Part shown: positions 1-64,000 of the stretch, in pieces | Layout: each line of letters starts with the position of its first letter | Numbering within the stretch: position 1 is the stretch's first letter | Source of the DNA: Moorella sp. Hama-1 | Lineage (GTDB): Bacteria; Bacillota; DSM-521; Neomoorellales; Neomoorellaceae | Reading direction: 5' to 3' | NCBI RefSeq assembly: GCF_023734095.1 | Contig: NZ_AP024620.1 | Span: forward strand, 2,228,501-2,292,500 | DNA length: 64,000 bases | Position numbers and translations under genes: made by a program | Notes under the pieces: model-generated | What the model saw: the letters and a program-made list of their open reading frames with translations, nothing else | The model's database searches: none | What the model was told of the DNA's origin: nothing

Positions 1-88
1 CGGGATTATCCTCGTCCTGGGGGGTGTCTGCCTCTCCTTGAGGCAGCCCGGGGGGCGACAACAGGCGAAAAAAGCACACCAGCAGTAA
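1..88 (+). CDS. C-terminal end of a membrane protein, possibly an EamA/DMT-type transporter (partial)
   Basis: An open frame enters from the left edge and stops with TAA at 86-88. The visible 28 residues begin with a hydrophobic run (GIILVLGGVCLSL) and end in a basic, polar tail. A last transmembrane helix with a short cytoplasmic tail is typical of DMT/EamA permeases, but the fragment is too short to prove the family. A strong terminator overlaps the stop. Confidence 0.4.
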   Translation, partial: GIILVLGGVCLSLRQPGGRQQAKKAHQQ

Positions 89-130
89 GGGCTTCCCCCT
101 GGGGAAGCCCTTACTGCTGGCTGTTTTTTA
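80..130. terminator. Bidirectional rho-independent terminator
   Basis: A perfect 19-bp stem (80-98 with 101-119) with a 2-base loop is followed by a T run at 124-129 on the plus strand and by an A run upstream (68-73), which is a T run on the minus strand. It separates the convergent transporter fragment and malQ and can serve both. Confidence 0.9.
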
Positions 131-131
131 C

Positions 132-2258
132 TCATATATCAGCGCCCCAAGTTTCCCTCCGCAGGCGATTTATCTCCTCTAACAGGGCCACTACTCCGGG
201 TAGCCGGCTGAACTCCTCCAGGCTGTACCTGGCCCGACGCTGCCAGTTGGGATACTCGGCTACGGTACCGGGGATATTCTGGGGTTCCGTCTCCAGCCAC
301 AGGTCCTCCAGGTTTACCGACAGTAAACGCGCCGGGCTGGCGGCCAGGTGGGCTAGGGAGGCCCTTAGGAGGCTGGCCGTAGCCGTCGTGGGCAGCTCCA
401 GGTGGCCCTGGTTATAGAGGAAGATGGGCAGGGCCGCCCGCTGACGGCCTCGTTTCCCCCGCCAGAAGGCGGCAAAGGGCGGCATATCGTGGGTATTCAA
501 GCTGGCCAGGCTCCTGGTGGCAACCGGTGGCAAGGCCCGGCGCGGTTTTCCGGTATACTCGGAGGACAGGACATACATACGGTAGATGTTGTGCCGGGCC
601 ATGGCCCGGCGGACGTAAGCCGGGACGGTGCCCAGGTCCTCCCCTACCAGGAGGGCCTGGTGGCGCCGGGACTCCAGGCTCAAAATGGCGTAGAGTTCCC
701 TGGCGTGGTAGCGCACATAGACTCCTTCCCTGGCTGTCAGGCCGCCGGGGATCCAGTAGAGGTGGTGCAGCCCCATGACGTGGTCCAGGCGCAAGATGCC
801 GGCGTGGTGCAAGTGCTGGCGCAGGCAGGCGCGGTAGTAGCGGTAGCCATCCAGCCGGATTCCCTCCGGGTGCAGGGGCGGAAAGCCCCAGTCCTGCCCC
901 TGACGAAAAAAGGTGTCGGGAGGAGCGCCACTGCTGGCTGTTGTGGCAAAGGCCTGGCGGTAGCGCCAGACGTCATACCCTGCGCCGTGGACTCCCAAGG
1001 GGAAGTCCAGGTATAAACCCGGGCCGCTACGCCGGGCTACGGCGGCTACCTCCTGCAGCTGCCGGTGGGCCTGCCACTGGACGTAGAGATGGTACTGCAG
1101 GGCTTCCAGATGGTAATCGCCCTCAGCGAGGTTACCCTCCCGCATCCGGGCGGGCCAAGCCGGCCAGGTGGCGTGCTGTTTCTCCACGGTGGCCCGGAAG
1201 CGAGCATAATCCAGGGCCTCCGGGCGGCCGGCCAACCAGCGCTGGAGCTCTTCCTGTCCCCCGGGATAGGCGCTGAAGAAGCTGCGGGCGCAGACCTCCA
1301 GGAGGCGGCGTTTCAGGGCCATGCCTCGGCGGTAGTCCACCAGGGGCGCGGCCTGCAGGGAGGCTATCTCCTGCCGGACCGCCGCCGTATTATAAAGCTC
1401 CTGGGCCTCCGGGCAGCGCCGGGCTTCTTCCAGGCGGGAGGTATCCAGATAAAACTCGTTCCAGAAAAGGCGGCTGGCGGGCTGGTAGGGGCTGGGGGCG
1501 AAGGGCTCGTCCAGGAAGACCGCCAGGAGGGGCAGGGTGCCGGTAAAACCGGCACCCTGGCTGCCGGCCCAGCGTACCAGGGCCTCCAGGTCGCCGAAGT
1601 CCCCGGCCCCCTGGCTACTGCGGGTATGGAGGGCATAGAGGGGGAGGAAACACCCCCAGAGGCGCTCCTCCTTCCCGCCCCTGCCCGGGCTGCTTACCCG
1701 GCCCTTTCCATCCTCAAGATGGCCAGGGGTACTCCTCCCGGCCAGGTCCCAGGCCCGGGAGGGGGCGGCAATGACCAGGACCTCCCGGGTACGGCCGGCC
1801 AGGTGCAAATGGAGGTTATGGTAACCCCACGGCAGCCCGGCGGGCAGGGTAAGCTGCCGGGCTGTAAAGGTCACCCCTTCTATTGTGGCCGTCCGGGTCA
1901 GGGGCAGGCGGTCCGGCTCAAGGACCCACCGCCGCAGCCGGCCGTCCTCCAGTTGCAGCCGGCACTCCAGGGGGGCCGCAGCCTGTCCGGCCGGCAGGCG
2001 CAGTTCCATCCGGGCCGGCCGGCCGGACCAGGCAACCACTACCGGTTCGCAAAGAACACGCCAGTACTGTTGTCGCCGCTCCCGCAGGGCGCCGGGAACG
2101 GCTGCCAGGCCGCTTACCGGCGCCCCCAGGGCCTGCAAAACCGCCAGTAACGACTCCGGGCCGGCAACCCGGAGTCTTCCTTCCACATCGCGATAGGCCG
2201 TTTCCACACCATACCACCGGCACAGCCGGTGCAAAAGACGGAATTGTTTCCATTCCAT
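132..2258 (-). CDS. malQ: 4-alpha-glucanotransferase (amylomaltase)
   Basis: GH77 disproportionating enzyme that transfers maltooligosaccharide units between glucans in the cytoplasm. About 708 residues, like E. coli MalQ (about 694). The first 200 residues form the extra N-terminal domain of long MalQ proteins. The GH77 barrel shows RLDHVMGLHHLYW near residue 490 (nucleophile Asp), VGEDLGTVP near 540 (acid/base Glu) and LNTHDMPPF near 590. The open frame runs upstream to 2417, but that part overlaps the CBS gene. ATG at 2258, preceded by GGTGGTGAT and 13 bp after the CBS stop, is the credible start. Last gene of the minus-strand glycogen cluster. Confidence 0.93.
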   Translation of the reverse strand: MEWKQFRLLHRLCRWYGVETAYRDVEGRLRVAGPESLLAVLQALGAPVSGLAAVPGALRERRQQYWRVLCEPVVVAWSGRPARMELRLPAGQAAAPLECRLQLEDGRLRRWVLEPDRLPLTRTATIEGVTFTARQLTLPAGLPWGYHNLHLHLAGRTREVLVIAAPSRAWDLAGRSTPGHLEDGKGRVSSPGRGGKEERLWGCFLPLYALHTRSSQGAGDFGDLEALVRWAGSQGAGFTGTLPLLAVFLDEPFAPSPYQPASRLFWNEFYLDTSRLEEARRCPEAQELYNTAAVRQEIASLQAAPLVDYRRGMALKRRLLEVCARSFFSAYPGGQEELQRWLAGRPEALDYARFRATVEKQHATWPAWPARMREGNLAEGDYHLEALQYHLYVQWQAHRQLQEVAAVARRSGPGLYLDFPLGVHGAGYDVWRYRQAFATTASSGAPPDTFFRQGQDWGFPPLHPEGIRLDGYRYYRACLRQHLHHAGILRLDHVMGLHHLYWIPGGLTAREGVYVRYHARELYAILSLESRRHQALLVGEDLGTVPAYVRRAMARHNIYRMYVLSSEYTGKPRRALPPVATRSLASLNTHDMPPFAAFWRGKRGRQRAALPIFLYNQGHLELPTTATASLLRASLAHLAASPARLLSVNLEDLWLETEPQNIPGTVAEYPNWQRRARYSLEEFSRLPGVVALLEEINRLRRETWGADI

Positions 2259-2271
2259 CAAGTTATCCCTA

Positions 2272-2628
2272 TCACCACCTGGCCATGGCGGCCACAATAT
2301 CGGACCGGCTGATGATCCCCACCAGGCGGCCCTTATTATAGACCGGCACCCGTTTAATCCCCTTTTCATGCAGGACAGCAGCCACCCTCTCCACCGGATC
2401 GTCGGCATCGACACCAACGACTTCCCTGGTCATAATGTCGCGCACCCGGTGGCCGTTGGTTAAACAAAGCAAATCCCTTTCGCTGACAATACCTACGACC
2501 CGACACTCGCCATCGCAAACCGGTACCCCACTGATCCCGTTTTCGGCCAGCAACCTGGTTAATTCATAGATCCTGGCTTCAGGGTCAATAGTAATCACTT
2601 CAGTCGTCATAATATCCCTGGCCCGCAT
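2272..2628 (-). CDS. CBS-domain pair protein
   Basis: A protein of 118 residues that is almost entirely two CBS motifs (a Bateman module): residues 1-57 (MRARDIMTTEVITI to RDLLCL) and 60-118 (VRDIMTREVVGV to SDIVAAM). Such modules bind AMP, ATP or SAM and regulate partner proteins. No catalytic domain is attached. A good ribosome site (AAAGGAGG) precedes ATG. Its place between glucan phosphorylase and malQ suggests energy-state sensing for glycogen turnover, which is inference. CBS pairs are also often unrelated to their neighbours. Confidence 0.9.
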   Translation of the reverse strand: MRARDIMTTEVITIDPEARIYELTRLLAENGISGVPVCDGECRVVGIVSERDLLCLTNGHRVRDIMTREVVGVDADDPVERVAAVLHEKGIKRVPVYNKGRLVGIISRSDIVAAMARW

Positions 2629-2646
2629 GTTGTTAACCTCCTTTCC

Positions 2647-5208
2647 CTACCCCCACAGGATCAGGCCGCTCTGGTAGGGGTAAGCCTGGTCTTCATGGCG
2701 GGGCAAAACCAGCAGGTTGTAACCCTGGCGCCCCCCCTGGCGACAGGGTATCGTCCCGCTATACAAATACCTTCCTCCACCCCTGTCCTGGTAGTCAGCC
2801 AGTTCCATCCTCTCTCCGGCCGTAATCTCGCCGCCGGGACCAACCGGACCGTAATAGAGTTCCACCGCCACCTCCTCCGGTTGCAGGGAGCCCAGGTAGA
2901 TCCGGGCCTGCACCTTTAAACTATCACCTGCCACCACATCGCCTTCCCGGTCATCCGTGATTTCCTCGATCTTTAGCGCCGGCCAGGCCCCCCGCACCCG
3001 GCTCCGCCAGGCGGCCAGTTTCCTGGCTCGTTCCAGGTTGCCGGCCTGCAGGCGCCGGTAGAGACCGGCCACCGGTACATAAAACTGCCGGCTATATTCG
3101 CTAACCATACGCTGGGTATTAAAGGCCGGGGCATAGGCCTTAATGGATCTCTTCATCATATCCACCCAGGCCACCGGTAAATTGCTGCCGTCGCGCTCAT
3201 AAAAGAGGGGGATGATCTCCTTTTCCAGCAGGTTATAAAGGGCTTCCCCTTCCAGGGCGTCCTGGTAGCCGGCATCGGCGTAAACCTCACCGGAGCCAAT
3301 GGCCCAACCGGTAGCCGGCGTCCAGGCTTCGGCCCACCAACCGTCCAGGGTGCTGGCCTGGAGGGCGCCATTAACGACCGCTTTCATGCCGCTGGTGCTG
3401 CTGGCCTCCAGGGGCCGGCGCGGGTTACCCAGCCAGACATCGACCCCCTGGACCAGGTAACGGGCCACCTCCAGGTCGTAATCCTCCAGGAAGACCAGGC
3501 GGCCGCGGAAGGCCTCGGTTGCAGTGAGGGCCGTGATCTGCTGGATGAGCTGCTTCCCCTCTTCATCCCGGGGATGGGCCTTGCCGGCATAAATAATCTG
3601 CACGGGCCGCTGCCGGTCCCCCAGGATTCGGGCCAGGCGCTCGGCGTCGCTGAGGAGAAGGGCCGGCCGCTTATAGGCGGCGAAGCGCCGGGCAAAGCCA
3701 ATAGTTAGGGCTCCGGGGTCGAAAAATTCTTCTAGGGCGGCTATTTCCCTGGGCCCCGCCCCCCATCCTTGCAGCTGCCGCGCCAGCCGCCGCCGGGCAA
3801 AGGCCTGGAGCTCCCGACGCTGCTCTTCGTGGGCCTGCCAGAGTTCCCGGGCAGGTATTCCTTCGACTCCGTCCCAGGCGCCCGGGGAGGCCGGGTCATC
3901 CCGCCAGGCTGTTCCCAGGTAGCAGTCGTAAAGGGCGGCCATCTGGGGCCCCACCCAGGACGTGGTGTGGACGCCGTTAGTAATGGCACCGATGGGGACG
4001 GCCTCGACCGGCAATCCCGGCCAGACAGACTGCCACATTCTCCGGGCCGTCTGGCCGTGGAGCTGGCTGACGCCGTTGGCCCGGGCCGAGAGGCGCAGGG
4101 CCAGGACGGCCATGTTAAAGGGCTCCTGCTGGTTATTGGGGTCCTGCCGGCCCAGGGCCAGGAACTCCTGGCGGGAAAGACCAAGGGCCTGGTAATAATC
4201 GGTGAAGTATTTATCCATCAGGTAAGGAGGAAAGATGTCAATGCCGGCCGCCACGGGGGTATGGGTGGTAAAGATATTGCTGCTGGCCGCCAGTTCCCGG
4301 GCCGTCCCTGGATCCAGGCCGTATTGCTCCTGTAATTGACGCATCCGCTCCAGCACCAGAAAGGCCGAGTGTCCCTCATTGAGATGGTAGATGCTGGCGT
4401 CAATACCCAGGGCCTGCAGGGCGCGTACACCGCCTATCCCTAAGATTATTTCCTGCTGGATGCGCTTCTCCAGATCGCCGCCATACAGCCGGTCGGTAAT
4501 CATCCGGTCCTCCTTCAGGTTACCAGGGCAGTCGGTGTCCAGGAGGTAGAGGTTGAGACGACCGACCCGGGCCCGCCATACCCTGGCCTCCACCTGGCGA
4601 TCCGGATCGGGAAAGGTTACCCGTACAGTCAGGGGCTTACCCCCGGGCTGGCGTTCTGCGACCAGGGGCAGCTGGTAAAAGTCGTTATAGGGGTAAATCT
4701 CCTGCTGATGTCCCTGGCGATCAAGGCGCTGGTGGAAATAACCCTGGCGATAGAGCAGACCCACACCCACCATGGGCAGGCCCAGATCGCTGGCCGACTT
4801 CAGGTGATCGCCGGCCAGGAACCCCAGGCCCCCGGCGTAGATGGGCAGGGCCTCACTGAGGCCGAATTCGGCGGAAAAATAGGCAATAACCGGGTCGCCG
4901 TCCGGGCCGTGGCGCCGGCTCCAGTTGACCGGTGGAGCGATGGCAGTCTGGTGCTGCTGCCATACCCGCTCCAGCCGGGCAATATAGCCGGGGTCTCCGG
5001 CTACTTCCTGGAGCCGGGCCGCTGGTAAGGACATCAGTAAAAGGACGGGGTTATGATCGGTTCTCTCCCACTCGCCAGGATCCAGGTCGCGGAAGAGGGC
5101 CGCCGTTTCCAGGTAGCGGGGCCAGTAAAGGTTATAGGCCAGTTCCAGAAGGGGCTTTAGTTTTTCCGGTAACGAGGGCTGGACGATAAAGGTATGGGGT
5201 GAGGGCAT
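2647..5208 (-). CDS. glgP: Alpha-glucan (glycogen) phosphorylase, DUF3417 type
   Basis: GT35 phosphorylase releasing glucose-1-phosphate from glycogen or maltodextrin with pyridoxal phosphate. 853 residues. The N-terminal 100 residues (PLLELAYNLYWPRY) match the DUF3417 extension of the thermophile/archaeal-type alpha-glucan phosphorylases. The PLP-lysine region is SSTSGMKAVVNGALQASTLD around residue 610, and GGLGFLAGDHLKSASDLG lies near residue 135. The start ATG follows AGGAGAGACGAGG. Stop is 18 bp upstream of the CBS gene, so these are probably co-transcribed. Confidence 0.93.
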   Translation of the reverse strand: MPSPHTFIVQPSLPEKLKPLLELAYNLYWPRYLETAALFRDLDPGEWERTDHNPVLLLMSLPAARLQEVAGDPGYIARLERVWQQHQTAIAPPVNWSRRHGPDGDPVIAYFSAEFGLSEALPIYAGGLGFLAGDHLKSASDLGLPMVGVGLLYRQGYFHQRLDRQGHQQEIYPYNDFYQLPLVAERQPGGKPLTVRVTFPDPDRQVEARVWRARVGRLNLYLLDTDCPGNLKEDRMITDRLYGGDLEKRIQQEIILGIGGVRALQALGIDASIYHLNEGHSAFLVLERMRQLQEQYGLDPGTARELAASSNIFTTHTPVAAGIDIFPPYLMDKYFTDYYQALGLSRQEFLALGRQDPNNQQEPFNMAVLALRLSARANGVSQLHGQTARRMWQSVWPGLPVEAVPIGAITNGVHTTSWVGPQMAALYDCYLGTAWRDDPASPGAWDGVEGIPARELWQAHEEQRRELQAFARRRLARQLQGWGAGPREIAALEEFFDPGALTIGFARRFAAYKRPALLLSDAERLARILGDRQRPVQIIYAGKAHPRDEEGKQLIQQITALTATEAFRGRLVFLEDYDLEVARYLVQGVDVWLGNPRRPLEASSTSGMKAVVNGALQASTLDGWWAEAWTPATGWAIGSGEVYADAGYQDALEGEALYNLLEKEIIPLFYERDGSNLPVAWVDMMKRSIKAYAPAFNTQRMVSEYSRQFYVPVAGLYRRLQAGNLERARKLAAWRSRVRGAWPALKIEEITDDREGDVVAGDSLKVQARIYLGSLQPEEVAVELYYGPVGPGGEITAGERMELADYQDRGGGRYLYSGTIPCRQGGRQGYNLLVLPRHEDQAYPYQSGLILWG

Positions 5209-5242
5209 CCTCGTCTCTCCTATCCACCTTGAAAATAGAGGC

Positions 5243-8032
5243 CTAACCGGCCATCAGGGAATGGTCCTGCCGGACGTCCCGGTAGAGGGCCAGGGTCCGG
5301 CGGGCGACAGCCTCCCAGGTATAATCCCGGTAAACCCTGGCCTGGCCATTACGGCCCAATTCGGCGGCCACACCGGGGTTCTGGAATATGGTAACCAGGC
5401 AGCGTTCCAGGTCGGCCACATCCCCGGGGTTAAAGGTCAAACCGGTGCGCTTGTCTTCGACCACCTCGGCCAGGCCGCCTGTCCGGGAGACAATCACCGG
5501 TACCCCGGCAGCCATGGCCTCCAGGGCGACAATGCCAAAGGGCTCATAAAGACTAGGGAAGACGGCCACCCGGGCACGGGCCAGCAGCTGGTTACGCACT
5601 TCCTCGGAAACAAAGCCGGTAAACTCCACCCGGCCGGCCAGGCCCAGGTTGCCGGCCAGGTTTTGCAGCTCAGTGGCGTAGGGTCCGGCCCCGGCGACGA
5701 TTAACCTGGCTGCCGGGTAGAGGTGCTGCAGCCGGGCCAGGGCGGCCAGGAGGACCTGGACCCCTTTCTCTACCACCAGGCGGCCAATAAAAAGGATAGT
5801 CTGGCCCTCCCGGCCAGGGGTCACCGGGGGCATGGCCCGGACGCCGTTGGGGATCACGGTTAGCGCCGCCCCGGGCTGGAACAGGCGGCGAATTTCCTCT
5901 TCCATATAGCGGCTGCAGCAGATTAAGCTGTCGGCTCCGGCCACCAGCCCGGCCTCTATATAGTTGATGGCCTGCTGGATGCGGTTATGGAGACCGTGGT
6001 TGCGGCCGGCTTCGGTGGCGTGGATGGTGGCCACCAGGGGGGTGCCGGTCGTCTCCTGGAGTTCCCGGGCCCCGTAGGCCACCAGCCAGTCATGGGCGTG
6101 GAGCAGCCACTCCCTCCCCGGCGCCGCGGCCAGCACCTCCCGGCCGGCATCGGCCAGGGCCAGGTTAAACTGTAGGACCCAGGAAAGGAAATCGATCTCC
6201 TGCTCCGGCTGCTGGTAGGTAGGCACGTAGTGCAGGTAAACGCCTTCCTGGATGGTTGACGACCTTTCCCCGCCTGGGGACCGGGTCAGGACGTGGACCT
6301 CCACCCCCTGGCGGGCCAGGGCCTGGCTGAGATCCCGGACGTGAATGCCCAGGCCGCCCACATGGTGGGGCGGGAATTCCCAGCTGAGCATGAGAATCGC
6401 CGGTTCCCTTTTATTATGAACTACCGGCCGCCCGGCTACTCCCGGCCCGGCCTGCCGGTAGAGGCGAAAGTCCAGGTGGGGGAAGATATTGTTCCTGTTC
6501 TCCAGGCCGGCCAGGAAGTCCCTGTCCAGGCGGTTGTGTTCAAAATCACGGCAGATTCTAAAAAAGTTGTCCAGATGCTCAAGGAGCCGCCGCCGGGCAT
6601 ACTCCACCGTCGTCCCGGTAGTCAGGATGAAGGGCCAGTCGCTGCTCTGGGCCAGGAGCAACTCCCGGGCGGCCTGGTTCAGGGCCCGCTCCTGCAGGGA
6701 ACCCGGCTGGGGGTTAACGGCGGCCAGTTTGATCAGGGCCTGCTCGGCCCGGTGGAGATGGGGATAAGCCCAGTCGTTGGCCGGGTTCAGCCAGACGCGG
6801 TTATAGCCCCCTTCACCCCAGCTGGAGGGCCCCATGGTCACCTCCTGGTGGGGCGGGTGCTGTTCCAGGTAGGCCCCCGGAGTCGTGAGGCTGACCCTGC
6901 CGGCTGCCTGGCGCAGGACATCCCCCAGCCAGTCCGGCCCCTCAAACCACCAGTGGCCAAAGAGTTCGGCGTCATAAGGGGCGACGACAATGGGCTGAAC
7001 GGGGATTTCCCCGGACCAGTAGCTCAGCTGGCGCTCCCGGTTGGCGATAAAGTCCCGGGCGTGTTCCCGGGCCCGTTCCCGGGCGGCCTGGTAGTCGTAG
7101 GGCTCCTTGGCCTCGGTTTTACCGGTGATGCGGTAGTATTTAAAACCAGTATCCCCCCGGACACCGCCGACCAGGTAAGGCTCCAGATAATTAAAGTCCA
7201 GGTCATAACCGATATCCCGGTAGAATTCGCGATAAGCCGGATCCCCGGGGTAGCCCTCCGTCCGGCTCCAGACCTGATGGGAAGTCTCCCAGTCCCGGCC
7301 GAAGGCCGCCACGCCACCCACTTTGACCGGGGCATAAACCGCCGTGGTTACCGTCGGGACGGCACCCAGCATACCATGGCTGGCGACGATAAAATACTTA
7401 ATCCCCTCGGCCTGTAATATTTTTTCCACGCCCGGGGTATAACCGCACTCCGGCAGCCAGATACCTGCCGGGGGGAAACCCATGGTAGCGCTGAAGAGAT
7501 CCAGGGCGACCCGCACCTGGGCCCGCCTGGCCGTATCGGTAAGCATCAGGGGCAGGTAACCGTGGGTGGCGGCAGTAGTGATCAGCTCCAGGTGTCCCTG
7601 CTCCCGTAACTTTTTTAAGGGCGCCAGCAAATCGCCCTGGTAGTTCTCTTTATAGGCCCGGGTGACGGCCGCCAGGCGCCGATGATAAAACTCCGCCAGG
7701 GGAGCGAAGGCCGGGTCGTGCCGGGTGCGCTCGATTTCCCGGCCCGCCAGTTCCAAGAGGTTATCCAAGTAACGACCGTAGCGCTCCCGGAGGGCAGGTT
7801 CGACTAACATGCTGATCAGGGGGGGCGACAGGGAGAGGGTGAGGCGAAAGTCTACCCCTTCGGCGGCCAGATGTTCCCAGTTTAAGGTGAGGGGCAGGTA
7901 GGATTCCGTCAGGGCTTCAAAGAGCCACTTCTCCTCCAGGCTAGTATAAGACTCCTGGTTGTGGACAAAGGGCAGGTGGGCGTGGAGGAGCAGGGCGAGG
8001 TAACCGGGATTATTTCCTATACTGGCGACCAT
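5243..8032 (-). CDS. Fusion of GH57 1,4-alpha-glucan branching enzyme and GT4 glycosyltransferase (glycogen synthase-like)
   Basis: One continuous frame of 929 residues holds two enzymes. Residues 1 to about 530 are a GH57/DUF1957 branching-enzyme module: catalytic Glu195 in GIWLPECGYTPG, Asp354 in APYDAELFGHWWFEGP, then the helical C-terminal part. Residues from about 544 (ILMLSWEFPPHHVGGLGIHV) to 929 are a GT4 glycosyltransferase with the GGLG donor loop and the EPFGIVALEAMAAG E-x7-E motif. The fusion could elongate and branch glycogen in one polypeptide. No separate glgA, glgB or glgC is in the window. Ribosome site AGGGAGGT precedes ATG at 8032. The sugar donor (ADP- or UDP-glucose) cannot be told from sequence. 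Confidence 0.9.
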   Translation of the reverse strand: MVASIGNNPGYLALLLHAHLPFVHNQESYTSLEEKWLFEALTESYLPLTLNWEHLAAEGVDFRLTLSLSPPLISMLVEPALRERYGRYLDNLLELAGREIERTRHDPAFAPLAEFYHRRLAAVTRAYKENYQGDLLAPLKKLREQGHLELITTAATHGYLPLMLTDTARRAQVRVALDLFSATMGFPPAGIWLPECGYTPGVEKILQAEGIKYFIVASHGMLGAVPTVTTAVYAPVKVGGVAAFGRDWETSHQVWSRTEGYPGDPAYREFYRDIGYDLDFNYLEPYLVGGVRGDTGFKYYRITGKTEAKEPYDYQAARERAREHARDFIANRERQLSYWSGEIPVQPIVVAPYDAELFGHWWFEGPDWLGDVLRQAAGRVSLTTPGAYLEQHPPHQEVTMGPSSWGEGGYNRVWLNPANDWAYPHLHRAEQALIKLAAVNPQPGSLQERALNQAARELLLAQSSDWPFILTTGTTVEYARRRLLEHLDNFFRICRDFEHNRLDRDFLAGLENRNNIFPHLDFRLYRQAGPGVAGRPVVHNKREPAILMLSWEFPPHHVGGLGIHVRDLSQALARQGVEVHVLTRSPGGERSSTIQEGVYLHYVPTYQQPEQEIDFLSWVLQFNLALADAGREVLAAAPGREWLLHAHDWLVAYGARELQETTGTPLVATIHATEAGRNHGLHNRIQQAINYIEAGLVAGADSLICCSRYMEEEIRRLFQPGAALTVIPNGVRAMPPVTPGREGQTILFIGRLVVEKGVQVLLAALARLQHLYPAARLIVAGAGPYATELQNLAGNLGLAGRVEFTGFVSEEVRNQLLARARVAVFPSLYEPFGIVALEAMAAGVPVIVSRTGGLAEVVEDKRTGLTFNPGDVADLERCLVTIFQNPGVAAELGRNGQARVYRDYTWEAVARRTLALYRDVRQDHSLMAG

Positions 8033-8226
8033 ACGGCAACGTTACCTCCCTAAATTTTTCTTTCCCGACTGCAGATGACGGATATACCCAGGGGGCCTAG
8101 CAGACGGCAAGGCATAGAAAGCCTCCCATCCGCCAGCTATCATCCCTCCCGTCCGGGGCCGGTGCACCAAAAAATACTGTCGCGAGACCGACCGGCAGCC
8201 AGTACAGTCCGGTGGACCAGGATTCG

Positions 8227-8682
8227 TTAGGACCAGTTAAAATTGCTGCTGGGCGGCTGATTTTCCAGGGGGATTGTCCAATTGAGCCTCAAACCCGGCG
8301 TTGTCAGAGAGTCGCCCTCCGGTTCCGCCAGTTTAACTGGCTGCAGCCGGATAATCCCCGTGCGGGAAAAGACGACAAACTCCCCCGCCGGGCTCCGGGC
8401 GCCCAGCTCCAGGTGATAAGCAGCCCGGGCATCCAGATCATGAAAATAGCAGCTTCCTGGCCCCACCCCCCCCTGTTCCAGGATAACTTCCCGGTCCGGC
8501 TGGTGGTTATCATGGCTACAAAGACGCAGGGCAAGCTGCATCTCTGGCCTTACCCGTTGTAAAAAATCCACCAGGGTGCGGATCCGTGCGGGAGTAAAAT
8601 CCCAGTAGACATAGCAAGTGTGCTGGTCCTGGGGCAGGCAGATCAGGGCATTTTGATGGTAGCCAGAAGCTAGATCGAGCAC
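8227..8682 (-). CDS. DUF4912 domain protein
   Basis: 151 residues starting with GTG (GAGGGG just upstream). The segment DQHTCYVYWDF near residue 20 and the later YHLELGARSPAGEF resemble the DUF4912 family, a small beta-rich fold common in Firmicutes beside GH57 and glycosyltransferase genes. It is the first gene of the minus-strand glycogen cluster, about 195 bp before the GH57-GT4 fusion. Function is unknown; a role in glucan binding or enzyme organisation is only suggested by position. Confidence 0.75.
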   Translation of the reverse strand: MLDLASGYHQNALICLPQDQHTCYVYWDFTPARIRTLVDFLQRVRPEMQLALRLCSHDNHQPDREVILEQGGVGPGSCYFHDLDARAAYHLELGARSPAGEFVVFSRTGIIRLQPVKLAEPEGDSLTTPGLRLNWTIPLENQPPSSNFNWS

Positions 8683-8717
8683 GGGTTTCGCCCCTCTTAA
8701 TATAGTCTTAATATTCT

Positions 8718-8737
8718 TTACTGTAACTTAACAGTAA
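8718..8737. promoter_or_regulatory. Candidate operator: perfect inverted repeat before the glycogen cluster
   Basis: TTACTGT and ACAGTAA form a perfect 7-bp inverted repeat around 6 bp (AACTTA). It lies 35-55 bp upstream of the GTG of the DUF4912 gene, in AT-rich DNA (8690-8765) between divergent genes. A further half-site ACAGTA lies at 8759-8764. The symmetry suggests a dimeric repressor site, regulator unknown. The only promoter-like hexamers nearby are weak. Confidence 0.4.
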
Positions 8738-9180
8738 TTATAACTAATAGATTTTAATACAGTATATCATATTCCTGAGCGCCAGTCAAGTAGCCCGCCG
8801 CCTTGCTTTTTGCTAAATTCTGGTCCATAATAGATTCTACAGCTCCAGTCTGCCATTTGCAGGTTTTTATAAGTCCAGTTACCCCCTTCCGGCGACCGCT
8901 CCCAAACCGGATGGACTCCAGGGGCGATACGTTTAATCGCCAGTACCATGACGACAGCCACGCCGTCAAAAACCATGTTTATCTTATGAGGAACACCGCC
9001 TCGGCAGAACTACTTCACCGGAAAAACTGTTACAATTTAATTGGCCGGTATGCTTATACTAATAAGGCTAAAGCCAGCGGCTCACTGCGCGGCTTAGCAT
9101 CGCTATCTTGTTCCGAACATCTTACCGCAAAAATATTCCAGATGGGCCTGACGGGCCCTTGCACATCAGGAGGGTTTGCT
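8738..9180. other. Long leader of the GH13 gene; no gene seen
   Basis: About 440 bp between the operator and the GH13 start. The reading frame of the GH13 gene stays open back to 8803, but the translation there (rich in Arg, Ser, His) has no family resemblance and no ribosome site. A TATACT hexamer at about 9054-9059 may be a -10 box for the plus-strand gene. No riboswitch was recognised. Confidence 0.35.
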
Positions 9181-10941
9181 TTGCTCCACCACCGCCCCAG
9201 CCCCCGTTTCTGCCAGCCCCTGGCACCCGACCGGCTCCTCCTGCGTTTAAAGACCCGCCGCAGGGAAGGGCAGCACTGCCAGGTTATCTATGAAGACGAA
9301 GGCCTGCAAACGGCCCCCATGTATATCTATGCCCGGACACCCCATTATCTCTATTACCAGGCTGAGGTCAACCTCTCCTATCCCTGGCGCTGCTCCTACT
9401 TTTTCCGGCAGCAGGACCAGGAGGGCCATATTCGCTATATCTTCGCCGGTGTTACCGGCCAGGAGGGCACCCCTTTTACTTATAACTGGGATCCCGCGGC
9501 TATCTTTACCATTCCTGAATGGCTCTATGACGCCGTGTTTTATCAGATCTTCCCCGACCGCTTTTATAACGGCAACCCGGCCAACGACCCGCCGGGAACC
9601 CGGCCCTGGGGGGAAGCTCCTACCAGGGAAAGCTTCTCCGGCGGCGACCTGGAGGGCATCCAGGCCAAGATCCCCTATCTCCGGTATCTCGGCGTCAATG
9701 CCCTGTGGCTCAACCCTATTTTTGCCGCCTCCTCCAACCACCGTTACAACACCAGGGACTACCTGACCATCGACCCGGCCCTGGGGGATACGGATACTTT
9801 GCGCCGCCTGGTGGCCGCCCTCCACGGCGCCGGCCTGCATATTATCCTGGATGGCGTCTTCAACCATACGGGGACCGATTTCTTTGCCTTTAAGGATGTA
9901 GTCGCCCGGGGGGCGGCCTCCCCCTATAAGGACTGGTATTACTTCCATGACTTCCCGGTGCGAAGCGCGCCCCGGGCCAACTATGCCTGCTGGTGGGATA
10001 TCCCCGAGCTACCCAAACTCAACGCCGGCAACCCCGAGGTCCGCAATTACCTCCTGCACGTGGCGACTTACTGGCTGTGGGATGCCGGCACCGACGGCTG
10101 GCGCCTGGACGTGCCCAATGAGATCGCGCCCCCCTTCTGGCGGGAGTTTCGCCAGCAGGTAAAAGGCACTAACCCCCAGGCCTACATCGTCGGTGAGATC
10201 TGGCGCGACGCCCGTTTCTGGCTGGGCGACCGCTACTTCGACGGGGTGATGAACTACCTCTTCCGTGATCTGATCCTGGCCTTCTTTGCCCAGAGGCGTT
10301 TCCCTATCTCCACCCTGGATCTCCTCCTGGGCCTGGTGCGCCTGCGTTACCCGGAGGCAGCCAACTTCGCTCTCCTAAACCTCCTGGGCAGCCATGACAC
10401 GGCACGGATTATCACCGCCTTCCAGGAAGACCTGGCCGGCCTACCCGGCCATTCCGGCAGTTACGCCGAGGCCGTGGCCCACCTGCGGCCGGCCTTAATC
10501 CTGCAGCTCACCTATCCCGGCGCCCCCCTCATCTACTACGGCGACGAGGTCGGCCTCACCGGCGGCCCGGACCCCGATTGCCGCCGGACCATGCCCTGGG
10601 AGCCCCGGGAGTGGAACCGGGAGCTCCTGGATTTCTACCGGCGCTTGATTGCCCTGCGGCGCCAGCTGCGGCCCCTGCGGTGGGGCTTCTTCCAGCCCCT
10701 CTTTACCGACGACCAGGCCGAGGTCTATGCCTATGCCCGGCGCCTGGAGGGGGAGCGGGTAATCATTATTATCAATGCCAGCGACCTGCCCCAGACGGTT
10801 ACCCTGGCGGCAGCCGGCGTGGATCTGGCTGATGGCAGCACCTGGCATGATGGCATCAGCAACCGCCTCCTGGAGGTGCAGGGTGGCCAGATCAGCTTGC
10901 CCCTGGATGCTAACTCCGGGGCCATCCTCTACCAGGATTAG
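9181..10941 (+). CDS. GH13 alpha-amylase family enzyme, neopullulanase/cyclomaltodextrinase type
   Basis: Cytoplasmic-type GH13 glucan hydrolase. The start is TTG at 9181 because AGGAGGG stands 6 bp before it; this gives 586 residues, the usual size of the neopullulanase/cyclomaltodextrinase group. Residues 1 to about 115 form the N-terminal beta domain (VIYEDEGLQTAPMYIYARTP). The barrel has DGVFNHTGTDF, the nucleophile in GWRLDVPNE (about 309), the acid in GEIW (about 338) and LLGSHD (about 406). No signal peptide is seen. Divergent from the glycogen genes; it probably trims maltodextrins released from glycogen. Exact substrate unproven. Confidence 0.9.
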   Translation: MLHHRPSPRFCQPLAPDRLLLRLKTRRREGQHCQVIYEDEGLQTAPMYIYARTPHYLYYQAEVNLSYPWRCSYFFRQQDQEGHIRYIFAGVTGQEGTPFTYNWDPAAIFTIPEWLYDAVFYQIFPDRFYNGNPANDPPGTRPWGEAPTRESFSGGDLEGIQAKIPYLRYLGVNALWLNPIFAASSNHRYNTRDYLTIDPALGDTDTLRRLVAALHGAGLHIILDGVFNHTGTDFFAFKDVVARGAASPYKDWYYFHDFPVRSAPRANYACWWDIPELPKLNAGNPEVRNYLLHVATYWLWDAGTDGWRLDVPNEIAPPFWREFRQQVKGTNPQAYIVGEIWRDARFWLGDRYFDGVMNYLFRDLILAFFAQRRFPISTLDLLLGLVRLRYPEAANFALLNLLGSHDTARIITAFQEDLAGLPGHSGSYAEAVAHLRPALILQLTYPGAPLIYYGDEVGLTGGPDPDCRRTMPWEPREWNRELLDFYRRLIALRRQLRPLRWGFFQPLFTDDQAEVYAYARRLEGERVIIIINASDLPQTVTLAAAGVDLADGSTWHDGISNRLLEVQGGQISLPLDANSGAILYQD

Positions 10942-11010
10942 GCCTCCATGCCTGCACGCAGCTAAAGTTTTTCCCGTAACCGTTACCGGAAGGCTGCAGG
11001 AGGTCAGATA

Positions 11011-11058
11011 GAAAAACTTCAGGGGAGCCCCCGTGCGGGTGCTCCCCTGAAGTTTTTC
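11011..11058. terminator. Bidirectional terminator between convergent genes
   Basis: A perfect 18-bp stem (11011-11028 with 11041-11058) whose outer ends are GAAAAAC and GTTTTTC. The T tract is therefore inside the stem base on both strands. It separates the GH13 gene from the convergent stalk-domain protein. Confidence 0.85.
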
Positions 11059-11084
11059 TGTATACGAGCTGTTTGCTGCATTTC

Positions 11085-11819
11085 CTATTGCTGTGGACCG
11101 GGCAGGATGTCGACTTCGGCGCCGTCATCGGCCGCTTGCTGGTAATTAACCTCCTGCCGCAGGGCCTGGCTGACAAAACGTAAGGGTACGAAGGTGGAGT
11201 TGCTGATTAACTGGGCCGGCACGTCGAGTTCCTGAACCTCACCGTTAATAGTGAAAACCCGGCTGTCCAGGGCGAGCTTGATTACCGTATCACCTTTAGT
11301 TATGGTAATGGTGCTGGTCTCCGGGTCCCAGTCCACCGTTGCCCCCAGGCCGTTACAGAGGGCCCGTACCGGCACCAGGGTGCGCCCTTCTTTGATAACC
11401 GGCGGAACGGGCCACTGGACTTCCTGGCCATGGAGGCGGACATGGACCCTGGCTTTAACCTGGAGTTTTACATCCAGGCCCTTATTCCCCGTAGCCTTGT
11501 AAACCTGCTGGCAGACACTATCATCCCGGCAGCTGCCGTCCCGCAGGCGCTCGCGTTCCTGGTCACGCTCCTGGTCCTTAATGCCAGTAGTACCATATAC
11601 CTGCTGGCAAATACTATCCTCGTCCAGGCAGCTGCCATCCCGCAAACGCTCCCGATCCTGATCCATATCCTGTTGTTGAGCCACCTGTTGCAACCATGCC
11701 TGCTGCCCGGTCATTTGGCCCTTGCCCCCCGCCCAATCCGGCGGCGCCGCCATGGCCGTCAGGCTACCAGCCAGGGTAAAAGCCAGGATCAAAGCTCCCA
11801 CTCTTAACTTTTTCATCAT
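11085..11819 (-). CDS. Exported protein with copper-amine-oxidase N-terminal-like (stalk) domain
   Basis: 244 residues. A Sec signal peptide occupies residues 1-24 (LRVGALILAFTLAG, cut near AMA-AP). The middle contains a duplicated acidic/basic segment: RERLRDGSC-LDEDSICQQVY and RERLRDGSC-RDDSVCQQVY, about residues 56-78 and 88-110, each with two cysteines. The C-terminal 110 residues (KEGRTLVPVRALCNGLGATV to NSTFVPLRFVSQALRQEV) match the stalk domain PF07833, a cell-surface module of Firmicutes. It is not itself a copper enzyme. Probably cell-wall attached or secreted; ligand unknown. Start is one of two tandem ATG codons. Confidence 0.8.
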   Translation of the reverse strand: MMKKLRVGALILAFTLAGSLTAMAAPPDWAGGKGQMTGQQAWLQQVAQQQDMDQDRERLRDGSCLDEDSICQQVYGTTGIKDQERDQERERLRDGSCRDDSVCQQVYKATGNKGLDVKLQVKARVHVRLHGQEVQWPVPPVIKEGRTLVPVRALCNGLGATVDWDPETSTITITKGDTVIKLALDSRVFTINGEVQELDVPAQLISNSTFVPLRFVSQALRQEVNYQQAADDGAEVDILPGPQQ

Positions 11820-12239
11820 TAATTAAATGCTCCCCTTTCATTATTGTCAGCTACCACCTTAGCCAATCAGCGCGATTAACACGGGTATATCGCTTTACCC
11901 CAATTACTTACCTTACTCTACAGCAACTTTCTTCCTCCCGGCCAGGAGCTTTCATTATATATATCGGCCAGATAAATATTTTTTCAAGGGTAGTTCCCGC
12001 AATGAAGCCTTTGTGTTAAACTTATTCTGGATTAAGAACGAGCCCCTCAGATAACATATAGCTGCCAATGGAAGCATCTGGGGGCGTGAGGCTATACTCG
12101 GCCTCCACGCCAGGTAAAAATGCCGCTGCCGGTAAAAAGGCTCAAAATCCAGGCCGGCACTATGAGGAGTTATTTCTGAGTAGCCCTTCATGGGGCTAAC
12201 GCCCCCACCAGACACATCCCACTTTGGGGAGGCACCATC
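11820..12239. other. Intergenic region between divergent genes; short hairpin only
   Basis: 420 bp with no coding frame that I trust. Near its right end (12185-12212) a GGGGC...GCCCC hairpin with flanking CTTCAT and CACCAG resembles a hairpin at 52465-52493 upstream of ytrH, suggesting a small dispersed element. Promoters for the stalk protein (minus) and the deacetylase (plus) must be here, but none is clear. Confidence 0.35.
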
Positions 12240-13286
12240 GTGAAAAGAAAAGCCGCTATCGTCATTGCTCTATGCCTGCTCCTGTCCATGCCCTTTGCCA
12301 TTACCCAAATAGCTTCCCGCTTTAGCCGCAGCCCGGCTGCTCCCCCTACTGCTGCTAACGAGAATGTCAAACCGCCCACCCCTGCCCAACCTGCTACCGC
12401 TGCTACCCCTGCAACCGGACCGGCCCAGCTGGCCAGCTGGTCTTCCAAGGAGATTTACTACCAGAATAAGGTCGTCGTCCTGATCTATCACCATATCGAC
12501 GTCCAGGAAGCACCCGGCCTGATAATCTCCCCGGAACGCTTCGCCAGCGAGCTGGATATGCTCCTGGCCAGGGGTTATCACGTCATCAGCCTGGATCAGT
12601 TGCGGGATTTCTTAAATGGCGGTACTGTGCCCGATAACGCTGTCCTGATTACCTTTGACGACGGTTACGAAAGTGTCCACCAGTATGCCCTGCCGGAGTT
12701 ACAAAAAAGACAGATGCCGGCCGTCGCCTTTGCCATTGTGAAATATGTGGGGCAAAAGATGGGCAATCTCCAGCATTACAGCTGGGAGGGAGCCCGCGAG
12801 ATGACCGCCGCCGGTATCACCACCCAGTCCCACACCTATGACCTGCATAACTTCGGTCCCCTGGCCAGCGGTAAAAACGGCCCACTCCTGGACGGGCCCC
12901 TCAAGGGACAGAGCGCCAGTGACTACCGCAACATGGTTTACCAGGACTTGAAGCGCTCCCGGGATGAGATCGAAAGCCAGCTACAGCAGCCGGTTTACGC
13001 CCTGTGTCTACCCTTTGGCGCCGGCGGCCATATAGCCATCCAGGCCGCCGCCGATGCCGGCTTTAGGCTCATCTTTACCACCCACTATGGCGTCGTTACC
13101 CGCCGGAGCAATCCTCTGGCTCTGCCCCGGGTCAATGCCGGCGGCCCGAATATGACCCCGGCCAAGCTGGACGCCCTCATCAAGGCTGCTGCCGGGGTGA
13201 ACCCCATCCCCCAGGAGCAGCCCGCGAAGCCAGCTGCTCCCCATGGGGGAGTGGTGGTGTCTGGTAAAAAGGCAAAGCGGATTTAA
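12240..13286 (+). CDS. Polysaccharide deacetylase (NodB homology), membrane-anchored or exported
   Basis: 348 residues, GTG start after GGGGAGGC. A hydrophobic segment at residues 5-22 is a signal anchor, followed by an Ala/Pro/Thr linker to about residue 62. The NodB domain carries VVLIYHHID, the LITFDDGYESV catalytic/metal Asp motif and TTQSHTYDLHN with the metal histidines. It should remove N-acetyl groups from peptidoglycan or another surface glycan outside the cell. The short tail is Ala/Pro/Lys-rich. Stand-alone gene; a separate promoter lies just downstream for cbiM. Confidence 0.88.
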   Translation: MKRKAAIVIALCLLLSMPFAITQIASRFSRSPAAPPTAANENVKPPTPAQPATAATPATGPAQLASWSSKEIYYQNKVVVLIYHHIDVQEAPGLIISPERFASELDMLLARGYHVISLDQLRDFLNGGTVPDNAVLITFDDGYESVHQYALPELQKRQMPAVAFAIVKYVGQKMGNLQHYSWEGAREMTAAGITTQSHTYDLHNFGPLASGKNGPLLDGPLKGQSASDYRNMVYQDLKRSRDEIESQLQQPVYALCLPFGAGGHIAIQAAADAGFRLIFTTHYGVVTRRSNPLALPRVNAGGPNMTPAKLDALIKAAAGVNPIPQEQPAKPAAPHGGVVVSGKKAKRI

Positions 13287-13367
13287 GGAGGTAAGTAGCA
13301 GGAAATAGTAATCCTCCCCAATGCAAGAGATGGGTGCCGGTTATCGCGGCATCCCGGCATTTTCCCC

Positions 13368-13396
13368 TTGCACCGGAGCCCATATACCGGTATAAT
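13368..13396 (+). promoter_or_regulatory. Candidate sigma-A promoter for the cbiMQO leader
   Basis: TTGCAC (13368-13373), 17-bp spacer, then a perfect TATAAT (13391-13396). Predicted transcription start near 13403, immediately in front of the structured leader and 235 bp before cbiM. Confidence 0.55.
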
Positions 13397-13402
13397 GGAG
13401 AG

Positions 13403-13505
13403 GCAGGGTGCTAAAAAAGGCCCTGAACGATGGAACAGGTAGGCCATGTAGGCCTGCTGGCCCGCCAGGAGGCGGGTTGGTAGCCCCATGGCCTTTTTTC
13501 GTTGG
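13403..13505 (+). ncRNA. Structured leader of cbiMQO with a terminator-like end (unassigned riboswitch or attenuator candidate)
   Basis: Within about 100 nt of the predicted start lie AAAAAAGGCC (13413-13422) complementary to GGCCTTTTTT (13490-13499), GGCCATG (13442-13448) complementary to CATGGCC (13487-13493), and an inner hairpin CCCGCC-AGGA-GGCGGG (13461-13476). The right arm runs into a six-T tract, so this is a terminator that could be formed or disrupted by alternative pairing. I see neither a cobalamin B12 box nor a recognisable NiCo riboswitch core. Its position before a cobalt/nickel transporter suggests metal or cobalamin control. Confidence 0.5.
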
Positions 13506-13637
13506 CCACGGGGGACGAAAGTATCTCCCGTACCTATCAGGAAAGCCTCCATATAGGCGAGGTGTACATTTTAAGGCAGTATATGCCTATGGCTTTCGTA
13601 TAATGGGTACGGGCAGTGAGTCAAGGAGGTATAGCGA

Positions 13638-14747
13638 GTGCATATTCCCGACGGTTACTTAAGTCCCCAGACCTGCGCCGTCCTGGGGGCGGCCATGGTG
13701 CCGGTGTGGGGCATGGCCGCCCGCAAGGTCAAAGCTACCCTGAAGGCCAGGCAGGCGCCCCTCCTGGCCATCGGCGCCGCCTTTTCCTTCACCATTATGA
13801 TGTACAACATCCCCATCCCCGACGGGACAACGGCCCACGCCACCGGCGGTGCCCTCCTGGCTATCCTCCTGGGCCCCTGGGCGGCGAGTATTGGCATCTC
13901 CATCGCCCTAGCCATCCAGGCCCTCTTCTTCGGCGACGGCGGCATCCTGGCCTTCGGCGCCAATGCTTTTAATATGGCCTTTATCCTACCCTTTGCCAGT
14001 TACTACCTCTACCGGCTCCTGACCGGGAGGACGAGCCTGACGTCCGGCTGGCGGGCCATAGCGGCGGCCGTAGCCGGTTTTGTCGGCCTTAACCTGGCCG
14101 CCCTGGCGGCAGCGGTGGAGTTCGGCCTCCAGCCCCTCCTTTTCCACACGGCCGGCGGCGTACCCCTCTACAGTCCTTACCCCCTGAACATGGCCGTCCC
14201 AGCCATGGCCCTGGCCCACCTCCTGGTGGCCGGCCCGGCCGAGGGGCTAATCACCGGCCTGGTGGTCCGTTACCTGCAGCGGGTTAATTCCGGCCTGCTC
14301 CGGCTCTACCCGGCGGGCAATGGTAACCGGGCGGCCGGCCCGGCGGTAGCGGCAGGTACGTTGGCGAATAGGCAGGAGATTATATCCCCGGCGGCAAACA
14401 GCAGTTTTGGCCTGAAGAAGCTCGCCCTGGGGCTGGTAATCCTCGTCCTGCTGTCGCCCCTGGGACTCCTGGCCGCCGGCACCGCCTGGGGTGAGTGGTC
14501 GCCGGAAGACCTGCAGCAAATCCTCGGTTTCGTGCCCCCGGGTCTGGCCCGCCTGGCCACCACCTGGACCCATACCCTCTTCCCGGACTATACTGTCCCC
14601 GGCCTGGAAGGAAGCTTCCTGGCCCAGGCCCTGGGGTATATCCTGGCAGCCGCAGCAGGCCTGGCTATAATCTTCCTTATCTTCCTGGCCCTGAACAGGT
14701 TACTATTCCGGCCGGGTAAGGCTGGTACCGGTTACAATGGTAAGTAG
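13638..14747 (+). CDS. cbiM: ECF-type cobalt/nickel transporter substrate-binding subunit, CbiM fused to a PDGLE (CbiN-like) domain
   Basis: 369 residues, GTG start after AAGGAGGTATAGCGA. It begins MHIPDGYLSP, the classical CbiM/NikM N-terminus in which the amino group and His2 ligate Co or Ni. Seven or so hydrophobic helices follow to about residue 235. A second part (residues about 255-365, SPLGLLAAGTAWGEWSPEDL) has the PDGLE/CbiN-like organisation with two helices around a periplasm-side loop, so no separate cbiN is needed. First gene of cbiM-cbiQ-cbiO. Cobalt supports corrinoids; nickel is an alternative substrate. Confidence 0.92.
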   Translation: MHIPDGYLSPQTCAVLGAAMVPVWGMAARKVKATLKARQAPLLAIGAAFSFTIMMYNIPIPDGTTAHATGGALLAILLGPWAASIGISIALAIQALFFGDGGILAFGANAFNMAFILPFASYYLYRLLTGRTSLTSGWRAIAAAVAGFVGLNLAALAAAVEFGLQPLLFHTAGGVPLYSPYPLNMAVPAMALAHLLVAGPAEGLITGLVVRYLQRVNSGLLRLYPAGNGNRAAGPAVAAGTLANRQEIISPAANSSFGLKKLALGLVILVLLSPLGLLAAGTAWGEWSPEDLQQILGFVPPGLARLATTWTHTLFPDYTVPGLEGSFLAQALGYILAAAAGLAIIFLIFLALNRLLFRPGKAGTGYNGK

Positions 14748-14900
14748 GGGCCGGCATAGCGGCCTGGCGATGGGCAGGAAGATGACAAGGGGTTGTCAGT
14801 GGTAAATAAAGGGGCCGGCACAGCGACTCTACCGGTGCGCAGGAGGGTGGTGGCGGTTATCATGGCCTCAACCGGGCAAAGAAGGGCGGCGGGAATTTTC

Positions 14901-15845
14901 ATGGCAAGTAAAGAGATACCGGCCTGGCTCCTGGCCGGGAATCACCCGCCGCTACAGCCGGGGGGACGGAAAAGACGGCCCGGGTTCGCGGAGAAAACCC
15001 TCCGGGACCTGGCCCACGCCGGCCGGGAGGTCCTTTTCTCCGAAGAACTGGCCGGCCGGAGGGGGTGGCTCCAGTACCTGGAGGCCCGCTGTAAACTCCT
15101 GTCCTTACTGTGGTTGATCCTGGTCGCCGGCCTGGCCCGCCACCCCTTCACCCTGATCGTCCTGTACCTGGGGGTTCTCTTCCTGGCCGGCCTCTCCCGG
15201 GTACCCCTGGGCCCCTTCCTGAAACGGGTATGGCTCTTTGTCCCCCTGTTTACGGGGATCATGGTTTTGCCTTCAATCTTTAACCTGGTGCGCCCGGGAG
15301 ACCCCCTGCTGGTCCTTTTCCACCTCCCCGGCCCCCTCAGCCTGGGCACCTGGCATCTCCCGGACCAGCTGGCCCTTACCCGCCAGGGGGTGATTGGGGC
15401 CGGGGTACTCATCCTGCGGGTGGGGGTAGCGGTTTCCCTGGCCCTCCTGGTCACCCTGACCACCAGGTGGGCCGCCTTGCTGCGAGCCCTGCGGGTTTTA
15501 AGGGTACCCCGGATTTTCGTTCTGACTTTGACCCTGACCTACCGTTATATCTTCCTGCTGCTGAAACTGGTGGAGGAGATGTTCGTCGCCCGCCAGAGCC
15601 GGCAGGTGGGCCGGCCGGACAGGCAGATGAACCACCGCTTCCTGGCCGGTTCCGCCGGCAACCTGCTGGCCCGGGCCTACGCTTTAAGCGAAGAGGTTTA
15701 CCAGGCCATGCTGGCCCGGGGGTTTAACGGCGAGGTACGGACCGGGGGGGATTTACACCCGGCGGGGCCGGACTACCGGCGGGCGGCGGCCCTTTTCCTG
15801 GTAGGATTAATTATCTTAGGTGGGGATCACTATCTTGGCTGGTGA
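14901..15845 (+). CDS. cbiQ: ECF transporter transmembrane (T) component CbiQ
   Basis: Couples the ATPase CbiO to CbiM. From the ATG at 14901 (IPAWLLAGN, a typical CbiQ opening) the protein has 314 residues with helices in ARCKLLSLLWLILVAGLA onwards and the coupling ARG signature in YQAMLARGFNGE near the C-terminus. The frame is open back to 14793, and GTG at 14799 with AAGGGG in front is an alternative start adding 34 residues of low-complexity sequence. The stop TGA overlaps the first codons of cbiO, so translation is coupled. Confidence 0.88.
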   Translation: MASKEIPAWLLAGNHPPLQPGGRKRRPGFAEKTLRDLAHAGREVLFSEELAGRRGWLQYLEARCKLLSLLWLILVAGLARHPFTLIVLYLGVLFLAGLSRVPLGPFLKRVWLFVPLFTGIMVLPSIFNLVRPGDPLLVLFHLPGPLSLGTWHLPDQLALTRQGVIGAGVLILRVGVAVSLALLVTLTTRWAALLRALRVLRVPRIFVLTLTLTYRYIFLLLKLVEEMFVARQSRQVGRPDRQMNHRFLAGSAGNLLARAYALSEEVYQAMLARGFNGEVRTGGDLHPAGPDYRRAAALFLVGLIILGGDHYLGW

Positions 15846-16632
15846 GGTTTTATACAGCCTGCAGGATGTCAGTTACGCCTATGAAGACGGGCGGCCGGTT
15901 TTGGACGGCGTCAGCCTGGCCATTAACGCTGGGGAAAAGGTGGTCCTCCTGGGGGCCAATGGTTCAGGCAAGTCGACCCTGCAGCGGGTCCTGGACGGCC
16001 TTATCTTTCCCCAAAGCGGGTCGGTGCGGTTCGCCGGGGAAGAATTAACCGAGGATAGCCTGGAGGACGAGAATTTCTTCCTGGCCTTTCGCCGCCGGGT
16101 CGGTTTCGTCTTTCAAAATTCCGAAGCCCAGCTCTTTAACCCCAGTGTCCGGGAGGAACTGGCCTTCGGCCCCCTGCAACTGGACCTGCCGGCGGCCGCG
16201 GTCAAGGAGCGGGTGGCTTCCCTCCTGGAGATGTTTGAACTGGAGGAACTGGCCGACCGGCCGCCCTACAAGCTGAGCGGCGGCGAGAGGAAGAAGGTGG
16301 CCCTGGCCGCCGTCCTGGCCAGCAACCCGGAGGTCCTCATCCTCGACGAGCCCACGGCCGGGCTGGACCCCCGCAGCCAGCGCTGGCTGGTGGAGATGCT
16401 GGTCAAACTGAACCAGGCCGGGAAAACCATCATTACGGCCACCCACGACCTGGCCATCGTCCCGGTGATCGCGGACCGGGTATTCGTTCTGGGAGAAGAC
16501 CACCGCCTGGCTGGGGAGGGCTCACCTTTAGAAATCCTCGCCGACCGCGAACTCCTCCTCAAGGTGAACTTGATTGACGCGGCCTTCCACGAGCACCACC
16601 ACCAGGGCTATTTCCACCTCCACGCCCATTAA
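15835..16632 (+). CDS. cbiO: ECF transporter ATPase CbiO
   Basis: Energises cobalt/nickel import. Walker A LLGANGSGKSTLQ (about residues 33-45), Q-loop GFVFQNSEAQLFNPSV, signature LSGGERKKVALA, Walker B VLILDEPTAGLDP, and switch His in ATHDLAIVP. A TTG at 15835 after AGGTGGGGATC is the likeliest start (265 residues); GTG at 15820 is possible. The last 15 residues are His-rich (HEHHHQGYFHLHAH), fitting metal handling. The accessory island begins directly after its stop, and a diverged copy of its 3' part lies at 38838-38975. Confidence 0.92.
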   Translation: MAGEVLYSLQDVSYAYEDGRPVLDGVSLAINAGEKVVLLGANGSGKSTLQRVLDGLIFPQSGSVRFAGEELTEDSLEDENFFLAFRRRVGFVFQNSEAQLFNPSVREELAFGPLQLDLPAAAVKERVASLLEMFELEELADRPPYKLSGGERKKVALAAVLASNPEVLILDEPTAGLDPRSQRWLVEMLVKLNQAGKTIITATHDLAIVPVIADRVFVLGEDHRLAGEGSPLEILADRELLLKVNLIDAAFHEHHHQGYFHLHAH

Positions 16633-16649
16633 GGTCTAAGATAAAAAAC

Positions 16650-17190
16650 GCCTGGATACCGGACGTTTTCCACATGCTATTTTAGCTCCACGTCTACAGC
16701 ATTTAAATCAGCTTCACCAATGCCCAGCTCCTGTATGGCTTTTGCCACCTGGATAAAATCTTCTGCTTTAGCGGAGGCCCGGTATTACCGACGCTAAAGA
16801 GATACCCTGCCTCAGATCGGGGATATATTTAGTTGAATGAGACGTTGTTCCCCAGGCAGCGGTTCCACAGCTTCCATGGCGTTCTCCAGGATATTGCCCA
16901 GGACGGTAAGCATGGCATAGGGTTTAACCTTTAGCCCGCGAATTTATCCGGTTGGCGTTTAAATCAGCTGGTGAAAAAGTAACAAAAGCATAATTTCCGG
17001 CAATGATTGTAGGACCAGGTTGATAAAGGGCATTTTATCCATTACTCCAGTGCTCATTTTAGTATTCTTGAGCCAGGGGGTATTTCCTGCCTAAGTTGGA
17101 CGAAATGCGGTTTTCGGCGGGCATAATGCGGCTTGGGGCGGATAAAATGCTTTGCGTCCCGGCCTTTCAGCCGGTTTGCCCTTTTCTTCT
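16650..17190 (-). pseudogene. Mosaic of decayed fragments: antitoxin, GHKL kinase and agr-locus membrane protein
   Basis: Four pieces of genes present intact elsewhere in the island are joined here, all on the minus strand. 16666-16775 matches the 3' half of the antitoxin gene at 38375-38704. 16776-16935 matches the kinase gene at about 29920-30080. 16935-17065 matches the membrane-protein gene at about 30940-31060, including its start region. 17099-17152 matches the operon promoter repeats. Deletions and frameshifts prevent any product. It reads as the remains of another agr operon copy. Confidence 0.8.
17099..17152 (-). promoter_or_regulatory. Three 21-bp-phased direct repeats (agr-operon type), copy in decayed locus
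   Basis: Plus-strand units GACGAAATGCGG (17099), GGCATAATGCGG (17120) and GATAAAATGCTT (17141) start exactly 21 bp apart. Same arrangement as at 31107-31160 and 37902-37955. It lies upstream of the decayed membrane-protein start. Confidence 0.7.
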
Positions 17191-17603
17191 ATATTTTGTT
17201 AAGGTTGTTATTCGTTGTCTATACTGTATTTCCCTGCTGTTACTGCCACCATATACTGACCGGAAATAGACAAAGTATGGTGTCCCCGAATTGACGGGCA
17301 AACCGGACAAAAAGGAAAGGAAAGGCTTTAAGCCATTCCCTCTCACTGCTAAGATCGTTAGTGTTTAGCAGCGGGATTCGATTTGTTGGGGGTGGGTCCC
17401 TTTTTGATTACCATTTAGTGCGTCCGGTCGAAAGCCTCCCGGTATAGGCCGTAATCGGTATTCGGGGTACCTCAACCCGAATCGGATAAGGTGGCATGTG
17501 GCAAGAAGAGCAACTTGCGGTATGAAGCCCACCCGAAATGTACCCAGGTGGGAAGATCCTGGTTTCCCCCAGGTGAGGCTATCCTCTGTAACCCATGGTT
17601 ACG
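17191..17603. other. Gap before the IS21 element; nothing recognised
   Basis: About 410 bp. It holds the far upstream part of the duplicated agr promoter (similar to 31180-31240, up to about 17240) and then sequence with no credible frame or known element. A 14-bp GC stretch and small hairpins around 17540-17575 were not assignable. Confidence 0.3.
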
Positions 17604-17704
17604 TGTAGATCGTAAAATAGAATTGACCCTAGATCGTCAAATAAAACTGACCCACCTTATGATAAAATCTCCCTCGAGAGGGGGAGGCAAAAGAGGTGGT
17701 CAGC

Positions 17705-19192
17705 ATGTACAAATGGCAGCGCATCAAGGCACTGCATGCTCAAGGGGCCGGCATCAGGCAAATAGCCAGGGATGTTGGGGTGTCCAGGAATACCGTCAGG
17801 AAGTACCTGAAAGAAGCCAACCCGCCCCAGTTTAAGGCCAGGGAGTACGTCAAAGAACTGGACAGGTTTCTGGAAGAAATAAAGACTATGCTTACCAAGG
17901 GATATATCGGCACGAGGATTTACAACGAATTGAAAGATAAGGGCTATAACGGCTCCCTGGCCAGCGTCCACCGTTACCTCAGGTCCATAAAGGCAGAAGA
18001 TAAGGCAGCCAAATTAGCCACCACCCGGGTGGAAACCGGCCCGGGTAAACAGATGCAGTACGATTGGAAGGTGTGGACGCTACCAGTTGACGGGAAGCCC
18101 GTGAAAATATATCTCCACGAAGTGGTTTTATCCTACAGCCGGATGAAATTCTACGCCTTCTCTTTAAGCATCACCACCGCCGACGTGATCCGGGCCCTGG
18201 TTGAAGCCATTGACTTCTTCGGCGGCTATGCCCCGGAGTTGGTGATAGATAACGGCAAGCAAATGGTTATCACCCACCAGCAGGATGGTATCGTCCGGTA
18301 TAATGACGAGTTCCTTAAATTCTGCGGGCTGTATGGCATTGAGCCTTCAGCCTGCGCCAACTACCGTGCCCGGACCAAAGGCAAGGTAGAACGCCCCTTT
18401 TACTACGTCCAGGAACACCTGCTGCGGGGCCTGGAGGTGGCCTGTTTAAACGAATTTGCCGCCAGGCTCCTGGAGTTCCAGGAGGCCTACAACAAAAGGC
18501 CCCATAGTAGCTTAGGCCGGCCACCGGCGGAGATGTTTGCCGCAGAAAAAGGGCACCTTCTTAAAATACCTGCTGTCGAACCGGCCTTATTACAACATAA
18601 AGAACCCCGGAAGGTGAGCAATGACGGCTATATATCTCATGACGGCAATCTTTACCCCATACCCCTGCGCTACTGCTTAAGGAGGGTGTGGGTCGAAAAC
18701 ATCTACGGCCGGCGCTTGAAGGTATATGACGAAGCAGGGGCACTTTTAGCGGAGTTCGACCTTGAACTGCAAAAGCAAACCGTTCGTCCCCTTTACCCCG
18801 AACACGAAACCATCAACCGTCAATACCAGGAAAAGAAACTGAAACTGCGCTCGGCCCTGGTGGAGAAGTTTACCAGCGCCTTTGGCGAAGACGGTCAAAA
18901 GTATCTGGAGGGGCTGCGCGTTAAGAATGGGGCCAACCTGTACTGGCACCTGGCTGAAATTTTAAGTTATCAGGACATCTATACCCGGGAAGATATCGTA
19001 GCAGCCATCAAAGAATGCCTGAAAATCGGCTCTTATCACAAAAACAGCATTAAAAGGCTCTTAGAGCGCAAGGAAATCGCCCCGCTTTCTTGTGCCTGTG
19101 ACCCGGCAAGTGTCAATATGCCGCCAGGTAAAATCAAACGGGACCTCTCTTGTTATGCCCTAAAAGAGAGCGAGGTGGCGGCAGTATCATGA
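17705..19192 (+). CDS. istA: IS21 transposase IstA
   Basis: DDE transposase of 495 residues. N-terminal helix-turn-helix (AQGAGIRQIARDVGVSRNTV, residues 12-31), then the RNase-H-like rve core with QYDWKVWTLP, ELVIDNGKQMV and the catalytic Glu in RTKGKVERPFYYVQ. C-terminal Mu-type domain follows. ATG at 17705 stands 8 bp after AGAGG; GTG at 17696 is an alternative. Stop overlaps the istB start. Intact, so possibly active. Confidence 0.93.
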   Translation: MYKWQRIKALHAQGAGIRQIARDVGVSRNTVRKYLKEANPPQFKAREYVKELDRFLEEIKTMLTKGYIGTRIYNELKDKGYNGSLASVHRYLRSIKAEDKAAKLATTRVETGPGKQMQYDWKVWTLPVDGKPVKIYLHEVVLSYSRMKFYAFSLSITTADVIRALVEAIDFFGGYAPELVIDNGKQMVITHQQDGIVRYNDEFLKFCGLYGIEPSACANYRARTKGKVERPFYYVQEHLLRGLEVACLNEFAARLLEFQEAYNKRPHSSLGRPPAEMFAAEKGHLLKIPAVEPALLQHKEPRKVSNDGYISHDGNLYPIPLRYCLRRVWVENIYGRRLKVYDEAGALLAEFDLELQKQTVRPLYPEHETINRQYQEKKLKLRSALVEKFTSAFGEDGQKYLEGLRVKNGANLYWHLAEILSYQDIYTREDIVAAIKECLKIGSYHKNSIKRLLERKEIAPLSCACDPASVNMPPGKIKRDLSCYALKESEVAAVS

Positions 19193-19947
19193 GCAACAAA
19201 TTAACCGCTTACCTGGAAAGCCAGATGCAGGCCTTAAAACTAAAGGGGATGCTCGCCCATTACCAGGAGGTAACAGAGAAGGCTTCGCAAAACAACCTCT
19301 CTTATACCGAATACCTCTCCCTCCTCTTTGAAGAGGAGTTAAAAAGGAAAAACGAAGGCACGGTCAAGACGAAAATCAATAAAGCACGTTTCCCTTTTAT
19401 CAAAACCCTGGAGGAGTTTGACTTTAGCTTTCAACCCTCAATACGGGAAAAAGAAATTATCGCCTTAAGCTCCCTGGATTTTGTGGAGAAAAAGGAGAAT
19501 ATCATCTTCCTGGGGCCGCCCGGGGTCGGCAAGACCCACCTGGCAGTGGCCTTAGGTATAAAGGCCTGCATGGCCAAGTATCGAGTAGCATTTATTACGG
19601 CCCAGAAGCTTTTAGAAGAACTATTTTTGAGCTCAAAAGACGGCAGCCTCCTCGACAAGCTGCTGGGTTACTCCCGGTTGAACCTTTTAATCATCGACGA
19701 GCTCGGCTACATGCCTGTAACTAAAGAACAGGCCAACCTCCTCTTCCGCCTGGTCTCCATGCGCTATGAGAAGGGGAGTATTATCCTGACCAGCAACTAT
19801 AACTTTAACGAATGGGGGGAGATATTTTCCGACCAGGTGGTGGCTGCGGCCATAATTGACCGACTTGTGCATCACGCCCGCATATTTTATATTAACGGGA
19901 CAAGCTACCGGCTCAAGGGTAAATTAAAAGCGGCTAACGACCATTAA
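19189..19947 (+). CDS. istB: IS21 helper ATPase IstB
   Basis: 252 residues from the ATG that overlaps the istA stop (ATGA). AAA+ ATPase: Walker A FLGPPGVGKTHLAVALG, Walker B LLIIDELGY, sensor ILTSNYNFNEWGEIF. It assists IstA in target choice and strand transfer. DnaC-like fold; neighbour and overlap make IstB certain. Confidence 0.94.
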   Translation: MSNKLTAYLESQMQALKLKGMLAHYQEVTEKASQNNLSYTEYLSLLFEEELKRKNEGTVKTKINKARFPFIKTLEEFDFSFQPSIREKEIIALSSLDFVEKKENIIFLGPPGVGKTHLAVALGIKACMAKYRVAFITAQKLLEELFLSSKDGSLLDKLLGYSRLNLLIIDELGYMPVTKEQANLLFRLVSMRYEKGSIILTSNYNFNEWGEIFSDQVVAAAIIDRLVHHARIFYINGTSYRLKGKLKAANDH

Positions 19948-20087
19948 ATAGGCAGCGAGACTACACCTCCATTCTCTGTGAAGCATGACTTGAAGCTTAT
20001 TATTTTGGTGCTCCAGTGGGTCAATTTTATTTGCACATAGTGGGTCAATTCTATTGACAAACAACACCCAATCTGATCCTCTTTTGG

Positions 20088-20162
20088 GATATGATGTAGG
20101 TTTGAGCGGATAAAATGCGGCTTTTGCCAGACGAAATCCGGCAATGTTGGGATATGGGGGGT
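20088..20162 (-). promoter_or_regulatory. Four 21-bp-phased direct repeats downstream of agrD copy 4
   Basis: Plus-strand units GATATGATGTAG (20088), GATAAAATGCGG (20109), GACGAAATCCGG (20130) and GATATGGGGGTG (20151) are phased at exactly 21 bp. The IS21 element ends about 20 bp to the left, so whatever this array controlled on the minus strand is cut off. Confidence 0.75.
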
Positions 20163-20217
20163 GATGCTTTTTATATGTTTTGAAGGGGTAAGGTCACCCT
20201 TACCTCCCTCAAATTAC

Positions 20218-20337
20218 CTATTTCAGCAACTCCGGCGGCGTTTCTGGCTGGTACCAGGCCAACCAACTGGTGGGCCGGACACCTAGGGCGACAAAGACGG
20301 CTAAATTGGCAGCCCGGGCAAAGAACAGGTGCTCCAT
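20218..20337 (-). CDS. agrD: AgrD-type autoinducing peptide precursor, copy 4 (probably poorly translated)
   Basis: 39 codons. Amphipathic N-terminus (MEHLFFARAANLAVFVALG), then the core PTSWLAW and the acidic tail YQPETPPELLK, identical to the other three copies from Val-Arg-Pro onwards. One Leu codon is missing compared with copies 1-3. The AGGGAGGT ribosome site of the other copies has been replaced by a fragment of the response-regulator gene, so expression is doubtful. No agrB precedes it. Confidence 0.75.
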   Translation of the reverse strand: MEHLFFARAANLAVFVALGVRPTSWLAWYQPETPPELLK

Positions 20338-20349
20338 CCTGTTTTCACT

Positions 20350-20385
20350 TTCAGCAAATAGTCAACGCTGTTTAGGGCAAAGGCC
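20350..20385 (-). pseudogene. Short fragment of the LytTR response-regulator gene
   Basis: About 35 bp (TTCAGCAAATA to GGGCAAAGGC) match 29424-29457 inside the intact regulator gene with one or two changes. It joins directly to agrD copy 4, marking a deletion of the rest of the regulator and of agrB. Confidence 0.65.
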
Positions 20386-20423
20386 TACCAGGAGGAACAA
20401 AATGATTAGATTGAAATAGGGCC

Positions 20424-20660
20424 CTACCTACTGGTTCGTAATTGTTTAATTAATTTTTTTTCAATATCTCTTATCAGCAATTTGGTTTGTGTGACACTCA
20501 TATTTTTAACCTTGGCTATCTTATAAATTGGCATTGCTGGCTGACTTATGCCGTAGCGCATCCTTAGTATATCAGCTTCTTCTTGCGTGAAATAATTTAG
20601 TAACTCACTTATCTTTTCTTTCTTTATAAACGATATCGTTGGCGGCTTCAGTTCATCCAT
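20424..20660 (-). CDS. Small sigma-70 region-4-like DNA-binding protein
   Basis: 78 residues. LLNYFTQEEADILRMRYGIS followed by IYKIAKVKNMSVTQTKLLI resembles the helix-turn-helix of sigma-70 region 4 (the DEEADILRLRYG pattern and a recognition helix), with a basic C-terminus (IKQLRTSR). There is no region 2, so it is not a full sigma factor; an activator or anti-sigma-like partner is possible. Its ATG starts 5 bp after the stop of the secreted-protein gene upstream, so both are in one transcript together with the double-glycine peptide gene. Confidence 0.6.
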   Translation of the reverse strand: MDELKPPTISFIKKEKISELLNYFTQEEADILRMRYGISQPAMPIYKIAKVKNMSVTQTKLLIRDIEKKLIKQLRTSR

Positions 20661-20665
20661 TTTAC

Positions 20666-21277
20666 TTATGCCTCTGGTGCAACAGATAAATCAGGAGAAT
20701 AAGCCGAACCACTTTGAGGGGGGTAACCTGGAGACATCAGATAAAATACATTCCTACTCCTCCATATTCCCAGAGTAGGCCATCTAAAGAGATAAATTGG
20801 AGTTGCAATTGCAGTTCCTGACCCAGTATAAGTAGGTTGTTGTTGCTCTGTTAGCCAGCCGCTGCCTGACCACCATAATAAAGCCTCGGTCATATTTATA
20901 GTCACTGGAATATTAGAATAGCACGTCCCGTAATACCTTATATAATTGTAGAAAGCGTCAGTCCCTATTACAGATTCTACATATGCATCTAGAGGTAGAG
21001 TTGTCGCCTTATTCTGTACACTATTATCATCTTGTAAGATAGTTACTTTATATCGAGCAACTCTATCTGTCCATTCTCTACCTTCTTCATCTCTTTGTTT
21101 TATAATATATGTCTTTATTAGATCGATCTTTATGTTTTTATTATCAATTTCTAACACGGGTTTAATAGGCTCATTAATCGTTAATTGTTCGTTTGGAAAT
21201 GCGTTAGCAATAGTTAAAAATGTAAAAAACAAAACCAGAAACATCATTAGAGTTAAGAACCTTTTTCGATTAGACAT
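20666..21277 (-). CDS. Secreted protein of unknown function in an agr-linked cassette
   Basis: 203 residues from the ATG that follows AAGGAGGGAATCAAT. Signal peptide residues 1-19 (RKRFLTLMMFLVLFFTFLT, cut near NA-FP). The mature part is rich in Tyr, Trp, Ser and Thr (YNYIRYYGTCYSNIPVTI, LLWWSGSGWL) and has no motif I know. Downstream of a LytTR-type repeat array, a TATAAT box and the double-glycine peptide gene, it is likely quorum-controlled. Low GC and codon use differ from the flanking core genes, suggesting transfer. Could be an immunity, adhesion or antagonism factor. Confidence 0.65.
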   Translation of the reverse strand: MSNRKRFLTLMMFLVLFFTFLTIANAFPNEQLTINEPIKPVLEIDNKNIKIDLIKTYIIKQRDEEGREWTDRVARYKVTILQDDNSVQNKATTLPLDAYVESVIGTDAFYNYIRYYGTCYSNIPVTINMTEALLWWSGSGWLTEQQQPTYTGSGTAIATPIYLFRWPTLGIWRSRNVFYLMSPGYPPQSGSAYSPDLSVAPEA

Positions 21278-21377
21278 ATTGATTCCCTCCTTATTCTTCA
21301 AAAATAGGAAATATGTTATCCTTACTCTTCATAACAACCAAAAGCATGGTTTTCCCTATCTGTCTCTTCAAAGAAGC

Positions 21378-21530
21378 TCACACACGCTGAGTGCTAAAAA
21401 ACTTGGAGGTTGACATAGATTTTAGAACCATACACCTGATTGTGCTTGTCGAATTACCAAAATTGTTACCTCCTTTTAGCTTTTCTAGCTCGTAATCACT
21501 CATAAACCTATGTAGTGCACCCAACAGCAT
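21378..21530 (-). CDS. Double-glycine-leader peptide (bacteriocin- or pheromone-like precursor)
   Basis: A short gene not previously obvious by length. From ATG 21530 it has 50 codons; TTG at 21524 has the better spacing (8 bp) to GGGGAG. The leader MSDYELEKLKGG fits the L-S-x-x-E-L-x-x-I-x-G-G consensus cut by C39 peptidase transporters. The predicted mature peptide is 29 residues (NNFGNSTSTIRCMV to FFSTQRV), Ser/Thr-rich with one Cys. It lies 25 bp after a TATAAT box and the four-repeat array. No C39 transporter is in the window, so export would need one elsewhere. Function is inference. Confidence 0.55.
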   Translation of the reverse strand: MLLGALHRFMSDYELEKLKGGNNFGNSTSTIRCMVLKSMSTSKFFSTQRV

Positions 21531-21554
21531 CACTCCCCTTACTTTTCTGATTCC

Positions 21555-21560
21555 ATTATA
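21555..21560 (-). promoter_or_regulatory. TATAAT -10 box of the peptide/secreted-protein cassette
   Basis: TATAAT on the minus strand, with no recognisable -35 hexamer 17 bp upstream. The nearest 12-bp repeat (21593-21604) ends about 10 bp upstream of the missing -35, as expected for an activator-dependent promoter. Confidence 0.6.
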
Positions 21561-21592
21561 CCACCGTTTTCCCCAAATCGATCCTCCTTTGG

Positions 21593-21667
21593 GATATGAT
21601 GTAGGTTTCGGCGGATAAAATGCGGCTTTTGCCAGACGAAATCCGGCAACGTTGGGATATGGGGGTG
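21593..21667 (-). promoter_or_regulatory. Four 21-bp-phased direct repeats, candidate LytTR-regulator array
   Basis: Plus-strand units GATATGATGTAG (21593), GATAAAATGCGG (21614), GACGAAATCCGG (21635) and GATATGGGGGTG (21656). Starts are 21 bp apart. Read on the minus strand they are CTACATCATATC, CCGCATTTTATC, CCGGATTTCGTC and CACCCCCATATC. LytTR response regulators bind two or more 9-bp-class direct repeats spaced by about two helical turns. Confidence 0.75.
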
Positions 21668-21721
21668 ATACCCTTTTATAGTTTGAAGGGGTAAGGCTAC
21701 CCCTACCCCCTCAGGAATTAC

Positions 21722-21844
21722 CTATTTCAGCAACTCCGGCGACGTTTCCGGCTGGTACCAGGCCAACCAGCTGGTGGGCCGGACACCTAAAAGAGCGACA
21801 AAGACGGCCCGGTTGGCAACCAGGGCAAAGAATATGCGCTTCAT
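21722..21844 (-). CDS. agrD: AgrD-type autoinducing peptide precursor, copy 3
   Basis: 40 residues: helix MKRIFFALVANRAVFVALLG, core VRPTSWLAW, C-terminal YQPETSPELLK. Ribosome site AGGGAGGT 9 bp before ATG. The Ser replaces the usual Cys, predicting a five-residue lactone ring Ser-Trp-Leu-Ala-Trp, as in FsrD-type peptides. Tail carries one change (Thr-Ser for Thr-Pro) that would be removed in processing. Only the 3' end of an agrB precedes it, so processing would need the AgrB at 28305-28937. Confidence 0.85.
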   Translation of the reverse strand: MKRIFFALVANRAVFVALLGVRPTSWLAWYQPETSPELLK

Positions 21845-22084
21845 CTTGTTTTGACCTCCCTTCGCGGGTAATATAATGCAATCTAAACAGTGCATCGCTT
21901 TATGTCCCTGAGGTAGCAATGTAAGCAACTGGAGGGATAATCCCAGTGAAGCGGCAAAAATGATATCCTGGCCTACGGTAATACTGCCGCCGCTATTGCA
22001 TATCCGGCCAGGACTCCTAGAGTCCACTTTTTCATCTTCAGCCGTTTTTCTGTTTTTTACCAGCCGATGAGTTGTCCGGGCCAA
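21845..22084 (-). pseudogene. 3' remnant of an agrB gene
   Basis: The segment GQDIIFAASLGLSLQLLTLL and HKAMHCLDCI match the C-terminal third of the intact AgrB (28305-28937), but the upstream part runs in a different frame and the catalytic His/Cys region is absent. The open frame continues without stop into agrD copy 3. Confidence 0.8.
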
Positions 22085-22097
22085 TGACTTTGATAGG

Positions 22098-22123
22098 AAA
22101 AGGTGGGTTTTATCCCACCTTTT
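22098..22123 (-). terminator. Terminator of the interrupted SurA-like gene
   Basis: Stem AAAAGGTGGG (22098-22107) with CCCACCTTTT (22114-22123), 6-base loop, ending in T residues on both strands. It lies about 60 bp after the stop at 22181 of the minus-strand gene. Confidence 0.7.
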
Positions 22124-22180
22124 CGTTGTTAAGTAACCTCTTTGATATTACCGAAACTTGTATTTATAGGCCAACGAACT

Positions 22181-22439
22181 TTAAGGCTTAAAAACATCTT
22201 GCATTTCTTTTAGGTATTTCAAAGCCTCTTCTTTAGTTGAGGTTATCAATTCGTTATTCACAACCTTTAATTCAGCGTTTTTTGCTAGATTATATTTATA
22301 TTGGGTCCAGTCTTTTTGCTCCGATATCACTTGAGCTTTAAGAGCTCCAATAGTCAATCCTTTTTTAAGTAATTTCGGCTGTACCTGATCAAAATAACGA
22401 GACTCACTGTTTATGATAGCCTAATAGTATACCACCATA
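22181..22439 (-). pseudogene. 3' part of the SurA-like exported protein gene, cut off by IS21
   Basis: On the minus strand an open segment encodes about 76 residues from IINSESRYFDQVQP through WTQYKYNLAKNAELKV to KYLKEMQDVFKP and TAA at 22181. Composition and lysine-rich helices match the protein whose N-terminal half is at 24912-25429. The IS21 element between them and a TAG near the junction destroy the gene. Confidence 0.7.
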
Positions 22440-22504
22440 GTCATTGAAAAGTACCCCACCCTAAGATAAACTCACTGACGTAGGCCACTACGGAAGTGAG
22501 GTAA

Positions 22505-24091
22505 ATGGGGGATATGATTAACTTGCTGCAGAAACAGGAACTCATTTTAAAATACTACCGGGAAGGAGAATCCCAGCGGAGAATTTCCAAACAGACAGGC
22601 ATCTCCCGAAAAACCATTCGCAAATACATCAACCAGTACGAAAAGAGGAGGGCAGAATTACTTGACACCCAGGAAGGGGCAGATAATCGCGCCCTCATCG
22701 AGGCCATTATCGAAGCCCCCAAATACACGGTAGGAGAACGACCCAAACGCAAACTAACCGAGGAGATGGTCCAAAAGATCCAGGCCTACCTGGATGAAAA
22801 CGAGGAGAAGAAAAAGAGAGGCCAAGGCAAGCAGCAGAAAAAGCCCATGGATATCTATGAAGCTCTCCGAGCAGAGGATTTCGACATCAGCTACAGCACG
22901 GTTTTACGTACGGTCCGCAGTTTAGTCCAGCAACCGCAGGAAGCCTTTATCAAAGCCGTTTACCAGCCGGGGGAGGTTTGTGAATTCGACTGGGGGGAAG
23001 TCAAGCTAACCATCGGTGGTAGACTGCAGGTTTTGCAAATGGCTGTCTTCACCTCGGCTTACGGCAATTACCGCTGGGCTTACCTTTTTACCAAGCAAGT
23101 CACCGAATGCTTCCAGGAGGCGCACGCCCTCTTTTTTGCCCACCTTGGCGGTGTGTACCAGAGAATGGTCTATGACAACATGAAGGTGGCCGTCAAACGC
23201 TTCGTGGGCACGGAAAAGGAACCGACCCAGGCCCTACTCCAACTATCCCTTTACTACGGTTTTGCCTTCCGCTTCTGCAATATCCGCAGCGGCAATGAGA
23301 AAGGCCATGTAGAGCGGAGCGTGGAAGTAGTGCGCCGTAAAGCCTTCGCCTTCCGTGACACCTTTGCCACTCTGGAAGAAGCCAATCGTTATCTTCTGGA
23401 GGCTTGCCAGCGAGGCAATCACAAAGAGCAGACGGCCTATGGCGGCCAGAGTGCGGTATGCCGCCTGGCCGAGGAACGAGCCTATCTGTTGCCCTCCCTA
23501 CCCCCCTTTGACGCCGCTAGAACCCGCCAGGCCCGGGTCGACAAGTACGCCACCGTCGTCGTCGACCAGAACCATTATTCCGTCCCTGATGTCTATGTCG
23601 GCAAAGTGGTATTAGTGAAGGTCTACTCCGGATGCGTCCAGTGTTTTTATGAAGGCAGCCAAGTGGCCGAACATCCCCGCCTCACCGGCAGCCGCGAGTG
23701 GTCAATGCAGCTGGCCCATTACCTTACGACCCTAAAGAAAAAGCCTGGTGCCCTGGCCGGAAGTCAGGCCCTGCAACAGGCAGACAAGAAACTCCAAAGT
23801 ATTTACCACACCTATTATAGCAAACGGGAGAAAGAATTCATAGAGCTACTGCAGTATTTACAGGAAGACGGCAGTTTGAGCGAGGTGGAGAAGAGCATCC
23901 AGGAATTGAGCCAGATCCACCCGGAACATGTAAGTACCGCCAAGATCAAGATCCTGTGTGCTAAAAGGAAGGAAACCCCGTATGCCCCTGCTATATCTTC
24001 GGAGGAAACCCGGGCCATTGCGGACGAAGCCCGGCGCCACTTGAAGCAGTACGGCGAACTGCTCCAAAAAGCGGAGGTGGCCAGCGCATGA
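22505..24091 (+). CDS. istA: IS21 transposase IstA (copy 2)
   Basis: 528 residues. N-terminal helix-turn-helix (REGESQRRISKQTGISRKTI), rve core with CEFDWGEVKLTIGG, MVYDNMKVAVKRFVG and the Glu in GNEKGHVERSVEVVRRKAF, then the C-terminal domain with DQNHYSVPDVYVGK. ATG at 22505 closely follows GAGGTAA; ATG at 22514 is an alternative. Intact. Confidence 0.93.
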   Translation: MGDMINLLQKQELILKYYREGESQRRISKQTGISRKTIRKYINQYEKRRAELLDTQEGADNRALIEAIIEAPKYTVGERPKRKLTEEMVQKIQAYLDENEEKKKRGQGKQQKKPMDIYEALRAEDFDISYSTVLRTVRSLVQQPQEAFIKAVYQPGEVCEFDWGEVKLTIGGRLQVLQMAVFTSAYGNYRWAYLFTKQVTECFQEAHALFFAHLGGVYQRMVYDNMKVAVKRFVGTEKEPTQALLQLSLYYGFAFRFCNIRSGNEKGHVERSVEVVRRKAFAFRDTFATLEEANRYLLEACQRGNHKEQTAYGGQSAVCRLAEERAYLLPSLPPFDAARTRQARVDKYATVVVDQNHYSVPDVYVGKVVLVKVYSGCVQCFYEGSQVAEHPRLTGSREWSMQLAHYLTTLKKKPGALAGSQALQQADKKLQSIYHTYYSKREKEFIELLQYLQEDGSLSEVEKSIQELSQIHPEHVSTAKIKILCAKRKETPYAPAISSEETRAIADEARRHLKQYGELLQKAEVASA

Positions 24092-24867
24092 GTGTCACCC
24101 CTCGCCAAAAATGGCACCAACTTATCATGGCTGCGGCCAAAGAGCTTAAACTCCCCATGATCCGCCAGCACCTGGAGGAACAGGTGACGGAGGCGATGCA
24201 AAAAGACGCCAGTTACGAAGAATTCCTGGCTTTATTACTACAACAGGAGTGGGACGCCCGTAAGGAATCAGCCCGCTACAACCGGATCCGGCGGGCCGAA
24301 TTTACCCACAAAAAGTACCTAGAGAGTCTTAGCGTTGGCGACCTGCCACCGGATGCGCAAAAAAAGTTAAAATTACTCAAGAGCCTGGCCTTTATCCAGG
24401 AAGGGAGAAATGTGATTTTAGCTGGTAATGCAGGGACTGGCAAGACGCATATTGCCATTGGCCTAGGGATCCAGGCCTGCCTGGAAGGCTACAAGGTGTG
24501 GTTTACCACCGTGCCTTTACTGGTGAATCAAATCAAGGAGTGTCGGTCGGCCCAAACCCTACGCGCCTTCCAAAACCGGTTTGAAAAATATGATCTGGTC
24601 ATCGCTGATGAGATGGGGTATATCTCCTTCGACAGAGAAGGGGCAGAATTGCTTTTCACCCATCTGTCCTTGCGGGCCGGACGCAAAGCCACTATTATCA
24701 CCACCAACCTCTCCTTTGAGCGTTGGGGGGAAATATTTCAAGACCCGGTGATGACGGCCGCCATGATTGATCGTCTGACCCATCAGGCCTATATCGTGAA
24801 TATGAACGGCAATTCCTATCGCATGAAGGAAACGAAGGAGTGGTTGGAGCAGCAAAAATTAAGTTAA
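24088..24867 (+). CDS. istB: IS21 helper ATPase IstB (copy 2)
   Basis: 259 residues, starting inside the istA stop (ATGA). AAA+ motifs: Walker A ILAGNAGTGKTHIAIGLG, Walker B LVIADEMGYISF, sensor IITTNLSFERWGEIF. DnaC-like ATPase that works with IstA. Confidence 0.94.
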   Translation: MSVTPRQKWHQLIMAAAKELKLPMIRQHLEEQVTEAMQKDASYEEFLALLLQQEWDARKESARYNRIRRAEFTHKKYLESLSVGDLPPDAQKKLKLLKSLAFIQEGRNVILAGNAGTGKTHIAIGLGIQACLEGYKVWFTTVPLLVNQIKECRSAQTLRAFQNRFEKYDLVIADEMGYISFDREGAELLFTHLSLRAGRKATIITTNLSFERWGEIFQDPVMTAAMIDRLTHQAYIVNMNGNSYRMKETKEWLEQQKLS

Positions 24868-24911
24868 ATAGCTTGTGCTTTTTGGTTCAATGTGGGGTAC
24901 TTTTAAATGAC

Positions 24912-25429
24912 GATCTGGGGGAATTTTGAGTTGACAAATACAACTCACCAACTATTTGAATTGTTTTTTGTGCCTCGGGATTCGATTCTTCCATTTTGCG
25001 TATGGATTGAATGTAATCTTGTACCTCTTGATCACTCTTTAATAGACCTTTTTTGATTGCTTCGCTATAAGCAGCGGTATCTGATAATTGTTTTGCTAAA
25101 GCTATTGTACTAGGTGAATATTTATTTAATAATTTACTTGTGTTATCTACCATCGTTTTGTCTTTGGGCCCCAATTTATTGGCGTCTTGCTGCAATAAGG
25201 CAAAATTATTTTGGACGCTTGCATAAGTAGCCAAATATTCTCCAGCTGTAATAGGTATATTATTAACGTAGGCCACTACTTCGTCTGCTTTTTCTTCATT
25301 TTTATAAGCTAACCCTATATCTTCTGCTTTTTTCATTTTAGCATCCTCATTTGCATGGAGTACAGCCATAAAAGATAATAACGCTATTAGGGTAAATCCT
25401 AACAAAATAAACCACTTTTTGCTTTTCAT
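24912..25429 (-). pseudogene. 5' part of an exported SurA_N-like protein, truncated by IS21
   Basis: From ATG 25429 the frame gives a signal peptide (KSKKWFILLGFTLIALLSFM) and a helical mature part beginning VVAYVNNIPITAGEYLATYA, the pattern of SurA/PrsA N-terminal chaperone domains. It runs into the IS21 right end after TQNSPRS and stops within the element. The downstream half is at 22181-22439. The intact protein would have had about 250 residues and no visible PPIase domain. Confidence 0.75.
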
Positions 25430-25469
25430 ACTAAAGGCCCTCACTTATTAATAAACTATTTAAGAGATA

Positions 25470-25641
25470 ATATCGGTCCTCGTAGTAGAGAAGATCGACT
25501 TCCAGGTTGAAGAGGGGGACCACGGAGAAGAAGATATCCTTTTGCAGTTCTTCAGTAACCTCGAATAAGCCTGACTGCAGAAGATGTACAGTCGCATAGA
25601 TGAGGAAGTGCCCGTCATCTGACCGCCGGCGAAGTAGAAAC
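25470..25641 (-). pseudogene. Fragment of an IS1634/IS4-type transposase
   Basis: About 57 codons without start or stop: RRSDDGHFLIYATVHLLQ, LFEVTEELQKDIFFSVV, PLFNLEVDLLYYE. This pattern (VTEELQ, then LEVDLLYYDTTS) is the region just before the first catalytic Asp of IS1634-group transposases. The DDE core is absent. Confidence 0.65.
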
Positions 25642-25953
25642 TTAAGCTTTCATGTAACGATAAAAACCAACAATAAGAACTATAAAGGCAACAAGTAGAA
25701 ATAAAATACTTGGCAGCTTAATTAAAAAGATTATCATAGCGATATTGGAATAGGAAACATTTATTCCTCTAAGAAATAAGCCTAATTTAGGGATACTAAA
25801 GTAAATAATTAGCTTTATGATATAAGAAACTGTCACCAGCATAAAAAACCTTATGCCATATCGATAAATGATATCATTTTTAATGCGAGTATAACAAACA
25901 TATATTCCCCAAGATGTTAAAATCAAAATTACAATATTTGAAACTAAGCCCAT
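25642..25953 (-). CDS. Small three-helix membrane protein, paralogue of the next gene
   Basis: 103 residues with three hydrophobic stretches (SNIVILILTSWGIYVCY, FFMLVTVSYIIKLIIYF, SILFLLVAFIVLIVGF). A YRYGIRFFMLV segment is shared with the neighbouring protein (YRYGMSFFILL). AGGGGTGAT precedes ATG, and the start lies 3 bp after the upstream stop. Function unknown; a tandem pair of small membrane proteins beside secreted peptides may be an immunity pair (speculative). Confidence 0.6.
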   Translation of the reverse strand: MGLVSNIVILILTSWGIYVCYTRIKNDIIYRYGIRFFMLVTVSYIIKLIIYFSIPKLGLFLRGINVSYSNIAMIIFLIKLPSILFLLVAFIVLIVGFYRYMKA

Positions 25954-25956
25954 GGA

Positions 25957-26241
25957 TTAATCACCCCTGTTGTCTTTAAAGAACAAAAAACCTAAAACAA
26001 GTATCGTATAAGCAGTAATAATTAATATATTACTTACTAATAGAGAGGTATTCATAATAAATAATTGGGGGTTCAATGATTTGTTAAGATTATATACTAA
26101 CTGTGGAATTGACATAAATACTTGTGAAATAGCAAGTAAGATAAAAAAACTCATTCCATAACGGTAGAGGTTATTATAGTGCATGTGTTTGTAACAAATT
26201 AAAATACCTATAAATATAATAGGCAAAATAAAGATATCCAC
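25957..26241 (-). CDS. Small three-helix membrane protein
   Basis: About 94 residues. GTG at 26241 has AAGGAG 8 bp upstream and is preferred to GTG at 26250, which overlaps that site. Hydrophobic segments are DIFILPIIFIGILICY, FFILLAISQVFMSI and NILIITAYTILVLGFLF. Paralogous to the next gene through the YRYG-FF motif. The group II intron remnant ends about 20 bp upstream, so its native promoter has been displaced. Confidence 0.6.
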   Translation of the reverse strand: MDIFILPIIFIGILICYKHMHYNNLYRYGMSFFILLAISQVFMSIPQLVYNLNKSLNPQLFIMNTSLLVSNILIITAYTILVLGFLFFKDNRGD

Positions 26242-26262
26242 TATATTCACTCCTTAAACTTA

Positions 26263-26874
26263 ATCGAGGAGGATGGGGTGGCTAGCCCACGTCCCCTCAC
26301 ACCACCGAACATGTAGGTCCAAATTTCAGCTTCCATGGCCGGTCTACCGCGCTCTTCTCCTCATTAATTTTGAGCTTCAACCGCTCCTGTAGGAAGTTGC
26401 TGATACTTCCCATAACCCCTTCCCCCGTGCTGTTTCTGTCCTTCTTGCGAACCTATCGTTTTCCCCTCTAACTTTATGTTCGGGCCTTCCCCTACGGTTC
26501 ATGGTCCTCAAGGTACTATAAACCTTTGTTAATCTCTACCGGTTCAGCCGGGCCCCCCGGCCAGGTTACCAGCTTTCATGGCTTATCCGGCAACACCTAC
26601 ATCTGATGGGTCTCCGCCCGGGTAACAGCGCTAATCTTCGCCGCCCGCCCCCTATGCTCCACCGTTCCTTTGCAATCTTGGATTTCGCTGTGTTGTGCCA
26701 GCCCATCCGGACGCTTTAGCTTAGTATGAGGTTCTTGTTCCACAGGCCTTTGCCTTTAGCTTCCTTCGGGTCCTACCTCGCGATGGACATCCTTTCCTTT
26801 GGGCTAGAAGATTGGTGCCGCCTCGCCTGCAGTGAACTTTCACCACCAAATTAGCGCCCATGCCGGGCGCACAC
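26263..26874 (-). mobile_element. Group II intron remnant (class C-like) with most of its reverse transcriptase deleted
   Basis: On the minus strand the element starts GTGTGCGCCCGGCATGGGCG, the typical group II 5' end. It ends with GTGTGAGGGGACGTGGGCT and CCACCCCATCCTCCTCGAT, the typical 3' end with a final AY. Inside, about 26320-26440, a short RT/maturase remnant is readable (FLQERLKLKINEEKSAVDRP). The rest of the roughly 1.2-kb ORF is gone, so it cannot move by itself. It sits directly behind a terminator hairpin, the preferred target of class C introns. Confidence 0.85.
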
Positions 26875-26916
26875 ATAACATATAGAGGGATAAAAATCCC
26901 TCTATATGTTATGTGT
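26871..26916 (-). terminator. Terminator of the secreted-protein gene, used as intron target
   Basis: Near-perfect 20-bp stem: ACACATAACATATAGAGGGA (26871-26890) with its complement at 26897-26916. The intron 5' end abuts the stem on its 3' side in transcript orientation, where the T tract would normally follow. Confidence 0.75.
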
Positions 26917-26924
26917 ATTTAAGT

Positions 26925-27734
26925 TTAAAAATCCACTTTTATACGATACCAATCACTATATTCTCCACTTGTCTCATGATAAGAATCAAAGGTTCCTGTT
27001 AAATGAGTATAACCTTCAGTTTGAAGTAGAACAAGGTACTCATGGCCGGCTTGAAGGGTAGCCTGGAAAGCATTCGGTTTAGAATAATTTACATTGTATA
27101 CATTTGCATCACCGCTAGCAGGAGCATATAGGAAGGCCACTTGAGCACTATCAACCCAAGTGTCGGCAGTATAATCATATAGTTTAAAATCTATTCCTCC
27201 AGTTGAAGCCCCATAGTCTGCACTTTGAAGAAATGCACCGTAATATCCTTCTATAGAAAAGAAAGCTACTTGCGAACCTGTACCATTAACCCTAAAACTT
27301 TTGCCTACCCAAGCCCAAGCTGATGAGCTTGTTCCTATAGACCAACAGCCTACCAGATTGCGGTTATTGGACGTATTAAAATTTGCATAATAATTTCCGC
27401 TACCACCATGGTTTCCTGCGCTAGCAGCATAAAAATTACAATCTCTACCTAAGTAAACATCTACGTCACCTTCTAAAGTAATATCAGGTTTTGGCTTATT
27501 AGCCATATATTGTCTTATACTTACTTTAACTTCGGCGTCCGTGATTTCGTGCATTTTTAACGTTCGCTTAAGCAGCTCTTTTTCTTTGTTATTTTTACAT
27601 GCAGATATTTTTTGTTTCAATTCTTCACTAAAATTTTTCGGCTGTTTGATGAAATTATCATTAGCTTGAGCTGGAAGTGTTGCGGAAAAAAGATAAGTCA
27701 AAATCAAAATAATAACTAAAAATCGTTTATTCAT
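26925..27734 (-). CDS. Secreted protein of unknown function in agr-linked cassette
   Basis: 269 residues; GAAGGGGGAT precedes ATG. Signal peptide residues 1-24 (RFLVIILILTYLFSATL, cut near AQA-ND). Residues 30-85 are Lys/Glu-rich helices (FSEELKQKISACKNNKEKEL). Residues about 90-269 look like a beta-sandwich with many Gly, Ser, Tyr and Trp (GNHGGSGNYYANF, VAFFSIEGYYGAF). No family recognised. Low-GC codon use differs from core genes. It follows agrD copy 1 and a four-repeat array, so it is a candidate agr target. Confidence 0.65.
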   Translation of the reverse strand: MNKRFLVIILILTYLFSATLPAQANDNFIKQPKNFSEELKQKISACKNNKEKELLKRTLKMHEITDAEVKVSIRQYMANKPKPDITLEGDVDVYLGRDCNFYAASAGNHGGSGNYYANFNTSNNRNLVGCWSIGTSSSAWAWVGKSFRVNGTGSQVAFFSIEGYYGAFLQSADYGASTGGIDFKLYDYTADTWVDSAQVAFLYAPASGDANVYNVNYSKPNAFQATLQAGHEYLVLLQTEGYTHLTGTFDSYHETSGEYSDWYRIKVDF

Positions 27735-27861
27735 TAATAATATATCCCCCTTCTAAAGTTTTTAGTGTTCAGATCAATATTGATAAATTTAGTCGTTCAA
27801 AGAAACCCTTCCCTTCTTTTTTGTTTTATATGCTAGCCCGATCTATTTTTTTGATACGACG

Positions 27862-27964
27862 TTTAAACTCATTTTCCGCACCCCGGATAATTATTTAGGG
27901 TATTTTTTGTATAAGTATAAAATTCGTTTGGATATCTATTCAGGGTGCGGAATGTGGGTTTAAA
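27862..27964. repeat. 103-bp element bounded by 22-bp inverted repeats (MITE-like)
   Basis: TTTAAACTCATTTTCCGCAC at 27862 onward is repeated in inverse at 27943-27964 (19 of 22 positions match), with about 60 AT-rich bp between. No coding capacity. Its right edge lies four bases from a start codon with a strong ribosome site that now reads ATG ACT TGA, so it appears to have interrupted a small gene. Confidence 0.55.
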
Positions 27965-27967
27965 TAT

Positions 27968-27976
27968 TCAAGTCAT
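27968..27976 (-). pseudogene. Start of an interrupted small gene (ATG ACT TGA)
   Basis: On the minus strand AAGAAGGGGGGTGATTTTT leads to ATG ACT TGA. A TATAAT box (28007-28012) and the repeat array lie upstream exactly as for the double-glycine peptide gene at 21378-21530. The coding part is missing and replaced by the inverted-repeat element. I infer that this promoter once drove an equivalent peptide gene. Confidence 0.4.
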
Positions 27977-28006
27977 AAAAATCACCCCCCTTCTTTTTCT
28001 GATCCC

Positions 28007-28012
28007 ATTATA
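28007..28012 (-). promoter_or_regulatory. TATAAT -10 box downstream of agrD copy 1
   Basis: TATAAT on the minus strand, 33 bp downstream of the nearest 12-bp repeat, same geometry as at 21555-21560 and no -35 hexamer. Confidence 0.6.
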
Positions 28013-28044
28013 CCACCACTTTCCCCAAATCGATCCTCCTTTGG

Positions 28045-28119
28045 GATATAATGTAGGTTTTTGCGGATAAAATGCGGCTTTTGCCAGACGAAATCCGGCA
28101 ATGTAGGGATATGGGGGTG
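28045..28119 (-). promoter_or_regulatory. Four 21-bp-phased direct repeats downstream of agrD copy 1
   Basis: Plus-strand units GATATAATGTAG (28045), GATAAAATGCGG (28066), GACGAAATCCGG (28087) and GATATGGGGGTG (28108). Nearly identical to the array at 21593-21667. Between the array and agrD a palindrome GGGGTAA-GG-TTACCCC (28140-28155) may end the agr transcript. Confidence 0.75.
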
Positions 28120-28174
28120 ATGCTTTTTATATGTTTTGAAGGGGTAAGGTTACCCCTACCCCCTCGGGAATTAC

Positions 28175-28297
28175 CTATTTCAGCAACTCCGGCGGCGTTT
28201 CCGGCTGGTACCAGGCTAGCCAACTGGTGGGCCGGACACCTAAAAGGGCGACAAAAACGGCCAAATTGGCAGCCAGGGCAAAGAACAGTCGCTTCAT
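28175..28297 (-). CDS. agrD: AgrD-type autoinducing peptide precursor, copy 1 (complete operon)
   Basis: 40 residues: amphipathic helix MKRLFFALAANLAVFVALLG, core VRPTSWLAW, acidic tail YQPETPPELLK. The tail is the AgrB recognition part. The core predicts a Ser lactone ring of five residues (Ser-Trp-Leu-Ala-Trp) with a short N-terminal arm. AGGGAGGT stands 8 bp before ATG and overlaps the end of agrB. Last gene of the only complete agr-type operon. Confidence 0.92.
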   Translation of the reverse strand: MKRLFFALAANLAVFVALLGVRPTSWLAWYQPETPPELLK

Positions 28298-28304
28298 ATT
28301 ACTT

Positions 28305-28937
28305 TCACCTCCCTGCGCGGGTAATATGAGGAGAAAGTTTGATTAACAGGTAGTCTAAATAGTGCATCGCTTTATGTCCCAAGGGTAGCAATGTAAGCAA
28401 CTGGACTGTTAATCCCAGGGAAGCGGCCAAAATGATATCCTGGCCTAATGGTAACACTGCCGCCGCTATTGCATATCCGGCCAGGACTCCTAAAGCCCAC
28501 TTTTTCATCTTCAGCCGTTCTTCTGGTTTTTTTACCGGTCGGGATGAGTTGTCCACCGGGACCAGATAAATGGTTGTCACAACGGCCAAACCCACTATGA
28601 TATAAAACACCAGCATTGTCCCTTGACCCAATCCCCCTGTTAGTTTGGTCAGAAGGCCAATTGTTGTAAAGGCTAACAGACTCCCTATCAAGCAGCGCCC
28701 GAAGGAGGTGCAATGGGCGCCGCCGGCAGGCAGACGAAATAAGGCGGAAGCAGATAGGGCCGCCAGGGTCTGGGGTAAAACGCCCAGGAGGGAAGGAACG
28801 ATCAGGAAACAAAGTAGTTTGATAAATAGTCCCAGGATTAGTTCCAGGCCATAGGCGATTACCGTAACCCTCTTGGCCTCTATACCACCGTTATTAGCGA
28901 AAGACTTTGCCAAGTGCAGGGAGAGGTTATGGATCAT
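28305..28937 (-). CDS. agrB: AgrB-type membrane peptidase processing AgrD
   Basis: 210 residues with six or so hydrophobic segments. The catalytic pair is in LPAGGAHCTSFGRCLIGS: His75 and Cys82, the seven-residue spacing of S. aureus AgrB His77/Cys84. It cleaves the AgrD tail and forms the thiolactone or lactone at the inner membrane face. The ribosome site is weak (AAAGGACC). Lies between the response regulator and agrD. The only intact agrB in the window, so it may serve all four AgrD copies. Confidence 0.93.
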   Translation of the reverse strand: MIHNLSLHLAKSFANNGGIEAKRVTVIAYGLELILGLFIKLLCFLIVPSLLGVLPQTLAALSASALFRLPAGGAHCTSFGRCLIGSLLAFTTIGLLTKLTGGLGQGTMLVFYIIVGLAVVTTIYLVPVDNSSRPVKKPEERLKMKKWALGVLAGYAIAAAVLPLGQDIILAASLGLTVQLLTLLPLGHKAMHYLDYLLIKLSPHITRAGR

Positions 28938-28989
28938 TCGTTTCCAGGTCCTTTGCTATATCATAATAAGGATGTAAGGAGCCAGCCGC

Positions 28990-29727
28990 TTAGCCGATAT
29001 TTATGTGCTGCTTGACTATATCTATCTTGCCCCTGCTGATGGTGGCATCTTTTTTATAATCGCTAAACTTAACGATAAAGGAGTTGCCGCCATAAGGGCT
29101 GATGCTTTCGATCATGTTTAAATTGATTAAGTATGATTTATGAACCCTCTGGAAGCAGCTATACCCCGCCAGTTGCTGTTCCAGTTCGCCGATGGTTTGA
29201 GGCGTATAGAAGTCCTTTCGGGCTGTATGGATTATGGTGGTGTTCTTCCCACTCTTTTCTATGAAAATGATCTCGTCGAGATTGATTAAGAATATCCTGC
29301 CCTTGTTCCTGATTGCCAGTTTGTCTAGCCTCCCGCCACCGGGTTTCTTTACAGCTTCCCGGGCTGCCAGCTTCTCCTGGATTTTGGCCACGGTTTTCCT
29401 GACCCGAAAAGCGTCAAAGGGTTTCAGCAAATAATCAACGCTGTTTAGGGCAAAGGCTTCCACAGCAAAGTCCCGATAGGCGGTGAAAAAGACAATAAAG
29501 GTTTCGGGCGCTAAGGTAAGGATTTCCCGGGCTACTTCCAGGCCGTTGGGCCCCGGCATTTCGATATCCAGAAAGGCAATATCCGGTCGCAACCTGGTGA
29601 CCAGGTCCAGGGCAGCCAGACCGTCCGGAGCTTCGGCCAGAATTTTAACCTCATTGGTTTCCCTCAGTAACTTGCAGAAATATAACCTTTCAATCTCATT
29701 GTCATCGGCGATAATGCCCGTTAGCAT
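28990..29727 (-). CDS. LytTR-family response regulator (AgrA-like)
   Basis: 245 residues. Receiver domain residues 3-120 with phospho-acceptor Asp54 (DIAFLDIEMPGPNG) and Lys in VDYLLKPF. The C-terminal LytTR DNA-binding domain is residues about 143-243 (LINLDEIIFIEKSGKNTTII, FQRVHKSYLINLNMIESISP). AgrA-like regulators bind phased direct repeats. GGGGGTGG precedes ATG. 27 bp downstream of the kinase gene. Probable binding sites are the 21-bp-phased arrays described here. Confidence 0.92.
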   Translation of the reverse strand: MLTGIIADDNEIERLYFCKLLRETNEVKILAEAPDGLAALDLVTRLRPDIAFLDIEMPGPNGLEVAREILTLAPETFIVFFTAYRDFAVEAFALNSVDYLLKPFDAFRVRKTVAKIQEKLAAREAVKKPGGGRLDKLAIRNKGRIFLINLDEIIFIEKSGKNTTIIHTARKDFYTPQTIGELEQQLAGYSCFQRVHKSYLINLNMIESISPYGGNSFIVKFSDYKKDATISRGKIDIVKQHINIG

Positions 29728-29754
29728 GGTGCCACCCCCTGAATTAAGTAACTT

Positions 29755-30582
29755 TCACTCCGGGAACTTCACCTGGAAAGTTACCGGATCATTCTCAACT
29801 TCGATGGTGCCACCATAGCTTAGCACCATCTCCAACACCGTGGCCAGGCCTAAACCCCGGTCCGGCCCTTTGGTGGAGACACCAGGGCGGAAGATAGCCT
29901 CTTTCATGGCCGGGTCCAGGGGAGGCCCAGTATTACTGACGCTAAAGAGATACCCTGCCTCAGAGCGGGATATTTCTAAGTGGATAAGACGTTGTTCCCC
30001 AGGTAGTAGTTCCACAGCTTCCATGGCGTTCTCCAGGAGATTGCCCAGGACGGTGATCAAGGCATAGGGTTTAACCTTTAGCTCTTTTAAGTCTGTACGT
30101 ACATCGATGTAGAAAGCTATTTCCCTGGCCAGGGCCTGGCTGGCTTTATTCTGTAAAAAAGCGGCGACAACCGGTTGCTCCAGCCGCAGCAAATGGCTCG
30201 TATTACCGGTCACCTGAACCAGCTGGCCGGCATACTCTTTAGCCGGCACATCTCTGCCCAGGGAGAGCAGGGCATATACGGTATCCAGGTGGTTGATAAT
30301 ATCGTGCCTCTGGGCGCGTACGGTGCGGAGGAGGTTTTGTAGGCTGTCCATTTCCTTTTCTTTTTGCACTAGGAGCTTTTGCTGCTCCCTTACATCCAAC
30401 AATTTTTTGATTAACAGCAGGGTCATACAGTAGAAGGAGAGGCTCACCAGGTTGGCGCCCAGGGTGATGGGCTTAATACCGGCATAGGGTGAAAGTTGCA
30501 GGTTTTGCACCGCTAGGTTTAATAGAAAAGTCTGGCCCAATAGGATAATTAACATCCAATAATTGGTGTTTTGTCTGCCCAT
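29755..30582 (-). CDS. GHKL-type sensor histidine kinase (AgrC-like, short)
   Basis: 275 residues. Only two N-terminal membrane helices (WMLIILLGQTFLLNLAV, ITLGANLVSLSFYCMTLLLI), then a coiled linker, the phospho-acceptor His93 in RAQRHDIINHLD, N box NLLENAMEAVEL and G box GLGLATVLEMV. AgrC proteins normally have six to seven helices, so the 148-residue membrane protein encoded just upstream may supply the missing sensor part. Parts of this gene recur as fragments at 16776-16935 and 32860-33100. Confidence 0.92.
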   Translation of the reverse strand: MGRQNTNYWMLIILLGQTFLLNLAVQNLQLSPYAGIKPITLGANLVSLSFYCMTLLLIKKLLDVREQQKLLVQKEKEMDSLQNLLRTVRAQRHDIINHLDTVYALLSLGRDVPAKEYAGQLVQVTGNTSHLLRLEQPVVAAFLQNKASQALAREIAFYIDVRTDLKELKVKPYALITVLGNLLENAMEAVELLPGEQRLIHLEISRSEAGYLFSVSNTGPPLDPAMKEAIFRPGVSTKGPDRGLGLATVLEMVLSYGGTIEVENDPVTFQVKFPE

Positions 30583-30602
30583 TATTATTCACCACGATGC
30601 TC

Positions 30603-31049
30603 TTAGATGTTGGTTCTGTAAAGCTTATAGGTAATCAGGGCCATGATTGCCAGCTCCGGCACGGCCATAAGAATGCGGAGCGAGGGCCGGGGCCAGGCAT
30701 CGCTAAAACGGCTTAACCCCAGGCTGGATGTTTCGAGGGGCAACAGAAGGATTTCTATGGCACCCAAGGTGGCCAGGGTTGTCAGGGAGGCCACAAGGCC
30801 CTGGTAAAAACTCATAGCCAGCAAAAATTTAAAAATTAGAGTCAGGACAATAACGCCGACGATAGCGTGAATACCATAGGGAAAGGGGAGCCGGCGGATA
30901 AGGTCCGAGCATAACGCTGAAATAGCCGCCCCGGCCAGCAACCTGAATTTATCCGGCTGGCGTTTAAATAAGCTGGTACCAAAAAGTAACAAAAGCACAC
31001 TTTCCGGGAATGATTGCAGGACCAGGTTAATAAAGGGCATTTTATCCAT
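30603..31049 (-). CDS. Membrane protein, first gene of the agr-type operon
   Basis: 148 residues from the ATG at 31049 preceded by AAAGGAG; the frame is open further upstream through the repeat array but without start signals. Four or five hydrophobic stretches (VLQSFPESVLLLLFG, GIHAIVGVIVLTLIFKF, GLVASLTTLATLGAIEILLL, ILMAVPELAIMALITY). It resembles the membrane sensor half of split GHKL kinases. Ends 20 bp before the kinase gene. Possible signal receptor together with the short kinase. Confidence 0.75.
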   Translation of the reverse strand: MDKMPFINLVLQSFPESVLLLLFGTSLFKRQPDKFRLLAGAAISALCSDLIRRLPFPYGIHAIVGVIVLTLIFKFLLAMSFYQGLVASLTTLATLGAIEILLLPLETSSLGLSRFSDAWPRPSLRILMAVPELAIMALITYKLYRTNI

Positions 31050-31106
31050 CTGCTCCAGTGCTCCTTTTAGTATTCTTGCGCCAAGGGGTATTTCCTGCCT
31101 TATCAA

Positions 31107-31160
31107 GACGAAATGCGGTTTTCGGCGGATATAATGCGGCTTGGGGCGGATAAAATGCTT
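31107..31160 (-). promoter_or_regulatory. Three 21-bp-phased direct repeats in front of the complete agr operon
   Basis: Plus-strand units GACGAAATGCGG (31107), GATATAATGCGG (31128) and GATAAAATGCTT (31149), each 21 bp apart, 58-111 bp upstream of the operon start. Suggests positive autoregulation by the LytTR regulator of the same operon. Confidence 0.75.
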
Positions 31161-31380
31161 TGCGTCCCGGCCCTTCGGCCGGTTTACCATTCTTACTATA
31201 TTCTGTTATGGTTGTTATTCGGTGTTTATACTGGATTTCCCTGCTGACCGTTCCCGAATCTAATAGCAAACCCTGCTTTAGTAAATCAAATCTTAATCCT
31301 CAAACTAGAAAAAAGCCACTAGGAAAGTTCCTGCGGCATATTTTCGTATGTACATGGAGGAAATACCCAGTTGAAATACT

Positions 31381-31412
31381 AAAAAAGGTCAGGTATCTCC
31401 TGACCCTTTTTG
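31381..31412 (-). terminator. Terminator of the GKLE-repeat protein gene
   Basis: Stem GGTCAGG (31387-31393) with CCTGACC (31399-31405), flanked by A and T runs on both sides. On the minus strand it ends in six T residues about 75 bp after the stop at 31484. Confidence 0.75.
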
Positions 31413-31483
31413 TTAACAGCAATGGATGTTTTAACTCATGTAGTAATGTCCCCTTTAAAAATAGCCCAAAGTCCAGGGTAAGT

Positions 31484-31936
31484 TCAATGTTCCAGTTGCC
31501 TTCTCAGGGCGTTTATCTCTTCCAGGGATAGCCCCGTGGCCCGGGTAATGGTATTGATGTCGACGTTGAGTAGGAGTAAATTTTTAGCTACTTCTACCTT
31601 TCCCTCCCAGTTGCCTTCCAATTTTCCTTCTAACTTTCCTTCTAACTTTCCTTCTAACTTTCCTTCTAACTTTCCTTCTAACTTTCCTTCTAACTTTCCT
31701 TCTAACTTTCCTTCTAACTTTCCTTCTAACTTTCCTCGCGACAGGGCCTCTTGCCACATCTCTTCCAGAGTTATTTCCAGATTGCTAATCATTTGTTCCA
31801 CCTCGGCTGCCACCCAGTCTTCCCGAACAAAGGTCTTCAACAGTTCCAGGAACACCCTTTTGTTGGCCAGGAGTTGTTTGTAACCTTTGTCGTGGGGGTG
31901 ATGGGGTGGCTTTGTCTGTTGCTCATTATCCGCCAA
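31484..31936 (-). CDS. Rpn/PD-(D/E)XK-transposase-family protein lacking its core, with ten GKLE repeats
   Basis: 150 residues; TTG start with GGGAGTGG in front. The N-terminus (HPHDKGYKQLLANKRVFLEL) and C-terminus (VAKNLLLLNVDINTITRATG then LSLEEINALR) match the ends of Rpn-type proteins, but the roughly 150-residue nuclease core expected between them is missing. Residues about 68-107 are ten perfect Gly-Lys-Leu-Glu repeats. Probably a deletion derivative without nuclease activity that has kept an open frame. Confidence 0.75.
   Translation of the reverse strand: MADNEQQTKPPHHPHDKGYKQLLANKRVFLELLKTFVREDWVAAEVEQMISNLEITLEEMWQEALSRGKLEGKLEGKLEGKLEGKLEGKLEGKLEGKLEGKLEGKLEGNWEGKVEVAKNLLLLNVDINTITRATGLSLEEINALRRQLEH
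31621..31735. repeat. 12-bp tandem repeat (about nine to ten units)
   Basis: The unit CCTTCTAACTTT repeats without change nine times, with a variant tenth unit. The length is a multiple of three, so expansion or contraction would change the number of GKLE units without frameshift. Confidence 0.95.
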
Positions 31937-32058
31937 GGAACCACTCCCTTTGAGTTCTATTGTAGCACACTTTTTTCCATCCTGCCAGGTCCAAGATATA
32001 GCTTAGCGGCTACCACCATGGCTGAGATATCATAGCAGCCTGGCTATTCTTAACTGGC

Positions 32059-32766
32059 TTATTTACTTCCCTGCCCTACTTGAAAATCATGGTTAATGCT
32101 ATGCCATTTGTAATAAACCTTTTTCTTGTCGGAGGTTAAAGTGCTAAATTGAAAGCCGTTCTTCTCCAATTCAGCAATTAAGGACGGTGGCGCATTTTGG
32201 TCAACGTTAACGAAGATGTTACCAGAACCTATAACGACTGCTTTTGTTCTATCTAAGGGATTTATATCTGAAGTAATAGTCCCATTCCAACTGCAGGTAA
32301 AATTTGTATCCCCTTCAGGCATAATTGAGGCACCTATAATTTCATCAAAAAATATTTTAGAATCATTTTTAAAGACTCGAGCTGTTAAACCGTAAGCTAG
32401 TTTTATGCCATATTCCCGGCTATTGAGGACTTCATCAGTCGCGAAGGTCGTGAAATAAGCAAATCCGGCTAAAAGCTCGTTTGTTGTAACTCCTTCCTGT
32501 GCAGGGTTCTCTCTTTTATAAGTAGCTTTCATCTTTTCGATTTCTTCTTTTTTTATATCTTCGGCCGGGATTCCTTTAATCGCTGACTTTTGTATGAAAT
32601 AAAGTTCCGGGTTTAGCCATAGTTCTTTAGAGTTGGAGGTGTCCCCAGGCGAAGTAATTTTTCCTGAACTGAGTTTATCTTTATCCGGGTTGATAGTTTT
32701 ACATCCTGTTAACAAGCTGGAAAAAGCTAAAATCACAATAAGCATTGTTATCACATTGCTTTTCAA
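32059..32766 (-). CDS. Putative lipoprotein of unknown function
   Basis: 235 residues, TTG start after AAGGAG. Lipoprotein signal ITMLIVILAFSSLLTGC with the lipobox Cys at residue 22, then a polar Asp/Lys/Ser linker. The rest (ELLAGFAYFTTFATDEVLNS, FTCSWNGTITSDINP) is not a family I know. AT-rich like other island genes. Monocistronic as far as can be seen. Confidence 0.7.
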   Translation of the reverse strand: MKSNVITMLIVILAFSSLLTGCKTINPDKDKLSSGKITSPGDTSNSKELWLNPELYFIQKSAIKGIPAEDIKKEEIEKMKATYKRENPAQEGVTTNELLAGFAYFTTFATDEVLNSREYGIKLAYGLTARVFKNDSKIFFDEIIGASIMPEGDTNFTCSWNGTITSDINPLDRTKAVVIGSGNIFVNVDQNAPPSLIAELEKNGFQFSTLTSDKKKVYYKWHSINHDFQVGQGSK

Positions 32767-32854
32767 TGGTTATACGTCTCCTTCAATATCTGTATACTAT
32801 ATTATAATTTTAATTATATATGATATACGGCTGCCAACGATATGTCAGCAGTCG

Positions 32855-33115
32855 CACAATGTTCCCCAGGCAGTAGTTCTACAGCTTCCATGGCATTCTC
32901 CAGGAGATTGCCCAAGACGGTGACCAGGGGCATAGGGCTTAACCTTTAGCCCTTTTAAGTCTGCACGCACATCGATATATAAGGTTATTCCCCTGGCCAG
33001 GGCCTGGCTGGCTTTATTTTGCAAAAAAGCGGCGACAACCGGTTGCTCCAGCCGCAGCAAATGGCTCGTATTACCGGTCACCTGAACCAGCTGGCTTTTC
33101 GGGGAATGATTGTAG
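32855..33115 (-). pseudogene. Fragment of the GHKL kinase gene
   Basis: 32860-33090 matches the middle of the kinase gene (about 30000-30225): VTGNTSHLLRLEQPVVAAFL and ASQALARGITLYIDVRADLK are still readable, then a frameshift after KVKPYAPG. The H box and ATP-binding boxes are lost. About 20 bp of the membrane-protein gene follow at 33100-33118. Joins directly to the nucleotidyltransferase remnant. Confidence 0.8.
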
Positions 33116-33145
33116 GAGTTAACGGTCCGGGAATATATTCAACTG

Positions 33146-33415
33146 TTGCGTAAGAACCATATCAGAGTTGATAGGGCTATCCTTTTTGGTTCCTATGCTT
33201 CAGGAAAGGCCCGGGAGGATAGCGATATCGATGTGGCCATTATCAGCCCCGATCTGGGACGGGACAGGATAGAAGAAATGGTGGTTCTGAAGAAACTAGC
33301 CGAACAGGTGGATTATGATTTATCACCCCGTCCCTATTCCCTTGACCAATATTGTAACGCCAAACGGGGCGATTTTCTACATGACGAGATTATAAGGAAA
33401 GGCAAGGCCATCTAG
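33146..33415 (+). CDS. MNT-type nucleotidyltransferase domain protein, N-terminus possibly lost
   Basis: 89 residues from TTG 33146. Pol-beta nucleotidyltransferase motif ILFGSYASGKAREDSDIDVA with the paired Asp residues, followed by MVVLKKLAEQVDYDLSPRPY. This is the MntA/HepT-antitoxin type, which AMPylates its toxin partner. The usual first 10-15 residues run into sequence of another origin with an in-frame stop, and no HepT gene follows, so it is an orphan, probably truncated. Confidence 0.65.
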   Translation: MRKNHIRVDRAILFGSYASGKAREDSDIDVAIISPDLGRDRIEEMVVLKKLAEQVDYDLSPRPYSLDQYCNAKRGDFLHDEIIRKGKAI

Positions 33416-33469
33416 CAAACAAAAACTGAGCAGGCATTTCTAATTTGGTGCAACGATTGCACTAAACCG

Positions 33470-33640
33470 GCTGTGTGTTATGGATATTGTTGCCCAGGGG
33501 CTTGCCGTAGCGGCCTTCTGCCTGAAGTATGGTATTGACCGCCACCTTGTTGATGGCTTTCACCACCTGCGCCCGCTGGGAGTGGTCCGGTCCTGCCAGT
33601 AGGCCGCGTAAGTTGCTTGATTCCCGTAGCCCAATTGTGT
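33470..33640 (-). pseudogene. Fragment of a RelE/ParE-type toxin gene
   Basis: SQRAQVVKAINKVAV and AEGRYGKPLGNN match the central part of the intact toxin at 38056-38373 (SQRVQVVKAINKVAV, AEGGYCKPLGNK). Both ends are replaced by unrelated sequence. Confidence 0.7.
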
Positions 33641-33676
33641 ACAATTAATGTATCATAAATTTCGGGGTGGTTAAAG

Positions 33677-33862
33677 GTGCGGTTTGTGACCTTAAGGGAA
33701 TTAAGGCTGAAATCAGGTGAAATATGGCGCCAGCTGCAAAAGGAAGGGGAAATGGTAATTACCTCCAATGGTAAGCCGGTGGCTGTATTATCTAAATTGT
33801 ACTGCGTTATAACTATAATTTCCTGCCGTATTAACCGCTTCTGCGCTATCGGTACAAACTGA
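33677..33862 (+). pseudogene. Truncated Phd/YefM-type antitoxin
   Basis: GTG start; residues 1-38 (TLRELRLKSGEIWRQLQKEG, MVITSNGKPVAVLS) are a good Phd/YefM N-terminal DNA-binding fold. The frame then runs into unrelated codons (KLYCVITIISC) and stops at 61 residues, so the toxin-binding tail is lost. Confidence 0.6.
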
Positions 33863-33926
33863 CTTCCGAATGAGTTTTCCAATTTCATTTCATATATTTT
33901 ATGCCTTTTCTACATCAGCAGGTTGT

Positions 33927-34949
33927 CTATATAAAATACTCAACTTTTGCCCTTGGTAAATAGGTAGCGATCATTTCTTTAAAAAAATTCTCTATCGCCT
34001 TTCTTACCTCAACTGGGTAAACATACTTACCATAACCGAACTGGCCATACTTGAAAGTCCTTTCTCCTTCATCCAAAGGTAATTTTGTATTAGGAAATAA
34101 TGTTTCAATCGACGTTTTGGCTCGTTTGGTAAAACGATGGGTTATTAGCTCCAATGTCAAGTCGTTCGATTCGGTAAGCAACGGTTGCCGGGCAACTACT
34201 TGAAAAAGATGGCGATATTGCTCCTGCCACCCATCCACATAAAATATTGGGGCAATAAGAAAACCTGTCCGGTAACCCGCCCCGGCCATCTTCACCGCCG
34301 CCGCCAACCGCTGCGCCAGGGGTGGGGTACCATGCTCAAAGCGCTTAATTATATTTTCTGCATTGATACTAAAACGAAAGCGGGTATGACCACCGTGATC
34401 CAGGTTTAAAAGCCCGTCTACATCAGTAAATTTTGTGACAACCCGTAAACGCCCCAGGGGTTGGCTGGCCATAAATTCAATAGCAGCGGCAAGGCTACCG
34501 GTATATTTTTCTACCGGTAACGGATCTGATGTAGCTGCAGCTTCAAATATCGTTACCTCGGGGTGACGCCGGTTAATATAACTCCGGGCCAGATCAAGAA
34601 TTTCAGCGACATTGACATAAATCCTTTGATAGGGCTTACGCCCAAAATGAGTAAACAGGTAACAGTATTCACACATGGCCGGGCAACTCGTAACTAGAGG
34701 TAGCTGGTAATGGGCCGAAGGCTTGCAGGTTTGAAAATCCCTGCTCCTTCTTACCCCTACTACCAGGGTATGTTTAGCTTCTAGAAAACTCTCACGGGCT
34801 GTTTTGCCCGGGATGCAAGTAACCCGGTTATGAGATGGGGTCATCAATACTTCGACCCTTTCTTCATGGAAGCGTTCATATAATTTTCGCCCCAGGGGGT
34901 AGTTCAAAGCTTGCGGTTCGAAGATAACCCGTTTTAATCCCAAAGTCAT
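33927..34949 (-). CDS. splB: Spore photoproduct lyase-like radical SAM protein
   Basis: 340 residues from ATG 34949 (AGGGTGA 8 bp upstream; GTG 34961 possible). Radical SAM repair enzyme that reverses spore photoproduct in germinating spores. Cluster cysteines 89, 93 and 96 in TSCPAMCEYCYLFTHFG; then LRVVTKFTDVDGLLNLDHGG, RFRFSINAENIIKRFEHGTP and LTLELITHRFTKRAK as in SplB. The position equal to B. subtilis Cys141, the hydrogen donor, reads Ala139 (FEAAATSDPLP). Activity may therefore be altered. No splA is visible. Confidence 0.9.
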   Translation of the reverse strand: MTLGLKRVIFEPQALNYPLGRKLYERFHEERVEVLMTPSHNRVTCIPGKTARESFLEAKHTLVVGVRRSRDFQTCKPSAHYQLPLVTSCPAMCEYCYLFTHFGRKPYQRIYVNVAEILDLARSYINRRHPEVTIFEAAATSDPLPVEKYTGSLAAAIEFMASQPLGRLRVVTKFTDVDGLLNLDHGGHTRFRFSINAENIIKRFEHGTPPLAQRLAAAVKMAGAGYRTGFLIAPIFYVDGWQEQYRHLFQVVARQPLLTESNDLTLELITHRFTKRAKTSIETLFPNTKLPLDEGERTFKYGQFGYGKYVYPVEVRKAIENFFKEMIATYLPRAKVEYFI

Positions 34950-34961
34950 TGTTACATTCAC

Positions 34962-35224
34962 CCTGGCCTATTTTATCCGTTTTACTACAATTCATTACGG
35001 TCTTTTTACTTCAGAAATGTGGCAGGTAAACCAGAACTCTCCTTCCTTTTCCTGGTCGTGGGGGCCTAGCCTTGCTAATCCCACCTCCAGATGAGGGGCG
35101 AAATTCTGTTATCACTCCTGTTTAGTACTTTCCTTTAGAATTGGCGCATTGGTTTTTGCATAAAATAATATTTTTTGGTCATGATAACGCATAGATACTG
35201 CTTAAGGAAAGGGGTGAATCAGTA
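34962..35224. other. Intergenic region between splB and the DUF3243 gene
   Basis: 260 bp with no gene seen. AT-rich stretches at 34965-34990 and 35140-35180 could hold forespore promoters for the two divergent genes, but no consensus was convincing. Confidence 0.3.
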
Positions 35225-35479
35225 ATGGAAATCACTAATTTTGACCAATGGCTCGACACACTAGAGGCCGCACTCGATAAAGCAAAATCCATGGGGATGC
35301 CGCAAAAGATTCTAGAAAAGTCGGCGGCAAATCTAGGAAATTTCCTGGCAGAAAATATAAACCCTGATATTCCTGAAAACCGGTTCCTGCGGGATCTATG
35401 GCAAGTTGCGGATAAAGACGAAAAAGAGGCTATTGCTGGTGCCATGATAAAGATGGTGGAAAAAAGGAGAGTTCATTAA
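35225..35479 (+). CDS. DUF3243 protein (YmfJ-like)
   Basis: 84 residues, ATG after AAAGGGGTGAATCAGTA. The whole length matches the DUF3243 family of spore-formers: FDQWLDTLEAALDKAKSMGM, ANLGNFLAENINPDIPENRF, LRDLWQVADKDEKEAIAGAM. Function unknown. Followed by its own terminator. Like splB, an ordinary spore-former gene lying inside the island. Confidence 0.88.
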   Translation: MEITNFDQWLDTLEAALDKAKSMGMPQKILEKSAANLGNFLAENINPDIPENRFLRDLWQVADKDEKEAIAGAMIKMVEKRRVH

Positions 35480-35501
35480 CGTAACATTTGAATCCTTTAC
35501 T

Positions 35502-35540
35502 AACAGAACCCTGAAAGTTCGCGGGTTCTGTTAATTTTTA
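35502..35540 (+). terminator. Terminator of the DUF3243 gene
   Basis: Stem AACAGAACCC (35502-35511) with GGGTTCTGTT (35523-35532), followed by AATTTTTA. Confidence 0.85.
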
Positions 35541-35711
35541 TGCGCGCCTCGCCAAGATAACATTATCCCGGGGGCTTTACCCCGGGGGACACGCCCGGCA
35601 TCCTCAAGAACATAGAAGGCTGGACGCGAAGGATGTATCACCAGCAGGCGCTCGGGTTGCCCCCTGCATTGCCCTATCCTCGTAACATCTAAGCTTTTTG
35701 GATATTTTCAG
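35541..35711. other. Gap with a possible coding remnant
   Basis: On the plus strand 35600-35694 is open (NIEGWTRRMYHQQALGLPPA then LPYPRNI and TAA) and could be the end of a lost transposase, but it has no start and no recognised family. A CCCGGGGG-CTTTA-CCCCGGGGG hairpin lies at 35567-35589. Confidence 0.25.
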
Positions 35712-36236
35712 CTAAGATTGAGGTAGGGTTTTTAAAAGCATATTAAATTTAGTTGTATTTACTTCTCCTTTGTTGCTAATAGTTTCTTCACCTATTTGAA
35801 TAATTTGGGCCATTAACTTTTTCATACTCTCAAATTCATCCCTACGTTGTTCCTCCGTTTTAAATCTTTTAATATCCTTGGCTAATAATAAATGCCCACT
35901 CCACCAAATATGATCTATATTAACAATGATGGGGTTTAGATCAATACCTAAAATATCAAAAGTATTTTTTTGAACTGCTTTTAAAGAAGCAGAGGCTTCT
36001 TTGATCGGAGTTAATATATTGATAAAATCCATATTAAGATCTGCTATACTATCCGGATCAGGAGGTATTGTTAATGGTTGGAGATTTAAATAAGCAACGT
36101 TCATTAAGTGGATTGCGTTAGTGTAGGTGGTTGTAAAAGATTCTTTGATATGCTTTAATTGCTGGTAGTAATTGTATCCCAAAAAAATATTTAATAATAG
36201 TAATATGAAGAGTAACAGATAGCTAATCCGCTTCAC
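35712..36236 (-). CDS. Membrane-anchored protein of unknown function
   Basis: 174 residues from GTG 36236, with GAGAGGGTCC in front. One N-terminal helix (ISYLLLFILLLLNIFLG), then an outside domain with coiled helices (FTTTYTNAIHLMNVAYLNL, LTPIKEASASLKAVQKNTF) and a charged C-terminus. No family recognised. It begins directly after a terminator of the truncated secreted-protein gene, so its own promoter is unclear. Low-GC codon use as in the other cassette genes. Confidence 0.6.
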   Translation of the reverse strand: MKRISYLLLFILLLLNIFLGYNYYQQLKHIKESFTTTYTNAIHLMNVAYLNLQPLTIPPDPDSIADLNMDFINILTPIKEASASLKAVQKNTFDILGIDLNPIIVNIDHIWWSGHLLLAKDIKRFKTEEQRRDEFESMKKLMAQIIQIGEETISNKGEVNTTKFNMLLKTLPQS

Positions 36237-36251
36237 AAGGACCCTCTCTCT

Positions 36252-36282
36252 AAAAGGGGCTGGCTTAATGCCAGCCCCTTTT
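36252..36282 (-). terminator. Terminator of the truncated secreted-protein gene
   Basis: Stem AAAAGGGGCTGGC (36252-36264 region) with GCCAGCCCCTTTT, loop TTAAT. The stop codon of the upstream minus-strand frame lies in the loop. Confidence 0.7.
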
Positions 36283-36549
36283 AATTTTAATTGTTCTATC
36301 GAAGCCATAATCTCTACGAAAACTTACCGTTCTATCATGATTTCCATCATTACTTTCTGAATAAACATATGTCCCATCGACTAAAACATTATTTGCGGCT
36401 GCGCCAATGATAGTCCCAGGATAACCTAAATAATCAAGGATATCCCATACTATTTTAGGAACAGTCCAATTAGATATGTTTTGTATTGGATCTGTTTGGT
36501 TTATCCATAAATCCGTTCTCGTTTCATTATATCCTTTTACAAAGCGCAA
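36265..36549 (-). pseudogene. 3' part of a secreted-protein gene fused to a regulatory array
   Basis: The frame encodes about 94 residues (ETRTDLWINQTDPIQN, LDYLGYPGTIIGAAANN, TYVYSESNDGNHDRT) with no signal peptide or ribosome site. At about 36550 it joins abruptly to the remains of the repeat array of agrD copy 2, so promoter, start and N-terminus were removed by one deletion. Composition resembles the other secreted proteins of the island. Confidence 0.65.
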
Positions 36550-36560
36550 ATCAAAACGGA

Positions 36561-36593
36561 AACGAAATCCGGCAATGTAGGGATATGTAGATC
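36561..36593 (-). promoter_or_regulatory. Truncated repeat array downstream of agrD copy 2
   Basis: Only two units remain: AACGAAATCCGG (36561) and GATATGTAGATC (36582), still 21 bp apart. The two units nearest the promoter, and the promoter itself, are deleted. Confidence 0.6.
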
Positions 36594-36650
36594 ATGCCTT
36601 TTTATATGCTTGAAGGGGTAAGGCTACCCCTACCCCCCCTTAGAAACTGC

Positions 36651-36773
36651 CTATTTCAGTAACTCCGGCGGCGTTTCCGGCTGGTACCAGGCTAGCCAAC
36701 TGGTTGGCCGGACACCTAAAAGAGCAGCAAAGACGGCCAGGTTGGCAACCAAGGCAAAGAACAGGCGCTTCAT
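36651..36773 (-). CDS. agrD: AgrD-type autoinducing peptide precursor, copy 2
   Basis: 40 residues (MKRLFFALVANLAVFAALLG, core VRPTSWLAW, tail YQPETPPELLK). Ribosome site AGGGAGGT is intact. Mature region identical to copies 1, 3 and 4. Follows a frameshifted agrB, so processing again depends on the AgrB at 28305-28937. Confidence 0.88.
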   Translation of the reverse strand: MKRLFFALVANLAVFAALLGVRPTSWLAWYQPETPPELLK

Positions 36774-37413
36774 CTTGTTTTGACCTCCCTTCGCGGGTAA
36801 TATAATGAAGAAAGTTTGATCAATATGCAATCTAAACTGTGCATCGCTTTATGTCCCTGGGGTAGCAATGTAAGCAACTGGAGGGATAATCCCAATGATG
36901 CGGCCAAAATGATATCCTGGCCTAATGGTAACACTGCTACAGCTATTACATATCCACCAAGGAATCTAAAGCCCACTTTTTCATCTTTATCCTTTCTTCT
37001 TTTTTCGGGACCGGCCTGGCTAGATTATCCACCGGGACCAGATAAATGGTTGCCACAACGGCCAGACTTACGATGATATAAAACACCGGCATTGTCCACA
37101 GGCCCAATCCCCCGGTTAGTTTGGCCAGGAGCCCGATTGTTGTAAAGGCTAACAGACTCCCTATCAAGCAGCGCCCGAAGGAGGTGCAATGGGCGCCGCC
37201 GGCAGGCAGACGGAATAAGGCTGAAGCAGACAGGGCTGCCAGGGTCTGGGGTAAAACGCCCAGGAGGAAAGGAACAATCAGGAAAAAGAGTAGTTTGATA
37301 AATGCTCCCAGGATTAGTTCCAGGCCATAGGCGATTACCGGGACCCGGCTGGCATCCATGCCACCGTTAAAAGCGAAAAATTTTGCCAGGCGCAGGGAGA
37401 GGTTATGGATCAC
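36770..37413 (-). pseudogene. agrB copy 2, inactivated by a one-base deletion
   Basis: Residues 1-148 follow the intact AgrB closely, including the catalytic AGGAHCTSFGRC, up to KMKKWAL. There, near 36957, one base is missing relative to 28305-28937, and the frame ends after DSLVDM. The remaining C-terminus (VLPLGQDIILAASLGLSL) continues in the next frame to 36770. Four to five of six helices remain in the truncated product, so residual activity is conceivable but unlikely. Confidence 0.88.
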
Positions 37414-37458
37414 TCTTTGTCCAGATCCTTTGCTATAACATAGTAAATACCCAACCTA

Positions 37459-37683
37459 TTAGCTTATATTTAGATGCTTTTTGACTAAATCTATATTGCC
37501 CCTGCTAATGATAGCATCTTTTTTACAACCGCTAAACTTAACGATAAAGTAGTTACCGCCAAAAGGGCTAATACTTTCAACCATGTTTAAATTGATTAAA
37601 TATGATTTATGAACTCTTTGGAAAAAACTATGCCTCACCAGTTGCTGTTCCAGTTCGGCGATGGTTTGAGGCGTATGGAAGTC
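37459..37683 (-). pseudogene. C-terminal (LytTR) fragment of a second response regulator
   Basis: About 75 codons matching the last third of the LytTR domain (TPQTIAELEQQLVRHSFFQR, VHKSYLINLNMVESIS). It joins directly to the tail of the membrane-protein gene, so the kinase gene and the receiver domain were deleted. A free LytTR half could still bind DNA, but there is no start signal. Confidence 0.8.
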
Positions 37684-37860
37684 CACGATGCTCTTAGATG
37701 TTGGTTCTGTAAAGCTTATAGGTAATCAGGGCCATGATTGCCAGCTCCGGCACGGCCATAAGAATGCGGAGCGAGGGCCGGGGCCAGGCATCGCTAAAAC
37801 GGCTTAACCCCAGGTTGGAGGTTAATAAAGGGCATTTTATCCATCTGCTCCAGTGCTCCT
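37684..37860 (-). pseudogene. Internally deleted copy of the agr-locus membrane-protein gene
   Basis: 37684-37815 matches the 3' end of the gene at 30603-31049 and 37820-37860 its start (MDKMPFINL with AAAGGAG), with the middle missing. Together with the repeats at 37902-37955 it outlines the head of a second agr operon. Confidence 0.8.
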
Positions 37861-37901
37861 TTTAGTATTCTTGAGCCAGGGGGTATTTCCTGCCTTATCA
37901 A

Positions 37902-37955
37902 GACGAAATGCGGTTTTCGGCGGGCATAATGCGGCTTGGGGCGGATAAAATGCTT
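37902..37955 (-). promoter_or_regulatory. Three 21-bp-phased direct repeats in front of the second agr locus
   Basis: Units GACGAAATGCGG (37902), GGCATAATGCGG (37923) and GATAAAATGCTT (37944). Nearly identical to 31107-31160. Confidence 0.7.
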
Positions 37956-38055
37956 TGCGTCCCGGCCTTTCGGCCGGTTTGTCCGAGGGCTCAACTTCAT
38001 AAAAATAAAAACGCCCGGGATACCGGACATTTCCCTACCACGATGCGAATGTGTT

Positions 38056-38373
38056 TTATTTTTCTATACGTTTTTGTGCCAGGATATATACCTCATCATC
38101 AGCTCTTACGGAAACCACAATAACCTTCAGGAGGACGTTTTCCCGCACTACCTTGTACACTACCCGTAATCCCAGCTTCACCAGCTTGATTTTACAGTAG
38201 CCAGCCAGGTTCGTGCCGCCTTTGTTGCCCAGGGGCTTGCAGTAGCCGCCTTCTGCCTTGGGTAGTGGATTGACCGCCACCTTGTTGATGGCTTTCACCA
38301 CCTGCACCCGCTGTGACTGATCAAGCTTCTTTATATCCTCCAGTGCTTCCCTTAAATATTCCACCCTCCACAT
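38056..38373 (-). CDS. RelE/ParE-family toxin
   Basis: 105 residues. MWRVEYLREALEDIKKLD, QRVQVVKAINKVAVNPLPKA, GYCKIKLVKLGLRVVYKVVR and VVSVRADDEVY follow the RelE/ParE fold; the Arg/Tyr residues toward the C-terminus are those expected for an mRNA interferase, though gyrase poisoning (ParE) cannot be excluded. ATG overlaps the end of the antitoxin gene by one-base spacing, so the two are co-translated. Confidence 0.85.
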   Translation of the reverse strand: MWRVEYLREALEDIKKLDQSQRVQVVKAINKVAVNPLPKAEGGYCKPLGNKGGTNLAGYCKIKLVKLGLRVVYKVVRENVLLKVIVVSVRADDEVYILAQKRIEK

Positions 38374-38374
38374 G

Positions 38375-38704
38375 CTATTTTAGCTCCACGTCTGTAGCGT
38401 TTAAATCAGCCTCACTAATGCCCAGCTCCTGCATGGCTTTTGCCGCCGGAATAAAATCCTCTACTTTGGCGTTTTCCATGCGTTTTTCAGCCTCTAAAAG
38501 CAAGCGGTAGTTTTCAATAGTTTCAAGCATTCGCTCATAGGTTTCTGGTGTGAGCAGCACACAGGCTGGGGAGTTGTTTTTAAGCACAATTTTGAAGCCG
38601 GTTTCACGGACTTCTTCAAAAATCTTATTGGCTTCGCCCCTGTTGAAACGGGAAATCGGCACAAGAGAATTCACCACACCGCTGATGGAGATAGGATTCA
38701 GCAT
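38375..38704 (-). CDS. Phd/YefM/RelB-type antitoxin
   Basis: 109 residues. N-terminal fold SGVVNSLVPISRFNRGEANK then FKIVLKNNSPACVLLTPETY, the Phd/YefM DNA-binding module; an acidic C-terminal helix (LLLEAEKRMENAKVEDFIPA) neutralises the toxin. Usually autoregulates the pair. A decayed copy of its 3' half lies at 16666-16775. Confidence 0.85.
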   Translation of the reverse strand: MLNPISISGVVNSLVPISRFNRGEANKIFEEVRETGFKIVLKNNSPACVLLTPETYERMLETIENYRLLLEAEKRMENAKVEDFIPAAKAMQELGISEADLNATDVELK

Positions 38705-38837
38705 AAAATCAACCCTTTTCCCAGTATTCAGGATTAGTATATGTCCTATCCTTTACTATTATTCTATGCACCATCTATAAGTTTGTCAATATATTTGTTG
38801 ATGTCTTAGGCTTTCTCCCTGATTGACAAAAGCCCTT

Positions 38838-38975
38838 CGTGGTTGTGGAGATGCTGGTCAAACTGAACAAGGCCGGGAAGACCATCATCACGGCCACCCA
38901 CGACCCTGCCATCGTCCCGATGATTACGGACCGGGTATGCGTCCTGGGGGAAGACCACCGCCTGGCCGGGGGGCT
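38838..38975 (+). pseudogene. Diverged fragment of cbiO
   Basis: VVEMLVKLNKAGKTIITATH and PMITDRVCVLGEDHRLAG match the segment just after Walker B in CbiO (16387-16510), roughly 88 percent identical at DNA level by eye, same strand. No start and no Walker motifs. It marks the right edge of the accessory island, which starts right after the intact cbiO. Confidence 0.85.
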
Positions 38976-38985
38976 CATGGTGCCT

Positions 38986-40809
38986 TTAATTCAGCTCCCG
39001 GACATAAATCTGGTTTGCAGCCGCATTGGCTGTAGTTGTAATGTACAACCACTCACCTTCCTGGCGCCAGGAGAGGTGGCGGCCGAGGACCCGGTAGCGC
39101 CTGGCGCCGACATAAAGGGCTACGGTCATATCCTCTAGGCCGGCTTTATTAGCCAGCTTGACCTGCCACCCGGCCGGGTCGCGGCTGAAGGTGGCTTCGG
39201 TCTGCTCATAGCGATTTAAAAAGGTCGCGAAGCGGCTCATGGGCCAGACCAGCAGGCGGCCTTCATCCTGATCCCGGGCAGCCCGTTCCGCCAGGTGGGC
39301 CAGGGCCTCCAGGGCATACTCCTTCCTGTTGGCATGGGTATAAATTAGGCGAATAACGTGCTCCTCTTCAACAAAGTTCAGCAGGTTATCCAGCCAGCCC
39401 TCAACCTCCGCCAGGGGCACCCCGGCGGCCATGAGTTCTTCCAGGGCGGCATATTGCTGGTAGGGCGTAATGGGAAAGGACCACAGGCTGCCGCTGACCT
39501 GGCGACCGTGGAAAATGCTGCGGGTAGGCGCCGAACCGGTATCCCCGGGGCTGTAGTAGGCCAGGACGCCGTGCTGCTGCAGCCATTCGTTGACAAAGGG
39601 GGGATGGTGGCCCACTGGGGCGCTGTACTCCAACACCGGTTTCCCGGTTATAGCCGCCAGGGTATCGCAATTTAAGGCCAGGTAACGCCAGGCCTCCTGG
39701 CGCGGGAATTTTTCCAGATTGGCGGCAAAGTAATTATGAATCCAGCCACCGTGGGAGCCGATGGCCCCGTATTTCTGCATTTCCTCGACCCAGGGCCTGC
39801 CTTTGACCGGGGAGGCGGCGTCAAAGCCCTGGCCGTCTCCCGGGTGATAGGTGTCCGGACCGGCGGTGATATGGATGGAGTATTGCAGGTCCGGACGGAA
39901 GATGCCCCGCTGGATCATGGCCCGCAGGGGCAGGATGTGGGCGTTGCTATCCAGGTGGAAATTAAGCACCAGGCCGCCCCTGCCCCCGGGCGTGTTGACC
40001 AGGCGGGGCACATGGGCATATTTGATGAGAAAGGTGCGCAGGACGGAACGCATGGCCAGGTCGTCGGACATTTGCTTGTAAAAGGCCAGGGGCAGGTTGG
40101 CATAAACCACAGCCCCCCCGGAGGGGTAGAGTTTGTCGGTGATGACCGGGTTCCAGCCTTGCCGGGTGTCAAAGGCTATCGCCCGGGCGTCCAGGAGTTT
40201 AGCCCGGACGTGCCGGTAGTTCAGCCGGCCGTAGCCGTAGCTGCTGACGGCATTACCGTGGGAGAGCTTGCCCGGGGTGATCCCCCAGCCCGCGGCTTCC
40301 TGGGGAGAGGGGAATTGCCAGTAACCATCATAACTCTCCTTCCCCCCTTGATCCGGCAGGCCATAGTTCACTCCAGCCAGGCTGGCCAGGGAGGGTTCAG
40401 CCATATTGCCGCCATCGGCGCCCCTGGTACCGGGGTCATAAACCAATAAAACCTTACCGCCGGCCAGGACGTAGTCATTTAACCGCCCGGCAACCTCGGG
40501 GGACAGGCTCTGATTCAGGCCTTCCGGCAGGATCAAGGCCGGGTAACGGGCCACCAGGGCCCGCGGTTGCTGGTTGAGATCCTCTGGCCCAACCCTTACC
40601 GCCGGGAAACCCTCCTCCCGCAAAACCGCCTGGTAGGCCATCAGGGTGTCGGGCGAGCTTTCGCTGCCTGTGACCAGGAGGCCGGCCTGAACTTGCCGGT
40701 AGGTCCTGGCCGATTGCAGCCGGCCCGTACCTATAGCCGCCAGTAAAAAGAGGCAGCCGGTGAAAAAAGCTATTAAGATGCGGGCTTTAAAAACTTTATT
40801 TCTCGTCAT
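38986..40809 (-). CDS. Exported polysaccharide-deacetylase-like protein with N-terminal ThuA-like domain
   Basis: About 607 residues (ATG 40809; GTG 40821 is possible). N-terminal membrane anchor (ILIAFFTGCLFLLAAIGTG). Residues about 45-260 resemble a glutamine-amidotransferase-like fold (VQAGLLVTGSESSPDTLMAY, YVLAGGKVLLVYDPG). Residues about 285-560 look like a divergent NodB/CE4 barrel (LVLNFHLDSNAHILPLRAM, YGAIGSHGGWIHNYFA with possible metal His, YSAPVGHHPPF). Related to DUF2194-type surface proteins; substrate unknown. Convergent with the cbiO fragment, which touches its stop. Confidence 0.65.
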   Translation of the reverse strand: MTRNKVFKARILIAFFTGCLFLLAAIGTGRLQSARTYRQVQAGLLVTGSESSPDTLMAYQAVLREEGFPAVRVGPEDLNQQPRALVARYPALILPEGLNQSLSPEVAGRLNDYVLAGGKVLLVYDPGTRGADGGNMAEPSLASLAGVNYGLPDQGGKESYDGYWQFPSPQEAAGWGITPGKLSHGNAVSSYGYGRLNYRHVRAKLLDARAIAFDTRQGWNPVITDKLYPSGGAVVYANLPLAFYKQMSDDLAMRSVLRTFLIKYAHVPRLVNTPGGRGGLVLNFHLDSNAHILPLRAMIQRGIFRPDLQYSIHITAGPDTYHPGDGQGFDAASPVKGRPWVEEMQKYGAIGSHGGWIHNYFAANLEKFPRQEAWRYLALNCDTLAAITGKPVLEYSAPVGHHPPFVNEWLQQHGVLAYYSPGDTGSAPTRSIFHGRQVSGSLWSFPITPYQQYAALEELMAAGVPLAEVEGWLDNLLNFVEEEHVIRLIYTHANRKEYALEALAHLAERAARDQDEGRLLVWPMSRFATFLNRYEQTEATFSRDPAGWQVKLANKAGLEDMTVALYVGARRYRVLGRHLSWRQEGEWLYITTTANAAANQIYVRELN

Positions 40810-40821
40810 CCCGAATTTCAC

Positions 40822-41237
40822 TCCACACCCTGGGACCTGCGTCCAAGTCCAGCGGTTTCAGGTCCATTTCCTTTATCAACCCTGATAAGGATTCCTGCAG
40901 AAATCAGTTTCTATTAAAAGCCGCCTCGTCGCGGCTTCACGTAAGTACCTAACGACTCGAACTAAGTCGCCCTCCGCCTGTACCTGCCGGCCCCTTGCCT
41001 TAGCCTTCATTTTCCTAGTTCGCTAGCAAGGGCGCCGGCCCCTATGAACGACACCTTGATAAAAATTCTCCCTATACTTCGCAGAATCCTGCCAGGCGAC
41101 ACGATTTGCTGACGGCATTCCAACCACGAACAAACTTCGAAAAGTTTAGCCCCCCGGCAGGAAAAATGACCCTTTAAGGCGAATCCTTCCAGTAAAAGAG
41201 GAAATTATGCCGGAATATCGGGAAGGAGAAGCCATCC
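40822..41237. other. Intergenic region before minC
   Basis: 415 bp between divergent genes. 40918-40995 is a member of the GTACAGGCGG intergenic repeat family; the remainder has no gene. AGGAG before minC is at 41223-41229. Confidence 0.5.
40918..40995 (-). repeat. Intergenic palindromic repeat family, partial copy A
   Basis: Read on the minus strand: GGGGCCGGCAGGTACAGGCGG, then GGCGACTTAGTTCGAGTCG, a tract around TACTTACGTG and GAAGCCGCGACGAGGCGGC. Shares the end and the GGCGACYTRGTTCGAG block with copies B, C and D but lacks the second half. Confidence 0.75.
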
Positions 41238-42176
41238 ATGGCCCAGGATTGTATTACTATCAAGGGAACCCGGGGCGGCCTGCTTATTTTATTAGATGCC
41301 AGCCGGGATTTCAATGAAATCCGGTCTAACCTGGCCGCGAAATTTGCCGCCGCCCGTGGATTCTTCCGGGGGGCTTCTTACGCCCTGGTGCCCACCTCGC
41401 CCCTAGACAGGCGGGAGACGGCTGAGCTGGAGGCTATCTGCCGGGAGCACGGCCTGGTACCGGGAGAGAACATCGCCCTGCCCTACCGGCGCCGCCCGGA
41501 GGGAAGCCGGAATTTGCCATTAACAGCCGGCGCCCTGACTGTAGCGGCTGGCAGCAGGCAGCCGGCCGGAGAGGAGGATTCTACTTGGCCTGCCGGATCT
41601 GGTAGTTTGGCGGCGACAGCGGCTGCCGGCGCTCTTCTACCAGGAACAACCCGGATGTGGCCACCGGCTGATGCAAGGGCAACGGCTACTGCCGCCAGCC
41701 TGCCTTTGCTCGCCCAGCCGTCGCCCTTTCTCCCAGGACAGATGCCAGTGGCTGCCGGTACTGCCGGATTACCTGCACCTGGGCCTCTACCTGTTGAGCC
41801 GGAAGTTGCAGCCGGGCTGCTGGCCACCGACCTGCCCACCCTCCTCGATGAGGGTAACCTGCGGAACGGCCAGGAGATCAACTACCCGGGTCATGTCATG
41901 TGGTTGGGGGACGTCCATCAAGGGGCCATCATTAAAGCCGGCGGCCACATCTTGATCATGGGCATCCTGCGTGGTAAAGCCTATGCCGGCATCCGAGGCA
42001 ACCGGTCCGCCACCATTGTCGCCTATCGCTTGGAACCGGAGCAGTTGGGCATTGCTGGTGTCCTGGCCCGTTCACCGGAACAAAAAACCAGGCGCGACTA
42101 TCCGGAGATAGCCCGCCTGGCCGAAACGAGCATAGTAATTAATCCTTACTTGAGCCTGAAACCCCACCGCAATTAG
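41238..42176 (+). CDS. minC: Septum site-determining protein MinC
   Basis: 312 residues, ATG after GGAAGGAGAAGCC. N-terminal FtsZ-inhibiting domain residues 1-85 (TIKGTRGGLLILLDASRDF). Residues about 90-205 are an Ala/Pro/Gly-rich linker, far longer than in B. subtilis or E. coli MinC (about 230 residues in total). The C-terminal beta-helix, residues about 210-300, has INYPGHVMWLGDVHQGAIIK and GHILIMGILRGKAYAGIRGN. It blocks FtsZ polymers away from midcell. minD is not next to it, so it stands alone here. Confidence 0.9.
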   Translation: MAQDCITIKGTRGGLLILLDASRDFNEIRSNLAAKFAAARGFFRGASYALVPTSPLDRRETAELEAICREHGLVPGENIALPYRRRPEGSRNLPLTAGALTVAAGSRQPAGEEDSTWPAGSGSLAATAAAGALLPGTTRMWPPADARATATAASLPLLAQPSPFLPGQMPVAAGTAGLPAPGPLPVEPEVAAGLLATDLPTLLDEGNLRNGQEINYPGHVMWLGDVHQGAIIKAGGHILIMGILRGKAYAGIRGNRSATIVAYRLEPEQLGIAGVLARSPEQKTRRDYPEIARLAETSIVINPYLSLKPHRN

Positions 42177-42178
42177 CC

Positions 42179-42955
42179 TTACTTCTCTTCCAGGTCCTCC
42201 GGCTGCAGGGTATAAGACTGGACCATAACCGGGGTATAGTTATTAAAGGGGGCCACGGGGTATAGCTGCCCGGCGCCCATGAGCAGGCTCTCCATATTCT
42301 CGACTACCGTTTCCAGCATATTATAGGGGGCTACGAAAACAAGCTCGTCCTTCTGGGTACCCCCGAAGGTGCGGTCACCGCCGCAGGGGAAACCGATGAC
42401 GGGCTTTTGTTCTTGCACGGCAAAGCCGATGGAGGAACAGAGGGCAGCCTCAGCCACCGTATCGGCCTTGACGGCCTCGCCGGTCTCATGGAGGCAGCAA
42501 TGGATCAAGCGCATCATCTGGGCCGGGTTGGCGTAGATGACCACCACATCGGGGTCGTCTTTTTTATAGCTCTCCAGGGGGGCGATATAGATGGCGTCAT
42601 AAATTTTGCCATTGTCTCCCAGTTTATAGGTGTTGGCCATGAAGCGCTGGCCGGCCTCCACGTCGGCCACATAACGGCCCAGGGCGGCCTTGCCGCTGGT
42701 GAAGCGTTCCGGGGTCTTGATGAGCCCGGTGCAGGCGGCGCCGATGGCGCAGACCATGAGGTCCGGGGTGCCGGAACTGGCCTTGCCCTGGTAGCGGGCC
42801 GCCGAAACCAGCTGGCAGATGTTGACCTTCCAGTTATAGGGCCGGCGGGGCAGTTCCTGCCGGTCTTTATAGAGCTTGACACCGACAATACCGGTATCCA
42901 GGTGCAGGACTTCCGTCAACCTTTTAACCATCGTAGCCTTGTCTAAATCACCCAT
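42179..42955 (-). CDS. DUF169 domain protein
   Basis: 258 residues covering the DUF169 family: VGVKLYKDRQELP, NICQLVSAARYQGKA, AEAALCSSIGFAVQEQKPVI and GFPCGGDRTFGGTQKDELVF. Several conserved Cys (ICQL, VCAIGAAC, CGGD) suggest metal or thiol chemistry; the function is not established. Close downstream of the carboxyltransferase gene (32 bp) and probably co-transcribed. Convergent with minC, stops 2 bp apart. Confidence 0.85.
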   Translation of the reverse strand: MGDLDKATMVKRLTEVLHLDTGIVGVKLYKDRQELPRRPYNWKVNICQLVSAARYQGKASSGTPDLMVCAIGAACTGLIKTPERFTSGKAALGRYVADVEAGQRFMANTYKLGDNGKIYDAIYIAPLESYKKDDPDVVVIYANPAQMMRLIHCCLHETGEAVKADTVAEAALCSSIGFAVQEQKPVIGFPCGGDRTFGGTQKDELVFVAPYNMLETVVENMESLLMGAGQLYPVAPFNNYTPVMVQSYTLQPEDLEEK

Positions 42956-42987
42956 TGGTTTTCCCCTTCTCCTTTATTTATTAGATA

Positions 42988-44382
42988 TCACGCCGGGTAG
43001 ACGGGTTCCCGGGCGGCTTCAACCAGATTATAATCCACTCCCGTCCGGGAGGCCAGGCGTTCGGCCAGGAACTTTTTGGCTACCGCCGGGAAGAGGGCGT
43101 AAGAGAGGACGTCCTCTTCCTTTTCCAGATAGGGGGCGATCTCCTGCCGGGCGGCGGGCAGCTGGGGTTCCAGAAGGTCAGCCGGGCGGCAGGTGATGGG
43201 CTCTTCGTCGCCGATGATCTGCCGGCGGACGTCAGCGTCGACGGGCGCCGGCGGCCGGCCGTAGAGGCCCCGCAGGTAGTCCTTGACTTCCCGGGTAACC
43301 ATCTTGTACCTCTCGCCGGCCAGGACGTTTAAAACCGCCTGGGCGCCGACCATCTGGCTGGAGGGGGTGACCAGGGGCGGGTAACCCAGGTCGGCCCGCA
43401 CCCGGGGGACCTCCGCCAGGACCTCCGGCAGGCGGTCCAGGGCGTTCTGCTGGGCCAGCTGGGACATAAAATTAGAGATCATCCCCCCCGGCACCTGGTA
43501 GCGCAGGACGTTGGCGTCGACGGTGCCGTCCCCCAGGTCGAACTCCCTGTACTTCTGCCGTACCTGGCGGAAATAGGCGGCGATCTCCCCCAGCCTATGC
43601 AGGTCCAGGCCGGTGGCGTAAGGGGTTTCGGCCAGGGTGGCGACCATGGTCTCAGTAGCCGGCTGGGAGGTGCCCAGGGCCAGGGGCGACATGGCGGTGT
43701 CGATGACGTCGGCCCCGGCTTCAATGGCTTTTAAGTAGGTCATGGCGGCCATGCCGCTGGTGTAGTGGCAGTGGAGCTGCAGGGGCAGGTCTACCGCGGC
43801 TTTGATCTTCTGGACCAGGCGGTAGGCGGTGGTAGGGGTAAGGATGCCGGCCATATCCTTCAGGCATAGGGAATCGGCCCCCAGTTCGGCCAGGTCCCGG
43901 GCCAGGTGCAGGTAGTAGTCGTCATCGTAGACCGGCCCGGTAGTATAGCTGATGGTAGCCTGGACATGGCCGCCTTCCTCCCGGGCGACCTTCATGGCCA
44001 GGGCCATGTTGCGGACATCGTTCAGGGCATCGAAGATACGCAGGATGTCGATGCCGTTCTTGATGCTCAGGTGGATGAACTCCCGGACCACATCATCGGC
44101 GTAGTGACGGTACCCCAGGAGGTTCTGCCCCCTAAGGAGCATCTGCAGCTTAGTGTTGGGTAGGGTCCGTCGCAAAGCCCGCAGGCGATCCCAGGGGTCT
44201 TCGTTTAGGAAGCGCATGCAGGCGTCAAAGGTGGCGCCGCCCCAGACCTCCAGGGAATGGAAACCAACGGCGTCCATCTGGAACGCAATGGGTAACATAT
44301 CGGCGGTTTTCATGCGGGTGGCCAGCAGGGACTGGTGGCCGTCCCGCAGGGTCGTATCGGTGATGCCTACTTGCCGGACCAT
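42988..44382 (-). CDS. Pyruvate/oxaloacetate carboxyltransferase (pyruvate carboxylase subunit B or oxaloacetate decarboxylase alpha)
   Basis: 464 residues from ATG 44382 after GGAGGAGGGGAGAT. HMGL-like TIM barrel: TDTTLRDGHQSLLATRM, SLEVWGGATFDACMRFLNED, catalytic Lys in DSLCLKDMAGILTP, metal ligands in LQLHCHYTSGMA. The PYC_OADA domain follows to the end. There is no biotinyl domain, so a separate biotin carrier must exist elsewhere. It moves a carboxyl group between biotin and pyruvate, linking pyruvate and oxaloacetate. Downstream of pyk across an intergenic repeat. Direction (carboxylase or decarboxylase) cannot be told. Confidence 0.9.
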   Translation of the reverse strand: MVRQVGITDTTLRDGHQSLLATRMKTADMLPIAFQMDAVGFHSLEVWGGATFDACMRFLNEDPWDRLRALRRTLPNTKLQMLLRGQNLLGYRHYADDVVREFIHLSIKNGIDILRIFDALNDVRNMALAMKVAREEGGHVQATISYTTGPVYDDDYYLHLARDLAELGADSLCLKDMAGILTPTTAYRLVQKIKAAVDLPLQLHCHYTSGMAAMTYLKAIEAGADVIDTAMSPLALGTSQPATETMVATLAETPYATGLDLHRLGEIAAYFRQVRQKYREFDLGDGTVDANVLRYQVPGGMISNFMSQLAQQNALDRLPEVLAEVPRVRADLGYPPLVTPSSQMVGAQAVLNVLAGERYKMVTREVKDYLRGLYGRPPAPVDADVRRQIIGDEEPITCRPADLLEPQLPAARQEIAPYLEKEEDVLSYALFPAVAKKFLAERLASRTGVDYNLVEAAREPVYPA

Positions 44383-44438
44383 ATCTCCCCTCCTCCAATA
44401 ATAGGGTTCTGCCAAATCAGGCAATTATTGGTTTCCTA

Positions 44439-44680
44439 GGGGCTGGCAGGTACAGGCGGAAGGCGACTTGGTTCGAGGCGTAAGCAAACTCAGCGAAGCT
44501 GCAGCGAGGCGACGGTGAACGGGATGGGGATCATAACGTGACTTCAGGAACGGGAAGTAGCACGCCCCGTTATGATTGATCAAAGGAATAAAACCAAGCC
44601 ACCCCCGTCGCCGAGCAAGGCTGAGCGCCAAGTTTGCTCGCCGAGAACCACGGAGCCTGGAGCCTGTACCCGCCAGCCCC
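44439..44680. repeat. Intergenic palindromic repeat family, full copy B
   Basis: 242 bp. Ends are inverted (GGGGCTGGCAGGTACAGGC at the left, GCCTGTACCCGCCAGCCCC at the right). Internal blocks GGCGACTTGGTTCGAGGCG, GCAAACTCAGCGAAGC, GGTGAACGGGATGGGGATC and GCCAAGTTTGCTCGCCGAG are shared with copy D. GCAAACT and AGTTTGC pair, so the whole can fold as one long hairpin. It fills the space between pyk and the carboxyltransferase gene. Confidence 0.9.
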
Positions 44681-44694
44681 ATGCCCCAGCCAGT

Positions 44695-46443
44695 TTACAA
44701 TACCCGGGTCTGGCCGCGGTAGACCAGGCCGCGGACGACGTCGACGGTTACAATCAGGTCATCAGTTAGTTTAGTGGTGGCACCTTTCGCCCCGACCACC
44801 ACGGGTATGCCCAGGCTCAGGCCCGTTACGGCGGCATGGGAACTCAGGCCCGCGGTTTCTGTGATTACTGCCGCCGCCTTCTCCATGGCCGGCAGGTAGT
44901 CGGGGCTGGTCTCCCCGGTTACCAGGATGTCGCCTTTTTGGACCCGGGCTATGGCCTCAGCGGCCGTCTGCACCAGGCGTACCGGACCGCTGGTGACCTC
45001 CCTACCAATCCCCCGGCCCCGGACCAGGACTTCGCCGACGATATGTACCTTGAGGAGGTTGGTAGTACCGGGCACGCCGGCCGGCACCCCGGCGGTAATG
45101 ACCACCAGGTCGCCCTGTTTTACCTGGCCGGAGATTATGGCCGCCGCTACGGCCGCGTTGACCATTTCGTCGGTGCCGCTGGTGGGCTCCACCTGCAGGG
45201 GCTCGACCCCCCAGACCAGGCAGAGCTGGTTCAAAACCCTTTCGTTGGGGCTGGTAGCCAGGATGGGGGCCCGGGGCCGGTACTTGGCTACCCGGCGGGC
45301 CGTGGAGCCGGAGGCCGTCGGGGTGATAATAGCGGCGGCGTCCAGTTCATAGGCGATGGTGCAGCTGGCGTGGCTGATGGCGTCGGTGGCCGTCCGCTCG
45401 GCCGCCAGGCCCTTTTTGGCCAGCAGGTCGCCGTAGGGCAAACCCCGCTCGGCCCGGCGGGCGATGCGGGCCATGGTAGCCACCGCCTCCACCGGGTAGC
45501 GGCCCATGGCCGTTTCCCCGGAGAGCATAATGGCGTCCGTACCATCGAAGATGGCGTTGGCCACGTCGCTGGCTTCGGCCCGGGTCGGCCGGGGGTTGTG
45601 GATCATGGATTCCAGCATCTGGGTAGCGGTGATAACCGGCTTACCGGCCAGGTTGCAGGCCTCAATAATCTTCTTCTGCACCAGGGGCACTTCTTCTACG
45701 GGAATTTCCACCCCCAGGTCGCCCCGGGCGACCATAATCCCGTCGACTACCTGGAGGATCTCCTCCAGGTTCTTCACCCCGGCATGGTTTTCGATCTTGG
45801 CGATGATGGCCACCCTGGCGTTGCGCTTCTCCAGCTCCCGGCGCACCGTCAGGACGTCCCCGGCCGTCCGGACGAAGGAGAGGGCGATAAAGTCGATCCC
45901 CTGCTCCAGGCCGAACTCCAGGTCTTTGATATCCTGTTCCGTAAGGACCGGCAGGCTGATCTCGGCTCCCGGGATGTTGACGCCCTTATGGCTGGAGATA
46001 ACGTCGCCGTGGCGCACCCGGCAGTGAATCTCCGTCGCAGTGGTTTCCAGGACCTCCAGCTCCACCAGGCCGTCGTCCAGGAGGATAGTCTGGCCCGGCC
46101 GGACGTCCCCCGGCAGGCCGGCAAAGCTCACCGGCAACCGCCTGGCGTCACCAATAACGGCTTCCGTGGTCAGGGTCACCTGATCGCCGTCCTTCAAGGT
46201 AACCCGGCCCTGGACCTCACCCAGGCGAATCTCCGGTCCTTTATTGTCCAGCATCAAGGCCACCCTGGTGCCTAACTCCGCAGCTGCCTGGCGTACGGCG
46301 GCCATGCGCGCCCCGTGCTCGGCATGGCTACCGTGGGAGAAATTAAACCGGGCCACGCTCATGCCGGCGCGAATCATGGCTTTGATGACCTCGACCCGTT
46401 CGCTGGCCGGCCCCAGGGTACAAACAATCTTCGTGTGCCGCAT
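44695..46443 (-). CDS. pyk: Pyruvate kinase with C-terminal PEP-utilizer swivel domain
   Basis: 582 residues, Bacillus-type long pyruvate kinase. MRHTKIVCTLGPAS, ARFNFSHGSHAEH, LDNKGPEIRLG, catalytic Lys in VAIIAKIENHAGV, VARGDLGVEIP, TATQMLESMIHNPRPTRAEA. Residues about 475-582 are the extra domain also found in PEP synthase (GDILVTGETSPDYLPAMEKA, ETAGLSSHAAVTGLSLGIPV). Final ATP-forming step of glycolysis. 18 bp after pfkA, co-transcribed. Confidence 0.96.
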   Translation of the reverse strand: MRHTKIVCTLGPASERVEVIKAMIRAGMSVARFNFSHGSHAEHGARMAAVRQAAAELGTRVALMLDNKGPEIRLGEVQGRVTLKDGDQVTLTTEAVIGDARRLPVSFAGLPGDVRPGQTILLDDGLVELEVLETTATEIHCRVRHGDVISSHKGVNIPGAEISLPVLTEQDIKDLEFGLEQGIDFIALSFVRTAGDVLTVRRELEKRNARVAIIAKIENHAGVKNLEEILQVVDGIMVARGDLGVEIPVEEVPLVQKKIIEACNLAGKPVITATQMLESMIHNPRPTRAEASDVANAIFDGTDAIMLSGETAMGRYPVEAVATMARIARRAERGLPYGDLLAKKGLAAERTATDAISHASCTIAYELDAAAIITPTASGSTARRVAKYRPRAPILATSPNERVLNQLCLVWGVEPLQVEPTSGTDEMVNAAVAAAIISGQVKQGDLVVITAGVPAGVPGTTNLLKVHIVGEVLVRGRGIGREVTSGPVRLVQTAAEAIARVQKGDILVTGETSPDYLPAMEKAAAVITETAGLSSHAAVTGLSLGIPVVVGAKGATTKLTDDLIVTVDVVRGLVYRGQTRVL

Positions 46444-46461
46444 CTTCGCCCTCCCGCCGGC

Positions 46462-47421
46462 CTACAGGGCCAGTACTTCGGCTAAACGGTACAGGTCCGG
46501 GTCAATGCTCTTCTTCTCCTGGAGAACCTCCTCCAGGTCCCGGTCTACCAGCTCGTTGGCGGCGATACCCACCATCCGGCTGCTGGCGCCGTCGGCCAGG
46601 AGGTCTACCGCCCGGGCACCCAGCCGGCTGGCCAGCATGCAGTCAAAGGCCGTCGGCGCGCCGCCCCGTTGGATATGCCCGAGGATAGTTACCCGGCTCT
46701 CCAGGTTGGTGCGCCGGGCTATCTCCTCCCCGACTTCCAGGGCGCTGCCCACCCCTTCGGCCACCACGATAATGCTATGGAGTTTACCCCGGTGACGGCC
46801 TCGTTCCAGTCTTTCCGCCACCAGATCGTAATTCACGGGGTACTCGGGAACGAGGATGGATTCGGCACCGCCGGCGATGCCGGCCGCCAGGGCAATCTGG
46901 CCCGAACGGCGACCCATGACTTCGATAATAAAGATGCGTTCGTGGGAGGTCGCCGTATCCCGGATGCGGCTGATGGCCTCCACGGCTGTGTTGACAGCCG
47001 TGTCGAAGCCAATGGTATAATCGGTGCCGGCGATGTCGTTATCAATGGTCCCCGGAATGCCGATTACCGCCAGCCCCTTTTTGGCCAGGTGGATAGCCCC
47101 GTGGAAGGAACCGTCGCCACCGATAACCACCAGGCCTTCAATACCCTCCCGGTGCAGGTTGTCCAGGGCTTTGGCCCGGCCGGCCTCGGTGCGGAACTCT
47201 TCCGAACGCGCCGTCAGCAGTATGGTCCCACCCCGGTGGATAATCCCGGCCACCGAGCCGGTATTCAGGCGGCAAAAATCGCCCTGGATCAGCCCGGCGT
47301 ACCCCCGCGAGATCCCAATAACCTCCATATTCAGGGCGGCAGCCTGGCGGACCACCGCCCTGATAGCGGCATTCATGCCCGGGGCATCACCCCCGCTTGT
47401 CAAGACACCTATAGTGCGCAA
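46462..47421 (-). CDS. pfkA: ATP-dependent 6-phosphofructokinase
   Basis: 319 residues, TTG start after [44 protein letters not shown] (the Gly of ATP-type enzymes, not the Asp of PPi-type), [20 protein letters not shown] with the catalytic Asp, and [17 protein letters not shown]. Commits fructose-6-phosphate to glycolysis. Between a small protein of the mtrB unit and pyk. Confidence 0.96.
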
Positions 47422-47436
47422 TAATAGTTCCCTCCT

Positions 47437-47637
47437 CTAGCGTGTCAGGGCTGTATTGATGATCTCATTGGCTTCTTCGGCCTCGGATTCCGGGACCAGG
47501 AGTTCATACCCAGCCAGGTCTTCCACCTGGCTGGAACCAATGGGCCGTAAATTTACCATAACCCCTTCCTGGGTCAGGGTTTCCTTTAAGCGTAAGGCCA
47601 GCTTACGGTTGGCAGCAATGTAAATCACGGTCCACAT
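47437..47637 (-). CDS. Small conserved protein of unknown function, DUF2007-like
   Basis: 66 residues from ATG 47637, with GGGGGAG 8 bp upstream (GTG 47646 is an alternative that overlaps the mtrB stop). MWTVIYIAANRKLALRLKET and LLVPESEAEEANEIINTALT form a ferredoxin-like alternation of strands and helices resembling DUF2007 signal-transduction-type domains. It sits between mtrB and pfkA in one transcript. Role unknown. Confidence 0.6.
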   Translation of the reverse strand: MWTVIYIAANRKLALRLKETLTQEGVMVNLRPIGSSQVEDLAGYELLVPESEAEEANEIINTALTR

Positions 47638-47642
47638 GCCGC

Positions 47643-47876
47643 TCACTCCCCCGCTTCCAAACTCCCGTATTTCGTCATAACCAGAGCCCGGCCGCGAATC
47701 TTCATGGCAGAGGTGTGCTCAGTAAACTGGGCAATCATGACTTCGCCTTTATCTAGTTTTTCCGAATGGTGAAACCTGGTGTCCTTGCCCCGGGTGAGGC
47801 CAATCATGGTCACCCCGTTCTCCAGGGCTTTGATGACAATAAAATCGGCATTGATTACGCTCTCCCTGTCCTCCAT
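47643..47876 (-). CDS. mtrB: Trp RNA-binding attenuation protein (TRAP)
   Basis: 77 residues from ATG 47876 after GGGGAGGTGAGTCA. Closely matches B. subtilis Mtr[58 protein letters not shown] forms an 11-subunit ring that, with tryptophan bound, wraps (G/U)AG repeats of trp leaders; the Lys and Arg residues that contact RNA are present (EKLDKGE, IRGRA). No trp operon is in the window, so it acts in trans. Heads an operon with glycolytic genes. Confidence 0.95.
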
Positions 47877-48040
47877 TGACTCACCTCCCCGCAAATAGGG
47901 TTCTACAAAGAATTGTTACCGCTTGAACTCAAGCTGCTTCTGGGGTGAGGTAGGCCCCCCCGGGCGCTGGTTGCGCCATTATACTTGTATTGAATTATGC
48001 GCAAAGGCCCCCCAGGAACCTGCCTCACACCTAATAACAA

Positions 48041-48120
48041 CACCGCCGTTTCGCCGCGGCTTCGCACAAGTATCTAATACCTCGAACCAGGTCGCCCCCC
48101 GCCTGTACCATCCAGCTCTT
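48041..48120 (-). repeat. Intergenic palindromic repeat family, partial copy C
   Basis: On the minus strand: GAGCTGGATGGTACAGGCGG, GGGCGACCTGGTTCGAGGTA, then GCGAAGCCGCGGCGAAACGG. Same blocks as copy A, between coaD and mtrB. A decayed half element. Confidence 0.7.
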
Positions 48121-48132
48121 GCTCTAGGCGTC

Positions 48133-48624
48133 TTAACCCGGCCGTGAAAAGCCGTAGCGTTGCAATAAAACTCGTTCTACCTGGGGCGGCACCAGGTCGC
48201 GGATGCACCCCCCCAGGGAGGCTACCTGGCGAATAATGCTGGAGCTCAAGAATGAATACTCAGTAGCAGTCATTAAAAACACCGTCTCCAAATCAGCGGC
48301 CAGTTTTTTATTCATTATCGACATCTGAAACTCGTATTCAAAATCGGAGACCGCCCGTAACCCCCTGACGATAGCCACGGCTCCCTCCCGGTGGGCAAAA
48401 TCGACCAGCAGCCCGGCAAAGGATTTTACCTCCACTCCGGGCATATCCCCGGTAACGTCCCGGACCAGGTCCACCCTTTCCTCCAGGGAAAAGAGGGTCT
48501 CTTTATAATTATCGTCGGCCACGCCCACTATAACCCGGTCAAAGAGGCCTAGCGCCCGCCGGATGATATCCAGGTGCCCGTTAGTTATGGGGTCAAAGGT
48601 ACCTGGATATACAGCCACCTTCAC
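48133..48624 (-). CDS. coaD: Phosphopantetheine adenylyltransferase
   Basis: 163 residues. GTG at 48624 stands 8 bp after AAGGAGG and gives MKVAVYPGTFDPITNGHLDI; GTG or ATG three codons upstream are too close to the ribosome site. The T/HxGH motif (TNGH), the KTG-like ALGLFDRVIVGVADDN and EYSFLSSSIIRQVASLGG are present. Penultimate step of coenzyme A synthesis. 93 bp after dnaE, same direction. Confidence 0.95.
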   Translation of the reverse strand: MKVAVYPGTFDPITNGHLDIIRRALGLFDRVIVGVADDNYKETLFSLEERVDLVRDVTGDMPGVEVKSFAGLLVDFAHREGAVAIVRGLRAVSDFEYEFQMSIMNKKLAADLETVFLMTATEYSFLSSSIIRQVASLGGCIRDLVPPQVERVLLQRYGFSRPG

Positions 48625-48716
48625 GGCCATCACCTCCTTAACTGCCTGTTGCCCTGTCTTTTTATAAAGCTAATTCCACCCGCACTCCCGATATTCCTTC
48701 CGCCTGAGTAAATAAT

Positions 48717-51700
48717 CTACGTTCTTATGCCGGTTTCCGACACCAGCTTTACTTTATCATACCCTCCCAAAAGCCCGGCCAAACTGGCCAGCAGCTCCGG
48801 TACCGGCTTGACCCAGTAGCTGCGGTGCAGGGCGATGGTCCGGCGGCTGCCGGCCAGGTACAGGTAAACGGGACAGGGTCCGGGATGGGCCGTCAGAATG
48901 GTCCTTACAACCGCTATCTGCTCCTGGCCGGACAACTTCAGGTACAGGTGCCCCCCGGCCGGGCCGGGGCCGGTAGCAGCTGGATCAAGGTCCTGCCGGA
49001 TGGCCTGGTGAAATGGCCTGGCCCGGGGTTCAGCCCGCTTTGCGGCCGCCGGGAGATGGGGTCGCGGCTCCTTCCCGGTAACCGGACCTGCTGGGCTACG
49101 CGCCACCTGGTCTCCAGGGACCAGGTCGGCCCCGCCATTCGCTGGCTCCAGGGTCCGGACCTGATCGGCCAGGACCTGAACCCCCTCTTCCTGCTTATCG
49201 ATATGCCCTCGCACCAGGACCACCCGGTCGACAGCCAGCCAGGAGCGCACCTGGCTGTAGGTCCGGGGAAAGAGGACTACCTCTGCCTGGCCACTGTAGT
49301 CCTCCAGGGTCATGACGGCCATGGGGTCGCCTTTACGGGTGACCAGCCGGCGCAGGCCGCTGACCAGGCCGCCGACGGTTACCTGGCTGCCGTCGGCCGC
49401 CTCCGGTAGAGCAGCCAGGGAGTTGGAAAGCATCCCCTTGAGGAGGGGGATATAGGGCTCCAGGGGGTGGCCGCTCAGGTAAAAGCCCAGGAGTTCCTTT
49501 TCCATGGCCAGGATATCGGCCCGGGAGAAGTCACTCACCTCCGGCAGGCGTGGCTCGCTAACCTCCGCCGGAACCAGGTCCAGGAGGGAGACCTGGCCAC
49601 TGCGGTGGTCCTCCTGGCGCCTGGCGGCCGCTTCCAGGCACTCGTCCAGGCCGGCCAGGAGCCGGCGCCGGTTGGGGTTGACTGAGTTAAAGGCGCCGCA
49701 GCGGATGAGGCTCTCCACCACCCGTTTGTTGACCTGGCGGCTGTCCACCCGCCGGCAGAAATCCAGGAGGGAGGTAAAGGGGCCATCCTCTTCCCGGGCG
49801 GCGATAATGGCCAGGGCGGCGGAGCGGCCGGCGTTTTTAACGGCGGCCAGGCCGAAGCGGATATGCCCCCCGGTAACGGTAAAGTCAACTCCGGATTCAT
49901 TGACGTCCGGCGGCAGGACGGCGATGCCCAGGCGCTGGCACTCGGCCAGGTAAGGGCCCATTTTGTCCAGGTGCTCGGCCACGCTGGAGAGGAGGGCGCC
50001 CAGGAGTTCGGCCGGGTAATGGGCCTTCAGGTAGGCGGTCTGGTAGGCAACCAGGGCGTAGGCTGCCGAGTGGCTGGCATTGAAGCCGTAGCCGGCGAAG
50101 TATTCCATGAGGTCAAAGATCTTCTGGGCGATTTCCCCGGGTATACCCCTATCCACCGCCCCGGCCAGGAAGCGCTCCCGCTGGGCTGCCAGAACCTCGG
50201 GTTTCTTTTTCCCCATGGCCCGGCGCAGGAGGTCGGCCTGGCCCAGGGTAAAACCGGCCAGCTCGCTGGCAATGCGCATGACCTGCTCCTGGTAGAGGAT
50301 GACCCCGTAGGTGTCCTTGAGTATGGGCTCCAGGGCTGGGTAGAGGTAGCTGATGGGGGTAACCCCGTGCTTGCGTTTGATAAAGTCCTCCACCATACCG
50401 CTCCCCAGGGGCCCGGGCCGGTAAAGGGCCACCAGGGCGATAATGTCTTCAAAGCGTTCCGGTTTCAACTCCCGCAGGATGGCCCGCATACCGCTGCTCT
50501 CCAGCTGGAAAATGCCGCTGGTCTCGCCGCTGGCCAGGAGCTGGTAGGTAGGGCCATCGTCCAGGGGCAGGTGCTCCAGGTCTAGCTCCCGGCCGTGGTT
50601 ACGTTTGATGGCCTCCCGGGCGTGGCCGATGACCGTCAGGGTGCGCAGGCCCAGGAGGTCCATCTTGAGGAGCCCCAGCTCCTCCACCGCCTGCATGGGG
50701 TACTGGGTGGTGACGGCGTCGCCGGTTTTTTGTAAGGGCAGGTAATGGACCAGGGGCTCCCGGGTGATGACGATGCCGGCGGCATGGGTCGAGGCGTGGC
50801 GGGGCATACCCTCGATGGCCCGGGCCGTATCCAGGAGTTCCCGCACCTCCGGGCTACTGGCGTAGCTTTCCTTTAAATCCGGGCTGGTAGCCAGGGCCTT
50901 CTCCAGGGTGATGCCCAGCTCCAGGGGCACCATCTTGGCGATGCGGTCCACCTCGCCCAGGGGCAGGCCCAGGACGCGACCGACATCCCGGACGGCGGCC
51001 CGGGCGGCCATGGTACCGAAGGTGATAATCTGGGCCACGTGGTCCTGGCCGTATTTCCCCCGGACATACTGGATGACTTCCTCCCGCCGCTCAAAGCAGA
51101 AGTCCATATCAATGTCCGGCATACTCACCCGCTCAGGGTTCAGGAAGCGCTCGAAGAGGAGGTTATAACGCAGGGGATCGATGGCGGTAATGCCCAGGCA
51201 GTAGGCCACCAGGCTACCGGCGGCCGAACCCCGCCCCGGACCCACCGGGATCCCCCGCCGGCGGGCGAAGTTGACCATGTCCCAGACAATCAGGAAATAC
51301 CCCGGATAACCCATCTGCTCGATGATGCCCAGCTCGTACTCCAGTCGCTGCCGGGCCGTCCCATCGTCGTGGGGGTAACGCCGGGCCAGGCCCTGGTAAC
51401 TCAGGCGGCGGAGGTAACTGGCGGCATCCTCTCCGGCCGGCAGCTGGTAGGCCGGCAGGTGCAGCCGGCCGAAGGTAAAATCAAACTGGCAGCGCTCGGC
51501 GATGGCTAGGGTATTATCCAGGGCCGACGGCACTTCCCGGAAAAGGGCAGCCATCTCGGCGGGCGACTTCAAATAAAACTGGGACGTGGGGAAACGCAGG
51601 CGGCCCGGGTCGTCCAGGGTCTTGCCCGTCTGGATGCAGAGGAGGACGTCGTGGGCCCGGGCCTGGTCCTGGCGGATATAGTGGGCGTCGTTGGTGGCGA

Positions 51701-52304
51701 CCAGGGGAATCTTTAAGCCAGCCGCCAGATCGACGAGTTGGCGGTTGAGCTGCCGCTGTTCCGGCAGGCCCTGGTCCTGGAGTTCCAGGTAGAAGTTTTG
51801 CGGGCCGAAGACCTCCCGCAGCCAGGCGGCTGCCGCCCGGGCCGCGTCTTCCTGTCCTTTTAAAAGGTGGGCCGGTACCTCCCCCGCCAGGCAGGCGCTC
51901 AGGGCAATCAACCCCTGGCTGTGGCGGGCCAGGAGTTCCCGGTCCACCCGGGGCTTATAGTAGAAACCCTCCAGGAAGGCGGCCGAAACCAGGGCCGTGA
52001 GGTTACGGTAACCCGTGGCGTCAGTGGCCAGGAGGACCAGGTGGTACTGGTAATCATCCCGGTGGGGCTCCCGGTCGTGGCGGGAGCGGGGGGCCACGTA
52101 GACCTCGCAACCGATGATGGGTTTGACCCCCGCTTCCCGGGCCGCCTGGTAAAACTCCACGGCCCCGTACATGACGCCGTGGTCCGTCAGGGCCAGGGCA
52201 GGCATGCCCATCTCCCCGGCGGCCCGGGCCAGGTCCTTGACCCGGCCGGCACCATCCAGGAGGCTATATTCACTGTGGACGTGGAGGTGGACAAAGGAGT
52301 TCAT
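48717..52304 (-). CDS. dnaE: DNA polymerase III alpha subunit
   Basis: 1195 residues, E. coli-type DnaE (not PolC). PHP domain at the N-terminus (FVHLHVHSEYSLLDGAGRVK), catalytic palm with GPGRGSAAGSLVAYCLGITA and PDIDMDF (about residue 390-400), fingers/thumb with YQEQVMRIASELAGFTLGQA, an OB-fold near residue 990 (VTVGGLVSGLRRLVTRKGDP) and a Pro/Ala-rich stretch near 1090. No intein. The ATG has no Shine-Dalgarno sequence (ATTACTCCCC before it), which is unusual in this window. Confidence 0.96.
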   Translation of the reverse strand: MNSFVHLHVHSEYSLLDGAGRVKDLARAAGEMGMPALALTDHGVMYGAVEFYQAAREAGVKPIIGCEVYVAPRSRHDREPHRDDYQYHLVLLATDATGYRNLTALVSAAFLEGFYYKPRVDRELLARHSQGLIALSACLAGEVPAHLLKGQEDAARAAAAWLREVFGPQNFYLELQDQGLPEQRQLNRQLVDLAAGLKIPLVATNDAHYIRQDQARAHDVLLCIQTGKTLDDPGRLRFPTSQFYLKSPAEMAALFREVPSALDNTLAIAERCQFDFTFGRLHLPAYQLPAGEDAASYLRRLSYQGLARRYPHDDGTARQRLEYELGIIEQMGYPGYFLIVWDMVNFARRRGIPVGPGRGSAAGSLVAYCLGITAIDPLRYNLLFERFLNPERVSMPDIDMDFCFERREEVIQYVRGKYGQDHVAQIITFGTMAARAAVRDVGRVLGLPLGEVDRIAKMVPLELGITLEKALATSPDLKESYASSPEVRELLDTARAIEGMPRHASTHAAGIVITREPLVHYLPLQKTGDAVTTQYPMQAVEELGLLKMDLLGLRTLTVIGHAREAIKRNHGRELDLEHLPLDDGPTYQLLASGETSGIFQLESSGMRAILRELKPERFEDIIALVALYRPGPLGSGMVEDFIKRKHGVTPISYLYPALEPILKDTYGVILYQEQVMRIASELAGFTLGQADLLRRAMGKKKPEVLAAQRERFLAGAVDRGIPGEIAQKIFDLMEYFAGYGFNASHSAAYALVAYQTAYLKAHYPAELLGALLSSVAEHLDKMGPYLAECQRLGIAVLPPDVNESGVDFTVTGGHIRFGLAAVKNAGRSAALAIIAAREEDGPFTSLLDFCRRVDSRQVNKRVVESLIRCGAFNSVNPNRRRLLAGLDECLEAAARRQEDHRSGQVSLLDLVPAEVSEPRLPEVSDFSRADILAMEKELLGFYLSGHPLEPYIPLLKGMLSNSLAALPEAADGSQVTVGGLVSGLRRLVTRKGDPMAVMTLEDYSGQAEVVLFPRTYSQVRSWLAVDRVVLVRGHIDKQEEGVQVLADQVRTLEPANGGADLVPGDQVARSPAGPVTGKEPRPHLPAAAKRAEPRARPFHQAIRQDLDPAATGPGPAGGHLYLKLSGQEQIAVVRTILTAHPGPCPVYLYLAGSRRTIALHRSYWVKPVPELLASLAGLLGGYDKVKLVSETGIRT

Positions 52305-52520
52305 GGGGAGTAATTTCTACATATAAAGACAGATTCCTTTTTACCTCTGGCCGGCATAGAGGCCCGCGGCGGGTAGTATTATTTTATAACCGGGGGCCTG
52401 CAGCCTGTGCCCGCCCGGGTTCCAGCAGTAACCATCTTTGGTAGAAGTATATTTTCGTAGGAACCCCTCATGGGGGCTGACGCCCCCGCCAGCGAACTAC
52501 GAAAATGCAGGTTGAGGTAA
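52305..52520. other. Intergenic region upstream of dnaE and ytrH, left part
   Basis: No gene seen. A GGGGGC-TGAC-GCCCCC hairpin at 52471-52487, similar to 12190-12206, is the only structure noted. The dnaE promoter should lie here but is not evident. Confidence 0.35.
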
Positions 52521-52763
52521 GGGGCTGGCGAGTACAGGCGGAAGGCGACTTGGTTCGAGGCGCAGAGCAAACTCAGCGAAGCCGCACCGAGGCGGCGGTG
52601 AACGGGATGGGGATCGAAACGTAAGTGTAGGAACTAAGAGTGCCAATCCCCGCTGCGGTTATTCAAAGGGATAAAGTGGAGCCACCCCCGCCGCCGAGGA
52701 AGGCTGAGCGCCAAGTTTGCTCGCCGAGAACCACCGGAGCCTGAAGCCTGTACCGCCAGCCCC
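52521..52763. repeat. Intergenic palindromic repeat family, full copy D
   Basis: 243 bp, ends GGGGCTGGCGAGTACAGGCGG and AGCCTGTACCGCCAGCCCC. About 80 percent identical to copy B over its whole length, including GGCGACTTGGTTCGAGGCG, AGCAAACTCAGCGAAGC, GGTGAACGGGATGGGGATC and GCGCCAAGTTTGCTCGCCG. Lies between dnaE and ytrH. Confidence 0.9.
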
Positions 52764-52830
52764 GCAACAGTTGCTGTAAGTTGTAACCATTTTGGGGAGA
52801 AGCCTATTCTCGAAGGAGGAAGGAACTGCT

Positions 52831-53154
52831 ATGGACGGTTTTTTCCCCCGTCTGCTGCTCATCTTCTTTACCGCCCTGGGGGTCGTCCTGGGAGCAGCTA
52901 TAATAGGCTCCCTGGCGGCCGTCCTGGCAGGGCAACCGCCTTTACGAACCATGACCCGCCTGGCCCTGGAGATCAAAATCTGGGCTATTGCCGCCGCCAT
53001 GGGCGGTACCTTCAACGCCATCGAGATCCTCGGCCAGGGCATCATGGAGGGCCAGTTGCGCATCCTCCTCAAGCAATTATTATTCATTATTATCGCCTTT
53101 GCCGGCGCCCAGGTGGGCTACTGGCTCATCCAGAACCTGGCCGGGGGCAAGTAA
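52831..53154 (+). CDS. ytrH: Sporulation membrane protein YtrH
   Basis: 107 residues from ATG 52831 after GAAGGAGGAAGG. Three hydrophobic helices (LLLIFFTALGVVLGAAIIG, LEIKIWAIAAAMGGTFNAI, LLFIIIAFAGAQVGYWLI) match YtrH, a sigma-E dependent protein needed for efficient sporulation in B. subtilis, where it also neighbours dnaE. Followed by a YtrI-like gene. Confidence 0.85.
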   Translation: MDGFFPRLLLIFFTALGVVLGAAIIGSLAAVLAGQPPLRTMTRLALEIKIWAIAAAMGGTFNAIEILGQGIMEGQLRILLKQLLFIIIAFAGAQVGYWLIQNLAGGK

Positions 53155-53283
53155 GGCGCTATATGGCCATATTCCGTGTCGGCCATGACAGGGCGAAGTC
53201 AAGGTATCGACCCAGCCGGTGATGCTTTTATCCTCTGTCTTCTATGGTGGACATTGACCGTACCAGGTGAAAGGTCGAGAGTG

Positions 53284-53754
53284 ATGCGGTATGTAGCCAT
53301 CCTTCTCCTAGGTTTTCTGCTGGGGGCCGGCCTGACGAACCTCTACCTGGCCCGCCAGCAGGAACAATTACACCTGGCCCGGGCCGAGCTGGAGCAGCGT
53401 CTAGCAACCGCCAGTGAAGAACTGGCCCAACTGAAAGAAAGCCAGGCCCGGCAAAGCTACCAGGTAATTACCGCCATTGAGCCGGTGATTACCTTTAGCG
53501 GCGACAAACCCCCGGCTGTGGAAGGACGGGCCGCTATCCAGACCATCACCCGGACGGTCCAGGAGATCCTTTCCCCTTTAATGGGCCAGGAGGTCCGGCG
53601 GCTGAACCCGGCCCTCATCCCGGGCATGATTGACGGCCGCACCATTAAGGTCAACGGCCGCCAGTTCCAGCTCCGGGTTACCCTGGTCCTCGTTAGCGAT
53701 AGGGTGATTGTCCACCTGCAGGCCCGGGGCCTGCCTGGTAATGGCGCCTTCTAA
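53284..53754 (+). CDS. ytrI: Sporulation membrane protein YtrI-like
   Basis: 156 residues from ATG 53284 with AGGTGAAAGG upstream. One N-terminal helix (YVAILLLGFLLGAGLTNLYL), a coiled coil (EQLHLARAELEQRLATASEE) and a folded C-terminal domain (LIPGMIDGRTIKVNGRQFQL). Size, topology and place after ytrH fit YtrI, although the sequence family is weakly conserved. Confidence 0.65.
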   Translation: MRYVAILLLGFLLGAGLTNLYLARQQEQLHLARAELEQRLATASEELAQLKESQARQSYQVITAIEPVITFSGDKPPAVEGRAAIQTITRTVQEILSPLMGQEVRRLNPALIPGMIDGRTIKVNGRQFQLRVTLVLVSDRVIVHLQARGLPGNGAF

Positions 53755-53878
53755 AACACCGCCCTTACGAGCCTTTAGCCCTGCTCAACCTGTTTTTTCT
53801 TAGTTTGCCGGCGTGGGCGTAAGCTCCCTCGGAGAAGCGGGCGAGGCCCAGGCTTAATCCCAGCGGCCGCCAGGCATA

Positions 53879-54067
53879 TCAGCCGCGTCTTTCTTCTTCC
53901 TGGGTTTCCGGGTTATCCTCAGCGGCCATATCCCTGATGGTGGGTTGCCCGGCAATGGTCGCCATATAGCCGGAGCCAATCTTTCCCAGGGGAAAACCCC
54001 CGGGTTTTAAAATCCGGTCCTCCCGGCTGGTAGGTGGCTGCCCTTTTTTCCTTTGATCCCGGCGCAT
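53879..54067 (-). CDS. Small conserved-looking protein of unknown function
   Basis: 62 residues, polar, with a strong ribosome site (GAAAGGAGG 9 bp before ATG). RRDQRKKGQPPTSREDRILK and GKIGSGYMATIAGQPTIRDM show no known family. It follows the SASP gene by 18 bp on the same strand and is probably expressed in the forespore with it. Confidence 0.6.
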   Translation of the reverse strand: MRRDQRKKGQPPTSREDRILKPGGFPLGKIGSGYMATIAGQPTIRDMAAEDNPETQEEERRG

Positions 54068-54085
54068 AAACTAGCCTCCTTTCTC

Positions 54086-54250
54086 CTACCCTTTACGCAG
54101 TCTCCGCGCCAACAGCCCGCCGATTTTACCGCTCTCCGCTGAGCTCAGAGCTCCCCAGCCCCCCTGCTCTATTTTCTCCAGTAGCCCCAGTTCGGCCGCC
54201 AGTTCCATTTTTAAAGCCAGGATTTCCGGGTCTTCCTTCTTTTTGCCCAC
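54086..54250 (-). CDS. Small acid-soluble spore protein, alpha/beta type
   Basis: 54 residues, GTG start 8 bp after GAGGGTG. DPEILALKMELAAELGLLEK and GWGALSSAESGKIGGLLARR carry both SASP signatures: the N-terminal KMELAxELGL helix with the germination-protease-like site and the C-terminal SAxxSGKIGG DNA-binding helix. Coats spore DNA and protects it from UV, fitting the spore photoproduct lyase elsewhere in the window. Shorter than usual alpha/beta SASPs (60-75). Confidence 0.82.
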   Translation of the reverse strand: MGKKKEDPEILALKMELAAELGLLEKIEQGGWGALSSAESGKIGGLLARRLRKG

Positions 54251-54340
54251 CCAGTTATCACCCTCATCCTGCCGCTACCCTCCCCCAGGCTCTGAAAACG
54301 GGGAAAGTTGTCCCGTAATAATAATAGAGTAACCCTTTCC

Positions 54341-54369
54341 TTGACGAAACATGACAGGCGATTTATAAT
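54341..54369 (+). promoter_or_regulatory. Sigma-A promoter of nadABC
   Basis: TTGACG (54341-54346), 17-bp spacer, perfect TATAAT (54364-54369). Transcription start near 54376, about 130 bp before nadA. Confidence 0.85.
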
Positions 54370-54376
54370 AGCCTTA

Positions 54377-54392
54377 ACCTGACAAGACAGGT
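54377..54392 (+). promoter_or_regulatory. Candidate NAD-biosynthesis repressor operator
   Basis: ACCTGACAAGACAGGT is an imperfect palindrome (ACCTG and CAGGT arms) placed right at the predicted transcription start; a second TAAGACA half follows at 54395-54401. Position and the TGTCTTGTCA core suggest NiaR (YrxA), the nicotinate-responsive repressor of Firmicute nad operons. This assignment is from memory of the motif. Confidence 0.45.
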
Positions 54393-54505
54393 GATAAGAC
54401 AAATAATACTCTGTCTACCTGGACTGACCTGGCAGTTGCTTCTAAGATCAAGAAATTGCCACGACTGTCCCGATAGCCCTGAGCACTTGCGGAAAGGGAT
54501 AAACC

Positions 54506-55405
54506 ATGCTGGCAGTCATTCAAGCAATAGAAAAACTCAAGCAAGAACGCCAGGCGGTGATCCTGGCCCACAACTACCAGCAGGATGCCGTCCAGGATAT
54601 AGCGGATTTTACCGGCGATTCCCTGGCCCTCAGCCGTTATGCCGCTTCTACCACCGCTCGGGTGGTAGTTCTGGCCGGGGTGCGCTTTATGGCCGAAAGC
54701 GCCAGCATCCTGGCGCCGGATAAAACCATCCTCCTGCCGGACAGCCAGGCCGGCTGTCCCCTGGCCGCGAGCATCGATGTGGCCGGTCTGCGCCAGGCTA
54801 AAGCCAGATACCCGGATGCGGCAGTTGTCTGTTACGTTAATACCCCGGCAGATGTTAAAGCCGAAAGCGATATTTGTTGTACTTCCAGCAATGCCGTAGC
54901 GGTAGTCCGGTCCCTGCCGCAGCAACGGATCCTCTTTGTGCCTGATCGCAACCTCGCCAGTTTTGTCGCCCGGTTTACGAGTCAAGAGATAATCCCCTGG
55001 GAGGGCGGCTGTATTACCCATTACCGGGTTACCCTGGACGAGCTGGAGCAGGCCAGGGCGGCTCACCCGGAGGCCGAAGTGCTGGTTCATCCCGAGTGCC
55101 GGCCGGAGGTCACGGCGGCAGCAGATTTTGTTGGCAGCACAACGGCCATTATCAAATATGCCCGGGAAAGCAGGGCTAGGGAATTTTTAATTGGAACTGA
55201 GATGGGCATTCTCCACCGGCTGCTGCTGGATAGCCCGGAAAAGAAATTTTATCTCCTGTCGCCGGGTCTGGTGTGCCCCAATATGAAGCTTACCAGCCTG
55301 GAGAAAATAGCCCGTTGCCTGCGCGAGATGCAGCCAGAAGTTAAAGTACCGGAAACCATCCGCCAGCGGGCCTATGGCGCCCTGGAACGCATGCTGGCAA
55401 TTTAA
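54506..55405 (+). CDS. nadA: Quinolinate synthase
   Basis: 299 residues. Condenses iminoaspartate with dihydroxyacetone phosphate using a 4Fe-4S cluster. Cluster cysteines lie in DSQAGCPLAA, HPECRPEV and GLVCPNMK. Other motifs: ILAHNYQQDAVQDIADFTGD, VCYVNTPADVKAESDICCTS, GTEMGILHRL. ATG follows GGAAAGGG. First gene of nadA-nadB-nadC. Confidence 0.96.
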   Translation: MLAVIQAIEKLKQERQAVILAHNYQQDAVQDIADFTGDSLALSRYAASTTARVVVLAGVRFMAESASILAPDKTILLPDSQAGCPLAASIDVAGLRQAKARYPDAAVVCYVNTPADVKAESDICCTSSNAVAVVRSLPQQRILFVPDRNLASFVARFTSQEIIPWEGGCITHYRVTLDELEQARAAHPEAEVLVHPECRPEVTAAADFVGSTTAIIKYARESRAREFLIGTEMGILHRLLLDSPEKKFYLLSPGLVCPNMKLTSLEKIARCLREMQPEVKVPETIRQRAYGALERMLAI

Positions 55406-55484
55406 ATAAAGTTTTTATCCAGGGCCGATGGCATGAGAAAAAGCCAGGCCCAAGGGTAGAGTGCCCAGGAGGAAATATTCAGCC

Positions 55485-57095
55485 ATGATTCAAGATAGGG
55501 TCCCGAGGTATCTGATTAATTTTGACCTCCAGGCATTGCCAAGGGACGAAACCGATATTTTGATTATCGGTAGCGGCATCGCCGGCCTCTATACCGCCCT
55601 AAAAATTGCTGGACGCTATCAGGTTGTTCTGGTAACTAAAGACGACCTGGCGACATGTGCCACCGACCTGGCCCAGGGGGGCATTGCCGCGGCCATGGAC
55701 CAGGAAGATTCCACAGCCTTACACCTGGAGGACACTTTAACGGCGGCTGCCGGCTTGGGGGACCCTGCCGCCGCCAGGGTGCTGGTGACGGAAGGGCCGG
55801 AACGGGTACGCGAATTAATTGACTGGGGCGTGCCCTTCGACCGCGAGGGACCCAGAATAGCCCTGGGGCAGGAGGGAGCCCACAGCCGGCGGCGCATCCT
55901 CCACGCTGGCGGCGACGCCACGGGGGCAGCAATCTGGCAGGGCCTGGCTGCCAGGGTGGCGGCAACCGGCAACATCCAGCTGTGGCCGGGAACCATGGCC
56001 CTGGACCTGCTGGTTGTGGATGGCCGTTGCTGCGGTGCCCTGGTATTAACCACGGCAGGGGAAATTAAAGCCCTTCTAGCCGGGGCTGTCGTCTTGGCCT
56101 GCGGCGGCGCCGGCCGGCTTTACCCGGTTACCACCAACCCGGCGGTGGCCACCGGCGATGGCGTGGCCATGGCCTACCGGGCCGGGGCCGAGGTTATGGA
56201 TGGGGAGTTTTATCAATTTCACCCTACCGTCCTGGTGCATCCCGGTGCACCAGGTTTCTTGATTTCCGAAGCCGTCCGCGGCGAGGGGGCTATTTTGCGC
56301 AATCAGACCGGAGAAAGATTTATGCCTGGCTACCATCCCCTGGCGGAGCTGGCTCCCCGTGATGTCGTCGCCCGGGCGGCAGCCCGGGAGATGACGCGGT
56401 ACGGGTCAAGCTATATTTATTTAGATATGACCAGCCTGGACCCTGAACTGGTGGAACACCGTTTTCCCACCATCACCGCCACCTGCCGGGAACTGGGCTT
56501 AGACCCGCTACAGGAGTGGTTGCCCGTGGCGCCGGCGGCCCATTACTTTATGGGCGGAATACGAACGGACTTGGACGGGCGTACCTGTATCGCCGGCCTT
56601 TATGCCGGCGGGGAAGTGGCCTGTACCGGGGTGCACGGCGCCAACCGCCTGGCCAGCAATTCTCTCCTGGAGGGTCTGGTCTTTGGCGGGCGGATAGCCA
56701 CCGACCTTTTAAACCGGGACCTGAAGCTTCCACCCTGCCCGCCGCTAAAGTATACCCGGTTAAAAGAGGACGGCCATCATAATACGGGCAACTGGCCGGC
56801 CTTGCCGGCGACTATGGCACAAGCCGCGGGTTTAATCCGCACTGGCGATGGTTTACAGGCAGCGGCCCAGAAGCTGGCGTCGTGGTGGCCGCGACTGGCC
56901 TGCCCGACCCGGGACCGCCGCGGGGCCGAGCTCCGCAATATGTTGACCGTTGCCCAATTAATAATAGCTGCTGCTGCCTGGCGGCGGGAAAGCCGGGGCG
57001 CCCATTACCGGGAGGACTTCCCGCAAACCGACCCCGCCTACTGCCAACACCTGGTGCAGGCGCGGGGCAAGGAGGCCCGGGAAGTGCCGGTCTAA
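55485..57095 (+). CDS. nadB: L-aspartate oxidase
   Basis: 536 residues from ATG 55485 (AGGAGG upstream; the frame is open back to 55461). FAD-binding Rossmann motif ILIIGSGIAGLYTALKIAG, LAQGGIAAAMDQEDS, catalytic region HFMGGIRTDLDGRT and HGANRLASNSLLEGLVFG. Oxidises aspartate to iminoaspartate for NadA; fumarate is the likely electron acceptor in an anaerobe. The C-terminal helical domain is complete. Confidence 0.95.
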   Translation: MIQDRVPRYLINFDLQALPRDETDILIIGSGIAGLYTALKIAGRYQVVLVTKDDLATCATDLAQGGIAAAMDQEDSTALHLEDTLTAAAGLGDPAAARVLVTEGPERVRELIDWGVPFDREGPRIALGQEGAHSRRRILHAGGDATGAAIWQGLAARVAATGNIQLWPGTMALDLLVVDGRCCGALVLTTAGEIKALLAGAVVLACGGAGRLYPVTTNPAVATGDGVAMAYRAGAEVMDGEFYQFHPTVLVHPGAPGFLISEAVRGEGAILRNQTGERFMPGYHPLAELAPRDVVARAAAREMTRYGSSYIYLDMTSLDPELVEHRFPTITATCRELGLDPLQEWLPVAPAAHYFMGGIRTDLDGRTCIAGLYAGGEVACTGVHGANRLASNSLLEGLVFGGRIATDLLNRDLKLPPCPPLKYTRLKEDGHHNTGNWPALPATMAQAAGLIRTGDGLQAAAQKLASWWPRLACPTRDRRGAELRNMLTVAQLIIAAAAWRRESRGAHYREDFPQTDPAYCQHLVQARGKEAREVPV

Positions 57096-57109
57096 CGCTT
57101 GCAGTGGCG

Positions 57110-57205
57110 CCGGACGCCGGGAAACCCGCCGACTCAGCAAAGCCGGATCGACATCCACCTAGCGGGGACGTGGCGGCGGACGCCGGGAAACCCGCCGGCG
57201 GCCGT
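57110..57205 (+). repeat. Direct repeat in the nadB-nadC gap
   Basis: CGGACGCCGGGAAACCCGCC occurs twice, at about 57111 and 57177. Each copy contains the hairpin CGGG-AAA-CCCG. The 258-bp gap between nadB and nadC otherwise has no gene. Confidence 0.8.
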
Positions 57206-57353
57206 CCCTGCTGTTGGAACCGGAAAATATCCCGGCCGGGGCGGGTTAAAGCCCGGCCCTTGACAGGAGTAAGCCAGGCCGAACCCTATATGGAGCATCG
57301 GGATAGCAACCGGCTTTAGTATGCTTCAGGATAAAGGAGGAAGAAACCCTAAA

Positions 57354-58187
57354 ATGCTTAATATGCTGGCAACGACTGCTATAGTTAAACGCGCCCTGGA
57401 AGAAGACCTGGGGCCGGGCGACCTGACCAGCAGCGCCCTTTTTACCCCCGCCGAACGTGGACAGGGGGAAATCCTCGCTCGCCAGGAGGGGGTTATAGCC
57501 GGCCTGCCGGTAGCCGGGCTGGCCTTCCAGATGCTGCCTCCGGGCGGCAAATTTATACCCCTGGTGACTGAGGGTAACCGGGTTGCTGCCGGGCAGGGGG
57601 TGGCCCGGGTCGAAGGCCCGCTGGTAGCCATCCTGGGAGCGGAAAGGGTGGCCCTGAACTTCCTGCAGCGCCTGTCGGGCATCGCTACCCTAACGGCCCG
57701 TTATGTAGAGCGGGTCAAGCCCTATCAAGCGAAAATCTGCGATACCCGCAAAACAGTACCAGGCCTGCGTCTCCTGGATAAATACGCCGTCCGCCTGGGC
57801 GGCGGGGTCAACCACCGCCTGAACCTTGGAGATGCTGTCCTGCTTAAAGATAACCATATTAAAACGGCCGGAAGTATCATGGCAGCGGTAACCAGGGCCC
57901 GCCGGGTCATTCCCTTGACGACGAAAATTGAAGTCGAAGTAGAAAACCTGGCCCAGGTCGAAGAAGCCCTAGCCGCCAGGGCGGATATTATTATGTTAGA
58001 CAATATGGAACCGGAGGAGATGCGCCGGGCGGTTGAGCTGGTCGGCGGCCGGGCCCTGGTCGAGGCTTCCGGGGGCATCACCCTGGACCGGGTGGCGGAC
58101 GTAGCGGCTACCGGCGTTGACTATATCTCTGTTGGCGCTTTAACCCACAGCGTCACCGCCCTGGATTTGAGCCTGGAATTATGCTAG
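57354..58187 (+). CDS. nadC: Nicotinate-nucleotide pyrophosphorylase (quinolinate phosphoribosyltransferase)
   Basis: 277 residues from ATG 57354, 9 bp after AAAGGAGGAAG; an in-frame ATG at 57321 lies before that site. ALEEDLGPGDLTSSALFTP, CDTRKTVPGLRLLDKYAVRL, GGGVNHRLNLGDAVLLKDNH and ADIIMLDNMEPEEM are the QPRTase signatures. Converts quinolinate to nicotinate mononucleotide. Last gene of the nad operon. Confidence 0.96.
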   Translation: MLNMLATTAIVKRALEEDLGPGDLTSSALFTPAERGQGEILARQEGVIAGLPVAGLAFQMLPPGGKFIPLVTEGNRVAAGQGVARVEGPLVAILGAERVALNFLQRLSGIATLTARYVERVKPYQAKICDTRKTVPGLRLLDKYAVRLGGGVNHRLNLGDAVLLKDNHIKTAGSIMAAVTRARRVIPLTTKIEVEVENLAQVEEALAARADIIMLDNMEPEEMRRAVELVGGRALVEASGGITLDRVADVAATGVDYISVGALTHSVTALDLSLELC

Positions 58188-58330
58188 CTTTCTCAACTTC
58201 TCACCTCCATTTTAGGATAGACACTCATGCCGCTGGCGCGGCACCAGCAGAAGGATGAAAATAGTAAACAGCGTCATTTTCAGGATAGACCAGGAGTTAA
58301 AAAACTGGTATAGTTTTGTTGGTGATAAAC

Positions 58331-59248
58331 TTGCTCGATACCCAGTTGCTCGTTTTTAAAGCCGTCGCCGAGCAAAAAAGCTTCTCCCGGGCCGCCCGGG
58401 TTTTGCACCTGACCCAGCCGGCCATCAGCCTGCACATCCACCATCTGGAGGAATACTTCGGCACCCGCCTCCTGGATCGTAATAACCGCCAGGTTGCCCT
58501 GACGGAAGCGGGGCGGGTTCTCTACCAATACTCCCTGGAACTCTGCCGGATCTATGATGAAGCCCGGAAAGCCCTGGCCGATATTAGTGGTACGGTCAAA
58601 GGGCGGCTGGTAGTGGGAGCCACCCTCACCCTCGGCGAGTACTTTTTACCCAGGGTTACCGGGCAATTTAAACAGCAGTACCCGGAGGTCGACATTACTT
58701 TACAGATCGCCAACACCACGGAGATTACGCGCCGGGTTCTGGAGGGGGCAGTAGATCTGGGCTTTATTGAAGGCAAAACGGCCCACCCCAATCTCATCCA
58801 AAGGGACCTTTTCCAGGACGAACTGGTTCTAATTATACCCCCGGGGCACCCCTGGTCCAGCCGCCGGGAGGTTATGCCTGAGGAATTAAAAAAAGAGCCC
58901 CTAATCTTACGGGAAGAAGGCTCCGGCACCAGACAGGTAGCCGAGGCCGGCTTAAAAAAAGCAGGGCTGGAACCATCTATGCTTAATATTATTATGGAAT
59001 TGGGCAGCACCCAGGCGATCAAAGAGGCTGTTGAGGCGGGGCTGGGGATAGCCATTATCTCCCGGCTGGCCATAAAAAAAGAAAGCAGGCATAACCTGCT
59101 CAAGGTTGTCAAACTCCGGGGGGCTGATTTCCACCGTACCTTCCATGTCGTATTTAACCGGCATAAATTTCGCAGCGCCCCGGTAGAAGCCTTCTTTGAA
59201 TTTTTACGCTCTAATGCGGCCAATCCAGCAGCAACGGTTACCAGGTAG
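58331..59248 (+). CDS. LysR-type regulator (CysL/YwfK-like)
   Basis: About 305 residues from TTG 58331 (GGTGAT 5 bp upstream); TTG 58316 is an alternative. N-terminal winged helix SFSRAARVLHLTQPAISLHI, effector domain with VGATLTLGEYFLPRVTGQF and GSGTRQVAEAGLKKAGLEP. This subgroup regulates sulfur genes (CysL) or YeiH exporters. A YeiH-type exporter lies just downstream on the other strand, which supports that partner. Two ATTTTAGGATAGAC-like repeats lie upstream at about 58212 and 58279. Confidence 0.88.
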   Translation: MLDTQLLVFKAVAEQKSFSRAARVLHLTQPAISLHIHHLEEYFGTRLLDRNNRQVALTEAGRVLYQYSLELCRIYDEARKALADISGTVKGRLVVGATLTLGEYFLPRVTGQFKQQYPEVDITLQIANTTEITRRVLEGAVDLGFIEGKTAHPNLIQRDLFQDELVLIIPPGHPWSSRREVMPEELKKEPLILREEGSGTRQVAEAGLKKAGLEPSMLNIIMELGSTQAIKEAVEAGLGIAIISRLAIKKESRHNLLKVVKLRGADFHRTFHVVFNRHKFRSAPVEAFFEFLRSNAANPAATVTR

Positions 59249-59347
59249 AAACCCTTTTTAGTTTTTACATCACCGGGCCTACCCAATTAGATACACTGCA
59301 TATATCCTTTCCCAGTAGAAGCCCTTATAAAGTTTTTACATCCCCGT
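59243..59347. repeat. Direct repeat between convergent LysR and DsrE genes
   Basis: GTAGAAACCCTTTTTAGTTT followed by TTACATCACCG (about 59246) recurs as GTAGAAGCCCTTATAAAGTT followed by TTTACATCCCCG (about 59314). The first unit includes the last codon and stop of the LysR gene. Possibly a 3'-end duplication. Confidence 0.6.
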
Positions 59348-59349
59348 AA

Positions 59350-59748
59350 TCAGGGTTTGATGTAAGCATATCCCTCGGCCTGCCTTCTGACAATCTCCGT
59401 TATACCAGCAGGCACGACGGTGATAAAGCCGGGCAGGCTGTCCTCAGGGATCGATTGCCCCTTCAGGGCATTGCGACAGGCGATGAAATTTACCCCCTTG
59501 GCCGCCAGTTGCTCCATCTTTTCCACCGGCGTTCCCCTGGTGGTACCAGTACCACAGCTACTACCCCCGGCATTACCGCCAGCGACAAAGCAACTGATCC
59601 CAAAGACAGATACGGCTTCGCCATTGGCCACTACTTCAATAGCGGCCTGACCCTCCCCAACGTCATGCAAAAAGTTAGCCAGGTTTGTCAAAACCACTTC
59701 CCACCTGCTGGATTCGTTCACATGGAAAAGCACCTTTAACCTATCCAT
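59350..59748 (-). CDS. DsrE-family protein
   Basis: 132 residues from ATG 59748 (GGGGGTG upstream). KVLFHVNESSRWEVVLTNLA, AAIEVVANGEAVSVFGI and NFIACRNALKGQSIPEDSLP match the DsrE/YchN fold; Cys in FIACRNAL is the conserved position. A Gly/Ser/Cys insertion (GGNAGGSSCGTGTTRG) is unusual. DsrE-like proteins handle sulfur or signal; downstream of the YeiH-type exporter (14 bp), suggesting a sulfur-related pair. Confidence 0.8.
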   Translation of the reverse strand: MDRLKVLFHVNESSRWEVVLTNLANFLHDVGEGQAAIEVVANGEAVSVFGISCFVAGGNAGGSSCGTGTTRGTPVEKMEQLAAKGVNFIACRNALKGQSIPEDSLPGFITVVPAGITEIVRRQAEGYAYIKP

Positions 59749-59761
59749 ATCCCAACACCCC

Positions 59762-60787
59762 CTAATTAATCCACAGGCCAATAATCAGGCCCAGGGTCAA
59801 ACTAAGAATAAGGGAACCGATCAGGCCAGCGCCCAGACCCCTGGCACCCACCCTTTTAAGCATACCCGGGCTGACATTGAGCCCCAGGCCGGCCATGGCC
59901 ATGGTGAGGAGAAAAACACCCGCCTGGAGAAGGGGTTCCGTTACCGCTGACGGCAGGTGGGCCAGGGTATTCAGGCTGCTTAAAGCCAGGAAACCCAGGA
60001 TAAACCAGGGCACCTGGATCTGGCGCCAGCTCCAGGCTGCACCTTGATTATCCAGCCGGGCAAAAACTGCTCCCAAAATTAAAGCCACCGGAACCAGGAG
60101 GGAGACCCGTCCCAGTTTAACCAAAATGGCAATATCCGTACTCGCACTACCGCCGGCCTGGGCCGCGGCAATGACGTGGGCCAGTTCATGCAGGCTGCTA
60201 CCGGAGAATAAACCATACTGGTAAGGGGTCAGGTTAAGTAGCGGGTGAACAAGGGTATAAGTAATACTGAACAGGGTCCCCAGGAGGGCAACAACGGCTA
60301 CCGCCACGGCCGTTTCATCATCCCGGGACCTGACCACGGGAGCAACAGCAGCTATGGCGGCTGCCCCGCAGATGCCGGTGCCGGCCGCGATGAGGGTAGC
60401 CAGCTTCTTGCTCAGGCCCATTTTCGGCCCCAAAAAAGTAATCACAGCCATGGCCACTGTAATGGCCAGGACATCCAGGGCTAGCACCCGGGGTCCGGCA
60501 GCGATAATCCTGGGAATATCCAGGCGCAGGCCCATAAGGATAATACCATAACGAAGTACTTTCTGGCCAGCGTAATTGATACCCACCTCGGCCGTTACTG
60601 GAACGGCCATAAAGGAGCGCCAGGCAATACCTAAAAGGATGGCCAGAATCATGCTCCCCATAATATTCAGCAGGGGTAGCATGGCCAATTGCCTGGCAAC
60701 CAGGGTTAAAACCGCCGTCAGGGCCACCCCCTGGATAAGGCCCAGTCCCTGGTTACCCTGGGTAAGGGTCAGGCTTCTGCTAGACAT
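59762..60787 (-). CDS. YeiH-type putative sulfate/sulfonate exporter family membrane protein
   Basis: 341 residues from ATG 60787, preceded by AAGGAAGGG. About ten hydrophobic helices; signature regions GSMILAILLGIAWRSFM, LRYGIILMGLRLDIPRIIA, IAAGTGICGAAAIAAVAPVV and LFSGSSLHELAHVIAAAQAG match PF03601 (YeiH family). Substrate uncertain; members are tied to sulfur compounds such as sulfolactate or sulfite. The neighbouring LysR is the probable regulator. Confidence 0.88.
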   Translation of the reverse strand: MSSRSLTLTQGNQGLGLIQGVALTAVLTLVARQLAMLPLLNIMGSMILAILLGIAWRSFMAVPVTAEVGINYAGQKVLRYGIILMGLRLDIPRIIAAGPRVLALDVLAITVAMAVITFLGPKMGLSKKLATLIAAGTGICGAAAIAAVAPVVRSRDDETAVAVAVVALLGTLFSITYTLVHPLLNLTPYQYGLFSGSSLHELAHVIAAAQAGGSASTDIAILVKLGRVSLLVPVALILGAVFARLDNQGAAWSWRQIQVPWFILGFLALSSLNTLAHLPSAVTEPLLQAGVFLLTMAMAGLGLNVSPGMLKRVGARGLGAGLIGSLILSLTLGLIIGLWIN

Positions 60788-61163
60788 ATCCATCCCTTCC
60801 TTTAGTGCGTTATAACGACGTGCCATGTGTATAGCGACGTACAACGGCGTGAAACGCATAAACTCGTAACCCAACTGCTTACTCAGGATATCACGGACCC
60901 TGTACGGCTGTAAAATATATAAAACTTATCGTCACTATTAGCAGCTTTAACCTTTGCCTCCCGTGGGATTGGGTCTTAATTTATGTTAGGCAGATTTTGG
61001 TTGTAAGAACGATATAACTATCCAGCCGGCCGATCAGCCATGCAGCGAAAGCCAGTGGGGCCCATGAGGCTAGCCAGTTCGCGATAATTGCGGCGAGTTA
61101 CGTTAGGCCGGCTAGATCGGCAGCGGCCTGAGTAATTAGCCTGAGCAATTAGCAGGAGGCGGT
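60788..61163. other. Intergenic region upstream of the exporter and rubrerythrin genes
   Basis: About 375 bp. No gene seen. CCTGAGTAATTAG and CCTGAGCAATTAG are a tandem 13-bp repeat at about 61128-61153. An exporter promoter under LysR control should lie near 60900-60960 (AT-rich) but is not defined. Confidence 0.35.
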
Positions 61164-61253
61164 ATGAATCGTTATGATAGAGCAAAATTATTTAAGCCGG
61201 TATTTTTTTACCTGAAAGGGTTGACAGGAACGGGGGTAATATATATAATGTAA
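61164..61253 (+). CDS. Possible 29-residue peptide overlapping the rubrerythrin promoter
   Basis: ATG with a very good ribosome site (AGCAGGAGGCGGT) opens a frame MNRYDRAKLFKPVFFYLKGL to TGTGVIYIM and stops at TAA 61251. The frame runs through the rubrerythrin promoter hexamers, so it may be a leader peptide of a longer upstream transcript or chance. Confidence 0.3.
   Translation: MNRYDRAKLFKPVFFYLKGLTGTGVIYIM
61221..61249 (+). promoter_or_regulatory. Consensus sigma-A promoter of rubrerythrin
   Basis: TTGACA (61221-61226), 17-bp spacer, TATAAT (61244-61249): a perfect match in both hexamers, predicting strong expression. Confidence 0.92.
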
Positions 61254-61261
61254 CCGTAAAC

Positions 61262-61273
61262 GTTATCAATAAC
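61262..61273 (+). promoter_or_regulatory. Candidate operator at the rubrerythrin start site
   Basis: GTTATCAATAAC is a 12-bp inverted repeat (GTTAT, CA, ATAAC) about 12 bp downstream of the -10 box, a position for repression. A peroxide or redox regulator would fit the gene but the site is not a good PerR box. Confidence 0.35.
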
Positions 61274-61301
61274 CATTACTATTACCGAGGAGGAATTAAT
61301 A

Positions 61302-61727
61302 ATGGCAACAGAACTGAACAACGATGTCAAACTGGGTGTAGCGAAGGGCACCGTAGTGGAGGATGCCGTCGAGGCTAATTTCAAAGGGGAAACCATGGAA
61401 GTCGGCCTCTACCTGGCCATGGCTCGCCAGGCCCTGCGGGAGGGTTACCCCGAGGTGGCCCTGACCCTGGAGAAGATCGCCTGGGAGGAAGCCGAGCATG
61501 CCGCCCACTTTGCCGAACTAAATGGTAAAATCAGCGCCAGCACCAAGGAGAACCTGGAGAAGATGCTGGCCGGCGAGTTGGGGGCCAACAAGGGCAAGCG
61601 CGAGGCCGCCGTCAAAGCCAAGGAGAATAACATCGACCACGCCCACGACTTCTTTGACGAGTCCTCCCGGGACGAAGGCCGCCACGCCCGCGCCCTGGAA
61701 GGCCTGCTGGGCCGCTACTTCAAGTAA
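61302..61727 (+). CDS. rbr: Rubrerythrin-type ferritin-like diiron protein
   Basis: 141 residues, ATG after GAGGAGGAATTAATA. Four-helix bundle with the diiron ligands: Glu20 region ([20 protein letters not shown]), [20 protein letters not shown], and [19 protein letters not shown]. It lacks the C-terminal rubredoxin domain of classical rubrerythrin, so it is the erythrin/short type. Peroxide reduction in an anaerobe is the expected role; electron donor unknown. Own promoter and terminator. Confidence 0.92.
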
Positions 61728-61875
61728 ACCTCCCTAATGGCCCAAGCCAGGGGCTTTACGGCGCATTTTAGTAACATCGTATCAATACAGGCCTAACTAA
61801 GTACAGGCCCCACAACCTTGCCAGACTCTTTAGTACGCTGGCCTTACCCCCAATTAACGGCGTACATCAACTCAA

Positions 61876-61904
61876 AGCCGGGGTTCTTACCCCGGCTCTT
61901 TTTG
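61876..61904 (+). terminator. Terminator after rubrerythrin
   Basis: Stem AGCCGGGG (61876-61883) with CCCCGGCT (61890-61897), 6-base loop, then CTTTTTG. Confidence 0.88.
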
Positions 61905-61972
61905 TCGGTATTTAGCGCAAACCCCGGCGGCAACCGCCTGGCGGCAGGGTTTCGTGCTTTGATTGTTCCTCA

Positions 61973-62095
61973 CTATTTATGGGCGCGAAAAAAATTGCCG
62001 ATCCCTGTGTCCCTTTCTCTTGCCACTTCTAATAGCTCGGGCCGTTTAAAGGACGCGAAAACGCCGCCAATCCTCACTGCGGCTTCCCGGTATTT
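61973..62095 (-). other. Open frame continuing in phase after the dinB stop
   Basis: Directly after the dinB TGA (62096-62098) the same frame stays open for 40 codons (KYREAAVRIGGVFASFKRPE, LLEVARERDTGIGNFFRAHK) to TAG at 61973. Codon use looks coding. It may be the former C-terminus of dinB cut by a nonsense mutation, or a small gene starting at an internal GTG. Confidence 0.35.
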
Positions 62096-63238
62096 TCATT
62101 CCTTCTCTTTCAGGGTTACCGCCCGCCGGACGACGGGCCGGCCGTATTTCTCACGTAATGCGTCCAGGGCTTTATTGAGCTTTTCCCCTTTTTCTTCTTC
62201 CGAGCCGGCAAAGAGTGACTCCTGGCGGAAGCCTTTTACCAGGCCCGCCGCCTGGATCCCGGCCAAGCGCCAGGGCGGGGCGACCCTGCTTTGATGGAAC
62301 AATTCGACGGCCGCCTGGTATAGCCGGCCGTCATCGTCGGTCCCGGTGTTGAGGGTCCGGGTACGGGTGTAAGTGGTAAAATCGCCCCGCTTTAGCTTCA
62401 AAGTTACCGCCAGGCAGGTATACCCCTGCCGGCGCAGGCGGTAGCCGACCTCTCCCGCCAGCCGGGCCAGGACGGCGAGGAGCTCCTCCGGGTTGGCTAT
62501 ATCCCGGCCAAAGGTCTCCTCTTTGCCGATGCTCTTAGGCTCGCGCGCCAATTCCAGGGGGCGGTCGTCCCGGCCGTGGGCGAAACGGTAAAGCTCCCGG
62601 CCGTTGACCCCCAGCAACCGGGCCAGCTCGTCTTCATTACCGGCGGCCAGGTCGCCAATAGTGGAAATCCCTCTGGCCTGCAAGATTTTCTCCGTCTTAG
62701 GGCCTACCCCCGGCAGTTTACCCACCGGCAGCGGCCAGATTACCGTTGGGACATCCTCCGGCAAGATCGCCCGCAGGCCGTCGGGTTTGGCCAGCTCGCT
62801 GGCCATCTTGGCCAGGAGTTTGTTGCTGGATATGCCGATACTGATGGGTAGATCCAGTTCCGCCCGCACTATCCGCCGGATGGCCTGCGCCGCCTCTATC
62901 CCTTGACCACAAGGCAGGGCCAGGTAGGCTTCATCGATGGACACCCTTTCTATTTCCGGCGTGTAGCGCTCAAAGATGGCGAAAATCTGCCGGGATACGG
63001 CCTTATAGCGGGCCATAGCCACCGGCAGAACTACAGCGTGCGGGCACAGCTTCAGGGCCGTACCCATGGGCATGGCCGAGTGGACGCCATACCTGCGGGC
63101 TGCATAGGAACAGGTGGAAACCACCCCGCGGTTGCGGTCCCCGCCGACGATTACCGGCCGGCCCCGGTATTCCGGGTGGTCGCGCTGTTCTACAGAAGCG
63201 AAGAAGGCGTCCAGGTCACAAAGAAGGATGTCCCGCAT
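62096..63238 (-). CDS. dinB: DNA polymerase IV (Y-family)
   Basis: 380 residues from ATG 63238 (GAGGTGTAAT upstream). Translesion polymerase. ILLCDLDAFFASVEQRDHPE (catalytic Asp and steric-gate Phe region), YAARRYGVHSAMPMGTAL, catalytic IERVSIDEAYLAL, helix-hairpin-helix PLPVGKLPGVGPKTEKI, and the little-finger domain KSIGKEETFGRD onward. A C-terminal beta-clamp-like motif could be QESLFAG. An in-phase open frame follows the TGA stop. Confidence 0.95.
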   Translation of the reverse strand: MRDILLCDLDAFFASVEQRDHPEYRGRPVIVGGDRNRGVVSTCSYAARRYGVHSAMPMGTALKLCPHAVVLPVAMARYKAVSRQIFAIFERYTPEIERVSIDEAYLALPCGQGIEAAQAIRRIVRAELDLPISIGISSNKLLAKMASELAKPDGLRAILPEDVPTVIWPLPVGKLPGVGPKTEKILQARGISTIGDLAAGNEDELARLLGVNGRELYRFAHGRDDRPLELAREPKSIGKEETFGRDIANPEELLAVLARLAGEVGYRLRRQGYTCLAVTLKLKRGDFTTYTRTRTLNTGTDDDGRLYQAAVELFHQSRVAPPWRLAGIQAAGLVKGFRQESLFAGSEEEKGEKLNKALDALREKYGRPVVRRAVTLKEKE

Positions 63239-63515
63239 ATTACACCTCATCCGCGGTCTCCACTACAGCAAACGGCACACCCAGTGCCTCGAAATGCTTT
63301 TGGCCGCAGCGTGCTGGTCTTCTTATGTTTAACAATTCGACGACGGCCTGGAATATCCTGCTATCGGCATCTGGAGCCGTATATCGGCATCATTACATCC
63401 AAGCATCAGGACTCTATTTGACAACTGGCCCGATTACCATGAATGAGGAAGATAAAAAAGCGCTCTGGCCAGCCACCATAATACTTATCTTTATCCCCTT
63501 TTATCCCCTGAAATA

Positions 63516-63544
63516 TTGACAGAAGCAGTTATGTCGGCTAGAAT
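63516..63544 (+). promoter_or_regulatory. Sigma-A promoter of tRNA-Pro
   Basis: TTGACA (63516-63521), 17-bp spacer, TAGAAT (63539-63544). The tRNA begins 13 bp downstream of the -10 box. Confidence 0.88.
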
Positions 63545-63556
63545 AGATATTGTCAT

Positions 63557-63634
63557 CGGGGCGTAGCTCAGTTTGGCTAGAGCGCACGGTTCGGGACCGT
63601 GAGGTCGGGTGTTCAAATCACCTCGCCCCGACCA
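63557..63634 (+). tRNA. tRNA-Pro (anticodon CGG)
   Basis: 78 nt including encoded CCA. Acceptor CGGGGCG pairs with CGCCCCG; C1-G72 is typical of bacterial tRNA-Pro. Anticodon arm CACGG-TTCGGGA-CCGTG gives anticodon CGG (reads CCG). T arm GGGTG-TTCAAAT-CACCT. Confidence 0.96.
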
Positions 63635-63653
63635 TATTATGATGGGACCTCAC

Positions 63654-63685
63654 GCCTGTTACGTCGGAGTAACAGGCCTTTTAAA
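63654..63685 (+). terminator. Terminator after tRNA-Pro
   Basis: Stem GCCTGTTAC (63654-63662) with GTAACAGGC (63669-63677), followed by CTTTTAAATTTT. Confidence 0.88.
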
Positions 63686-63716
63686 TTTTAGGGAGGTAAC
63701 AAGAACAGAAATGATA

Positions 63717-63770
63717 AGCCCGCCCCCACCTGCTGTTTTTAACCTCCCGGGGCGGGCTGTTATTTTAAGG
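63717..63770. terminator. Hairpin between tRNA-Pro and the convergent gene, possible terminator
   Basis: AGCCCGCCCC (63717-63726) pairs with GGGGCGGGCT (about 63749-63758) around a loop of some 22 bases; TTATTTTAA follows. It lies after the stop of the minus-strand gene at 63806 and could end it. Confidence 0.5.
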
Positions 63771-63805
63771 CTGGTATATTTAGGCTACGGCGAGGCGTCT
63801 AACAG

Positions 63806-64000
63806 TTAGGTGCAGCTTTCCCCAACTCGGAGGTTAATCTCCCGCACCAGCTGGCCTGCGGGCAGCTTAGAGGGGACCCGATCATACTGCACTCGCCGGG
63901 CCAGGATCGCCCCATCACCGGTAGCGATAACAAACCCCTCTTCCCGGCAGGCTACTATGCTGCCCGGCGTACCCTTTTCCTGACAGGGGCTGGCCTCCCA
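63806..64000 (-). CDS. C-terminal end of a formyltransferase-like protein (partial)
   Basis: The frame enters from the right edge and ends with TAA at 63806. The visible 64 residues contain KGTPGSIVACREEGFVIATG, DGAILARRVQYDRVPS and LPAGQLVREINLRVGESC. This resembles the C-terminal domain of methionyl-tRNA formyltransferase (Fmt) and related formyltransferases (GTPG, then ATGDGAL). The catalytic domain is outside the window, so the exact enzyme cannot be named. Confidence 0.6.
   Translation of the reverse strand, partial: WEASPCQEKGTPGSIVACREEGFVIATGDGAILARRVQYDRVPSKLPAGQLVREINLRVGESCT

Follow-up and report, generated by a model that had tools for sequence, protein, structure and literature searches.

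The window, a 64,000-nt stretch of the Moorella sp. Hama-1 genome that forms part of a closed 3.32-Mb contig, carries a group of alpha-glucan genes centred on a GH57-GT4 fusion. The fusion gene is preceded by a gene for a DUF4912 protein and followed by those for an alpha-glucan phosphorylase (GlgP), a protein with two CBS domains and the 4-alpha-glucanotransferase MalQ, while a GH13 gene diverges from the whole set (Table 1). This order is kept in most of the Moorella loci examined, with no CBS gene seen at the G013 locus and no GlgP behind the fusion at L039, which has both DUF4912 and the fusion. With regard to the divergent GH13 gene, its relatives are about 585-640 residues long, suggesting that its start lies further downstream. 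A search of positions 1-14000 of the window against Rfam at the gathering threshold returned no RNA-element matches.

Table 1. Features of the fusion locus, by position in the window
Feature	Position	Strand	Basis and remarks
GH57-GT4 fusion protein, 929 aa	5243..8032	-	Single ATG open reading frame, Pfam, relatives
GH57 catalytic domain	7112..7996	-	Pfam, residues 13-307; nucleophile E195; acid D354 just past the match
BE_C domain	6458..6760	-	Pfam, residues 425-525
Linker	6401..6457	-	Residues 526-544, sequence variable; pLDDT <50 at 530-538
GT4 glucosyltransferase module (predicted)	5261..6400	-	Residues 545-924; VGGL, HATEAGRN, GRLVVEKG, EX7E
DUF4912 protein, 151 aa, GTG start	8227..8682	-	195 nt upstream of the fusion; modelled as a sandwich, possibly FN3-like
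Alpha-glucan phosphorylase	2647..5208	-	TIGR02094 833 bits; N-terminal DUF3417; gene immediately following the fusion
Two-CBS-domain protein, 118 aa	2272..2628	-	Pfam; conserved in the operon
4-alpha-glucanotransferase MalQ (GH77)	132..2258	-	Start at ATG 2258, not at the TTG of the longest open reading frame
GH13 amylase/cyclomaltodextrinase-like gene, divergent	8803..10941	+	Pfam/NCBIfam

The translated fusion frame contains no internal stop. All of its Pfam matches exceed the curated cut-offs, the GH57 half being covered by Glyco_hydro_57 and BE_C and the GT4 half by Glyco_transf_4 (residues 558-731) and Glycos_transf_1 (744-898). The motifs GGLG and EPFGIVALE occupy residues 559-562 and 830-838, and the residues E195, D354, E830 and E838 are invariant in an alignment of 29 fusions. 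The sequence-only reading had described the two modules as sharing one frame without a stop or frameshift, with Glu195, Asp354 and these two motifs in place, and that description stands in full. Full-length relatives with 46-83% identity to the window fusion rule out a sequencing error or a chance read-through. The two modules, complete in their catalytic and donor-site residues, lie on one real polypeptide and have been kept together. In the AlphaFold2 model, two confident domains (mean pLDDT 91.4) are joined by a disordered linker, and the pTM of 0.62 indicates that they have no fixed mutual orientation. The model thus suits a linker acting as a flexible tether rather than as a channel.

The GH57 half meets the cut-offs for both the catalytic domain (PF03065, 114.9 bits) and the BE_C domain (PF09210, 123.4 bits), and its best solved relative is Thermotoga maritima AmyC (437 bits; 41% identity over 526 columns when the predicted model is compared with Foldseek). 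AmyC, whose catalytic loop is short, has been reassigned to the branching enzymes, with hydrolysis of up to 30%, and the report on it lists as branching-enzyme residues H10, H12, W29, E185, Cys186, R237, D349, W402, W411, S462 and D463 in AmyC numbering (PMC6616209). Their equivalents by alignment in the fusion are H17, H19, W36, E195, C196, R246, D354, W405, W414, S464 and D465; these eleven residues, which comprise the nucleophile, the acid, the CSR-3 cysteine and the groove, are invariant in the 29 fusions, their catalytic roles being taken from the aligned positions of AmyC and TK1436. In the alignment, the GH57 half lacks the long, tyrosine-tipped catalytic loop of TK1436: in this region the enzymes of Pyrococcus horikoshii and T. 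kodakarensis carry an insertion that is missing from the fusion and from AmyC. According to the accessible portion of PMC10346327, 92% of GH57 branching enzymes are without this loop, and such enzymes branch weakly and hydrolyse more; the loop-less T. maritima enzyme is reported to branch at 10.5 mU/mg, against 480-550 for the looped T. kodakarensis enzyme, and to make mostly linear elongated chains. Since the loop is missing, the fusion too is expected to branch weakly, with appreciable hydrolysis and alpha-1,4 transfer alongside. The GH57 half is thus predicted to be an AmyC-type branching-enzyme module, although AmyC itself is a lone protein, of 528 residues in PDB 2b5d, with no glycosyltransferase half.

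Among NCBIfam families, the GT4 half is matched best by TIGR02149, which we take to be the family containing GlgM. The match scores 147-151.5 bits against a cut-off of 302.4 and the genome has no GlgE, so that an assignment as GlgM was rejected, as was one as a GT5 GlgA (TIGR02095, 97.5 bits against a cut-off of 328.45). The donor-site residues are in place. The residues given for GlgM and GlgA in the available text of PMC7137382 include His109, Asn171, Arg207, Lys212, Glu289, Gly292 and Ile293, and correspond in the fusion to H671, N729, R751, K756, E830, G833 and I834, all invariant in the 29 fusions; seven of the eight residues listed for GlgM could be placed and are kept, Val146 being the one that could not be placed. 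The solved GlgM structure (6tvp), a GT4 maltose-1-phosphate synthase, shares the GT-B fold and these residues with the GT4 half but is only 26-28% identical to it. Solved GT4 relatives have varied acceptors, as sucrose-phosphate synthase, MshA and GlgM illustrate, and the acceptor is therefore not fixed by sequence. The GT4 half is predicted to elongate alpha-1,4 chains, probably with UDP-glucose as the donor.

The choice of donor draws on the other glycogen genes of the genome. The best GlgC match reaches 112.9 bits against a cut-off of 424.9, an absence that is defined by the bit-score cut-off, and ADP-glucose could come from a different type of nucleotidyltransferase. GlgE is absent by PF11896, which has no match in this genome and finds its control in Corynebacterium glutamicum, and a gene at L036:14171-15079, with a match in L087 at 65% identity, presumably encodes a GalU-like UTP-glucose-1-phosphate uridylyltransferase. 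Because GlgC is below its cut-off, GlgE is absent and a GalU-like gene is present, UDP-glucose would be the likeliest donor. A GlgB of the GH13 type is likewise lacking by PF02806, which gave no match in this genome and control matches in 8 of 14 genomes. The earlier statement that no separate glgA, glgB or glgC accompanies the fusion holds within the window; across the genome it fails for glgA and for a branching-type GH57 gene. The genome has a GT5 GlgA (a 504-residue frame) in a GalT-GlgA pair, a stand-alone GH57 paralogue (51% identical) with a DUF4912 gene of its own in front, and a stand-alone GT4 paralogue (48% identical). The idea that the fusion stands in for missing glycogen genes is consequently not supported; given these separate genes, it would instead constitute an extra glycogen route, restricted to certain clades, beside GlgA.

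From these features, we consider it fairly probable that the protein is a bifunctional alpha-glucan synthase in which elongation and branching are tethered, likely serving glycogen-like stores. The GT4 module would lengthen alpha-1,4 chains at their non-reducing ends with glucose taken from a nucleotide sugar, most probably UDP-glucose. The AmyC-type GH57 module would cleave these chains and rejoin the fragments through alpha-1,6 links as branches, while also hydrolysing some of them or transferring them to alpha-1,4 positions. The linker, being flexible, would hold both active sites at the same glucan particle, so that each end made by branching would immediately be a substrate for elongation. 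In the Moorella operon, the phosphorylase and MalQ would take the polymer apart again, and the CBS protein may sense adenylates.

The same operon partners, being catabolic, are also compatible with a GH57 half that is mainly an amylase or alpha-1,4-glucanotransferase, in which case the fusion would serve maltodextrin turnover together with the phosphorylase and MalQ rather than net glycogen synthesis. The hydrolysis, the short loop and the mostly linear products described above for the T. maritima enzyme point in this direction as well. Such a role would, however, leave unexplained a conserved glycosyltransferase half with an intact donor site, and it does not fit the loci of four named fusions outside Moorella (L085-L088), which have downstream, instead of the Moorella genes, a nucleotidyltransferase/phosphosugar-mutase-like protein, a neighbour that speaks for supply and not for breakdown. 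The nucleotidyltransferase, hexapeptide and phosphosugar-mutase domains were found by scan in L033 and L087, and in L087 and L088 a GH15 gene comes after this protein; the neighbourhood of L085-L088 is possibly a set leading from glucose phosphate to polymer. Maltodextrin turnover as the main role is accordingly judged unlikely.

Comparison with known systems bears on a second alternative. A search of a plasmid collection matched only two records, from Tsukamurella tyrosinosolvens and Nocardia farcinica, and in both a GH57 and a GT4 gene adjoin in the order of the fusion and on the same strand, jointly covering 96% of it at about 35% identity. The Tsukamurella cluster comprises etfA and etfB (on the opposite strand), a methyltransferase, GH57 and GT4, with 1 nt between the last two, and the GH57 and GT4 frames of Nocardia overlap by 4 nt. 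The GH57 proteins have the same catalytic residues as the fusion. The GT4 proteins are 39% identical to the GT4 half over 396-406 residues and share with it HATE.GR, GRL..EKG, EPFGIV, EX7E and the donor residues, with HATEAGRH in the place of HATEAGRN. Unlike the fusion, the pair is made of two genes, and in Tsukamurella a methyltransferase lies upstream; the Moorella operon has no methyltransferase gene and contains a phosphorylase, a CBS protein and MalQ instead. This adjacent GH57-GT4 pair of the Mycobacteriales is, on sequence comparison, the closest unfused counterpart found. Going by the gene order of the Tsukamurella and Nocardia sequences, which agrees with that of Rv3028c-Rv3032 in M. 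tuberculosis, we take the two clusters to be the Rv3031/Rv3032 locus. Rv3032 of M. tuberculosis is described as a glucosyltransferase that forms alpha-1,4 links, with UDP- and ADP-glucose as its presumed donors (PMC2674218, PMC4981310), and as having little or no role in bulk glucan in one study (PMC4981310); Rv3031 is described as a potential branching gene of the MGLP locus (PMC2674218, PMC4555173, PMC4981310).

This association with MGLPs and with a methyltransferase-GH57-GT4 cluster raises the alternative that the GT4 half makes maltose-1-phosphate or a methylglucose-polysaccharide-like glucan, not glycogen, with the GH57 half placing a single alpha-1,6 link. The ranking of TIGR02149, presumably the GlgM family, as the best match of the GT4 half agrees with such a small product; its 147-151 bits fall below the cut-off, though, and there is no GlgE gene. 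Moreover, the conserved operon genes include no methyltransferase, and the phosphorylase and MalQ act on longer glucans, all of which makes this alternative quite improbable.

Fusions of glucan enzymes are known from other systems, TreS-Mak and the GlgB-MalQ of Neisseria suica being examples given in the available part of a review (Chem Rev 2024). They resemble the present protein in having two successive glucan steps on one chain but involve other enzyme families and other steps. No description of a GH57-GT4 fusion occurs in the accessible portions of PMC6629080 and PMC11046441, the subscription literature lying mostly outside the search. Both halves and the unfused pair were already known, and what would be new is their union in one chain. 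The fusion also bears on a question raised in the accessible text of the same review (Chem Rev 2024), namely the role of GH57-adjacent GT4 proteins in glycogen metabolism.

A survey for this architecture found full-length open fusions in 10 of the 22 genomes of the order, which are the same 22 as for the class; three more (G013, G011 and G015) have a split or broken fusion and nine have none. At the genus level, the fusion is intact in 7 of 11 genomes, one of which (G005) has two copies. Two further genomes of the genus have a split or broken fusion and two have none. A one-base frame change has split the gene in G013, the copies in G011 and G015 are broken, and G009 and G012 lack it. In a draw of 398 genomes from the phylum, for which only two candidates per genome were scored, 36 genomes have the whole fusion in a single frame (37 loci, two of them in G005), and incomplete copies were found in G160, where the copy ends at the contig end, and in G013. 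Carriers among the matches listed include Moorella mulderi, which is the nearest named relative among them at 73% identity, Pelotomaculum propionicicum, Thermincola ferriacetica, Desulfoscipio geothermicus, Paenibacillus tyrfis, Fictibacillus norfolkensis and an Alicyclobacillaceae bacterium. The fusion is dispensable, because it is lost or broken in four of the genus's 11 genomes and the genome studied here keeps the separate GlgA, GH57 and GT4 genes. Both halves are under purifying selection, with Nei-Gojobori dN/dS values against three relatives of 0.14-0.17 (GH57) and 0.16-0.22 (GT4). These values, the invariance of all catalytic columns in the 29 fusions and the two copies kept in G005 make it very improbable that the fusion is a decaying duplicate with no present role, as its split, broken and missing copies might otherwise suggest.

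As for its origin, the final GT4 tree places 39 fused or once-fused rows on one side of a branch and the 35 others on the other side, with an SH-aLRT of 90 that rises to 95.8 once the long-branched Fictibacillus row is removed. In the GH57 tree, constraining the 38 fused or once-fused rows together gave a likelihood 37.6 units above that of a quick free search (p-AU 0.906). The first quick trees had required three (GT4) and four (GH57) changes of the fused label, against about 25-28 in shuffles, these few changes being due to Fictibacillus, to the copy in G013, which is broken, and to a single row of weak placement. The trees, built after removal of partial copies, broken rows and duplicate loci, used 84 of 136 GH57 rows and 75 GT4 rows (74 in the second build). 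Both trees fit a single old fusion whose halves have travelled together, with a clade that is not beyond doubt. No column with at least 90% conservation in each group separates fused from stand-alone proteins, in a comparison of 38 fused with 29 stand-alone GT4 and of 38 with 97 GH57 sequences that left out the broken L037 rows and the distant GT4s L092, L098, L119, L129, L130 and L134. With no distinguishing column, the fusion would therefore be expected to carry the two activities of the separate pair, on one particle.

The DUF4912 protein and the CBS protein had been proposed to form a regulatory set with the fusion. Both are indeed conserved members of the operon; the DUF4912 gene, however, goes with this type of GH57 in general. 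Where 700 nt or more of sequence precede the GH57 gene, a DUF4912 frame lies directly upstream on the same strand at 35 of the 36 fused and 80 of the 82 stand-alone loci (115 of 118), as counted with a profile built from rows themselves drawn from such loci. At 36 loci outside the profile seed, Pfam recognises DUF4912 in 35 and Glucodextran_B in 9 of the candidate frames, which were chosen with the same profile. The pairing with GH57, fused or not, makes the DUF4912 protein look more like an enzyme partner than a regulator of the operon. It may be a general partner of this GH57 type, possibly, as a guess, a glucan-binding or docking subunit, and the linkage gives the family a testable role.

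A bolder version of the proposed synthase can be put forward only tentatively, and we hold it to be rather doubtful: that the single chain builds glycogen from UDP-glucose without ADP-glucose, that tethering sets the branch density, and that it belongs to a wider module with DUF4912 as an obligate, hitherto unassigned subunit of AmyC-type branching enzymes across many bacterial phyla. If one natural chain does elongate and branch, the ratio of the two activities, and hence the branch density of glycogen, could be studied at a fixed 1:1 stoichiometry, and the protein would lend itself directly to the production of branched alpha-glucans.

With regard to the DUF4912 family itself, the neighbour gene matches PF16258 at 44.4 bits (cut-off 29.4), and in the literature searched the family occurred in a single paper, on cotton callus. 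The control genomes with a PF16258 match, those of Bacillus subtilis, Synechococcus elongatus and T. maritima, all match GH57 as well. The predicted structure of the DUF4912 protein in the window (pLDDT 81.9) is a sandwich; its best matches among solved structures are for the most part FN3 domains, with a best Foldseek E-value of 2.2e-4 and a best VIA Z of 9.1 over 94 residues at 3.5 A, middling Z values being common.

A DUF4912 gene lies directly upstream of AmyC-type GH57 genes, both in the window (8227-8682) and at the compared loci L083-L162, whose titles name Bacillota, Omnitrophota, Verrucomicrobia, Elusimicrobia, Deltaproteobacteria and Methylococcaceae, among others. In some cases the DUF4912 gene carries an additional Glucodextran_B domain.

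The GH57-GT4 fusion in other Bacillota adjoins a protein of ~800-860 aa with nucleotidyltransferase, hexapeptide and phosphosugar-mutase domains (scanned in L033 and L087, assigned by likeness in L085 and L088), a candidate one-chain enzyme supplying NDP-glucose. The gene for this protein is often flanked by the GH57 and GT4 genes where these stand alone.

Genome G005 has two full-length fusion copies (L039 and L040), diverged from each other, and the GlgP-CBS-MalQ genes are found downstream of only one of them. Split or broken copies include L037 in G013, where the copy breaks as the frame changes by one base after ~36 residues of the GT4 half, and L038 in G011.

Elsewhere in the window, the CbiM/CbiQ/ATPase-like genes presumably encode a cobalt or nickel ECF transporter, and a predicted exported 244-aa protein probably has a copper-amine-oxidase-N-like repeat at its C-terminal end.

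Features in the window and at compared loci (L)
Feature	Position	Remark
Nucleotidyltransferase/hexapeptide/phosphosugar-mutase protein	L085:8832-11240	
Same	L087:8847-11267	
Same	L088:8790-11201	
Same	L033:7049-9640	
Split or broken fusion copy	L037:8290-11081	genome G013
Split or broken fusion copy	L038:9554-11526	genome G011
CbiM/CbiQ/ATPase-like genes	window 13638-16632	putative ECF transporter
Predicted exported protein, 244 aa	window 11085-11819
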